IMG/VR virus record: IMGVR_UViG_3300027976_000079
Location: 1 to 41,434 of that record
DNA from: a virus
Length of the DNA: 41,434 nucleotides
Strand: one strand, 5' to 3'
A model generated the notes under the pieces. That model did no database searches and was not told where the DNA came from. It was given only the letters and a program-made list of their open reading frames with translations. The translations under genes were made by a program, and so were the position numbers. Positions 1 through 41,434 of this stretch are shown piece by piece (positions within the stretch are counted from its first letter, which is position 1; each line of letters begins with the position of its first letter).

Positions 1-288
1 GAAGAAAGAAAAGCAAATGGCGTCGGCGGAAGGCCCGCATCTAAGAAAAAAGTAATTAAGGAATCCGATTGGAAGGAATATTACGGTAGTTCTGAGAAGA
101 TGAAAACTCTTGTTAATGGTGGTGAACCAGCTGATTTCGATCGGACTATATTACAATTTGTATCAACTAAAAAGTTATTAACTTACTATGAAGCCGAGTT
201 GCTTTTTAGAAAGGATGTATTGAACGATGATACCTATATAAACGACAACATACTCACTAAATTCTATAGAAAAGATTTTAGTAATTAA
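1..288 (+). CDS. Partial gene, 3' end; phage protein of unknown function
   Basis: The reading frame is open from the first base to a TAA at 286-288, so this is the C-terminal 95 residues of a longer gene that begins outside the window. An internal ATG at 100 is probably not the start, because the frame continues upstream with charged, coding-like sequence. The tail (pattern YYGSSEKM, then RTILQFV, LTYYEAELLF, DVL, YINDNI) resembles a short domain common in T4-type phages that is often annotated loosely as a putative endonuclease. I recall the pattern but cannot confirm the family. It runs tail-to-tail into the minus-strand nuclease gene and overlaps its 3' end by 11 bp, so there is no room for a terminator between them. 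Confidence 0.7.
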   Translation, partial: EERKANGVGGRPASKKKVIKESDWKEYYGSSEKMKTLVNGGEPADFDRTILQFVSTKKLLTYYEAELLFRKDVLNDDTYINDNILTKFYRKDFSN

Positions 289-3200
289 TAGAGCTGAATC
301 CGTCCACCTTTTTAATTTCAATTAGATTATCAATGATATCTCGCATTACATCTAAATGGGATATTACCATAATAAAATCAAATTGACCTTTTAGATAATC
401 GAATAACCAAGCCAAGTTATTAATATTATTGGAATCCAACGAACCCATTCCTTCATCAATCACAAGGAAATTAGAACGAGGCAGGTGGCATATATTCATA
501 AGAGCAACTCGAATTGAAAGTCCAGATATAAATCTTTCCATTCCAGAGCACATTTCTAGCGGCCATTGATCATCTTCATATACTATCTTGCCGTTGATAT
601 TCTTTCCATCCATTTCCAATACCATTCCGAAATCAACAACTTGTTGCAGAATGTTATTCACTTCACCTTCAACGACTGGCAATGCCTTTGTAATAAGTTC
701 ATATGGGATACCATCTCGTTTAACTGCGGCAAGATAATACTCATATGTTTTATATGTGTTTTCAAGCGACAGTAATAAATTCAATTCAGTATTACACATA
801 TCCAAATTAGATTGAGTATTAGCAACGTCTCCATTGATACTCAATAGCTCTTTATTCATTTTATCAATATTAGATGAAACTGAGTCAAGTATAACATCAA
901 TTTCGGCAATTTCAACATTGAGTTTCTTATTTTGTTTGATGGATGCTTCAAGTTGATAGTATTCGGTTATAGACGCGATCGTTTCTTTAAGCTGCGTGGA
1001 GTATCTCTGTGTGTTACCCTTCCGTTCAGCAACACTCCTTTCCGCTTTAGCCAAATCAATTCGTACTCCTGATATATCAGCAAGTAGTCGAGTGTATGCC
1101 AACCAATCACCTTCAACCAATGGCTTGCTCTTGATTTTATTATTTAAATCAATCGATATTTTCAACAATTTATCAATTTCAGACGCATTGTCTTTCAGCT
1201 CTCTTTTAATTACAATCGAACTGCTATCCAACTTATCGGCATTATCAACGCAGTATGTACAGTTAATGTCATATTCCAATTCTCCATATTCGTACAATTG
1301 TTCTGATTTTCTTTCTATTTCATTTTTAATTGTTTCAATTTCAACCATTAATTCGGCATCTCTGGTTTGCATGTCTGACCATACCTTATATTCTGCTCTT
1401 ATATCGGCTTTTTCATATTTGCTTATATTATCTGATATTATTTTAAGCGATGCTTTCTTTTCTTTTATCTTTAATGTAAGATCAGTAATGTCCAACTCAA
1501 TTGTTTTGATTTTATCGGATAGCATCACCTTTACGTTTTCAAGATGAACTATATCAGTAATTGCAGGATTTATTTTAATAATATCCTTAACCAATTTCAA
1601 CTTAGTATTAGTTGCTCTTTTATGTTCTCTTTTAAGCACAGACAGTTCAGATTCTTTGCTCTTATATAGTTTAGTGTATTTACTTAAATTGGATTCAAGT
1701 AATACTAACTTCGTATCATATTCAACCGACTTCAGCTTTTTGATTTGTAAACTAACGTCTTTGATATTCTCAGATGCTATATTATACAATTTATCAAATA
1801 TATCAATACCCATAAACTGAGCAAGTAAATCTTTTCGCTCTGATTGTGATTTATCTATGAATATTGCATTTTTGTCTTGTAGAGATAATGTGGTAAGTAC
1901 GAAATCTTCATACGAGCCGATATACTGTCGAATCATATCATTCGTCCCACGTCGATGTTCTCCATTTAAACTTATTTCTTCACCATCAACTTCTTTCCAA
2001 AATGCAACATCGACCTTTACGTTTCCAGCCTTTTGAAGCTTGGCAGTTCTTATTATGAAATAATCAACACCGCCTATCTCAAGTTCAAGTTTACATTCAA
2101 ATGCAAACTTTTTATTGTTCATAACATGAGATGCTTTGAATGCTCTACTGCACTTATCAAAAATACAAAATGATATGGAATCAAACAAGGAGCTTTTCCC
2201 CGATGCGTTGGGCGCGAACATTCCATATATTCCTTTCATGTCCGTAAAATCTATTGTATTCTTTTCTCCATATGAAAACATATTTGAAAATGCAAATTTC
2301 TTTGGTTTCCAGTTTACGTTTTTCGCTATAGTATTTTCATCCAATTGTGAATTTAAATCACGATTAATGGCATATATATCTTCTATAATATCAATATCAG
2401 CGTATAAGTGCCGAGTGAGATAATCCTTTATTAGAGCATTTTGATGTTCGATGTCGGTGACGTCGCCAAAGTTCAGCGCATTATTTCTATCACCTGAATT
2501 GATTCGAGACATGGTATCCATTCTAGTGACGGTAAACTCCTTCACCTTATAGCGTTTTCTAACAGTAGCCAATGCTCTTTTTAATAGAGCGGCTGGGGTG
2601 TTTGTAACCCGGATTCTAAGTCTTGGGTTTTTAGGCATATCACTTACAATTGGAACTACTCCATTATTGATTTCCAATGTATAGTATCCCCATTCGTTTT
2701 TGATATCAATAAATTGGCAATTAGATACTTCACCATTCATTGTAATATCCCATTCAACAAAACCATGCCCCGCCAGCGCTTCTCCATGATTCTGCTGGAT
2801 TAGTGATCCAGCATAAACAATCATCATATCATCAGCGGTATCGACGATTTGTCTTTTATGTATATCGCCGCACATTACAATTTTACACCCGGCGAACGAA
2901 TTTACAGTAATAGAATTATTCGTTACAGTATACCCAATGTCCGTTCTGGAAGAATGAATAGGTCCGTGAAACAATCCGATATTATAATCGGTTGAATTGG
3001 TCATATCAGGCCAGTTTTCCTTATCTTCAAAAATGCCATAATGTACAAAATTCACATTCGCTGTTTTGTAGATCCCTGAATTCTTGAGGTATATAATTCT
3101 GTCATTGTTTATGTTTTCTACAATTGGAGATAACACATCCATTCGATATGAATTATTAAGATTGGCATCGTGATTTCCTGGTATAACAAACGTTGGGCAT

Positions 3201-3451
3201 AATTCAGCGCATCTATTGAAAAATTTGGATATCATACTTACTAACTCAGGGCTCATTTCAGTTTTAGCGTGTGCAATATCACCTGCAAGAAAAATGACAG
3301 AATTTGGAGTCTTACGTTTTTCTATTTCGACGTACAATGACTCGAATACTTCTCGGTATTCGGCATGCCGCTTCAAATTTCTCACGTGTATATCGGCGAC
3401 GTGAAAGACCTTATCAATGTATTCAAGGCCGGTATTAATTTCATTAACCAT
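278..3451 (-). CDS. Fused Mre11-Rad50 type nuclease/ATPase (gp47-gp46 in one chain)
   Basis: One 1057-aa frame joins both subunits of the SbcCD/gp46-gp47 recombination nuclease. Residues 1-360 are a calcineurin-like phosphoesterase: HVADIH (D20, H22), GD58, GNHD 92-95, HG 162-163 and GDIH 195-198 supply the metal ligands. From about 380 an SMC/Rad50 ATPase begins, with Walker A at 412-421 (APNASGKSS core; Ala replaces the first Gly). Long coiled-coil arms flank a zinc hook CTYC at 731-734. The signature region CSGMERFISG (968-977), Walker B FLVIDE (995-1000) and H-loop H1032 follow. In T4 these are two separate genes whose products resect DNA ends for recombination-dependent replication. The start at 3451 overlaps the primase 3' end by 8 bp, so translation is probably coupled. 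All catalytic motifs appear intact. Confidence 0.95.
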   Translation of the reverse strand: MVNEINTGLEYIDKVFHVADIHVRNLKRHAEYREVFESLYVEIEKRKTPNSVIFLAGDIAHAKTEMSPELVSMISKFFNRCAELCPTFVIPGNHDANLNNSYRMDVLSPIVENINNDRIIYLKNSGIYKTANVNFVHYGIFEDKENWPDMTNSTDYNIGLFHGPIHSSRTDIGYTVTNNSITVNSFAGCKIVMCGDIHKRQIVDTADDMMIVYAGSLIQQNHGEALAGHGFVEWDITMNGEVSNCQFIDIKNEWGYYTLEINNGVVPIVSDMPKNPRLRIRVTNTPAALLKRALATVRKRYKVKEFTVTRMDTMSRINSGDRNNALNFGDVTDIEHQNALIKDYLTRHLYADIDIIEDIYAINRDLNSQLDENTIAKNVNWKPKKFAFSNMFSYGEKNTIDFTDMKGIYGMFAPNASGKSSLFDSISFCIFDKCSRAFKASHVMNNKKFAFECKLELEIGGVDYFIIRTAKLQKAGNVKVDVAFWKEVDGEEISLNGEHRRGTNDMIRQYIGSYEDFVLTTLSLQDKNAIFIDKSQSERKDLLAQFMGIDIFDKLYNIASENIKDVSLQIKKLKSVEYDTKLVLLESNLSKYTKLYKSKESELSVLKREHKRATNTKLKLVKDIIKINPAITDIVHLENVKVMLSDKIKTIELDITDLTLKIKEKKASLKIISDNISKYEKADIRAEYKVWSDMQTRDAELMVEIETIKNEIERKSEQLYEYGELEYDINCTYCVDNADKLDSSSIVIKRELKDNASEIDKLLKISIDLNNKIKSKPLVEGDWLAYTRLLADISGVRIDLAKAERSVAERKGNTQRYSTQLKETIASITEYYQLEASIKQNKKLNVEIAEIDVILDSVSSNIDKMNKELLSINGDVANTQSNLDMCNTELNLLLSLENTYKTYEYYLAAVKRDGIPYELITKALPVVEGEVNNILQQVVDFGMVLEMDGKNINGKIVYEDDQWPLEMCSGMERFISGLSIRVALMNICHLPRSNFLVIDEGMGSLDSNNINNLAWLFDYLKGQFDFIMVISHLDVMRDIIDNLIEIKKVDGFSSINY

Positions 3452-4370
3452 ATAGTTTTTCTCTAATCAATTCGGAAAATCCAAATTTGTCTGATTTTTC
3501 TGCTAGTGCATTGTAGGTTTCAAATCCAATCTCCGACGGATCTTTTCCCTCTAGGCTTATAAGTTTTACATTTACTCCCTCTTTCATATACCGATTCGCT
3601 ATCCAAAGAGCTTCTTTTTTGGCATCGGTATCAAGGGCAATGGTTATATTTTTAACATTTTCCATCATTAATTTTTCATGCAATTTGATTGGTATGTTTT
3701 TACCCAATAGTGGTATGGCATTTCGCTTAATTGATATTGCATCGAAAACACCTTCGCATATCGTAATTTCTTCATGCCAGTTTATTTGTAAATCAAATCC
3801 TATAATGTTTTTTGAGATAGGAGGATTTTTATACTTAAACGTTTCATATGGGTAATATGACCTTGCAATGAAGTAGTTCAACATTTTATTCGATGAATAT
3901 GACGGTATTATTATTCGTCCTCTATACATACCATCTGAACAAAACCCGATGTTATACTTAACAATATCTTCATATAAAATATTCCTACGTCTTAGATAGG
4001 CAGAAGCTAAATTATAATCTATATCCTTTGAAATGGAATGTAATGGGATGAATTCTCTCGGCAGGAGTATTAATGGTTCTTCATCTTCATCCAGAACAGA
4101 TGAATCGTATTTAACATTTCCCAAGTACTTGGATAGGGTATCCAACATTGTCTTGGGTGCATTAAGCTTCTTAACAAGAAAATATAAACTTCGACCTTTC
4201 GCCGCACACGTCCAACAATTCCATTTCTGAGATGCAATATTTAACTGTAACTTAGGTTTGTGGTGGTGACACCATGGGCAATTAAACTTATATTCATTCT
4301 TAATTTGTGTCGCATGCCCCAGCACCGATTGGAGAATTTCCAATATCCTTGTTTCATTATAGTCGCTCAT
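3444..4370 (-). CDS. DnaG/gp61-type DNA primase
   Basis: A 308-aa primase that makes RNA primers for lagging-strand synthesis. Near the N-terminus a CHC2-type zinc finger is visible (CPWCHHH, then CWTC). The C-terminal half holds a TOPRIM fold: ICEGVFDAIS supplies the catalytic Glu and ITIALDTDAKK the DxD. I place the start at the ATG of 4370 (MSDYNETRI) rather than an in-frame ATG at 4421. The shorter start forms an ATGA overlap with the upstream small gene's stop, and the extra 17 residues would lie wholly inside that gene. The protein is short for a DnaG (no C-terminal helicase-binding domain), like phage primases. It sits between the ribbon-helix-helix gene and the gp47-46 fusion in one overlapping operon. 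Confidence 0.9.
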   Translation of the reverse strand: MSDYNETRILEILQSVLGHATQIKNEYKFNCPWCHHHKPKLQLNIASQKWNCWTCAAKGRSLYFLVKKLNAPKTMLDTLSKYLGNVKYDSSVLDEDEEPLILLPREFIPLHSISKDIDYNLASAYLRRRNILYEDIVKYNIGFCSDGMYRGRIIIPSYSSNKMLNYFIARSYYPYETFKYKNPPISKNIIGFDLQINWHEEITICEGVFDAISIKRNAIPLLGKNIPIKLHEKLMMENVKNITIALDTDAKKEALWIANRYMKEGVNVKLISLEGKDPSEIGFETYNALAEKSDKFGFSELIREKLYG

Positions 4371-4534
4371 TTGCCGTCTACTAGCAGTAATCTTCCATCC
4401 GACGGCTTCCACGATCGGCATTGTTTTTTAATGAGATTTTCTACCAACTTTCCCATTTTATATCCATATTCATCACAATGCTCTTTCAGTAACGTATGTG
4501 TGTCGTCATCTATTTTTATATTTTTCATATCCAT
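4367..4534 (-). CDS. Small ribbon-helix-helix-like protein, likely DNA-binding
   Basis: A 55-aa frame, too short for usual gene cut-offs, starting MDMKNIKID. The first residues look like a beta strand (KNIKID) followed by two amphipathic helices (HTLLKEHCDEYG and KMGKLVENLIKKQ), the Arc/MetJ/CopG layout. Such proteins dimerise and bind palindromic operators, commonly their own. The stop TGA overlaps the primase start (ATGA), which supports both the existence of this gene and the choice of primase start. A promoter-like TATATTTATA lies 15 bp upstream on the same strand, and an inverted repeat lies just beyond it at 4564-4595. The fold assignment is by pattern only. The last 15 residues are not part of a typical RHH core. 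Confidence 0.7.
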   Translation of the reverse strand: MDMKNIKIDDDTHTLLKEHCDEYGYKMGKLVENLIKKQCRSWKPSDGRLLLVDGK

Positions 4535-4549
4535 ATTCAATCTATTTCA

Positions 4550-4559
4550 TATAAATATA
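4550..4559 (-). promoter_or_regulatory. Putative promoter TATATTTATA for the primase/nuclease operon
   Basis: Read on the minus strand this is an exact copy of the motif found upstream of most virion genes in the window. It lies 15 bp before the ATG of the 55-aa gene, in the same orientation relative to its gene as the plus-strand copies. Confidence 0.5.
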
Positions 4560-4563
4560 CCGT

Positions 4564-4595
4564 TATGGTACTTTTATATTCGTTTTAGTACCATA
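4564..4595. repeat. Inverted repeat TATGGTAC-N16-GTACCATA, candidate operator
   Basis: Perfect 8-bp arms at 4564-4571 and 4588-4595 lie 24 bp centre to centre, in the gap between the divergent minus-strand operon and the fibre gene. The position next to a ribbon-helix-helix gene suggests a binding site, but no protein is shown to bind it. Confidence 0.45.
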
Positions 4596-4617
4596 TTCAT
4601 TTAATATTAACATTGTG

Positions 4618-4627
4618 GATATTTACT
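4618..4627 (+). promoter_or_regulatory. Weak late-promoter-like motif upstream of fibre gene
   Basis: GATATTTACT resembles the TATATTTATA motif but departs from it at several positions. It lies 22 bp before the ATG at 4650. Confidence 0.3.
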
Positions 4628-4649
4628 ATTAAAGATATGAGATTCTAAT

Positions 4650-7600
4650 ATGTCAAAAATAAAACAACAAACGGAATTCCAAGGGCTCGGTGGATATGAT
4701 GTATTAGTGAATGATACATTACAATCCTCGTTTTATTTCAACATAACAGAACTCGGAGACACATTAACAGGTGGAAAAAATGGGTTTCTGATAGCTGGAT
4801 CTAAACATCTCAAACAAAATACAAATGTCAAAGTTGAAATACTTGATGGAGACGGTCAAGTTGTATATTCCGAAATAGCGGATGGTAGGCCAGAATATTA
4901 CGAGGGAATATCAAAAGTAATATCAGCTTGGATTTATAATGATACCCCAATTGGTGTCGGCTCAATTTCCATATTGGGTGAACTTGAAACGTTTGTGGAT
5001 TCCACTGGTACAGCTCGTGCCATACCGACGGAATGGGAAGGAATATATAATGTTAGATGGACTAAAAACATCCAAATAAATAGATTACTTCCAAATGAAA
5101 CTCGAGTCAGATTTTTCAGAAAACCAACAATCGCAGTAACTGAAATAATTAGGACGATACGAGAGCGGGATACGTATTCAAACACTCAACAAGGAACATT
5201 GGACGGTATAGCTATCGATCCGGATGTGGGAAAGGATTGGTATCGTTTCAGAGGGAATACTGTATATCGATTGAAACTACAATCTGGTTCTTGGGATAGG
5301 ATAATAGAAGATAATGGCAGCATTACTGTGACTGGGCTGAACCAGTCATATTCTACCACTGTAAAGAAAATATTAAATTCGTCTACTGTTTTAGCTACTA
5401 CTCCATACTTCGTAACAAGTTCGAATTCTCCAACGTCGACCGCATATGAACAATCCATAACTAATATAGTAAGTGGAAGCTATACCGCATCATTTACATC
5501 TGAATCGTTTTCGGGGCCGAATATAGCATCATCATCTCTTGCTGATATTACGATTTCAAATTTAGAAACATTTGCCGGCGACGTTCATCGAATTAAGTTA
5601 TTCAGAAAAATTATCGGTGGGGATGTAAATACCGACTATACAATAATACAAGATAGTATCATTGAAGCTAATGAACTATTAAGAGATAATAGTAAAACAG
5701 GCATTGATTCGAGAACCGGAGTATTTAATACATCATCGGATATTTCAAATTATTGGACAACATCATCTGTAAATTTATCTGCTAATATAAATAATTCCAC
5801 ACTATTCCAATCAGTACATCTTAGCGGCTCATTATATGGCTCAACTGGGCATGCATTTTATTCAAATAACCAAAATACATTTGTAGACGGTTCTGAATAT
5901 CAGCTTAAGTTTTCTACAATTGGAAGTGGATCTGACGCCTATATGGACGTATATATGTCGGGTTCATCATTTAATAACTCATCTGGTTCGGTTGTATTTC
6001 CAGATGATGGTTATGGAAAATTAATAGGTTCCATTTCTACAGAAAAAACCCGCGTGTTTGTGGATTTTGAGGACAATTTTGTTCCTGACCAGGATGGCGC
6101 CGGCGTTGTAAATTTTGTGGTGAAAGGCGGGCAATTTTATATAGGAGATATTTCTCTTATAGAATTCTTTGAATCAAGTTTTAGTCCAAATGAATTTAAT
6201 ACAGTAATTGAAAATCCATCAATAATCACACAGCAAACCTATCAATTCAAAGCTGAATTCTTTGACATAAATTCAAATAAAATCCCGGTAGATATTATAT
6301 CCGAAAAGGTGAAGTTTGTCGGTAATGCTTTATTAACGAGTGCTAGTATAGCATTGGATTTGGCTAATAAAATAGATATACAAGGAGCCGCGGCGGATAT
6401 AACAACATATAGCGGTAGTATTGCCGCCGGATCGGTTGGGGGCTGGTCGGTAACATCCACAAATATATCAACTGGAACCCCAGTCGCCGATAATACATAT
6501 ACAGCCGCCGGCGCAATTACACTTGGTGCTGGTTACATTGGAGCTAATAAATTTAAAATAGCCGCTTCAGGCGCAGCTACCTTCAAAGGAACGCTATCTG
6601 CTCCTGATGGTAATTTGGGTGGCTGGACTGTAAATGCATTAACTCTTTCAACTGGAATCGCAGTAGCAGATAATACGTATACAGCCGCTGGCGCGATTAC
6701 GCTTGGTGCTGGTTACATTGGGGCAAAGGAATTCAAGATAGCATCCGATGGCACAGCGACTTTTAAGGGAACGCTGTCTGCAGCCGGTGGAACATTCTCT
6801 GGTGACATATCCGCCGCAGGTGGAAACTTCACAGGTGGAATAGATGCGACATATATAAACGTCACATCCGGTTCAATAGGTGGATGGGTACTTGACGCAA
6901 CGACACTAGTTGGTGGTTCAACCACTCTTAATTCAAATGGAACTATCACAACTAGCGCACTGTCGGCATCTGGCGCGAATTTAACATCCGCTGACATAAC
7001 GGGTGTGGTCACTACAGGCAACATCACGGCTACAGGTGGTTCAATAGGTGGATGGGTACTTGACGCAACGACACTAGTTGGTGGTTCAACCACTCTTAAT
7101 TCAAATGGAACTATCACAACTAGCGCACTGTCGGCATCTGGCGCGAATTTAACATCCGCTGACATAACGGGTGTGGTCACTACAGGCAACATCACGGCTA
7201 CAGGTGGTACAATAGGCGGATGGAATTTAAGTACTACTACACTAACGAGTAATAACGTTGAGATAAGCAATGCGGGTAAAATCCGAATGGGCCCAAGTGG
7301 CGGGCCAACAAGCAGTGCAGTTGGTCAAGAATTAGCTGGTGTTTATATGGACGGAACTGGAGCCTTCTTTGTTTCAGATGGTGGCATTGGATCTGCCGAA
7401 GGATATATGAAATTTGATGCGTCATCTAGTACATTTGAATTACAGACGGCTACGGGTGCGCTTACATTTAAGTCCGACGGAACAGTTGCTTCACCAGATT
7501 ACCTAATTGAAAGAAGCAGATTGTTTGGCTCTGGCACAGATGGGGACGCAACATTAACTACGGGTACAAACCAAAGTACAATTGCGTCAACCTATGATTC

Positions 7601-8018
7601 ACACAATAGCACCGCAAACTTATGGTTATTGATTAGAGACGCATATACTGACGATTTAACAATCAACAGTAGTGTAACTCTCGATACAAATGGATATAGA
7701 CTATTTGTAAAAGGAACCCTAACCAACAACGGAACAATTAGAAATAACGGTTCCTCTGGTGGCAACGGGTCAGGCAGAGCGACAGTAGGGTCAGCTGGTG
7801 CTGGTGGAACTGGATCTACACTAAATGCCGGAACCTCAGGAGTTGTGGGTGGAGCAGGTGGATTCGGTAATGACGGAGACGGCGCAGCAGGTGGAGGTTC
7901 TGGTGGTAGTGGTGGAATAATACTTATTTCAGCTAGAATTATAGTTAATAATGGTACTATTGAATCAACCGGAGGTGCTGGTGGTAATGGCGCGAATGGC
8001 GTAACGTCTGGAGCATAA
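4650..8018 (+). CDS. Large tail fibre/adhesin protein with repeats and Gly-rich tip
   Basis: A 1122-aa structural protein, probably a long or side tail fibre. The first ~180 residues look like a globular attachment domain. A middle region of Ser/Thr/Gly-rich beta sequence follows. Residues ~597-716 hold two imperfect 60-residue repeats (GGW, then ADNTYTAAGAITLGAGYIGA, FKIA, ATFKGTLSA). Next come two identical 56-residue repeats (from GSIGGWVLDATTLVGG) and a partial third. Such GGW repeats are typical of trimeric fibre shafts. The last ~110 residues are Gly-rich with a GGSGGIILISA motif, like adhesin tips. It ends with a single TAA after which the same frame continues into the next gene. Start choice: first ATG after a promoter-like motif; the Shine-Dalgarno is weak. 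Receptor specificity cannot be read. Confidence 0.8.
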   Translation: MSKIKQQTEFQGLGGYDVLVNDTLQSSFYFNITELGDTLTGGKNGFLIAGSKHLKQNTNVKVEILDGDGQVVYSEIADGRPEYYEGISKVISAWIYNDTPIGVGSISILGELETFVDSTGTARAIPTEWEGIYNVRWTKNIQINRLLPNETRVRFFRKPTIAVTEIIRTIRERDTYSNTQQGTLDGIAIDPDVGKDWYRFRGNTVYRLKLQSGSWDRIIEDNGSITVTGLNQSYSTTVKKILNSSTVLATTPYFVTSSNSPTSTAYEQSITNIVSGSYTASFTSESFSGPNIASSSLADITISNLETFAGDVHRIKLFRKIIGGDVNTDYTIIQDSIIEANELLRDNSKTGIDSRTGVFNTSSDISNYWTTSSVNLSANINNSTLFQSVHLSGSLYGSTGHAFYSNNQNTFVDGSEYQLKFSTIGSGSDAYMDVYMSGSSFNNSSGSVVFPDDGYGKLIGSISTEKTRVFVDFEDNFVPDQDGAGVVNFVVKGGQFYIGDISLIEFFESSFSPNEFNTVIENPSIITQQTYQFKAEFFDINSNKIPVDIISEKVKFVGNALLTSASIALDLANKIDIQGAAADITTYSGSIAAGSVGGWSVTSTNISTGTPVADNTYTAAGAITLGAGYIGANKFKIAASGAATFKGTLSAPDGNLGGWTVNALTLSTGIAVADNTYTAAGAITLGAGYIGAKEFKIASDGTATFKGTLSAAGGTFSGDISAAGGNFTGGIDATYINVTSGSIGGWVLDATTLVGGSTTLNSNGTITTSALSASGANLTSADITGVVTTGNITATGGSIGGWVLDATTLVGGSTTLNSNGTITTSALSASGANLTSADITGVVTTGNITATGGTIGGWNLSTTTLTSNNVEISNAGKIRMGPSGGPTSSAVGQELAGVYMDGTGAFFVSDGGIGSAEGYMKFDASSSTFELQTATGALTFKSDGTVASPDYLIERSRLFGSGTDGDATLTTGTNQSTIASTYDSHNSTANLWLLIRDAYTDDLTINSSVTLDTNGYRLFVKGTLTNNGTIRNNGSSGGNGSGRATVGSAGAGGTGSTLNAGTSGVVGGAGGFGNDGDGAAGGGSGGSGGIILISARIIVNNGTIESTGGAGGNGANGVTSGA
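6870..7205 (+). repeat. Perfect 168-bp tandem duplication in fibre gene
   Basis: Positions 6870-7037 and 7038-7205 are identical base for base and encode the same 56 residues. A diverged third copy begins at 7206 (GGTACAATAGG). Identity at every silent site implies a recent duplication or gene conversion. Confidence 0.95.
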
Positions 8019-8033
8019 AACAGGAGAATAAAA

Positions 8034-8552
8034 ATGGCATTTTTAGCAGGCGCAGCAGGTGGATTGGGAGCAGCAGGTAGTACTGGAGTAGCTGTTTCAC
8101 GATTAGATGTGATAGATCCTCACATAGTAATTATGATGAGGGATGTAATGGACGGGTCTGAATCAGCAGTCAAACTAAAGGTATCGGGCGCGGCTGGATC
8201 AGGTGGTGGTGGTGGTGGAATATCCCTCGACGGAAGTGGAAATTCAGCCCCCGGATCTACTCCAGCAGCAGGAGCTACGGTTAATTCTTGTATAGTTACC
8301 AACTCTGCCGTTGCTGGCGGACAGGGAGCAGCTGGCGATGGGACAGGTGTATCGGCATCCAGCGGTGCTGGTGGAGGCGGCTCAGGTGGAAACGGTGGAG
8401 CGATTGTTATTATAACCACAAGTACTAGTGTGGGTACTACTAATGTAACTGGAGGATCGCTTGGAAGCAGGGGGAGTATGGGGTCATTTACAAATAGTGC
8501 CTCCAACGGAAGTGCAGGGAATTCTGGCACGGTCATACACATCCAAATATAA
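8034..8552 (+). CDS. Gly-rich adhesin-like tip protein
   Basis: A 172-aa protein with long Gly/Ala/Ser tracts and a motif GGSGGNGGAIVIITT that mirrors the GGSGGIILISA motif at the end of the preceding fibre. Gly-rich loops of this type occur in gp38-like receptor-binding tip proteins of T4-like phages; that match is one of style, not proven homology. A clear AGGAGA Shine-Dalgarno at 8022-8027 sits before the ATG, so it can be translated alone. It is in the same frame as the upstream fibre, separated by one TAA (8016-8018) and five sense codons. It may therefore be the detached tip of what was one protein, or be reached by stop-codon readthrough. Confidence 0.7.
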   Translation: MAFLAGAAGGLGAAGSTGVAVSRLDVIDPHIVIMMRDVMDGSESAVKLKVSGAAGSGGGGGGISLDGSGNSAPGSTPAAGATVNSCIVTNSAVAGGQGAAGDGTGVSASSGAGGGGSGGNGGAIVIITTSTSVGTTNVTGGSLGSRGSMGSFTNSASNGSAGNSGTVIHIQI

Positions 8553-8844
8553 TCTATCAAGGAGCCGTATCGAACACGATCACCTGTACTAACCTATTCG
8601 TTGACGCTAGAGCCAAATCAGCGTAACAGGATCAATACGCTTAACGGGTTCAGGCAACAAGTCACGCATTAGACACGGTTTTTTCTCTCCACAGGTTATG
8701 GTTCGTTCGAGTCTACCGACCCGTATCCGGCGATTAGGATAGTTATTGCTAATAGGTATTTTTCCGTTTCCGTCCTTCTTATTGGTTGAGAACGTAATCT
8801 ACTGTATGTAGTAAGATAAATGCAAACTAAATCCACAGTACCCA
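8553..8844. other. 292-bp gap without a convincing gene; higher GC than surroundings
   Basis: No forward frame stays open for more than about 40 codons. The stretch looks richer in C and CG than the flanking genes by eye. It may be a recombination scar or a decayed fibre segment brought in from elsewhere. A T6 run at 8682-8687 has no convincing hairpin before it. I see no promoter motif of the TATATTTATA type. Confidence 0.4.
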
Positions 8845-9579
8845 ATGGCTGACATAAGAAAACGTGTAGCAGAGAAAACGGCACAGGCTATAACTATTAC
8901 GCCAAACGTTTCTACGCTCGGCAAGACTATAAACGCATACGCTGTCAGCAGGGGCGAAACGGCGAACGGTACTGTTTCAGGTTCAATTCAAGTAGACCAC
9001 GACGCAACTACAAACTTTGTATCTGGAGAGCATTTCACTCAAGCTAACATCACAACCGTTGGAACGGTAACAGCAGGAAGCGTAGCAGCAATTCTCCCAG
9101 CGGACATCCTTTCGGGTTCTATAAATAACAATAATTGGAGTGGAGTTGATCTATCAGTGGTCAATGGTGGAACGGGATTATCTTCTGTGACATCTAATGC
9201 CATTCTTAAAGGAAATGCGACAGGCGCTCTAGTAGTTTCAGGTGTAACAATTGATGCCAGTAATCAAATAACAGCCGCTGATTTTATTCTATCATCCGAT
9301 ATTAAATTGAAACGAAATGTTGAACCATTGAATAATTCATTGATTCATATTCAGCGATTAAATGGCATTCGTTATAATTTAAAAGGTGAGCCTAATTCTA
9401 GAAAACGCTTGGGTGTAATTGCTCAGGATGTTGAAGCGGTATATCCAGAAGCGGTAATATTAAAAGAAGATGGTTTCAAAGGAGTCTCATATAATCAATT
9501 GGTTCCTGTATTGCTTGAAGCAATTAAAGAACTGAATGTTAGGGTTGAATATTTAGAGGGTAAATTAGATGCCAGGTAA
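8845..9579 (+). CDS. Tail fibre protein with C-terminal S74 intramolecular chaperone
   Basis: A 244-aa protein. Residues 1-145 are a Ser/Thr/Gly-rich beta region typical of phage fibres (NWSGVDLSVVNGGTGLSS). From about residue 150 an endosialidase-type peptidase_S74 chaperone domain begins: SSDIKLKRNV, then LNGIRYNLKG, RLGVIAQDVEAVYPEAV, and a C-terminal helix VPVLLEAIKELNVRVEYLEGKL. These domains help fibres trimerise and then cut themselves off at the conserved Ser before D-x-K/R-L-K. The protein is short for a main fibre, so it may be a tip or an accessory fibre. An in-frame stop at 8812-8814 and a lack of other starts fix the ATG. The 3' end overlaps the next gene by 11 bp. Confidence 0.8.
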   Translation: MADIRKRVAEKTAQAITITPNVSTLGKTINAYAVSRGETANGTVSGSIQVDHDATTNFVSGEHFTQANITTVGTVTAGSVAAILPADILSGSINNNNWSGVDLSVVNGGTGLSSVTSNAILKGNATGALVVSGVTIDASNQITAADFILSSDIKLKRNVEPLNNSLIHIQRLNGIRYNLKGEPNSRKRLGVIAQDVEAVYPEAVILKEDGFKGVSYNQLVPVLLEAIKELNVRVEYLEGKLDAR

Positions 9580-10087
9580 ATTATCGGAATTAATGATAGA
9601 AACAGGATTCCCATTGGCAACTAGCTTTAATTTATTAGTCGTCGATTTAGGATTCACGGGTGGATCGATGTCTGATTTTAAATTCACAGGAATAGAATTT
9701 GCATCCACCGCGATCGGTATTCTGAAAATATTGTCTCCACAGTTAGCACCATCCGGATCAACTGATTTGTCTAGAACCGGCGCTGGTAGCAAGGCGTATA
9801 CATGTGATACGAATGTATTAACCATTAATAAACAAAAAACATCAGGAACGGAAGATAATTTACGAATAGATGTCAACGGAACCACTATATTAACTCATAT
9901 TGAATATGTCGATACGACTACATTGATTGGTACGGCTGACACTTATAAATTTGTGGGCGTTAATATTGGCGGTACAGGAACCGTTGATTATTCGGTAAGT
10001 TGTTCATATGCAGGAGACTTCAATGGAACTATAAATGGAAATACAACCACAATGACTGTTGATGACAGCGATGCAGGTGGAATTTAA
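9569..10087 (+). CDS. Hypothetical virion-associated protein downstream of fibre
   Basis: A 172-aa protein that I do not recognise. It is rich in Thr, Gly and Ser with alternating hydrophobic residues, so a beta-sandwich is likely; no signal peptide or membrane segment is visible. Two halves can be made out: a first ~75 residues with DLGFTGGSMSDFKFTGIEF, and a second with DNLRIDVNGTTILTHIEYVDTTT, which resembles an immunoglobulin-like or fibre decoration fold. The ATG lies inside the end of the S74 gene (11-bp overlap), which implies coupled translation and a role tied to the same tail structure. It is the last gene before a 117-bp AT-rich gap with the next promoter. Confidence 0.6.
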   Translation: MPGKLSELMIETGFPLATSFNLLVVDLGFTGGSMSDFKFTGIEFASTAIGILKILSPQLAPSGSTDLSRTGAGSKAYTCDTNVLTINKQKTSGTEDNLRIDVNGTTILTHIEYVDTTTLIGTADTYKFVGVNIGGTGTVDYSVSCSYAGDFNGTINGNTTTMTVDDSDAGGI

Positions 10088-10154
10088 TATAAGTTAATTT
10101 ATTAATGAATTATTCAATAATATAAATTCATATTCGAATTATACGATTAAAATC

Positions 10155-10174
10155 TATATTTATATATATTTATA
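10155..10174 (+). promoter_or_regulatory. Two tandem TATATTTATA late-promoter motifs
   Basis: Exact motif copies at 10155-10164 and 10165-10174 lie back to back, the second ending 30 bp before the ATG at 10205. The gap from 10088 to 10204 contains no other feature that I can see. Confidence 0.6.
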
Positions 10175-10204
10175 ATTAAAGTAAATAATACACGGTTATA
10201 TTGA

Positions 10205-11200
10205 ATGAAAAATAATTTGGTTTTAGATTGTATCCGAGATGGTGGGGCGATAAAACCCTTGCTGGTGAACAGTGATAGGACGAATGGACTTGGGTTGATG
10301 AATCCATCAATTTATATTGACAATGGAAAAATAATAGGGATCCTCAGACAAACTAACTATACATTCTACCATTCAGAACGGAAGTTATTCCAGCACCCGT
10401 ACGGTCCGTTGTCGTATATTCACCCAGAAAATGATTTAAAATTAAGGACGTGGAACTGGTACTTTGAACTAGATTCTGAACTTAATATGACCAAATGTGT
10501 TCAAATAGATACGTCCAAATTTGATACGTATGAACCTCTTTGGGATTTTGTTGGCTTAGAAGATGCTCGTATTTTCAGATGGGGCGGGAAATTATATCAC
10601 TCTGGAGTAAGAAGAGACACTACTCCCATCGGGCAGGGTAGGATGGAAATTTCTGAACTTAAAATATCTGGGCCAGCAGTATTTGAAATATCTAGAGTTC
10701 GTATAGAAACCCCAAATGATCCAGATTCATATTGTGAAAAAAACTGGATGCCTGTCATTGACAAGCCGAATCACTATATCAAATGGACGAACCCAACCGA
10801 ATTAGTTAAAGTTGATATTTTAACTGGAAAATCTGAAACAATAGCAATAACAAATAAAGTTGATTTGCCTAGAGATTTACGAGGTGGTTCTCAGGTAATC
10901 CCATATAATGATGGGTATATTGCGATCACACATGAAGTTGATTTATTCAATAGTAGAGAAGGAAGAAAAGATGCGGTATACTATCATCGATTTATAATAT
11001 GGGATGCGGAATGGAATATAATAAAATGTTCTGATGCGTTTCACCTTATGGATGCCGACGTTGAATTTTGTATCGGAATGGCTGAACTAGGAGATTCGTT
11101 TTTATTTACCTTCGGATTTCAGGATAACGCGGCGTTTGTACTAAAGGCTAAAAAGTCAACAATAGAAAATTTCATATTTAATACAGAAAACGATGGATAG
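10205..11200 (+). CDS. GH130/GH43-like beta-propeller, putative carbohydrate-active protein
   Basis: A 331-aa soluble protein. The layout suggests a five-bladed beta-propeller of the GH130 type: NPSIYIDNGKIIGILRQ near the start, the core GLEDARIF (GH130 enzymes carry a similar GxEDPR with the catalytic Asp), then EKNWMPVI, RGGSQVIPYNDGYIAITHE, and a late FCIGMAELGDSFLFTFGFQD. Members act as mannoside phosphorylases or hydrolases, and related phage proteins are often found beside glycosyltransferases. The substrate cannot be stated. It overlaps the next gene by 8 bp and heads a three-gene carbohydrate cassette with its own promoter. It could modify glycans on the virion or the host envelope. 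Family assignment is by motif memory. Confidence 0.6.
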   Translation: MKNNLVLDCIRDGGAIKPLLVNSDRTNGLGLMNPSIYIDNGKIIGILRQTNYTFYHSERKLFQHPYGPLSYIHPENDLKLRTWNWYFELDSELNMTKCVQIDTSKFDTYEPLWDFVGLEDARIFRWGGKLYHSGVRRDTTPIGQGRMEISELKISGPAVFEISRVRIETPNDPDSYCEKNWMPVIDKPNHYIKWTNPTELVKVDILTGKSETIAITNKVDLPRDLRGGSQVIPYNDGYIAITHEVDLFNSREGRKDAVYYHRFIIWDAEWNIIKCSDAFHLMDADVEFCIGMAELGDSFLFTFGFQDNAAFVLKAKKSTIENFIFNTENDG

Positions 11201-13073
11201 AGCTTATATTATAAATTACTTACGTTCTAAAATAAATGCTAACGATTATCTAGAAATTGGATACGGCGATGGTGTATGTTTCAGCACGATAGAATGTAAA
11301 AACAAAACGGCGGTGGATCCATTTGTAACTGATACACTTGATGTGGTGACGTTAGAATCGGACGCTTTCTTTTTGAAAAATAAAAATACGTTTGATTTGA
11401 TTTTTATCGATGGATTGCACCACTCAGACCAATTATATCGTGATATATCAAATTCATTAGATATATTAAACAAAGGTGGTTGGATAGCTATACATAATAC
11501 GCTACCGTATACAAATCAGATGCAAGAAGTCCCATATCAAGGCGGGTTATGGACTGGTGATTGTTGGAAGGCGGTCGTTAGTGCCAGACAAACTATTCCT
11601 AATATAGATGTTTTTACAATAGACATTGATTACGGATTAACAATAATCAGAAAATCAGAAAATGATACTGATCTATTGGAACCAATTCTAGATATGAGTT
11701 ATGACTCATTTTTGAAAAATAAGATCAAATGGTTAAACGTAATAAATATATTCGACTTTTATAGCATGTTTGCTGGTTCTAACCACACTCAGTTATTAGA
11801 TCACTACATACATTACCCTCAATGCGATTTAATCAATTTCAACATGGGGGTATTTTATGAAAGCATTGGTCAGACCGCCGCGGCTATCTCATTTTATGTG
11901 CGATGTTCCGAGCGAACGAATGATGTTTTGTTACAATACGAATCAATGCTCAGAGCCGGGCTGTGTTTCGAAAAACAAGGAATACGAGACAATTCAGTTA
12001 TAGGATTGTATCAGCACGCAGTTTCGTTACTACCGTGGAGACCCGAGGGGTATTTCCTATTAAGTAGATTCTATGAACATTCAACACGATGGTTTGACGG
12101 ATATACTATGGCATCTATTGCCGAAAAGATGGTTAATTTTAATTCACATCCGCTTAGGACAAATGTGGAATATCCAGGACCATACGGAATATTGTTTGAA
12201 AAGGCGGTAGTATCATGGTGGTGCGGTCTATGCGCAGAATCTATAGACCTGTTTAAACATCTACTATTGAATTATAATCTATCTACAATACATCGTGAGT
12301 CGTGTATCACTAATTTACTTAGATTGGATGGTTCTTCGCTAACTAATGGATTTAAATTCGACGGTGTTAATCATGAGATATTAGAATCATACAAGCATTT
12401 GAATTTATATTATGATAGTTCACATGAAAACTTGAAAATAAAATTCGATGGATCCGATTTGATTAAACGAAACCACTCAGAAGCGTTTCAGGACATGTTT
12501 GTATTAACTGCGTTAGGTGGTAAGATGAATGGTAGTTATTTGGAAATAGGTGCTGGTTGTCCTGTTTTTGGAAACAATACGTATCTCCTTGAATCTGAAT
12601 TTGATTGGAGTGGTATCTCGATTGATATTGTGCCGGATACAGTTGATACCTTTAATTTGAATAGAAAAAATAAGGCAATATTGGCCGATGCGTTGGAAGT
12701 TAATTATGAAGAACTATTAAATAAAAATAACTTACCGAATTCAATAGATTATTTACAACTGGATTGCGACCCACCTGAAGTCACATATAATATTTTATTG
12801 AGAATCCCATTTGATGTATATAAATTTGGTGTAATAACATTTGAACACGACAGCTATGCCGATCCATCCAGTCCATTCAAACGAAAATCAAGAAAGTATT
12901 TAAAGAAACTTGGATATGTTTTGGTTGTATCAAATGTGTCTCCCCGAGGTGATAATCCATTTGAAGATTGGTGGATACATCCTGATATCGTGGATGTTGA
13001 TGTTTTAAAGAAGCTCGGTGATCTAACAAATGATAAAACAAAAGAATCCAATACTATATTTTTAAATAAATGA
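11193..13073 (+). CDS. Two-headed methyltransferase with TPR-like linker
   Basis: A 626-aa protein with three parts. Residues 1-155 are a class I SAM methyltransferase: DYLEIGYGDGVCFS (18-31) is the SAM-binding loop, and FDLIFIDGLHHSDQ (67-80) is typical of the Methyltransf_24 group. Residues ~205-370 form a helical TPR-like section (VFYESIGQTAAAISFYVRC; GLYQHAVSLLPWRPEGYFLL). Residues ~428-626 are a second methyltransferase of the FkbM kind: SEAFQDMFVLTALGG, then YLEIGAGCPVFGNNTYLLE and IDYLQLDCDPP. FkbM enzymes O-methylate sugars. Flanked by a GH130-like gene and a GT2 gene with overlaps on both sides, it most likely methylates a glycan. I cannot tell whether both active sites work. Confidence 0.75.
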   Translation: MDRAYIINYLRSKINANDYLEIGYGDGVCFSTIECKNKTAVDPFVTDTLDVVTLESDAFFLKNKNTFDLIFIDGLHHSDQLYRDISNSLDILNKGGWIAIHNTLPYTNQMQEVPYQGGLWTGDCWKAVVSARQTIPNIDVFTIDIDYGLTIIRKSENDTDLLEPILDMSYDSFLKNKIKWLNVINIFDFYSMFAGSNHTQLLDHYIHYPQCDLINFNMGVFYESIGQTAAAISFYVRCSERTNDVLLQYESMLRAGLCFEKQGIRDNSVIGLYQHAVSLLPWRPEGYFLLSRFYEHSTRWFDGYTMASIAEKMVNFNSHPLRTNVEYPGPYGILFEKAVVSWWCGLCAESIDLFKHLLLNYNLSTIHRESCITNLLRLDGSSLTNGFKFDGVNHEILESYKHLNLYYDSSHENLKIKFDGSDLIKRNHSEAFQDMFVLTALGGKMNGSYLEIGAGCPVFGNNTYLLESEFDWSGISIDIVPDTVDTFNLNRKNKAILADALEVNYEELLNKNNLPNSIDYLQLDCDPPEVTYNILLRIPFDVYKFGVITFEHDSYADPSSPFKRKSRKYLKKLGYVLVVSNVSPRGDNPFEDWWIHPDIVDVDVLKKLGDLTNDKTKESNTIFLNK

Positions 13074-13843
13074 TACCAACGATAGGAACTGCTATAATTA
13101 AAAATCCTCAATGGGTAACTCGATTGTATTACAGTATAGATTATCCAGTGGAAAACTTTATAATAATAAATAATAACCCAACAGGTGAACTATATCAACC
13201 GCTAGAGGATTTAAAGAAAATAAATCATTCATATGTTAAAAACTTACACATAGTACATCTTCCTGGTAATATTGGAGTTGGGGGTGCATGGAATCTTATT
13301 ATAAAATCAAATCTAATGTCACCATATTGGATTATAACGAATGATGATATTGCGTTTTCTCCTGGGATGCTATCAACAATTGTCGAAAAAGCGAAAGATG
13401 ATACCATTGGTATGATACACGGCAACGGTGGTGATTTTGGAATTGGTGGATATGATTTGTTTTTAATAAAAGATTGGGTTATTAAACAAGTAGGTATTTT
13501 TGATGAGAATCTGTACCCGGCATATTGTGAAGATGCTGATTATATTATGCGTACATATTTAGAAAAAATCAAGGTGGGGATTCTTGATGTGAAATATCCA
13601 CACGGAACAGGATTTTCGGATGAATACTATCTACACGGGAGTCAAACTGGGAAAACATCAAAGAGCATTGGAGATCAATTGGATGCTATCAATTTGATAA
13701 ATTTCGAATATATGACTGATAAGTGGGGCGCCGGGTGGAGAACAGTTTCGCCTTCTCTACATCCATTTAATAATCCTACGCTTCCTGTAACTCATACAAC
13801 ATTTGATATAGAGTATGCAAGAAGAAAATTTCTGAAAATATGA
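13070..13843 (+). CDS. Family 2-like glycosyltransferase
   Basis: A 257-aa GT-A fold glycosyltransferase. The N-terminus PTIGTAIIKNPQWVTRLYYSI is the nucleotide-sugar strand. FIIINNNPTG, LPGNIGVGGAWNLII and WIITNDDIAFSPG follow; the NDD takes the place of the usual metal-binding DxD. FDENLYPAYCEDADY is the acceptor/catalytic region seen in rhamnosyl- and related GT2 enzymes. No membrane segment is visible, so it is probably cytoplasmic. The start is an ATGA overlap with the methyltransferase stop. A strong terminator begins directly at its stop codon, which closes the cassette. The likely role is adding a sugar to a virion protein, to host surface glycan or to modified DNA; context does not decide between these. 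Confidence 0.8.
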   Translation: MIPTIGTAIIKNPQWVTRLYYSIDYPVENFIIINNNPTGELYQPLEDLKKINHSYVKNLHIVHLPGNIGVGGAWNLIIKSNLMSPYWIITNDDIAFSPGMLSTIVEKAKDDTIGMIHGNGGDFGIGGYDLFLIKDWVIKQVGIFDENLYPAYCEDADYIMRTYLEKIKVGILDVKYPHGTGFSDEYYLHGSQTGKTSKSIGDQLDAINLINFEYMTDKWGAGWRTVSPSLHPFNNPTLPVTHTTFDIEYARRKFLKI

Positions 13844-13887
13844 TTGATCAATTAATAGCGACTGTTAATTGATCAAGTTCTTTTTTT
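13844..13887 (+). terminator. Strong intrinsic terminator after the glycan cassette
   Basis: A perfect 12-bp stem (13844-13855 with 13865-13876) with a 9-nt loop is followed by TTCTTTTTTT. It begins on the base after the TGA of the glycosyltransferase. Confidence 0.9.
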
Positions 13888-14016
13888 AAGTCTTGTCTGG
13901 TAGTCTAGTAGTCGTCTTGCGAATACATATTTATTAAATTTGTTATAATCACATAATTATTACGAATCATTGGAATATTCACAGTAATGCGGAAAATCAC
14001 TATTTGTTAGTAATGA

Positions 14017-14026
14017 TATATTTATG
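14017..14026 (+). promoter_or_regulatory. Late-promoter motif TATATTTATG
   Basis: One mismatch from TATATTTATA, 26 bp before the ATG at 14053. The rest of the gap from 13888 shows only a possible TATAAT at 13944-13949 without a good -35. Confidence 0.5.
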
Positions 14027-14052
14027 ATTATACCAAAAGAAATAAATTTCAT

Positions 14053-17000
14053 ATGAATAATTTTATCAGCGACATTACGCAAGGTGTGTCAAATTTAGTT
14101 GAATCTGTGATAACAGCCACAGAAAAGGCAACCGATTATATTGTAATTTATTCCGGGCGATTTCAGCCGTTTCATAAATCACATTATGAAACATATAAAA
14201 AACTAACAGCCAAATTCGGTAAGGATAAAGTTTTCATTGGTACGTCGAATAAAACAGATGCAAATTCGTCTCCATTTTCATTCAATGAAAAGAAGCGCAT
14301 TATGACAAAAATGTTCGGTATAAGTGCAAAGTATATCGTCCAGTTGAAAAACCCATATAGACCCGATGAAATCACTAGTAAATTCAATGATAAGACTACA
14401 GCCTATATAGCAGTCGTTGGAGAAAAAGATGCGGCAAGATTGACTGGCAAGTTTTTCAAAGTATATAAAGACGGCATGCAATTGAATCCAATGGTGGATA
14501 ATGGATATGTTTATATTGCTCCTCATATCACTAACGTATTCGCACTCCCAGGTGGAAAAAAAGATGTGACTGGAACAGTCGTTAGAAACGCTATTCGCAC
14601 TGGAACGGAAGATGAACAAATAGCGGTATTGAAAATGCTATATCCAAAAATAGACAAATCCATTTTCGATTTAATCATCAAAGGAATAGCAGAGTGCATC
14701 ACAGATGATGATATTGTACATTTTCTAGAATCAGTTGATATTGGTGAATTGCTTAAAGAATCAACGTCATCGGATTCCGCTGGAGCGACCCAATCCGTTG
14801 ATGATGGACCTAGATATCATTATCCATCACATACAACATATCAACGCGTCACTTCAAGAAGAGCCGCTAAGATAGGGTATACGGTATTAGATTATATCAT
14901 CAAGGGAGCAGGACCTCAAGGTGAAATGGCTCCTGATTATCCAGATGGGCCTGTGGATGCTATATCCTACTTACCAGCAGGAGTCGCGGGATTAAAAACA
15001 CCAATGAATCAACAGGATTTGATTGGGTCGGAAGGCTGGAGTAAATGGTTCGACCATGTTACTAGATCGGCATCTCTTGTTGGGTATGAATTAGTAAAGA
15101 CGAAGGAGGAAAGGCTTCGACAGGACAAAGAGCATAAACAATCCGCTATACAATCAAAGGCTGATAATAATAAACGATTCAATACAAACACAATGCCAGA
15201 GTCCACATTGGTTTTAATAAAAGCGGCATTAAACGAATACCAAGCAAAATCAGATATTTTAGAAATTGCATATGATATAAGTGATGAGCATAGAAACATA
15301 GTTGAACATCTAATCGATTTTACCTTTGAAGTATTAGGAATTACTCAATATCCAAATATTAGGCTAACAACGGAAAGGGAAGATATATCGACCACCGCGT
15401 ATTATAATATCGAATCACATGATATAAAAATATACACAAAAAATAGAGCGTTGGCAGATGTACTACGCTCTATTGTACATGAAATTGTACACCACCAGCA
15501 AAATCTAGAAGGTAGGTTAGTTAGAAACGAAGATTCAAAATGGGCAATTGGAGAAACTGATCCATGGGAAACAGAAGCTCATGCAATGGCTGGGCATATT
15601 ATAACCAAATTCAAACATATATCTGAAAAGAATATCTACTTGAATGAAGCAAGGACAAAGCAAGCAGTCGCTGGTGGGAAGGTTCAACGGTTTATAACTG
15701 GTCTTAATATTACACTCTTTGGAAAGAAATATAATGTAGTTGAGTTTGAACGACTATCCATCGATAATGGACAAAGGCTTGTTAGATTCAGAATCGATTC
15801 CCCAAGAGAAATAGCGGGTAAGGAAATATATGTATCATTCCAAGAGTTGCGGAGAGGTCGATTTATGGCAACTCCTATACCAAATGCGTTAGAAGAATTT
15901 ACAAAAAGTGGGACAGTTAAAAGTACAGAATCTGGCAACAAAACATTACATCAATTAAATGAAAACACCAACGGCAATTATGATTACTCATGCTTAATGG
16001 TGGTTCACAAACATATCCCAGCAACAGCACTACCTGTATTGGATCCTGCTGATATTTACGACGAAGTTGGATATGGAATAGAAGATGATCCACATATTAC
16101 AGTTTTATATGGAATACATCAAGAAATATCATTTGAACAAGTATTAGCGGCAATAGAACCAGTCGGTGAAATTAATGTGAAATTCACAGGTATTAGTATT
16201 TTTGAAAATGAAAAATACGATGTGCTGAAATATGATATAGAAAGCGAAGCGTTGCATACAATGAACGCAAAGCTAAGAAATTCAATACCATTTACGAATT
16301 CATATGATGAATATCATCCACATTCAACCATAGCATATTTGAAACCAGGAACGGGTAAAAAATACATCAGATTACTCGATGAGCCAATATCAACAATAGT
16401 AGATACATTATATTTCAGCACACCAGCTGGAAATAAATCGTTTCATCAATTAAATGAAAATCCAGATACAATCCATGCAGGGGGCTCAAATACTGCTGAT
16501 ATTGGCAGCCGAGATGCTAGGGCATTTGGTATGTTTAATGGTAAGGTATACATTGGCCAGCATCAATGGGAATATCATGATGATTTAGCTTTGTCATATC
16601 TTGGCAGAAAGTTAATCACTCAAGCACAATATGATAAATTACCAAAAAATAGATATATCTGGACATATCCTGGAAGATTATGGATTAATAAAAAACTAAT
16701 TTCATTTTGGAAATACCCGAAAACAAAAGCGGAATTCTTGATACTTTTGAAAAAAATAGAAAAGGCAGCCAAAATTAAAATAATTGGCTCTGGTTGGAAG
16801 GTTGAAGTATATCCAGGATCTGATGAAGTAAACAACTTGACGAATGGCGCTAAATTAATCAGTACGGATACATATAGGGGAAGTAAAGACGCTGCTGGAA
16901 TTAATACAGACCATGCCAAATCACCAATTGACAAGACAAAGAAAACTGTACCAAATAACATGGGCGCAAATAAATCTATTCCCGGAGCAAGAAAAGGCGA

Positions 17001-18870
17001 AACACCTGCCCAGACACGATATAGATTGAAATTGAATGAAAATCCAGATACAATATACGATCCAGATAGTCGCTATCAAAAACTAGCGACTGCTGGTAGT
17101 CGAGGGTCACACGCTTTCGGTGTATTCAAAAATAAAATATACGTAAGCAGGCAGTATGAGTATCATGGTGATATAAATGGCAATTACAGGGATAAACCAA
17201 AATATGATAATAAGATCCCAATGTCCCGCGGCGATTTCAAAAATCCAGGTAGAATATGGACTGTTGAAAAAATAATATCCTTTTACATGTATCCAGATAC
17301 CTTATCTGAATTGAAGAAAATTGTAAAGGGAATTGAAACAGAACTCAATATAAAAATCGCTGGTGCGAAATGGAGGCTTGAAATTAATAATGAAAAACCA
17401 CATTCATATGAAAAATCATCATCAATAATACCAATAGATAATTATAAGAAGAAAAGTAAGGACGCTGATAATAAACACATTGACCATGCAGTTTCTCCAA
17501 TGAATAAAAAGAAAAAAGTTGTACCGTCGAACATGGGGTCAAACAAACCAATTCCAGGAGCAAAAAAAGGTGAAACTCCTGCTCAGACACGGTATAGATC
17601 GAAACTGAACGAAAATATATTATCTTCTAAGAATTCTCTAGAACGTAGAATATTATTAACATGTGGAGGAGCTGCTGGACACATGACCCACCCATTTCAT
17701 GATATGGCGCTTACATTTGGTGACTTAAAAGTATTGATAGTTAACGCACTTCAAGGCAAGCTAGAAACTGTATCTGAAAAGTTGGACGGTCAAAATATAA
17801 TGGTTAGTTGGAAGAATGGCAAACTTATATTCGCTCGTAATAAATCACACGTTAAGAATTTCGGTACCGGTGCTCTTGATATTAATGGAATAAAATCCAA
17901 ATTCGCGGGAAGAGGTACAGTATCAGATGCTTTTTCATTAGCGGCAGATGATCTAAATGCGGCAATACAAAAGCTTTCCGAAAAACAAAGAGAACTTGTA
18001 TTTGGTGATGGTAGATTTTTTATGAATTTGGAAATTATATTTGTAAAAAACTTAAATACAATACCATATGATTCCAATATATTAATATTTCACGGAACAG
18101 TTGAATACAACGAAGCCGGCGAACCAATTGGTAATGTAGAGAATTCAGGAATGATGCTCGCTGATATGATTAAAAAAATAAACCAAAACGTCCAACAAAC
18201 CTTCAACATATCAGGCCCAATTGTTTCTAAATTACCAAAATCGAAGGATTTTTCAAAATCACAACCAATATATCTAAACAGACTTGCAAAATTACAAAGT
18301 AAATTTAGATTGAAAGATACAGATATGGTAGCCAAATATCATCAATTGTGGTGGGAAGATTTTATTGATACGACAGCATCTAAGATGAAATTTTCAATTA
18401 CCAACAAGGAAAAAATGGGGTTAGTGAGCAGATGGGCATTCGGCAACAAATCATTCAGATTGAACAAATCATTTATATCAGATGAAGGAGCCATTGGGTG
18501 GGCTGTTAAATTTGATAAGAATAATCAAGATGAAGTACAAAGAGCAAACATATTACCATTCGAATTATTGTTTCTTGAATTGGGCGCAGAGGTAATGTCA
18601 AACTATCATTCTCCACTTATAATTGATAAGGATAAGGCTACAGTTGAACTTAAAAAGGAATTGGCAGCGGCTGCAATGGAATTGAGAAAAACGAAAGATG
18701 TAAATAAATTAAAACAATTCAAACGAGCACTTGAAAAGATCAGGTCGATTGGTGGAATGAAAGCAGTAGTTCCGACTGAAGGGCTTGTTTTTTCATTTAG
18801 AGGGAAAATTTACAAATTAACAGGAAGTTTCGCAAACACCAATACCATATTGGGCTTATTGAAATATTAA
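14053..18870 (+). CDS. 1605-aa multidomain head-packaged polyprotein (inferred)
   Basis: Domains in order: (1) ~28-215, a nucleotidyltransferase of the NMNAT/cytidylyltransferase fold (SGRFQPFHKSH at 34-44); ~250-390, unknown; (2) ~400-530, a zincin metalloprotease with HEIVH at 476-480 and a downstream WETEAHAM; (3) ~540-630, an unknown beta-rich domain; (4) ~640-795, a 2H phosphoesterase with HIT (681-683) and HST (757-759); (5, 6) 803-996 and 997-1187, two copies of an unknown domain; (7) ~1190-1605, an RNA/DNA-ligase-like nucleotidyltransferase with KLDG (1243-1246), EGLVF (1576-1580) and KLT (1588-1590). LNE tripeptides fall at 393, 530, 635, 800, 994 and 1185, between domains, matching the (L/I)-x-E rule of T4 prohead protease. 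I infer head packaging with cleavage into separate enzymes; neither is demonstrated. Single gene with its own promoter, upstream of the head genes. Confidence 0.8.
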   Translation: MNNFISDITQGVSNLVESVITATEKATDYIVIYSGRFQPFHKSHYETYKKLTAKFGKDKVFIGTSNKTDANSSPFSFNEKKRIMTKMFGISAKYIVQLKNPYRPDEITSKFNDKTTAYIAVVGEKDAARLTGKFFKVYKDGMQLNPMVDNGYVYIAPHITNVFALPGGKKDVTGTVVRNAIRTGTEDEQIAVLKMLYPKIDKSIFDLIIKGIAECITDDDIVHFLESVDIGELLKESTSSDSAGATQSVDDGPRYHYPSHTTYQRVTSRRAAKIGYTVLDYIIKGAGPQGEMAPDYPDGPVDAISYLPAGVAGLKTPMNQQDLIGSEGWSKWFDHVTRSASLVGYELVKTKEERLRQDKEHKQSAIQSKADNNKRFNTNTMPESTLVLIKAALNEYQAKSDILEIAYDISDEHRNIVEHLIDFTFEVLGITQYPNIRLTTEREDISTTAYYNIESHDIKIYTKNRALADVLRSIVHEIVHHQQNLEGRLVRNEDSKWAIGETDPWETEAHAMAGHIITKFKHISEKNIYLNEARTKQAVAGGKVQRFITGLNITLFGKKYNVVEFERLSIDNGQRLVRFRIDSPREIAGKEIYVSFQELRRGRFMATPIPNALEEFTKSGTVKSTESGNKTLHQLNENTNGNYDYSCLMVVHKHIPATALPVLDPADIYDEVGYGIEDDPHITVLYGIHQEISFEQVLAAIEPVGEINVKFTGISIFENEKYDVLKYDIESEALHTMNAKLRNSIPFTNSYDEYHPHSTIAYLKPGTGKKYIRLLDEPISTIVDTLYFSTPAGNKSFHQLNENPDTIHAGGSNTADIGSRDARAFGMFNGKVYIGQHQWEYHDDLALSYLGRKLITQAQYDKLPKNRYIWTYPGRLWINKKLISFWKYPKTKAEFLILLKKIEKAAKIKIIGSGWKVEVYPGSDEVNNLTNGAKLISTDTYRGSKDAAGINTDHAKSPIDKTKKTVPNNMGANKSIPGARKGETPAQTRYRLKLNENPDTIYDPDSRYQKLATAGSRGSHAFGVFKNKIYVSRQYEYHGDINGNYRDKPKYDNKIPMSRGDFKNPGRIWTVEKIISFYMYPDTLSELKKIVKGIETELNIKIAGAKWRLEINNEKPHSYEKSSSIIPIDNYKKKSKDADNKHIDHAVSPMNKKKKVVPSNMGSNKPIPGAKKGETPAQTRYRSKLNENILSSKNSLERRILLTCGGAAGHMTHPFHDMALTFGDLKVLIVNALQGKLETVSEKLDGQNIMVSWKNGKLIFARNKSHVKNFGTGALDINGIKSKFAGRGTVSDAFSLAADDLNAAIQKLSEKQRELVFGDGRFFMNLEIIFVKNLNTIPYDSNILIFHGTVEYNEAGEPIGNVENSGMMLADMIKKINQNVQQTFNISGPIVSKLPKSKDFSKSQPIYLNRLAKLQSKFRLKDTDMVAKYHQLWWEDFIDTTASKMKFSITNKEKMGLVSRWAFGNKSFRLNKSFISDEGAIGWAVKFDKNNQDEVQRANILPFELLFLELGAEVMSNYHSPLIIDKDKATVELKKELAAAAMELRKTKDVNKLKQFKRALEKIRSIGGMKAVVPTEGLVFSFRGKIYKLTGSFANTNTILGLLKY
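16459..17613 (+). repeat. Two-copy repeat of a ~190-residue unknown domain
   Basis: Residues 803-996 and 997-1187 of the multidomain protein are diverged copies. Each begins with NPDTI after an LNE site, has an AFGxFxxKxYxxxxxEYHxD block and a PGRxW block. Each ends with the well-kept tail VPxNMGxNKxIPGAxKG, then ETPAQTRYRxKLNEN. Confidence 0.85.
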
Positions 18871-18885
18871 AAATTCAAATCATTC

Positions 18886-18895
18886 ATATTTATAG
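18886..18895 (+). promoter_or_regulatory. Late-promoter motif ATATTTATAG
   Basis: Nine bases of the recurring TATATTTATA motif plus the frequent following G, 21 bp before the ATG at 18917, in the 46-bp gap after the multidomain gene. It probably drives the small Zn-ribbon, membrane and terminase genes. Confidence 0.55.
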
Positions 18896-18916
18896 ATATA
18901 CAAAAACGGTTATACT

Positions 18917-19597
18917 ATGACACTAATTAGAGTTAAAGGCGGCACAGTTAATGAATCATTACGTAAACGACAGATGCATAAATCTAGACGTAAGATTATT
19001 GATGTTCTGAATAACGAATACAGAAAGGATACATTTGGAACGCATGTTGTTACTCGTGATGAACGAGAAGCTAAAGAATTAGAAGCAAAGAACCTTAAAG
19101 AAGAAAAATCAGAAATATTTAGGGTTAGTCACACGTGTCCAAAGTGTAATAGATTTTTCGGCAACAGATTAGATAAGAAGTTTTATTATAAAACTAACCA
19201 TTGTTTTGATTGCCAAGTTAAGTTTGAAACATCATTAAAGAGTAACGGAATATTTCTTCAATGGGAAAGAATGAAACTTCTGCAAAATGAATTATCGATA
19301 TTTGTCGATCATAAACAAAAATTTGAAGATGCCCTGCGAGAAATCAAACCATATTCAGAACTTATTACCGACGCCGGGTACATTAATAAATTTGAAATAA
19401 GTCTAGAACAATTCCAACAAATCAAATCGGACATCCAAGCGGATCTTGATTTTATAGAGGAAACCGTACCGATCATGGTAGACAAATTAGCGGAAATAAT
19501 TGAATCATTATTAGATAATCCTGTTTCTGGGTTGATTGCCGAGTATGATGTTATTTTTAGTAAATTATTTATTGGAATGGAAATGTCTGATGCTTAA
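18917..19597 (+). CDS. Zn-ribbon/coiled-coil protein upstream of terminase
   Basis: A 226-aa protein that I do not recognise. The N-terminal ~70 residues are strongly charged (RKRQMHKSRRKIIDVLNNEY). A four-cysteine zinc ribbon follows at about residues 74-100 (CPKC, then CFDC), and the remainder is predicted helical with coiled-coil character. Its place two genes before the large terminase is where many phages keep the small terminase (DNA recognition) subunit, and a basic N-terminus plus zinc ribbon could bind DNA. T4 gp16 has no such ribbon, so that role is only a guess. It overlaps the next gene by 8 bp. Confidence 0.6.
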   Translation: MTLIRVKGGTVNESLRKRQMHKSRRKIIDVLNNEYRKDTFGTHVVTRDEREAKELEAKNLKEEKSEIFRVSHTCPKCNRFFGNRLDKKFYYKTNHCFDCQVKFETSLKSNGIFLQWERMKLLQNELSIFVDHKQKFEDALREIKPYSELITDAGYINKFEISLEQFQQIKSDIQADLDFIEETVPIMVDKLAEIIESLLDNPVSGLIAEYDVIFSKLFIGMEMSDA

Positions 19598-20183
19598 AAA
19601 TATACGTGAAATATTAATACTGGTTCTGGTTGTCATTATAGCATATCAATTTATATTCCCATCCAAAGAAATAATAGAAAAGCCCGTAACAGAGACAGTA
19701 ATACAAACAGATACTACGTATGTGGAAGTAACTACAACCGAAACTGTATATTTACCTCGGTATATTACTAAAAATGACACGATTAGAATTCCAACCGTTG
19801 TCGATACACTTTCAATAATTCGTGACTACTTCACCGAATATACATACAACGATACATTAAAGGTTGAAACGTTCGGATATGGGTATTTGAAAGATACTAT
19901 ATTTATGAATAGAATAAAGTCAAGAACGGTATCGTGGGATTATAAAATTCCAGTTATTACAACTACAATAGAAACAACTATCACTTTACCACCCAGACGG
20001 GAATTTCAATTTTACGTAGGGGCTACCATCGGCGGAGACAAAACAACTATAAATTACTTTGGACCATCCATTGGATTCAAAACAAAATCAGACAAATTCT
20101 TTACAATCGGCGCCGGTATAGTTGGGACGGATAACATAGGAATGACTTTCTCCGCATATTATAGATTCAGACCCTTTAGATAA
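19590..20183 (+). CDS. Single-pass membrane protein with beta-rich C-terminal domain
   Basis: A 197-aa protein starting MLKNIREILILVLVVIIAYQ, a clear N-terminal membrane anchor with positive residues ahead of it. The remainder is predicted outside the cytoplasm: a Thr/Val-rich stalk (TETVIQTDTTYVEVTTTETV), then beta-strand repeats, and a C-terminal part (FQFYVGATIGG, GPSIGFKTKS, FFTIGAGIVG, FSAYYRF) with the alternating pattern and aromatic ending of outer-membrane beta strands. I prefer the ATG at 19590 to one at 19536, because the longer form has no coherent signal and lies inside the upstream gene. A spanin-like envelope-fusing role is possible but not shown. Its stop overlaps the terminase start (TAATG). 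Confidence 0.65.
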   Translation: MLKNIREILILVLVVIIAYQFIFPSKEIIEKPVTETVIQTDTTYVEVTTTETVYLPRYITKNDTIRIPTVVDTLSIIRDYFTEYTYNDTLKVETFGYGYLKDTIFMNRIKSRTVSWDYKIPVITTTIETTITLPPRREFQFYVGATIGGDKTTINYFGPSIGFKTKSDKFFTIGAGIVGTDNIGMTFSAYYRFRPFR

Positions 20184-21796
20184 TGGCAAAACAAGTAACT
20201 CAGGCTGAATTAATAAAAGAACGTATCACAGAAGAATATGTGAAGTGTAAGAAAAGTTGTTCGTACTTTCTTAACAAATATTGCTATATTCAACATCCGA
20301 AGCGTGGCAAAGTTAAATTCGATTTATACCCATTTCAAGAAAATTCACTTGATGCGATACAGAATAGCCCAAATGCAATTATTCTAAAATGCCGACAGAT
20401 GGGAATTTCAACTCTCATTGCAGGATACGCCCTATGGTTGATGCTATTCCATAATGATAAATCAATTCTTGTCCTTGCTATTAAACAAGAAACGGCAAAG
20501 AATATCATTAAAAAGGTTCGGTACATGAATTCATCTCTTCCGTCGTGGTTGAAGATGGCTACTCCGGAAGATAACAAATTATCATTAGCGTTTAGTAATG
20601 GTTCATCGATTAAAGCAACGACATCAAGCGGGGAAGCGGGTCGTTCGGAAGCACTTTCATTATTAATATTTGATGAAGCAGCGTTTATTGATGATATCGA
20701 ATCGATATGGGTAGCAGCTCTACCTACACTAGCACATGGTGGGCAATGCGTGGCGATTTCAACTCCAAACGGCGTCGGTAATTGGTTCCATAAGAAATAT
20801 ATGCAAGCCGAATCCGGAGAAGATACAAAATGGCTGTTTATGAAGCTCCACTGGACTCTTCATCCTGAATATAACCAGGAATGGAGAGATGGTATGGATA
20901 GGGAACTGGGAGCCAAGGAAGCGGCCCAGGAGTGTGATTGTCAATTTTCTAGTTCCGGAAATAGTGTAATTGAAATGGACTTGATCCAATTTTATAAAGA
21001 CACATATGTTAAGGAGCCGTTGGAAAAACGCGGTCTGGGCGGAAATGAATGGTTATGGGAATATCCTCCACTAGGACAAGGAAATCGAACGTATATTATA
21101 TCGGCAGATGTTGCTCGTGGAGATGGAGCGGATTTTTCAACGTATCATGTTATTGATATAGAATCATGTGTTCAGGTCGCGGAATATCGAGGACAAGTTG
21201 ACACCACTTCATTTGGTACAATGTTGGTACTTGCCGCGAAATCATGGAATAATGCTCTTCTTGTAGTTGAACGTGAAAATCAAGGATGGGCGGTGATACA
21301 GGTTATAATTGACCATCAATATCCGAATTTATTTTATATATCAAATGATTTAAAATATGTAGAAACTGAACGGATGATGACTAATAAGTACAACGCGCAG
21401 GATAGGGGTATGGTTCCAGGCTTTAGTACAAACTCAAAAACAAGACCATTAATTATTTCCAAATTAGACCTTTATATGAGAGAAAATTCTATAGAAATTC
21501 GTTCAAGTAGAACAATTGATGAATTGTTTACATTTGTATGGACGGCTGGTAGGGCCCAGGCAATGCGAAGTTATAATGATGATTTGATTATGGCTCTTTC
21601 AATCGCGCTATGGATTCGAGATACTGCGCTTAGATTACGACAAGAAGGAATAGATCTAACAAAGAAGATTTTAGATGGTATGTCACTTGGTGGAAATAGC
21701 CACAATGCAATTTATTCAAATAATACATTGGCTAGCGACCCATACAAAATGCAAACCGGAACAGGCGAAGAAGAAGATCTTCGATGGTTATTATAA
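20183..21796 (+). CDS. Terminase large subunit (gp17-like)
   Basis: A 537-aa packaging motor that cuts concatemeric DNA and pumps it through the portal using ATP. The ATPase half has a deviant Walker A CRQMGISTL (70-78), Walker B LLIFDEA (160-166) and a coupling motif AISTPNGVGN (191-200). The RNase-H-like nuclease half has the acidic residues D309 (ISADVARGDG), E363 (VVERENQG) and D466/D467 (SYNDDLIM). The length suits the family (T4 gp17 is 610 aa). The start ATG shares a base with the previous stop (TAATG). It is the last gene of a three-gene cluster. A late-promoter motif and the portal gene follow. A second, shorter ATPase-only relative is encoded at 35854. Confidence 0.95.
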   Translation: MAKQVTQAELIKERITEEYVKCKKSCSYFLNKYCYIQHPKRGKVKFDLYPFQENSLDAIQNSPNAIILKCRQMGISTLIAGYALWLMLFHNDKSILVLAIKQETAKNIIKKVRYMNSSLPSWLKMATPEDNKLSLAFSNGSSIKATTSSGEAGRSEALSLLIFDEAAFIDDIESIWVAALPTLAHGGQCVAISTPNGVGNWFHKKYMQAESGEDTKWLFMKLHWTLHPEYNQEWRDGMDRELGAKEAAQECDCQFSSSGNSVIEMDLIQFYKDTYVKEPLEKRGLGGNEWLWEYPPLGQGNRTYIISADVARGDGADFSTYHVIDIESCVQVAEYRGQVDTTSFGTMLVLAAKSWNNALLVVERENQGWAVIQVIIDHQYPNLFYISNDLKYVETERMMTNKYNAQDRGMVPGFSTNSKTRPLIISKLDLYMRENSIEIRSSRTIDELFTFVWTAGRAQAMRSYNDDLIMALSIALWIRDTALRLRQEGIDLTKKILDGMSLGGNSHNAIYSNNTLASDPYKMQTGTGEEEDLRWLL

Positions 21797-21801
21797 TGGC
21801 T

Positions 21802-21811
21802 TATATTTATA
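21802..21811 (+). promoter_or_regulatory. Late-promoter motif TATATTTATA upstream of portal
   Basis: An exact motif copy in the 63-bp gap after the terminase, 48 bp before the portal ATG, a longer leader than for the other copies. Confidence 0.6.
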
Positions 21812-21859
21812 TAATAGAATCAACTATCCATTCCAAATTTAATATCATAATATAATAAT

Positions 21860-24800
21860 ATGGCAAATACAGACTTCAGAACAAGAATTAAGCGCATTTT
21901 CGCATCGGGCACAATAGTCCGGGTTCTTGGTAAGAATAAGATAAGGGTTATGGATACAGATGAACGTCAATCGTATCCAAAGAATAAGTATAGAAACCGA
22001 CATGGGTATGGTAATCTCCAACGTGGAGCAGCATCAAATCAGAAAACTCAAAATTTAGCATATTTAACGAATAGGCGAGATTTGTTTAGAGATTACGAAT
22101 GTATGGCGGGAGAAACAATAATTCCTCTTCCAGATGGAAATAACAAAACCATAAAGGAATTAGCAGAATTATATCCAACACCTGCAGACAAGTTTTATGT
22201 GTATTCATATGACCACAAAAATGATAATATTCAACTAGGAATTGCGCATTCAGTCCGAAAAACAAAAACGGCTCAAACGTATAAAATAACATTTGATGAT
22301 GGATCTCATCTCATTGCGACGGACAACCATCCATTTTTAATGAGAAATGGAGAATATAAAAAAGTAAAGGATTTACTACCAGATGAATCGGTAATGCCAT
22401 TTTATCAAAAACGCTTTTTCAACCAACGATATAGATTTGTTTACGGATTTTCCGATAAATGGATATCTGAACATCGTTTAGTTGCGACCCAATTTGATAG
22501 ACAATTGAATGATAATGAAATAGTGCATCATTGTGATTTTAATAAGGAGAACAATCTTCCATCTAATTTAGAAATAATGGATGATTCGGAACACCGGGCA
22601 TATCATATGATGATAAATAATAAATACATTTGGTCTCCTGAAAACTATGACAAACAATGTAAAGCAATTTCCGTTGGTCTAAAAGCGGCAAATTTATCTT
22701 GGAATGGTAAACGGAAAGGGAAAAACAATCCGTTTTATGGTAAGACACATTCTAGTAATTCAAATCAAAAGCGATCTCGTTCATTGCTCGAATTTCATAG
22801 TGATATTAATAATAAATCAAAATGGATAGGAAACAATAACGGACGATATAGAGAAGATATTACATTTGATTCACTTGAAGAACTTTCATATGAATTATAT
22901 AAAAATAATAGTAAATTAACAAAATATGAATTAATTGAAGCCGCTGGTTGCAACGGCCGGTTGATGATGGCAAGAATAAGTGATGCCGGATACGATGATT
23001 GGTATTCATATAAAACATATATTGAAAATTCAATAAATCATAAGATAGTATCAATTGAATTACATGAAATTTTAGATGTATATGACATGACAGTTGATAA
23101 ATATCATAATTTCGCGACAACCGTTTGTTTTGTACATAACTCAATGGACAACGACGCCATAATAGCATCGGCGCTCGATATATACGCGGATGAGTGCCTT
23201 GCGGCTGAAACTAGAATTCCATTATTAAATGGAAATATAAAAACCATAAAAGAATTGTTTGATGAAAATGTCAGTAATTTTTGGGTGTATGGATTAAATG
23301 AAGATGGAAACATGGAGCCTGCACAGGCTCAACGTGTTATATATAAGGGAAAATCGCAGGTATATAAAATAATACTGGAAGATGGAACCGAAATTAAAGC
23401 AACAGGAACACATAAATGGGTTGATGGTGAGGATAGAACGCTTAAGAAAACATCAGAACTTAAAATAGGCGATGGAATTTACACACTGAATACAAAAATC
23501 AGCGATCGTAAATTGAAAGGATATGCTATGATAAAGCATAATGGAAAATTTGAATTCGTTCATAGAATTGTTTCTTGGGCAACTAAATCATTAGTTGAAA
23601 GTAGAAAAGAAAAATCACGAAAAGCAGTTATTCACCACGCGTCTTTTAATAAATTAAATAATGATCCAACTCAACTCGAGTGGTTAAACCCGAATGAGCA
23701 CTGGAAAGTTCATGCCAATTTCAATAAAAAAATATGGGCGAATGAAGAATTAAATCACATATATAAGGAAAAAACAAGAGCAGGTCATAAAAAATATTGG
23801 ACACCTGAAATTAGGAATAAAAAAGCGAAACAACAGCGAGAATTTATGTATGGATTCTCCGCTAATATGTCACATGATGAACGCCGCGATAAATATGGAA
23901 ACGCTGGGAGTCTAAATGGCATGTTTGGAAATGGAAAAAAACTAATAGGAAATAAAAATGGAAGATGGTTAGCTGATATTGATAGATTCGATTCAATCAA
24001 CATTGATACTATTATTGATATATTAGTAAAGTCTGAGTATACGTTGGGCGCGCAGTTGACCATGGCCGAAATATTAGAAAAAGCAGGATATACATTTAAT
24101 AGAACGGAACATCAGAAAATATCAAACGCAATATGTCAAATATATAATGTGAACAAAGTGTCACAATTTCCAAGAAAACATTATGGAATTAATAGTAAGA
24201 ATCTCCTACCAAAGCTGAAAAATGAAATATTAACATTTGATAAAAATCCAAAGAGAAATTATAAAACATTATGTGATCAAGTTGGGACAACGATTCCTAT
24301 AATGGATTCTGTTTTAAAAGAAGCAACATATAGAAACTTTTCAGATTTTGTTGATTCGACAAACCATCGGATAGTATCAATTGAAAAAATGAATGAATCA
24401 ATTGATGTGTATGATATACTTAACGCTGGAGAAAGCCACGTATACGCGATCGAAACAAACGATGGTAGTAAATTATTTACTCACAATTGCACTAAAAAGA
24501 ATGAATTTGGTGATATACTAAATATAACATCGTCCGATTCGGAAATTCAAGAAATACTACATAACTTATTCTATGATATTCTAAACATTGAATTTAATCT
24601 TTGGCCTTGGGTTCGTAGCGTCTGTAAATATGGTGATCTATTTTTAGGAATTCAAATAAAAGAAAAGGAAGGCATTCAGAACATTGTTCCACTATCGGCA
24701 TATGAAATAATCAGAGAGGAAGGATTTGATCCAGAACGTCCAGCCGAAGTTAGATTTGAATATGATGGTATTTATGGCAAACGTACATTTGATAATTATG

Positions 24801-25972
24801 AGGTAGCACATTTTAGACTTCTCAGCGATTCAAACTTCGTGCCATATGGCAAAAGTGTGATTGAAAACGCAAGAAGAACTTGGAAACAGGCAACACTGCT
24901 TGAAGATGCAATGTTGATCCATAGAATAATGAGGGCACCTGAGCGTAGAGTATTCAAATTGGATGTTGGTAATATTAATCCCGCAGATGTAGAAAGCTTT
25001 ATAAAGAAACAACAAGCCACTCTTAAAAAGATACCATATATCAATCCGGCAACAGGAGATTATAATCTAAAATATAATATCCAGAATCTAACAGAAGATT
25101 TTTTCCTACCAGTTCGTGGTAGTGACAGTGGTACTTCAATTGAAAATCTTCCAGGACTTGAATACCAAGCAATAGATGATTTGGAATTTGTACAAAAACG
25201 ACTATTTGCCGCGTTGAAAATACCAAGGGCATATCTTGGATATGAAGAGGACACCAGTGGCAAAGCAGTATTAGCACAAGAAGATTTCAGATTCGCTGGG
25301 ACAATTGGAAGAATTCAATCTATGATAGCATCCGAACTATATAAGATTGCGGCTATTCATTTATATACAATTGGAAAGACCGATGAATCACTTCTTGATT
25401 TTACGTTAACATTGGCAACGGCATCCACAGTATACGAACAGGAAAAAATCAGAATTTGGCAGGAAAAAATCCGAACTGCACAAGATGCTAAAGATAATAA
25501 AATGGTATCCGAGGATTGGATTTATGATAAAATTTACGGACTATCAGAAGATGAAATCAAAGAACAACGGGTAAAAGTCGCTGAAGATCGTATGAGGCAA
25601 TTTAGGTATACCCAAATCGAAGAAGAGGGAAATGACCCAGTCGATTCGGGACAAAACGTTCAAGGTGGGCAAGTTGTCGATCCGTTCGCCGACCAATCAG
25701 GATTCAAAGGAGAAGATACATCGGGCGCTGATGATTCAGATAATCCATCTTTAAAGAAAGGTGGAAGACCCAGAGAAAACCAAACGAAATACGGCACAGA
25801 TAAGCATTCACTTGGTAGAGATCCAACCGGAAATAAAGAAAACAGCCCATCCACATCTGCAAATGAAATGCTTCGAATGATACAGAATATGAAATCTAAA
25901 CGTGGGATGTTAGTTGAAAAGGAAGCATCTCGGCCCGCATCTATGATGGATGAGGAAAACATAATCGAATAA
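21860..25972 (+). CDS. Portal vertex protein (gp20-like) interrupted by two inteins
   Basis: A 1370-codon frame that would splice to a ~592-aa portal (T4 gp20 is 524 aa). Extein 1 (1-80) ends NRRDLFRDYE; extein 2 (428-445) is SMDNDAIIASALDIYADE; extein 3 (877-1370) begins CTKKNEFGDIL. Joined, they give the conserved portal stretch around DPIISSALDIYADE-TTKNE seen in T4-type portals. Downstream the portal core shows WPWVRSVCKYGDLFLGI, PYGKSVIENARRTWKQ, RAPERRVFKLDVGN and a QEDFRFAGTIGRIQ segment. The portal forms the dodecameric ring through which DNA enters and leaves the head. The C-terminal ~110 residues are polar and low-complexity. Splicing must succeed twice for a working virion. No Shine-Dalgarno is obvious at the start. 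Confidence 0.93.
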   Translation: MANTDFRTRIKRIFASGTIVRVLGKNKIRVMDTDERQSYPKNKYRNRHGYGNLQRGAASNQKTQNLAYLTNRRDLFRDYECMAGETIIPLPDGNNKTIKELAELYPTPADKFYVYSYDHKNDNIQLGIAHSVRKTKTAQTYKITFDDGSHLIATDNHPFLMRNGEYKKVKDLLPDESVMPFYQKRFFNQRYRFVYGFSDKWISEHRLVATQFDRQLNDNEIVHHCDFNKENNLPSNLEIMDDSEHRAYHMMINNKYIWSPENYDKQCKAISVGLKAANLSWNGKRKGKNNPFYGKTHSSNSNQKRSRSLLEFHSDINNKSKWIGNNNGRYREDITFDSLEELSYELYKNNSKLTKYELIEAAGCNGRLMMARISDAGYDDWYSYKTYIENSINHKIVSIELHEILDVYDMTVDKYHNFATTVCFVHNSMDNDAIIASALDIYADECLAAETRIPLLNGNIKTIKELFDENVSNFWVYGLNEDGNMEPAQAQRVIYKGKSQVYKIILEDGTEIKATGTHKWVDGEDRTLKKTSELKIGDGIYTLNTKISDRKLKGYAMIKHNGKFEFVHRIVSWATKSLVESRKEKSRKAVIHHASFNKLNNDPTQLEWLNPNEHWKVHANFNKKIWANEELNHIYKEKTRAGHKKYWTPEIRNKKAKQQREFMYGFSANMSHDERRDKYGNAGSLNGMFGNGKKLIGNKNGRWLADIDRFDSINIDTIIDILVKSEYTLGAQLTMAEILEKAGYTFNRTEHQKISNAICQIYNVNKVSQFPRKHYGINSKNLLPKLKNEILTFDKNPKRNYKTLCDQVGTTIPIMDSVLKEATYRNFSDFVDSTNHRIVSIEKMNESIDVYDILNAGESHVYAIETNDGSKLFTHNCTKKNEFGDILNITSSDSEIQEILHNLFYDILNIEFNLWPWVRSVCKYGDLFLGIQIKEKEGIQNIVPLSAYEIIREEGFDPERPAEVRFEYDGIYGKRTFDNYEVAHFRLLSDSNFVPYGKSVIENARRTWKQATLLEDAMLIHRIMRAPERRVFKLDVGNINPADVESFIKKQQATLKKIPYINPATGDYNLKYNIQNLTEDFFLPVRGSDSGTSIENLPGLEYQAIDDLEFVQKRLFAALKIPRAYLGYEEDTSGKAVLAQEDFRFAGTIGRIQSMIASELYKIAAIHLYTIGKTDESLLDFTLTLATASTVYEQEKIRIWQEKIRTAQDAKDNKMVSEDWIYDKIYGLSEDEIKEQRVKVAEDRMRQFRYTQIEEEGNDPVDSGQNVQGGQVVDPFADQSGFKGEDTSGADDSDNPSLKKGGRPRENQTKYGTDKHSLGRDPTGNKENSPSTSANEMLRMIQNMKSKRGMLVEKEASRPASMMDEENIIE
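22100..23140 (+). mobile_element. Intein 1 in portal gene, with HNH homing endonuclease
   Basis: 347 residues (portal 81-427). The N-terminal splicing block starts Cys81 (CMAGETIIPLPDG); block B has TDNHPFL with the Thr-x-x-His; the C-terminal block has VYDMTVDKYHNF and ends VCFVHN followed by Ser, so all splice-junction residues are present. The central endonuclease has an HNH pattern HHCDFNKENNLPSNLE then EHRAYH at 223-249, and a NUMOD3-like NNPFYGKTH at 289-297. It should be able both to splice and to home. Confidence 0.93.
23195..24487 (+). mobile_element. Intein 2 in portal gene, with HNH-like endonuclease
   Basis: 431 residues (portal 446-876). It begins Cys446 (CLAAETRIPLLNG), has block B IKATGTHKWV and ends KLFTHN with Cys as the next extein residue, so the splice residues are intact. 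The central domain has HHASFNKLNNDPTQLE then EHWKVH (592-617); the Asp of the usual HHxDxNK is Ser here. A MFGNGKKLIGNKNGRW stretch follows. It is clearly diverged from intein 1, not a recent copy of it. Confidence 0.92.
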
Positions 25973-25985
25973 ATAAAAATAAGAT

Positions 25986-25995
25986 TATATTTATA
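25986..25995 (+). promoter_or_regulatory. Late-promoter motif TATATTTATA upstream of head operon
   Basis: An exact copy, 31 bp before the ATG at 26027. It probably drives the run of closely packed head genes that follows. Confidence 0.65.
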
Positions 25996-26026
25996 GAAGA
26001 TTTAGTGTACTTTATATTAATTTATT

Positions 26027-26896
26027 ATGAAAAAATTACGGCATTCGAAATTTAAAAATACAGGCTTTTTGTTTGAGATTTTGGTAAGGCAGATCACATC
26101 TGATATCATGGCTGGAAAACAAAAATCAGTATCGGAGCGATTATTAGCCAAGTATTTTAACAAAAATACAGAAATCGGCAAAGAGAATGCCTTATATCAA
26201 ATTCTTGTCAAGGAACGCACCACAGATGTCCGCAGGGCTGATAGTGTATTAGATGCGGTAATCGATGCAAGAAAAAAGATAAAAGAAGCAAAGCTCCGGG
26301 TTGAAAAGTTTGAACTAATAAAGGAAATCAAAGAACATTTTAATGTAGATGATTTATTTAGTTCAAAGTGTCCAACATATAAAACATTGGCATCTGTATA
26401 TAAGGTATTTGAAAATGCCACATCCGATGAATTATATAATCCATCCAACGTATCAGAATCAAAGACAACCATCATTGAATCTATATTGAACATACCGAAC
26501 AGCCCATTAAGCGCTGAAGATTCAGTATTGGAATATTTCAAAAAACAAGATGTTCGAACTAGAACTCTTTCATATAAAATATTACTTGAAAACTTCAATA
26601 AAAAATATGCGGGATTAACAAAAGAACAAAAGGAATTATTAAAAGAATATATTATAAACGTAGCAAATACTAATTCTCTACGAGAAACTACTAATAAATT
26701 TGCAGATATCGCAACCACAAAGCTAAACGCATTTCTTTACGATATAGATGATTCAGTTACTAGAATAAAATTAAAAGAAACAATTAAGCAGCTGGATAAA
26801 GTGAAATCCGGTAGACTTGTCAAAGAATCGCAATTAAGCGCTTTGATGCTCACATTTGAACTTATATCAGAGATAGAAAATGTCACAAAGCTATAA
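26027..26896 (+). CDS. Conserved head-region protein, helical; function unknown
   Basis: A 289-aa, almost wholly alpha-helical, basic protein beginning MKKLRHSKFKNTGFLFEILV. I recall similar proteins directly after the portal in aquatic T4-like phages, but no function is known to me. Visible blocks are RQITSDIMAGK, NTEIGKENALYQILV, KLRVEKFELIKEIKEHFNVD, YKTLASVYKVFENA and, near the end, LSALMLTFELISEIE. There are no enzyme motifs, signal peptide or membrane segment. T4 keeps the small prohead core proteins gp67/gp68 between portal and protease, so a core or assembly role is a positional guess. The 3' end overlaps the next gene by 17 bp. Confidence 0.65.
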   Translation: MKKLRHSKFKNTGFLFEILVRQITSDIMAGKQKSVSERLLAKYFNKNTEIGKENALYQILVKERTTDVRRADSVLDAVIDARKKIKEAKLRVEKFELIKEIKEHFNVDDLFSSKCPTYKTLASVYKVFENATSDELYNPSNVSESKTTIIESILNIPNSPLSAEDSVLEYFKKQDVRTRTLSYKILLENFNKKYAGLTKEQKELLKEYIINVANTNSLRETTNKFADIATTKLNAFLYDIDDSVTRIKLKETIKQLDKVKSGRLVKESQLSALMLTFELISEIENVTKL

Positions 26897-29081
26897 AAAT
26901 GAAGCACTTCGCTCAGTTGAAGTCACATATGATAATGGTACGAAAATCAAAACATCAATGGCGGCTGGATTATCTGATGCTGAAATAAAAGATTATTTCA
27001 AAGTCGGCAAGCAATTCAATATAGGGTCAGGTAGCAAAGACAAACTAGTTAAAGTAAAATCAGTTAAAATATTATCAGAAGATAGTATCAATGAAAAAAT
27101 AACAGCCGATGGCAGGGAACTTGGGCTGTTTATCGACAATGATTCACAATTATATAATTCACGATTCATGCCGATCATAAAGAATTTATCTAGAAAAATG
27201 AAAAGCGGCAAGTTTGACATTAAACTAGCGGCAAAGGGATTCAAATATCTAGTGGATGATGGCGCAAAGAAATACGCGAAAGAATTCGGCAATGAAAAAG
27301 AGTGGATCACGATGTTTAGCAAAGAAGATAGATTGACGTTGGCTATCCAATACGCTGAAGAATTTAAAGACATGTATGATAATCAAGAATATGATTTTAT
27401 GAAGCATGAATCGGTCCAATCCGTTAGAAATTTAATCAATGAAAAAGAAAACGGCATGATTGGTGTTTTTGACGCAATTGATACAAAGGTGGACAATCCT
27501 ACAACTCAGAATGTTGCTAAATTCTTAGAAAGAGTTGGGTGTAAAAATAATTACGCTAAACGTTTGGCAGATGGGTACATGAAGTACAAAGATGGGGTAA
27601 TGTCAAAGGAAAGAGCCGCTTCAACGTTGATGGAAACTATTAATGAAGCATCTGAAACGTATCGTTTATTTTTAATGGGAACCGGTTGGTGGGTCATTGG
27701 ACAGGGTCCAGCCGCATTGAATAAAAAGGTACTCAAATCTGGTAAAGAACTTGCCCTGTTTCTACGGGATAAGGGAATTGGTGATAAAATCACAAATCTA
27801 AATACGTTAGATAAGAAGTTTCATAATTTGGCATTGGGTAAATCAATTGATGATATTGTTAGATATTTGAAAAAAACAATTCCTGCATATAAATTGGCAG
27901 AAGGCATGACTTTAGATCAAATTAAAAAGGCAGTTGATTCTGGAAAAAAAGTGCACTGGGCGAACAAAGGGTATACCATCATAAAGGATACAAAGGGGCA
28001 ATATTTAATTACACACGATAGAGGAAACACAATCGGGTTAACTTGGAGGGATGGTAAAACATTGAACGGGGAGCCTAAAGAATTCTTCTTAGCAGAATCA
28101 ATCACAGAAGAAAGAAAAGGGACTGGCTATAAAAAACTATTCGTATCTATGATGAAGAAAGCAGGTATAGCATCACCAGGTGATTTTAAATCAGATGAAG
28201 AAAAGAAGAATTTCTTTGATAAGGTAGACGCTGCATGGGACGCTGGTGATAATGAAGGTGACGTTGATGAAACGACAACCAACGCTAATGTAGCCGGATA
28301 TAATACCCCAGGTGCATTTAGTAAGGACAACAAATCAGCAAAAAAAAAAGAAAGTAAATTAACGGCAATAGCACATGGGACGTTCGCTAAATCAATTAAT
28401 GAAAACATATACGCATTAAGTACAGTAGAAGATTGGGCAGACGAAATAAAGAAAGGACTTAAGTTACCTTGGATTGGTGTTACAATTAGTACACTTGGTG
28501 GAGCAAAAAGAGCATCCATTATATTTAAAGTAAGTCTTGATAAAAAAGAAGATTGGGCAAATAAGATTTGGCAAAACTCTAGATACGGAATGTTCACTGC
28601 ATCATATGACGGTACACTTGAAATGTATTCACATGATAGACAACATACAGCAAGATTCAGAAAAACAAAAATCAAAACAGCAAAGGATGTTATTACCAAA
28701 ATTAATAAATGGGCATCTGAAAGTGAAACTATGAATGAAACGAAAAAAAGCTGTTCATGTGGTTGCGGCGGGTGCGATGAATCAAAGAAATTGAACGAAG
28801 CACTGGCAGTCGGTGCGGAGATATTCAAAGCTAAAGATAGTATGTGGTATGTGGAATTTCCTATGGACGACCCACAGTATGAGATGGGAAGCAACCCAAT
28901 CCCACACGGACCATTCGATTCTCAATCCGCCGCTTCAAGTTATGCATCGAAAAAGAAACCAACTTATTACAGAATTGATAAAAGTGGAAGAGAATCAGCA
29001 CCTAAAAATCCAGTGAATCCTAAAGATGGTAAATTGAAATCAGCATCGACATCTGCTATATATCGCAGGGGTCTTAAATAA
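26880..29081 (+). CDS. 733-aa multisegment head protein with repeated (I/L)NE sites (inferred polyprotein)
   Basis: Not a known enzyme. It is divided by tripeptides matching the T4 prohead protease rule: INE at 70-72, 186-188, 254-256 and 506-508, ITE at 408-410, LNE at 638-640, and a similar MNE at 618-620. Segments between them look like separate domains: ~76-180 (GLFIDNDSQLYNSRFMPIIK; a domain I recall from marine phages), 190-250, 257-405 (includes a GWWVIGQGPAAL start and a VHWANKGYTIIKD beta part), 411-455 (FFDKVDAAWDAG, seen in phage structural proteins), 509-615 (EDWADEIKKG, ASIIFKVSLD) and 641-733. A Cys cluster CSCGCGGC lies at 625-632, between two sites. Its place between portal and protease fits a prohead core component. 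Cleavage is inferred. Confidence 0.7.
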   Translation: MSQSYKNEALRSVEVTYDNGTKIKTSMAAGLSDAEIKDYFKVGKQFNIGSGSKDKLVKVKSVKILSEDSINEKITADGRELGLFIDNDSQLYNSRFMPIIKNLSRKMKSGKFDIKLAAKGFKYLVDDGAKKYAKEFGNEKEWITMFSKEDRLTLAIQYAEEFKDMYDNQEYDFMKHESVQSVRNLINEKENGMIGVFDAIDTKVDNPTTQNVAKFLERVGCKNNYAKRLADGYMKYKDGVMSKERAASTLMETINEASETYRLFLMGTGWWVIGQGPAALNKKVLKSGKELALFLRDKGIGDKITNLNTLDKKFHNLALGKSIDDIVRYLKKTIPAYKLAEGMTLDQIKKAVDSGKKVHWANKGYTIIKDTKGQYLITHDRGNTIGLTWRDGKTLNGEPKEFFLAESITEERKGTGYKKLFVSMMKKAGIASPGDFKSDEEKKNFFDKVDAAWDAGDNEGDVDETTTNANVAGYNTPGAFSKDNKSAKKKESKLTAIAHGTFAKSINENIYALSTVEDWADEIKKGLKLPWIGVTISTLGGAKRASIIFKVSLDKKEDWANKIWQNSRYGMFTASYDGTLEMYSHDRQHTARFRKTKIKTAKDVITKINKWASESETMNETKKSCSCGCGGCDESKKLNEALAVGAEIFKAKDSMWYVEFPMDDPQYEMGSNPIPHGPFDSQSAASSYASKKKPTYYRIDKSGRESAPKNPVNPKDGKLKSASTSAIYRRGLK

Positions 29082-29090
29082 GAGAAACAA

Positions 29091-29864
29091 ATGAAACTCA
29101 AAGACATACTAAACGCTGGTTATACTATAAAACAAGGACAAGTATTCACGATGAAGGATTGTCCTCCGTTCAAAACACCAGCGCAAATCGCAGAAGAATC
29201 AAAGAAACCAATTGGACCTAATTCAATCGGCAAGGGTGATACGTATAAAATTGATGGTACAAGTGATATTGTAACAATTCAATACGTAAAGGCTGATTCG
29301 GCTGGGATGTACAATGTTACGGTCAAATTCAATAAAACGGGAAAAACAGACAAATGGTATCTTGAAAAGAACGATAAGATGTTCATTTCAGTATCGGTAA
29401 ATGAAACAGCTTTAGGTGATTTCATTTATAAGACAAGTTCCAAACTAATGCCTAAACATACTGCATTGAAATTTTATACTTTATTTGTAAAACATAATTT
29501 AAATATTTCAGAAAAACCAGTTCGGGCATATGTAGAACGAACATTGACAAATGATAAAGTAAAGGCTGAATTTTATAAATTATTATCAGGTGTAAATGAA
29601 GTAACGTATCGTGACTTTAAATCAGATCCAACAATGACTTCCAGACAGAAGGTCGGAACTACTATTAAAGAAATGAATTCTCTTCTATTTAAAATGGAAC
29701 AACTTATTAGACAAAGTTCAAAGTTAAAAAACGAAACAGGAATGGATCCTTCCGAATACTGGGGGTCAACTCAACTGAAACTTGAAAAAGTTACAGCTAG
29801 GGTAATAAAGGTGGCTAGATATTTACAAGAACTAAAGAAAGAATCCGATACTTCAAATAGCTGA
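29091..29864 (+). CDS. Conserved head-region protein, function unknown
   Basis: A 257-aa protein starting MKLKDILNAGYTIKQGQVF. The first ~100 residues look beta-rich (GKGDTYKIDGTSDIVTIQYV, then MYNVTVKFNKTGKTDKWYL). The rest is helical, with YRDFKSDPTMTSRQKVGTTI, QSSKLKNETGMDPSEYW and LEKVTARVIKVARYLQEL, a pattern I associate with proteins next to the prohead protease in aquatic T4-like phages. VNE tripeptides occur twice, near but not equal to the (L/I)-x-E rule. It starts 9 bp after the preceding gene, behind a weak GAGA element. A role in the prohead core is likely from position only. Confidence 0.65.
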   Translation: MKLKDILNAGYTIKQGQVFTMKDCPPFKTPAQIAEESKKPIGPNSIGKGDTYKIDGTSDIVTIQYVKADSAGMYNVTVKFNKTGKTDKWYLEKNDKMFISVSVNETALGDFIYKTSSKLMPKHTALKFYTLFVKHNLNISEKPVRAYVERTLTNDKVKAEFYKLLSGVNEVTYRDFKSDPTMTSRQKVGTTIKEMNSLLFKMEQLIRQSSKLKNETGMDPSEYWGSTQLKLEKVTARVIKVARYLQELKKESDTSNS

Positions 29865-29871
29865 ATTTCCA

Positions 29872-30045
29872 ATGAAAATAACTAAAAAACATATAGTTCA
29901 ACTAGTAAAAGAAGAACTCACTGGAAAATCACATCTGCTAGAAGAAATGGCTGAAAACGATATTCAGAAAATTAGAAATATTATCAGACGGGAAATAGCA
30001 GCTGTATTTTTCGAACTTTTCAAAAAACGATCCGTGTGGATATAA
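29872..30045 (+). CDS. 57-aa helical protein, possible prohead core component
   Basis: A short frame starting MKITKKHIVQLVKEELTGKS and ending FFELFKKRSVWI. It starts 7 bp after the previous stop and ends 23 bp before the protease start, in a tightly packed operon, which supports it as a real gene. It contains LLEEMAEND and a basic C-terminal helix IRNIIRREIAAVFF. T4 has the small core proteins gp67 and gp68 at this position, and a 57-aa helical product would fit that role, but sequence homology is not visible to me. Confidence 0.65.
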   Translation: MKITKKHIVQLVKEELTGKSHLLEEMAENDIQKIRNIIRREIAAVFFELFKKRSVWI

Positions 30046-30068
30046 GTACACCAAACTATGAGTGACAA

Positions 30069-30686
30069 ATGAAAGAATTATTAATTGACCACATACCTTT
30101 TAAATTTTCTGCTAGACAAATAACAGAATCCACCAAAACAGGTGGACCTTTAGTGGTATCTGGAATTTTACAAAGAGCAGAAGCAAAGAATCAAAATGGT
30201 AGAGTGTATCCTAGAGAAATTCTCGAACGAGAAGTAAACAAATACAATGATAGATTTGTAAAGAATAGAAATGCTCTCGGTGAACTTGATCACCCAGAAT
30301 CAGCAGTAGTTAATTTAAAGAACGTATCTCACAACATCAGAGAAGTTTATTTCGAAGGAAATGAAGTGAAAGGTGTCATTGAAGTATTATCAACACCAAG
30401 TGGTAACATCCTAAAGGAACTGTTCAAAAACAACATTACACTTGGTATAAGTTCCAGAGGACTTGGGTCTGTTAAGGAAATGCAAGAGGGTACGGTTGAA
30501 GTACAGGATGATTTTGAATTGGTGGCTTGGGACTTCGTATCGAACCCATCAACTCAAGGTGCATTTATGGTTCCAATGAACGAATCAATAAATGGAATTA
30601 ATCAAATGATGCTTGATGAATATATGTGCAATGAATGGTGCAAAACACAGGATATAATGAGACGCATCCTAGAACAATTACAGTAA
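30069..30686 (+). CDS. Prohead core protease (gp21-like)
   Basis: A 205-aa serine protease that matures the phage head by cutting scaffold, core and capsid proteins. Typical marks are RAEAKNQNGRVYPREIL (36-52), the catalytic His in LGELDHPE (H75), the Ser in LGISSRG (S128/S129) and a later Asp in LVAWDFVSNPS (D155). It is similar in size to T4 gp21 (212 aa). The C-terminal stretch after VPMNESIN (about residue 168) may be removed by self-cleavage at MNE. It sits between core-like proteins and the scaffold, as in T4. Its cleavage rule in T4, (L/I)-x-E, is what makes the LNE/INE-rich proteins in this window interesting. Confidence 0.9.
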   Translation: MKELLIDHIPFKFSARQITESTKTGGPLVVSGILQRAEAKNQNGRVYPREILEREVNKYNDRFVKNRNALGELDHPESAVVNLKNVSHNIREVYFEGNEVKGVIEVLSTPSGNILKELFKNNITLGISSRGLGSVKEMQEGTVEVQDDFELVAWDFVSNPSTQGAFMVPMNESINGINQMMLDEYMCNEWCKTQDIMRRILEQLQ

Positions 30687-30711
30687 TGGAATTAAATAAT
30701 AAGGTTATAAT

Positions 30712-30927
30712 ATGAGCAATAGAATTGGAAGTGGAATTGGAGTAGTGGTAAAGGGCGGGAATGTAGAGCGAGCACTGCAAATCCTTAAAAAGAAAATTAA
30801 AGATGAAAAGGTTCTTATAGAATATAAAGAACGAATGCAATTCACAAAACCATCAGAGATTAAGAGAAAAGCTCGCAGATTACGTAAATTACGGTCTAAA
30901 AAATACGAAACCGCCGTTAAATATTAA
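30712..30927 (+). CDS. Phage-encoded ribosomal protein bS21 homologue
   Basis: A 71-aa, highly basic protein. The pattern VVVKGGNVERALQILKKKI, then FTKPSEIKRKARRLRKLR, is that of bacterial bS21: an N-terminal beta strand, a first helix with ALxxxKKK, the (F/Y)xKPS motif, then a second Arg/Lys helix. bS21 sits on the small subunit near the anti-Shine-Dalgarno end of 16S rRNA and helps initiation. Phage copies are known, mostly in aquatic phages, and probably replace the host protein on ribosomes. Here it is placed inside the head operon, 25 bp after the protease, with AAGG about 10 bases before the start. It is expected to act late, unless an unseen internal promoter exists. Confidence 0.88.
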   Translation: MSNRIGSGIGVVVKGGNVERALQILKKKIKDEKVLIEYKERMQFTKPSEIKRKARRLRKLRSKKYETAVKY

Positions 30928-30989
30928 TAAATGTTGAATATTTTAAGTGTTTTTAAATAATTGATATACTTATATAAACAACGAATACC

Positions 30990-30999
30990 TATTTTTATA
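30990..30999 (+). promoter_or_regulatory. Weak late-promoter-like motif TATTTTTATA
   Basis: One mismatch from TATATTTATA, 63 bp before the scaffold ATG. A second near-copy, TATACTTATA, is at 30965-30974. It could give the scaffold and capsid genes extra transcription. Confidence 0.4.
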
Positions 31000-31062
31000 G
31001 TGTAACGCATATCTAATTTTATTGAAGTTCACGAATAACTTCACTTGGTACAGAGAACAAAA

Positions 31063-32196
31063 ATGAACAAACTTGCACAAGATGCAATCGCTGATGCGAA
31101 AGCCTTAAAAGAAATGGCTGTAGCAAACGCTCAACTGCAATTGGAAGAAAGTTTTCGCAGCCGAATTGAAGATCTCATTAATGAAAAAATCGATTCTAGA
31201 ATCAACGAAGATGACTACGACGATGGTGATGCCGACGATGAAGATGATGAAGATGAAGAAGAAGTAATCGAATCAAAATCAAAAAGGAAATCCCGCCGTG
31301 TTAAGGAAAACGACGAAGACGAAGAAGAAGATGAAGATGAAGAAGAATATTCGGTAGGCGAATCAAAAAATAAAAGAAAAAAGAAATCATCCGTCAAAGA
31401 AGAGGACAATAAAACCGACTCAGATGATGGCGAAGATCTCGATGATGAAGAATCAGAAGAGAACCTTGATGAAATGGATGATGATGAAGAAGATGAAGAT
31501 GAAGAAGATGAAGATACAACCGGTCTTGATGAAATTATCGCTGAACTTGAAGCTGAAATCGGTGTAACCGACGATGACGACGATGACGACGATGAAGAAG
31601 ATGAAGCCCCAGTAGACGAATCAAAAAAGAAAACAAGAAAAAAATCATCGGTCAAAGAAGAAGATGAAGATGAAGTAGATGATGAAGATGAAGATGATGA
31701 AGAATCATTTGATTTGGATGAATTACTTTCCTCTATCGACGCAATGGATTTCGATCACAATAGAGCAGCAAACGAAGGTACTGAAATTTCTAGTCTCAGA
31801 GCAAAAAATGTATCGCTCAAAACGGAAAATTCCGAATTGAAAAAAGCGGTAACATTAATGGCTGGAACAATGAAAGAAGTTAATCTTCTGAACGCAAAGC
31901 TTCTATTTGCAAACAGACTATTCCGTCAACATTCAATGACAAATGAGCAGAAAGTAAAAGTAATTGAAACACTTGATAGAACGAACTCAGTTCGTGAAGT
32001 TAAGCTAGTTTTCGCTACTCTTGCCGAATCTCTTAAATTCAAGTCAGACACATCGAAAAAGAGGAAACAATCTTCTATTATAGAAGGTCTATCTTCGAAG
32101 CCTATAGGTGGCACTGCGCCAGACAAAAAGGCAATCATATCAGAAGCCAAAGACGGACAAGATCGCTTGAAGTTCTTGGCAGGAATCATTAAGTAA
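31063..32196 (+). CDS. Prohead core scaffolding protein (gp22-like)
   Basis: A 377-aa, extremely acidic protein that forms the internal core on which the head shell assembles. Residues ~50-230 are Asp/Glu tracts broken by basic islands (KSKRKSRRVKE; KNKRKKKSSVKEED; KKKTRKKSSVKEED). The C-terminal third is the recognisable gp22-type part: TMKEVNLLNAKLLFANRLFR and then VIETLDRTNSVREVKLVFAT. In T4 this protein is chopped to small peptides by gp21; INE sites near residues 39-49 (LINEKI, RINEDD) fit that. I use the ATG at 31063; a TTG 18 bases upstream would add six unlikely residues. It precedes the capsid gene by 16 bp, in the T4 order 21-22-23. Confidence 0.88.
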   Translation: MNKLAQDAIADAKALKEMAVANAQLQLEESFRSRIEDLINEKIDSRINEDDYDDGDADDEDDEDEEEVIESKSKRKSRRVKENDEDEEEDEDEEEYSVGESKNKRKKKSSVKEEDNKTDSDDGEDLDDEESEENLDEMDDDEEDEDEEDEDTTGLDEIIAELEAEIGVTDDDDDDDDEEDEAPVDESKKKTRKKSSVKEEDEDEVDDEDEDDEESFDLDELLSSIDAMDFDHNRAANEGTEISSLRAKNVSLKTENSELKKAVTLMAGTMKEVNLLNAKLLFANRLFRQHSMTNEQKVKVIETLDRTNSVREVKLVFATLAESLKFKSDTSKKRKQSSIIEGLSSKPIGGTAPDKKAIISEAKDGQDRLKFLAGIIK

Positions 32197-32212
32197 TAAA
32201 TCGAGAATAAAA

Positions 32213-33838
32213 ATGAAAAATATTTCTAGTCTTCTTGAAGGCGCTGGAAACCACCAAAATGTTCTATTGGAACAGACACGCGGACTCCGCGCGAAGTGGG
32301 AAAACACAGGCCTCCTAGAAGGAATTGACAAACCAACCGATAAGGCTGGAATGTCCGTTCTCCTTGAGAACCAAGCACGCCAGTTGATCGATGAAGCATC
32401 GGCAGCCGGCACAACTGGTAATTCAGAAGAATGGGCCGGCGTAGCTCTACCGCTTGTACGTAGGGTGTTTGGTGAAATCGCTGCAAAGGAATTTGTATCG
32501 GTTCAACCAATGAATCTCCCATCTGGGTTAGTATTCTACCTTGACTTTACATATGGTACGAATCAGCCTGGTAAAAATACGGACGGTACATCACCTTTCC
32601 AAAATAGTTCGCTATTTGGTGGAACGGGCGCTGCAGAAGAACGTACACAAACGGATACTGGTGGACTTTACGGCGCAGGTCGTTTTGGTTATACCATTAA
32701 TGAAGTAGCTACTCCATTAATAGCATCTCCTACAAACGCTACGGCGTCTTGGAGTGATCTTAATATGAGCTCAGTTTATTCGGCATCTGTATCGGCACAG
32801 CAAGTTAAAAAAGTGACTATTGCTAAAACTAACTTTACTCGTGCTGATTATGAAGGCGTACGTGCATTCCAAATCTCAGGATCTGGACAGTACACTGCTT
32901 CTGCATACATCCCAGAGTTTACAAAGACTGATGCAACTAATGTGTATTTCTTCGTTTCGGCATCCGCTGCTTCGACTATCACAGGAGCAGTTGTTAATTA
33001 TCACCGTCAACCTACCGATTCAACTCGTGGTGACTTTGAAGATTCCTCAAACGGTACTGGAACAATTACCGATTTGGATATCCCACAAGTTAACCTTGAA
33101 ATGAAGAGTGAGCCAATTGTGGCAAAAACTCGTAAGTTGAAAGCCGTTTGGACTCCGGAGCTTGCTCAGGACTTGAACGCATATCATTCAGTTGATGCAG
33201 AAGCAGAATTGACTTCAATGCTTAGTGAGTACATCTCGCTTGAAATTGATTTGGAAATTCTGGACATGCTTATCAGCGGTGCTCAAACAGTTGATTACTG
33301 GTCAGCTAAGGTTGGGTATGAATGGAATGGTCTCACTAAACTATTCGAAGCAGATGCTAATTCAGCATCGGCATCGGCATATCAGAAAAATGCATGGTTC
33401 CAAACACTTGGAATTAAACTTAACAAAGTTTCGAACAAAATTCACAAATTAACAATGCGTGGTGGTGCGAACTTCTTGGTTGCTGGACCTGATATCTGTA
33501 CGATTCTTGAATCAATGCCTGGATTTAACGTCCAAGCAGGAAAAGACGCGATGCAGTTTGCCGCCGGTGTAACCGCTGTTGGGGCGCTTGCTAACCGTTA
33601 TACGGTTTACAAGAATCCTTATATGAACGAAAATGTACTCCTTATGGGATACAAAGGAACTAGTTTCTTAGAAACAGGAGCCGTATATGCACCGTATGTA
33701 CCGCTTATCCTTACTCCGTTGGTATACGACCCGACAAACTTTACACCACGTAGAGGTGTCATGACCAGATACGCTAAGTTGATGGTTCGTCCAGAATTCT
33801 ATGGAAAAGTGTATGTTGGTGATTTGGACAAAGTCTAA
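32213..33838 (+). CDS. Major capsid protein (gp23-like)
   Basis: A 541-aa shell protein; T4 gp23 is 521 aa. The best match to T4 is VQPMNLPSGLVFYLDFTYG near residue 100, where T4 has QPMNSPTGQVF. The late stretch APYVPLILTPLVYDP followed by FTPRRGVMTRY corresponds to the T4 APYVPLTPLRG region. The N-terminal ~61 residues look like a removable propeptide with repeated LLE motifs; LIDE followed by Ala (Glu61) matches the prohead protease rule and lies near the T4 cut at Glu65. The codons seem richer in GC-ending forms than in neighbouring genes, as expected for a highly expressed gene. A strong terminator follows. Confidence 0.93.
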   Translation: MKNISSLLEGAGNHQNVLLEQTRGLRAKWENTGLLEGIDKPTDKAGMSVLLENQARQLIDEASAAGTTGNSEEWAGVALPLVRRVFGEIAAKEFVSVQPMNLPSGLVFYLDFTYGTNQPGKNTDGTSPFQNSSLFGGTGAAEERTQTDTGGLYGAGRFGYTINEVATPLIASPTNATASWSDLNMSSVYSASVSAQQVKKVTIAKTNFTRADYEGVRAFQISGSGQYTASAYIPEFTKTDATNVYFFVSASAASTITGAVVNYHRQPTDSTRGDFEDSSNGTGTITDLDIPQVNLEMKSEPIVAKTRKLKAVWTPELAQDLNAYHSVDAEAELTSMLSEYISLEIDLEILDMLISGAQTVDYWSAKVGYEWNGLTKLFEADANSASASAYQKNAWFQTLGIKLNKVSNKIHKLTMRGGANFLVAGPDICTILESMPGFNVQAGKDAMQFAAGVTAVGALANRYTVYKNPYMNENVLLMGYKGTSFLETGAVYAPYVPLILTPLVYDPTNFTPRRGVMTRYAKLMVRPEFYGKVYVGDLDKV

Positions 33839-33877
33839 GGAACCTTCAATATAACTTAACGTAAAGTTAGTTAAATT

Positions 33878-33911
33878 AAAGAGGGATGTTTCGGCATCCC
33901 TCTTTTTTTGT
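33878..33911 (+). terminator. Strong intrinsic terminator after the capsid gene
   Basis: An 11-bp stem (33878-33888 with 33895-33905) around a TTTCGG loop runs straight into a run of T. It closes the head operon. Confidence 0.92.
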
Positions 33912-33961
33912 GCGTATTCACATAAGATACACAAACTTTTTAAACTTTTTGTATATTCTTT

Positions 33962-33971
33962 TATATTTATA
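33962..33971 (+). promoter_or_regulatory. Late-promoter motif TATATTTATA before the homing endonuclease
   Basis: An exact copy, but it ends only 4 bp before the ATG at 33976, far closer than the other copies (15-48 bp). Transcription from it would start at or after that ATG. Confidence 0.55.
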
Positions 33972-33975
33972 GGCG

Positions 33976-35647
33976 ATGGATAGTAAGAGAAAAAAATATA
34001 ATAAGTCGGTTAAATTGAATTGCAAAATATGCGGTAAGGTATGTAGAAGCACAGGACTGCCAACTCATATAAAATATAAGCATGATATGCCGCCCGACGA
34101 ATACGCTAAGCTATATGGAGAATTTAGACAAAATAAACTAAACACCCGAAGTAAACGCACAGTTTCTAAGATAGCATGTAAAATATGCGCCCTACAATAT
34201 TCTATGGTTGGTATTTCAAATCATCTAAGAGATACTCATTCAATGACAACCGATGAATACGTCGCATCATATGGGGAATTTAGACCAATTAAACTGGAAA
34301 AGATATCACGACTTGAAGCAAGTAACGTTCAATGTGAAATATGCAAAAAACCAATGATATCTGAACGTTCCCTAACTTCTCATGTTAGAAAAGAACATTC
34401 ATTGAAAAAAATACAATATGTGACGAAATATATTTTCAATGATGAAATGCAATCATGCAAATGTGGATGCGGACAGACAGTACATATATTTGAACATTAT
34501 CCATATCGGACTGAATACATATCAGGTCATAATTCAAAGGGAGAAAACAATCCAAATTTTGGAAATATTAGCACTCATATAACAAAAAAGAATATGAGAG
34601 ACGCTAAATTTCCAAATTTAGTAGCTAGATTATTAGATAGAAACCTGAAACCATTATTTACAGTAGATGAATACCAGGGGATAGACCGTAAGTACATATA
34701 TGAATTTGAATGCACAATATGCAATTCCACATTTTTTAATGATTTGAGACGAAGTAGGATTCCATCGTGTAAGGATTGTTATAATAGGGGAATGTCTACA
34801 TATCATTTTGATTTATTTGAATATTTAAAATCTATATATGATGGTGAAATTATAAACAATACAAGGAACATTATACCGAGTTCAAAAGAAATTGACATAT
34901 ATACCAGAAAAGAAGTTGGCAATTGAAATAGATGGAATATATTGGCATTCTGAACTTAACGGAAAGGGTAGTTCGTACCATTTAAATAAAACAAAAGAAT
35001 GCGAAGAACTCGGCATTCAGCTTATTCATATTTTTGAAGATGAAATAATACATAATAAAGATACAGTATATTCAGCAATAGCGGCGAAGTTGGGATTGAT
35101 CTCCAATAAAATAGGCGCCAGAAAATGTCAAATTCAAAAACTAAATGTAGATACTGAGCGTGATTTTATAAATAAATACCATTTGATGAAATATACACCA
35201 TCAAATGTTGCATATGGATTATATTATGAAGATGAATTACAAATGGTATGTACATTTGGTAAATCTAGATTCACTTCGGATGAGTGGGAGATTATACGAA
35301 TATGTACAAAGCACAATATAATAGTACAGGGTGGAATTAGTAAGCTTATAACATTTTTCAAGGAAAATAATAAAATAACAAATTTAATTTCATATGCGGA
35401 CAGGCGATGGTGTAATATTAAAAACAACGCATATGTTGCATCTGGAATGAAACTGATAAACATATCCAAACCTGGATATTGGTATCTTGATTTTTCGGCA
35501 ATAAAACGAAAACATAGATATAATTTCACTAAAAGAAAAATAATAGAAGAGCTTGACGGAGATCCTGAACTATCGGAATGGGAAAATATGATTGATATGG
35601 GCCATGATAGAATTTGGGACTGTGGTCAATTAAAGTTTTCAATATAA
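33976..35647 (+). pseudogene. Homing endonuclease (zinc fingers plus EDxHD/VSR-like nuclease), frameshifted
   Basis: The first frame (33976-34926) encodes three C2H2-like fingers spaced by DEYxxxYGEFR (CKICGKVC...HIKYKH; CKICALQY...HLRDTH; CEICKKPM...HVRKEH) and a fourth Cys pair CTICNSTF. It ends in SSKEIDIYTRKEVGN-stop. The second frame continues the same protein as YIPEKKLAIEIDGIYWHSE and IQLIHIFEDEI, the nuclease core, then GARKCQIQKL, GLYYEDELQMVCTFGK and SYADRRW. Homologues I recall are one chain reading EIDIYIPEKK; losing one TA pair from the TA run at 34897-34903 explains the break exactly. It is a free-standing homing gene placed after the capsid terminator. It could be dead, rescued by ribosomal slippage, or a sequencing error. 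An apparent TTG start at 34892 is an artefact of the shift. Confidence 0.85.
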
Positions 35648-35656
35648 AAGTTAATA

Positions 35657-35857
35657 ATGAATATATCAAAAACATATAACAAATGTGATTCATGTGGAAA
35701 CGATTGCGACATGTTAGACATCGATAAAGATCAACAATGCTGGGGACAAGTAATCGCAACCGACGAAGTACCAGTGGATGATGATTGGTGGTGGATACAT
35801 TCATGTGAAGGACATGATAGCCATCGTTACATTCCAGAAAAAGAAGATAAAAAATGA
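35657..35857 (+). CDS. 66-aa Cys-rich small protein, unknown
   Basis: A small acidic protein, MNISKTYNKCDSCGNDCDML, with a CxxCxxxC cluster, a further Cys in QQCWGQV, then DDDWWWIHSCEGHDSH. The Cys/His set could bind one zinc ion. It starts 9 bp after the endonuclease frame and its stop overlaps the ATG of the ATPase gene (ATGA), so it is coupled to that gene. No function is recognised. Confidence 0.65.
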   Translation: MNISKTYNKCDSCGNDCDMLDIDKDQQCWGQVIATDEVPVDDDWWWIHSCEGHDSHRYIPEKEDKK

Positions 35858-36687
35858 AACGACCTTTCAATTTTGACAAATGGGAAGATGGAGTTTGGTA
35901 TTATCCATATGTCCCTCTCATTATTACACCACTACCAACCGACGTGAGCTCTTTAGAAGAATACAACAAGTGCAAAGATTCACCATCTTATTTTATACGA
36001 ACATACTGCAGTGTGTATTGTAATTCCATTCTTGCTCTATTCGATGTATATGATTATCAAGAAGATCTCGTTGATTATGAGTTCGCAAATAATAATTGGA
36101 ATATCATTCTTAAACCAAGAGGAATAGGATTGACTTCTATTAAAGCGGCATATGCTCTACATTCCATACTTTTCAATCATGATTATGGTGTGATGATTCT
36201 TACACATCATCCAACGATCGCGCGCGAGATAATGAGCACAATTCAGACTATGTATTGGAATTTACCAGATAGATGGCTTAAACTAGCAAACCGGGAAGAT
36301 AATCGCAGAATTGAATTGAAAAATGGATCATACATATCAACGATGGTTCTCACCGATACACCCGGTAAGGGTGAATCACTATCAATGGTAATGGTTGATG
36401 ATGTGGGGCATGATAGATACTTCGAACAATATTTCCCAATATTCCAAGTGCTCTTAAAACGAGATGCTAAATTCATAATTTCAGGATCAGCAATCGGCAA
36501 TGATAGAAGTTGGTTTGCTAGAAAATGGAAAAGCGCTGTACTTGGTGAAAATGAATTCAATCCAATCAAATTACATTGGTCACAGAATCCGACGAATACT
36601 GTGAAATGGAAACATGAATCTATTAAACAAATGGGTAAGGTAACATGGATGCAAGAAATGGAATGTGAATTTTTTAAAGAAGATTAA
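35854..36687 (+). CDS. Stand-alone terminase-type ATPase domain (no nuclease)
   Basis: A 277-aa relative of the ATPase half of the large terminase. It aligns by eye with terminase residues ~28-254: KPRGIGLTSIKAAYAL (87-102) for the deviant Walker A CRQMGISTLIAGYAL, EDNRRIELKNGSYI for EDNKLSLAFSNGSSI, VMVDDVG (179-185) for LIFDEAA with Asp in place of the catalytic Glu, FIISGSAIGN for VAISTPNGVGN, and WMQEMECEF for AAQECDCQF. It stops exactly where the nuclease half would begin. The changes in the Walker B Glu suggest weak or no ATPase activity. The first 35 residues contain PYVPLIITPL, oddly like the capsid protein's PYVPLILTPL. The role is unknown; it may regulate packaging or be a decayed paralogue. 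Confidence 0.8.
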   Translation: MKRPFNFDKWEDGVWYYPYVPLIITPLPTDVSSLEEYNKCKDSPSYFIRTYCSVYCNSILALFDVYDYQEDLVDYEFANNNWNIILKPRGIGLTSIKAAYALHSILFNHDYGVMILTHHPTIAREIMSTIQTMYWNLPDRWLKLANREDNRRIELKNGSYISTMVLTDTPGKGESLSMVMVDDVGHDRYFEQYFPIFQVLLKRDAKFIISGSAIGNDRSWFARKWKSAVLGENEFNPIKLHWSQNPTNTVKWKHESIKQMGKVTWMQEMECEFFKED

Positions 36688-36696
36688 ATGAAGGGC

Positions 36697-36725
36697 TTGA
36701 CTTTATACAATAAATGCCGTATCAT
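36697..36725 (+). promoter_or_regulatory. Sigma70-like promoter TTGACT-17-TATCAT
   Basis: -35 TTGACT at 36697-36702 and -10 TATCAT at 36720-36725 with an exact 17-bp spacer lie 30 bp before the ATG at 36756. This is a host-type promoter, unlike the TATATTTATA motifs elsewhere. Confidence 0.6.
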
Positions 36726-36755
36726 TAGATCACATTAAGAAACACAAAGAAAAGT

Positions 36756-36983
36756 ATGAAAGAAAAAGTTATATCATTCAGAGCCCAGTTTGGAGTTAGA
36801 GCTGGATCACCGCGGTCGGCCGATCGTTCGAAAAAATATCATTTCATCGATGTTGCGTACACTAGCACTGAAAAAACCGCTTCCGGATCTATCATATCAG
36901 CAATGAAAAGCTTCGTTGGAGCGTTAACAGAACAAGAATGTGAATCTTTAATGTACATCAATGATATCCGAATCGGAAATTAA
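36756..36983 (+). CDS. 75-aa small protein, unknown
   Basis: Starts MKEKVISFRAQFGVRAGSPR; a basic first half is followed by FIDVAYTSTEKTASGSIIS and a helix AMKSFVGALTEQECESLMYI. No cysteine pairs, membrane segment or enzyme motif is seen. It follows a sigma70-like promoter and has AAGAAAAG ahead of its ATG, so it is probably an early small gene, possibly for host takeover, but no function is recognised. Confidence 0.6.
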   Translation: MKEKVISFRAQFGVRAGSPRSADRSKKYHFIDVAYTSTEKTASGSIISAMKSFVGALTEQECESLMYINDIRIGN

Positions 36984-36992
36984 TTAATTTTA

Positions 36993-37002
36993 TATATTTA
37001 TA
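36993..37002 (+). promoter_or_regulatory. Late-promoter motif TATATTTATA before 56-aa gene
   Basis: An exact copy, 21 bp before the ATG at 37024, in a 40-bp AT-rich gap. Confidence 0.6.
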
Positions 37003-37023
37003 TAATACATAACAAACAAAACA

Positions 37024-37194
37024 ATGAATATTCTTTGGTTTATTATTTACATGACTTTTAGTGGATGGCGAGTTGTTCAAATAGCAGGAACTCCTGGATT
37101 ACAAGAACAATGCTATTTTAACGATAGAAATGCATCTTTCTGTATCGTTAGCGTGGAACAACCAATAAAAGGAAATAAACGATTTGAACCATAA
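37024..37194 (+). CDS. 56-aa protein with N-terminal hydrophobic segment
   Basis: A short frame starting MNILWFIIYMTFSGWRVVQI. The first ~14 residues are strongly hydrophobic, like a weak signal peptide or half a membrane helix. Two cysteines (EQCYF, SFCIV) 13 residues apart could form a disulfide outside the cytoplasm. It is supported mainly by its exact promoter motif 21 bp upstream. No family is recognised. Confidence 0.5.
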   Translation: MNILWFIIYMTFSGWRVVQIAGTPGLQEQCYFNDRNASFCIVSVEQPIKGNKRFEP

Positions 37195-37217
37195 ATTGTC
37201 GCTGAAGTGACACACCA

Positions 37218-37322
37218 TCCGCTTCCCCGCACATCTTTGTAAAGGAATGGGGCAATGATTGACGAGAAATGGCTGCTCTTCAAATGCCTGATTTCCGACA
37301 TTCCATTCCTTTACTAAGCGGA
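37218..37322 (+). ncRNA. Candidate structured RNA, nested long-range stems
   Basis: Outer 7-bp stem TCCGCTT (37218-37224) with AAGCGGA (37316-37322); inside it a perfect 12-bp stem GTAAAGGAATGG (37239-37250) with CCATTCCTTTAC (37303-37314). Within the loop, GAAATGGC near 37265 can pair with GCCTGATTTC, with a bulge. CTTTTTAT follows the outer stem. Strand is assumed from neighbouring genes. Confidence 0.45.
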
Positions 37323-37330
37323 CTTTTTAT

Positions 37331-37364
37331 AATGGGAGAAATTCAGAAATGGGTTTCTCCCATT
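37331..37364 (+). other. 11-bp hairpin without T-run
   Basis: AATGGGAGAAA (37331-37341) pairs perfectly with TTTCTCCCATT (37354-37364) around a 12-nt loop. It is followed by ATCATTTCAT rather than a T-run, so it is not a standard terminator; it may be a processing or stability element, or a last part of the candidate RNA. Confidence 0.5.
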
Positions 37365-37379
37365 ATCATTTCATAGAAT

Positions 37380-37435
37380 CTTCATCAAATTAATTTGGAT
37401 TAATCGCAAACTTATTGTATATTGATCTAAACGAA
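37380..37435 (+). promoter_or_regulatory. Repeated sigma70-like promoter, copy 1
   Basis: -35 TTGGAT (37395-37400), 17-bp spacer, -10 TATATT (37418-37423). The whole ~56-bp block recurs at 37674-37729 with only three base differences. ATTAAT-TTGG-ATTAAT overlaps the -35 and could be an operator. Confidence 0.65.
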
Positions 37436-37450
37436 AAATAAAGAATAATA

Positions 37451-37663
37451 ATGATTACTATAGATTACATTACAGAAACAGAAGAACGCATTTTCACTCA
37501 TAAATTTAAAAATGAAGTAGATGCTTATAATGACGGATTTCATTTGGCATTTGAAGGCAAACGAGTCAATCCATACATTTTCAAGTTCAGACCGTATTTG
37601 CATACGGCATTTAATATTGGATATACCGCGGCTATGGATGAAATAATCGAAAAAGCATCCTAA
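37451..37663 (+). CDS. 70-aa small protein, unknown
   Basis: Starts MITIDYITETEERIFTHKFK, with a helix ending AAMDEIIEKAS. It is a small mixed alpha/beta protein without cysteine pairs or membrane segment; aromatic residues cluster in the middle (NPYIFKFRPYLHTAFNIGY). It has its own copy of the duplicated promoter 28 bp upstream and is followed directly by the second copy, so it and the DUF932 gene are probably expressed together in time. No family is recognised. Confidence 0.65.
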   Translation: MITIDYITETEERIFTHKFKNEVDAYNDGFHLAFEGKRVNPYIFKFRPYLHTAFNIGYTAAMDEIIEKAS

Positions 37664-37673
37664 TTCACAATAC

Positions 37674-37729
37674 CTTCATCAAATTAATTTGGATTAATCG
37701 ACAACTTATTGTATATTGATCTATACGAA
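37674..37729 (+). promoter_or_regulatory. Repeated sigma70-like promoter, copy 2
   Basis: -35 TTGGAT (37689-37694), 17-bp spacer, -10 TATATT (37712-37717), 38 bp before the DUF932 ATG. Differences from copy 1 are two bases in the spacer and one after the -10. Confidence 0.65.
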
Positions 37730-37755
37730 ACAAAAGAAAACTAAAGGCCTCTATC

Positions 37756-38592
37756 ATGGATATGATTAGCACAGCAAACCCGACAGCATACCTTTCCAAA
37801 CATGATCTTATGGAAAGATGCCCGGTTATATTTGAAACATCACCCTCCAATCCGGATTTATCCAAACATTACGTCCACGTCAATACTGAAACTATCATTG
37901 ATGATATGGCACAGCTTGGTTGGAAGCCCGTTGCTGCTGTGATGAGAAACCGGACGAAAAAGGATACTATCTTTTCCCGCCATATGGTTTCATTTCAAAA
38001 TGAAAATATCTTCATTGATGGAGATGAAAAATCATTTCCCCGGATTCTTCTTACCAATTCGCATGATGGTAAAACTTCATTTCAATTCCACGTCGGCATT
38101 TGGAGACTTGTATGTTCGAACGGTTTGGTAATTGCAACTGAAACATTCAGTCATTTCAAAATCCGCCACCAAGGATACACATTCGATGAACTTCGTGGTG
38201 TAGTTTCCGACGCTGTGGCCGGCTTACCTGAACGGGTAACGGTAATGAATGAAATGGTCAATAGAACATTGACAGAAGATGAAAAGAGCGAACTAGCAGT
38301 CAATGCTCTTCTTCTAAGAATGGGTATTGACCCTAACGGAGAATCAGATGAACGTGCTCAAATTGACAAATTCACAGTAGACCAGATTCTTAAACCACTC
38401 CGCAACGCAGATGAAGGTGACAACCTTTGGAAAGTGTTCAATGTGGTTCAGGAGAAAATGATTCGTGGTGGATTTGAATCTTCCGTAACGACCGGTAAGA
38501 AAACATACCGTAAAGTACGACCAATCACAAACTTTGTTCGTGATTTGGAACTTAATCAGCAACTATTTCGATTGGCAACCGATATGGTATAG
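37756..38592 (+). CDS. DUF932 family protein
   Basis: A 278-aa protein of the phage/plasmid DUF932 group. The family marks are the N-terminal substrate-like region, RHMVSFQN and PRILLTNSHDGKTSFQFHVG (about 93-112), then WRLVCSNGLVI, FKIRHQGYTFDELR and a C-terminal TTGKKTYRKVRPITNFVRDL. The function of the family is not known; members are common on plasmids and phages and are often expressed early. Here it has a host-type promoter and is followed by a palindrome and a terminator, so it is its own transcription unit, separate from the late structural genes on both sides. The codons look slightly richer in GC than in the neighbouring small genes. Confidence 0.85.
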   Translation: MDMISTANPTAYLSKHDLMERCPVIFETSPSNPDLSKHYVHVNTETIIDDMAQLGWKPVAAVMRNRTKKDTIFSRHMVSFQNENIFIDGDEKSFPRILLTNSHDGKTSFQFHVGIWRLVCSNGLVIATETFSHFKIRHQGYTFDELRGVVSDAVAGLPERVTVMNEMVNRTLTEDEKSELAVNALLLRMGIDPNGESDERAQIDKFTVDQILKPLRNADEGDNLWKVFNVVQEKMIRGGFESSVTTGKKTYRKVRPITNFVRDLELNQQLFRLATDMV

Positions 38593-38603
38593 AGTAACAC
38601 AGC

Positions 38604-38623
38604 ATTTCAACAATTGTTGAAAT
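38604..38623. repeat. Perfect 20-bp palindrome
   Basis: ATTTCAACAATTGTTGAAAT equals its own reverse complement. It lies 11 bp after the DUF932 stop and 12 bp before the terminator stem. With no loop it looks more like a dimer-binding site than a hairpin. Confidence 0.6.
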
Positions 38624-38635
38624 AGATATTAAATG

Positions 38636-38680
38636 AAACGGTAGTCGGCTTAATTGTTGGCTACCGTTTTTTGTTGTTAT
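38636..38680 (+). terminator. Intrinsic terminator after DUF932 gene
   Basis: AAACGGTAG (38636-38644) pairs with CTACCGTTT (38661-38669), extended by two further pairs, followed by TTTTTTGTTGTT. It separates the early-type module from the neck genes. Confidence 0.85.
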
Positions 38681-38690
38681 TACTTAGTCT

Positions 38691-38700
38691 TATATTTATA
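38691..38700 (+). promoter_or_regulatory. Late-promoter motif TATATTTATA before neck genes
   Basis: An exact copy, 28 bp before the ATG at 38729, directly after the terminator. A strong AAGGAGA Shine-Dalgarno sits between it and the start. Confidence 0.65.
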
Positions 38701-38728
38701 GTAGAATATTAGTATTAAGGAGATAATA

Positions 38729-39880
38729 ATGGGTTTAAATTGGCCTGGAAGTGGAAGCGCTATAAGTGGTTCAACGCCATATGGATTATATGATACGGAC
38801 GCTTCATTTCAAGCAGACGGCCCGAACGTTGCAATCTGGGCAGCTCGTCGCTTGGGGTATCCAATTCAAGATGTAGAACTACAAGGCATACACTTCTATA
38901 CGTTCCTGGAAGAAGCGGTTTCCGAATACGCGGCACAGGTAAATCAATTCAATATTAGAAATAATATAAATGCACTACAAGGAGTTGATATAGCGACAAG
39001 CCCCAATTATTCTCAGACTGAAGTCATTGGCACCGGATTACCTTACATTATCAAATTATCAGAAGAATATGGCTCAGAAGCAGGAGTCGGTGGTAATGTA
39101 ACTTGGAAAACTGGATCGATATCGATTACAAGCACAGTCCAGTCATATGATTTAGACACATTATATTCAGCAGTATCAGAGTCTGGAAACGCAATTGAAA
39201 TAAAAAGAATATTCAATGAAGGCTCTCCTGCTCTTTCTCGATTCTTTGATCCATACGCTGTTGCAGGTGGGGGATATAGTAATCTTATCAGCGAATTTGG
39301 CTTCGGTGGTTATTCACCCGCATCTCAGTTTGTATTAATGCCAATGTATGAAGATTTATTACGCGTACAGGCAATTGAATTTAATGATCAAATTAGAAAA
39401 TCGGCTCATAGTTTTGAATTAATTAATAATCAACTTAGAATATTCCCAATTCCGACTAGTGATTTTACTTTATTCTTTCAATATATTGTAAAAAGCGAAC
39501 GCTCCAATCAAATCATATCACAGAGCAGAGCAAACGTTGCAAGTGATTATTCAAATATGCCATACCAAGCTATGACATATACATCTATCAATGAAGTGGG
39601 CAAGCAGTGGATTAGGAAGTATACCCTCGCTCTTGCAAAAGAAACACTTGGGGCTATTAGAGCTAAGTTTCAAACTATACCTATTCCAGGAAATGAAATA
39701 TCACTTGATGGGTCTGATCTTAGAGCAGAAGCACAAGCTGAAATGCAATATCTAATAGAGCAATTAAGAGAAACATTGGAAGAAATTAGTAACAAAAATC
39801 AAATGCAATATGCAGCCGAAAAAGCCGATCAGCACCAACAAGTGTTGACCAAAATTCCATTGCAGATCTATGTAGGATAA
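38729..39880 (+). CDS. Putative neck / head-completion protein (gp13-like)
   Basis: A 383-aa structural protein. The N-terminal part has IWAARRLGYPIQDVELQGI and FYTFLEEAVSEYAAQVNQFN, a layout I recall from neck proteins of aquatic T4-like phages. A beta-rich centre (WKTGSISITSTVQSYDL) and a long helical C-terminus rich in Glu/Gln (RAEAQAEMQYLIEQLRETLEEI) follow. The inference of gp13 comes mostly from order: it is followed by a gp14-like and a gp15-like gene, as in T4 13-14-15, whose products close the filled head and join the tail. Direct homology to T4 gp13 is not obvious to me. It has a strong Shine-Dalgarno (AAGGAGA), a clear late promoter and a 4-bp gap to the next gene. Confidence 0.6.
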   Translation: MGLNWPGSGSAISGSTPYGLYDTDASFQADGPNVAIWAARRLGYPIQDVELQGIHFYTFLEEAVSEYAAQVNQFNIRNNINALQGVDIATSPNYSQTEVIGTGLPYIIKLSEEYGSEAGVGGNVTWKTGSISITSTVQSYDLDTLYSAVSESGNAIEIKRIFNEGSPALSRFFDPYAVAGGGYSNLISEFGFGGYSPASQFVLMPMYEDLLRVQAIEFNDQIRKSAHSFELINNQLRIFPIPTSDFTLFFQYIVKSERSNQIISQSRANVASDYSNMPYQAMTYTSINEVGKQWIRKYTLALAKETLGAIRAKFQTIPIPGNEISLDGSDLRAEAQAEMQYLIEQLRETLEEISNKNQMQYAAEKADQHQQVLTKIPLQIYVG

Positions 39881-39884
39881 TTTA

Positions 39885-40340
39885 ATGGGTAGATTTGCAA
39901 CACAACGTGGATTTGATTTCATAAATGGTATCAATGAAGAGCTAATAAATAACGTAGTGGAAACTTCTGTTATTTTATACCGGATTACTCCTGAAAATAC
40001 GGTAATAAACTTATATGGTGAAGCCATATCAAAGGATTATATGGTCGGTACTCAAGTGCACGCATTAATAGCATCAGATGATCAAGCAACTGAATCATCC
40101 GAATGGGGAACCGATGTTGGTAGAAATGTAGTATTCAATTTTCATAGATTGACACTTCAAGATGTAAGTTTATATCCAGAATATGGAGATATAATTGCAT
40201 GGGATGATGCATATTTTGAAGTACATGGAATAATTGATAATTCCAGATTCGGCGGCAAGATAAATTTTGATGTAGCAATTATATGTGAAACCCATATGAC
40301 ACGTAGAAGTAATCTCAATATAGACCAACGAGTAATGTAA
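39885..40340 (+). CDS. Putative neck protein (gp14-like)
   Basis: A 151-aa protein with RFATQRGFDFINGINEELINN at the start and a diagnostic-looking SLYPEYGDIIAWDDAYFEVHG near residue 105; a similar YPEVGDIIEW-type motif occurs in neck and connector proteins of T4-like phages. Mostly beta, no cysteine pairs. It starts 4 bp after the gp13-like stop, and its stop shares a base with the next start (TAATG). The likely role is in the neck that joins head and tail. It is shorter than T4 gp14 (256 aa). Confidence 0.55.
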   Translation: MGRFATQRGFDFINGINEELINNVVETSVILYRITPENTVINLYGEAISKDYMVGTQVHALIASDDQATESSEWGTDVGRNVVFNFHRLTLQDVSLYPEYGDIIAWDDAYFEVHGIIDNSRFGGKINFDVAIICETHMTRRSNLNIDQRVM

Positions 40341-41434
40341 TGCCAACCACGCCTCAACCATTTCCAAACGATTATAACACTGCGAAGCAGGTTAGACGGG
40401 ATGCTGATTTTATTAAGAATTTTGTAATTAAGTTACACGATGTTGATTTTGCAATCATTGAATACATGAATGATGTTATTTCACCCGAAGTAGAGCAGAT
40501 ACCAGGACAAGGAAATAGAATCAAGGTTCCAATCATATACGGTTCAGCAGAACGCTGGGCAAGCGCTCGTAAGTTTGGATTTGTTAGAGATCAAAAAGGA
40601 CAAATTCAACTTCCAATAATAATGATAAGGAGAAATTCGGTAGCAAAGACTGATTCAATGGTATCATTTAATAGGTTCCTTCAGCGGTCATATGCGCAAA
40701 CATATTCGGCAAATAACAAATATGATAATTTTGCTATAATGAATGGAGTTAAACCAACGACTGAAGTATTTAATGTCGTTCATCCTGATCACGTCACTTT
40801 AACGTATGAATGCATGGTGTGGACATCATTTACAGAACATTTGAATGATGTAATTGAATTATTTACGTTCGCTGAAGATAATTATTGGGGACAAAAGAAC
40901 AAATTTAAATTTAGAGCAAGCATAGATTCATTCGATATTTCAAATGAATTGACGGATGGTGGAGACCGTGTAATTCGCGGCTCGTTTAATATTAACGTTA
41001 ATGCCTTTCTTCTTCCAGAAGAATTCGCTAACAAAGTTAATACAATTAAATCATATACTCCAAAGCGTATTTTGATGATGACTGAAATAGACACTTCATT
41101 CGCATCTCCTAATTTAAATAGATATAGAGAAAATGAACGACTACCATCGCTGGGTAGACAATCAACACCTAGAGTTTCCATGCTAACAGAATATCAAGCA
41201 TTATTTGATTTTATCACATTAAACAATTATTTCGATGGTGTATTTGTTAGTTCGGTAGTCGGTGGCGACGCAATATATTCTATATCAAATACAGCTATAG
41301 TACCGACTCCAGGTGAATTAACTGATAGTATAAGTGAAGCAGATAAATACCAAGTATTTATTAATGGGGTGTTTACTCCAACCGCTAATTATTCAATAAC
41401 AATGTCGGGAAATGATATAATAATGACAATAAGC
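40340..41434 (+). CDS. Tail sheath terminator/stabiliser (gp15-like), 3' end cut by window
   Basis: 365 codons are present and the frame is still open at the last base, so the C-terminus lies outside. Similarity in layout to T4 gp15: NRIKVPIIYGSAERW for the T4 IRVPITYASKEHF, IQLPIIMIRRNS for LPRINLHLVDF, VTLTYECMVWTSFTEHLNDVI for IKMIYELSIFTRYEDDMFQIV, and VIRGSFNINVNAFLLPEE for RIEWSLTFEVNGWMYPP. gp15 caps the tail tube and sheath and binds the neck. The final part (YQVFINGVFTPTANYSITMS) looks like an added beta domain beyond the T4 length. TAATG coupling to the preceding gene. Confidence 0.7.
   Translation, partial: MPTTPQPFPNDYNTAKQVRRDADFIKNFVIKLHDVDFAIIEYMNDVISPEVEQIPGQGNRIKVPIIYGSAERWASARKFGFVRDQKGQIQLPIIMIRRNSVAKTDSMVSFNRFLQRSYAQTYSANNKYDNFAIMNGVKPTTEVFNVVHPDHVTLTYECMVWTSFTEHLNDVIELFTFAEDNYWGQKNKFKFRASIDSFDISNELTDGGDRVIRGSFNINVNAFLLPEEFANKVNTIKSYTPKRILMMTEIDTSFASPNLNRYRENERLPSLGRQSTPRVSMLTEYQALFDFITLNNYFDGVFVSSVVGGDAIYSISNTAIVPTPGELTDSISEADKYQVFINGVFTPTANYSITMSGNDIIMTIS

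Follow-up and report, generated by a model that had tools for sequence, protein, structure and literature searches.

Genes for the ribosomal protein bS21 are known from phage head regions, where late expression has been reported (Chen 2022, PMC9723584); in hundreds of phages a protease or major capsid protein (MCP) gene lies within ten genes of bS21, and the phage protein is co-expressed late with structural genes (PMC9723584). bS21 is exchangeable and required for initiation (PMC6375957), and the bS21 of pelagiphage HTVC008M enters E. coli 70S ribosomes (Mizuno 2019, PMC6375957), whose in vitro translation of GFP then drops to ~5% of normal (PMC6375957). In F. johnsoniae, Tyr54 of bS21 helps hide the anti-Shine-Dalgarno (anti-SD) sequence (PMC9976891), and Y54A substitution or C-terminal truncation raised translation of a strong-SD message 3- to 5-fold on F. 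johnsoniae ribosomes (PMC9976891). Here we describe a bS21 gene, the only copy in a linear IMG/VR record of 41,434 bases (the window), and the structured RNA that follows it. Late head-region phage bS21 is already described, and in this respect the window is a further case of a published idea.

The bS21 gene and its head-gene neighbourhood

The window contains a T4-type head module in which the large terminase subunit (TerL), portal, protease, scaffold and MCP genes follow one another as in T4 and gp21-type cleavage sites are present (LLEG at residues 7 and 34 of the MCP), and bS21 lies within a few genes of the protease, MCP, portal and TerL genes (Table 1). A preliminary description had placed a bS21 homologue between the prohead protease and the scaffold, and this was borne out, with coordinates and naming correct. 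The translated ORF, 71 aa followed by a stop, encodes a genuine bS21: it matched PF01165 (Ribosomal_S21; 41.5 bits, E 1.1e-10, profile positions 2-51 of 55) and the equivalog TIGR00030 (S21p; 39.5 bits, positions 2-57 of 58) across the full domain and over the curated cut-offs of 27 and 28.95 bits, respectively, as well as PHROG 21469 ('ribosomal protein S21'), and it gave direct but weak matches to solved bS21 chains. Since the near-copy contig L002 (99-100% identical) also carries the gene, and since comparison with contig L020 yields a bS21 dN/dS of ~0.12 (NG86; dS near saturation), the gene is not a chance ORF; it is under purifying selection. Between the window and L020 the bS21 proteins are 64% identical, the proteases 89% and the MCPs 90%.

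Table 1. Features of the bS21 locus and the surrounding head genes in the window
Feature	Coordinates	Strand	Basis
Terminase large subunit	20183..21796	+	phrog_2, E 5.8e-44; 50-52% identity to Mel-JY01 and immuto
T4-type portal ORF with intein splicing and HNH domains	21860..25972	+	PF07230, E 3e-58; PF14890, E 1.8e-32; PF13392
57-aa ORF with amphipathic N-terminus MKITKKHIVQLVKEEL	29872..30045	+	Sequence; comparison with ORFs of relatives
T4-type prohead protease (gp21-like; head maturation protease)	30069..30686	+	phrog_207, E 4.5e-55
bS21 (rpsU-like) gene, 71 aa	30712..30927	+	PF01165 and TIGR00030 over curated cut-offs; conserved slot
Promoter-like site ATACTTATATAAA before scaffold leader	30966..30978	+	Pattern ATAYNTATATAMA, enriched and mostly intergenic
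Two-hairpin RNA leader of scaffold-MCP transcript	30982..31046	+	Covariation in 26 sequences; model 37.6 bits, E 0.0076 (window in training set)
Scaffold-like acidic protein (gp22 position)	31063..32196	+	Between protease and MCP; homologues in same place in relatives
Major capsid protein (gp23-like; major head protein)	32213..33838	+	phrog_138, E 2.2e-75
Terminator-like hairpin behind MCP, 12-bp stem then T run	33878..33905	+	Strong hairpin, predicted

The scaffold-like ORF, for which Pfam and PHROG searches gave no family match, was named from position and composition, and its start is more likely the ATG at 31063 than the TTG at 31045. The 57-aa ORF ahead of the protease is a possible internal head protein that resembles other small ORFs in the same slot of relatives. 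The portal ORF (1370 aa) carries intein splicing domains in two stretches, HNH and NUMOD3, and its gp20 match is confined to residues 890-1241, so that one or two inteins would interrupt the portal.

Several other genes of the window were recorded. Directly 3' of the MCP gene, two endonuclease-like ORFs (33976-35647; zinc-finger/NUMOD3, and the C-terminal part of the phrog_3339 homing endonuclease) adjoin a 277-aa ORF (35854-36687). This ORF encodes a partial paralogue of the terminase ATPase, with 31% identity to the TerL of the window, and its N-terminal piece resembles the C-terminal region of the MCP (YYPYVPLIITPL vs YAPYVPLILTPL, E 5e-5); also found in L002, it looks like a chimera. A 1605-aa protein (14053-18870) combines an N-terminus resembling a cytidylyltransferase with a 2'-5' RNA ligase domain, the latter also matching anti-CBASS Acb1 weakly (21.2 bits, under the cut-off of 27). 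A single protein of 1057 aa (278-3451) fuses metallophosphoesterase (SbcD-like) and SbcC-like parts. Homologues (38-40%) of the DUF932 protein at 37756-38592 lie close to bS21 in four viral contigs (L013, L014, L015 and L016), near which no capsid module was found.

Relatives were gathered through bS21, MCP and protease searches, and their genes were then mapped. On the same strand and in the same slot, directly before the scaffold leader described below, bS21 was found in 16 IMG/VR contigs (the window, L002, L020, L021, L022, L023, L075, L076, L077, L078, L080, L081, L083, L084, L087 and L088), which span several diverged capsid groups (window/L002, L020/L074, L075, L021, L022, L023 and the L076-L088 group, the last including the head-slot bS21 of the 237-kb record L077), and the same arrangement is present in the 484-kb phage LR756508. 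The gene lies on the structural-gene strand in the window and all relatives found. In L022, as in the L076-L088 group, extra small ORFs stand between protease and bS21, which makes the scaffold leader, and not the protease, the stable neighbour of bS21. Gene mapping found no bS21 in the slot of many relatives that share this capsid module, and a PF01165 search of 20 larger relative records found none in 13, records that may be fragments. A clean comparison is offered by close relatives that have this capsid module and leader in common but differ in whether they carry bS21. In the 237-kb relative, a tmRNA gene adjoins a cluster of ~20 tRNA genes (L267:14503-14875, 15054-19845).

A two-hairpin RNA leader before the scaffold gene

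The scaffold leader was previously uncatalogued and is a more original result than the bS21 gene. It consists of two hairpins (30986-31004 and 31023-31043), and in 26 aligned sequences, with 96.7% of cells paired, compensatory changes on both sides were seen at 14/14 pairs. The covariation score was 0.925, compared to 0.286 in shuffles (0/500) and a maximum of 0.146 when the structure was slid, the latter control leaning in favour of the structure because it was proposed from the same 26 sequences. Compensatory changes in such numbers have few other plausible explanations. A covariance model detected the leader in 61 of 79 loci, once per locus and just upstream of the scaffold gene, and picked out a single credible copy each in the 237-kb record and in the first 100 kb of the cultivated Microcystis phage Mel-JY01. 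The leader was also located at L173:7630-7705 and L274:6141-6214. Two genomes outside the training set also carried it, namely Flavobacterium phage vB_FspM_immuto (E 1.9e-4) and LR756508 (E 2.4e-4). L020, L075 and L022 score barely or not at all with this model; a comparable fold can be recognised there on visual inspection. Tests of the head regions of RB69 and Rhodothermus phage RM378, and of more distant protease relatives, gave no leader. Rfam (15) covariance searches gave no match at the window leader (best E anywhere in the window, 0.18) and none at E<=0.5 at six representative leader loci, and no leader of this kind was found described in the open-access literature. An annotated ORF of immuto, immuto26A_203 (L173:7605-7697), overlaps the leader and is probably not a real gene.

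Because the leader stands at the inferred 5' end of its transcript and ends ~15-30 bases before the start codon, its position suggests a role in message stabilisation or in translational control of scaffold and capsid. A use as a tag for bS21 ribosomes was considered and rejected, since the leader is present without bS21 and in a single copy per genome searched; found in immuto and other phages irrespective of whether they carry bS21, it is not a bS21 device. The leader is a specific candidate for the control of scaffold and capsid production, testable in the cultivated immuto.

Probable transcription units, Shine-Dalgarno use and a proposed role of bS21

The window has 11 matches to the pattern ATAYNTATATAMA, compared to 4.3 expected (0/100 shuffles as high), and 10 of the 11 fall in intergenic DNA, which makes up 8% of the window. 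Among the sites are 230, 4457, 4546, 10156, 21803, 30966 and 36994, and matches lie 49, 57, 97 and 30 bases upstream of the genes at 10205, 21860, 31063 and 37024, respectively. The pattern is likely a phage promoter motif, distinct from the T4 late consensus. A test of the T4 late promoter sequence TATAAATA showed no enrichment in the window (159 vs 146 expected), and it was dropped. The 25-base gap before bS21 holds no such site. Since a promoter-like site and the leader follow bS21, the nearest site upstream is the one at 21803 before the portal gene, and a terminator-like hairpin stands after the MCP gene, bS21 is probably the last gene of a portal-protease unit, co-transcribed with portal and protease and not with scaffold and MCP, which would form a separate unit with its own promoter-like site, leader and terminator. 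In L021 a hairpin and T run lie between bS21 and the promoter-like site. The earlier placement of bS21 inside the head operon thus has to be amended: the gene lies among head genes but apparently outside the capsid transcript. Such separate units fit the report of Chen et al. that the bS21 region of their phages is not transcribed as one operon (PMC9723584).

SD core tetramers (AGGA/GGAG/GAGG) precede 4 of 30 window genes compared to 1.7 expected, and weak trimers (AGG/GGA/GAG) precede 13 of 30 compared to 6.5 ± 1.8 expected (0/500 shuffles), with GAG located ~8-10 bases before the start in protease, scaffold and MCP alike. The suggestion that many genes lack a good SD thus holds for 26 of 30 genes by core tetramers, but it is tempered by the enrichment of weak trimers, and by these counts anti-SD pairing in the window genes appears weakened, not abandoned. 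In the 237-kb relative the SD signal is almost nil, with a strong A at -11.

The account that we favour, at somewhat better than even confidence, is that the bS21 is functional, is made late with the portal-protease genes, joins the host 30S subunit and shifts initiation to weak-SD, A-rich late messages. Judged from gene order and the promoter-like sites, the protein would be produced late alongside the portal-protease genes; as in the pelagiphage experiment, it would enter host 30S subunits, either as a competitor of their loosely bound bS21 or in its place, and would there touch the 16S 3' end; by analogy with Flavobacterium bS21 biology, initiation would then shift toward weakly SD-marked, A-rich late phage messages. 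The capsid transcript proper would start downstream, with its own structured leader and no need for the phage bS21. Beyond the protein family, slot, strand, conservation and purifying selection established above, it is the late production with portal and protease that derives from the window itself, the remaining steps being carried over from PMC6375957 and PMC9723584. Late action via ribosome exchange would fit the location and the data from other phages (PMC9723584, PMC6375957). Counted in favour of this account were the curated family matches, the slot in 16 contigs and LR756508, the RpsU of Mel-JY01 and the dN/dS of ~0.12; counted against it were the ~5% translation in E. coli, which could equally mean shut-off or incompatibility (PMC6375957), the position of pelagiphage bS21 near replication genes, and the lack of a detectable bS21 in the records, possibly fragments, of most relatives that share the capsid module and leader.

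Other roles would account for parts of the same evidence. The phage protein might merely be a supply that keeps 30S subunits complete as host rpsU expression collapses, with mRNA choice unchanged, a reading we consider unlikely but the most credible of those set against ours: an exchangeable protein needed for initiation (PMC6375957), placed late with structural genes and held under purifying selection, speaks for it, but the C-termini of head-slot bS21s are diverged and their Tyr54 position is non-aromatic, whereas pure replacement might track one host type. That the protein instead poisons initiation late, on host messages or generally, could be read from the pelagiphage-bS21 ribosomes (PMC6375957), but the ~5% GFP was measured in a foreign host and the phage itself requires massive translation at the same time, so we hold such a shut-off to be distinctly improbable. 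Packaging, by which bS21 would be an internal head protein, injected and active from the start of infection, was raised as a possibility by Chen 2022 (PMC9723584), and in relatives bS21 does have small ORFs with amphipathic N-termini around it in the stretch from protease to scaffold; the bS21 N-terminus, however, is unlike amphipathic leader peptides, and the argument is further weakened because the gp21-type cleavage motif [LI]xE[AGS], present in MCP and scaffold, occurs in 0/15 head-slot bS21s, leaving this very improbable. The least probable is a passenger gene without a strong role, for which the many relatives without bS21 might speak, but which accords poorly with purifying selection and with the retention of one slot in diverged capsid lineages whose genomes range from ~190 to 484 kb.

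The residue at the Tyr54 position is Leu60 in the window bS21 and R, K, Q, V or A in head-slot relatives, and no head-slot bS21 found here has an aromatic residue there. Since Arg occupies this position in 26 of 40 sampled Bacteroidota bS21s, a non-aromatic residue cannot yet be read as function, nor does it exclude Bacteroidota hosts. We regard as quite improbable a late translation switch for capsid production in which a bS21 without the aromatic latch residue would release the anti-SD in a host that conceals it with its own bS21, acting together with the weak GAG-type SD sites of the head genes and the structured scaffold leader. Comparison with bS21s of candidate hosts, proposed earlier as a route to the host, failed: beyond its own capsid lineage the nearest bS21s were phage copies, at ~50% identity or less, and 37 of 69 inner branches of the bS21 tree were open, so host assignment from bS21 was dropped, the tree not identifying the host. 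A single clade for all head-slot bS21s was neither shown nor rejected (p-AU 0.37). A tblastn search of named phages with the window bS21 gave no match; a hand-typed pelagiphage-like query matched known phage bS21s.

Comparison with described phage bS21 systems

The bS21 of pelagiphage HTVC008M lies near sliding clamp and CobS genes, in contrast to the head genes of the window, and that of pelagiphage Mosig is likewise near replication genes, which indicates that only some lineages have phage bS21 in the head region. As in the window, bS21 in the Bacteroidetes phages of Chen et al. (PMC9723584) has terminase, portal, protease and MCP genes around it and, as also seems to hold here, is not in one operon with the MCP gene. 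In those phages, however, late expression is reported, whereas here the timing would follow from gene order and promoter-like sites; their bS21 is on the reverse strand, whereas ours lies on the structural-gene strand and immediately precedes the scaffold leader; and they always have an aromatic residue at the Tyr54 position, where the window has Leu60. Immuto shares the head gene order and the scaffold leader, the latter recognised with this phage held out of the model, and its MCP is 52% identical to that of the window, but its head slot holds an unrelated 75-aa ORF and no bS21. The cultivated Mel-JY01 (PP395634) has an annotated RpsU on the same strand between protease and scaffold, the same leader, and MCP and TerL proteins 53% and 52% identical to those of the window; it differs in a very diverged bS21 sequence, in two ORFs between RpsU and the leader, and in clear SD use, with SD cores in 36% of genes (first 100 kb). 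The window gene adds a T4-like lineage, with genomes of ~190 to 484 kb and bS21 on the coding strand, to those with a head-region, presumably late phage bS21.
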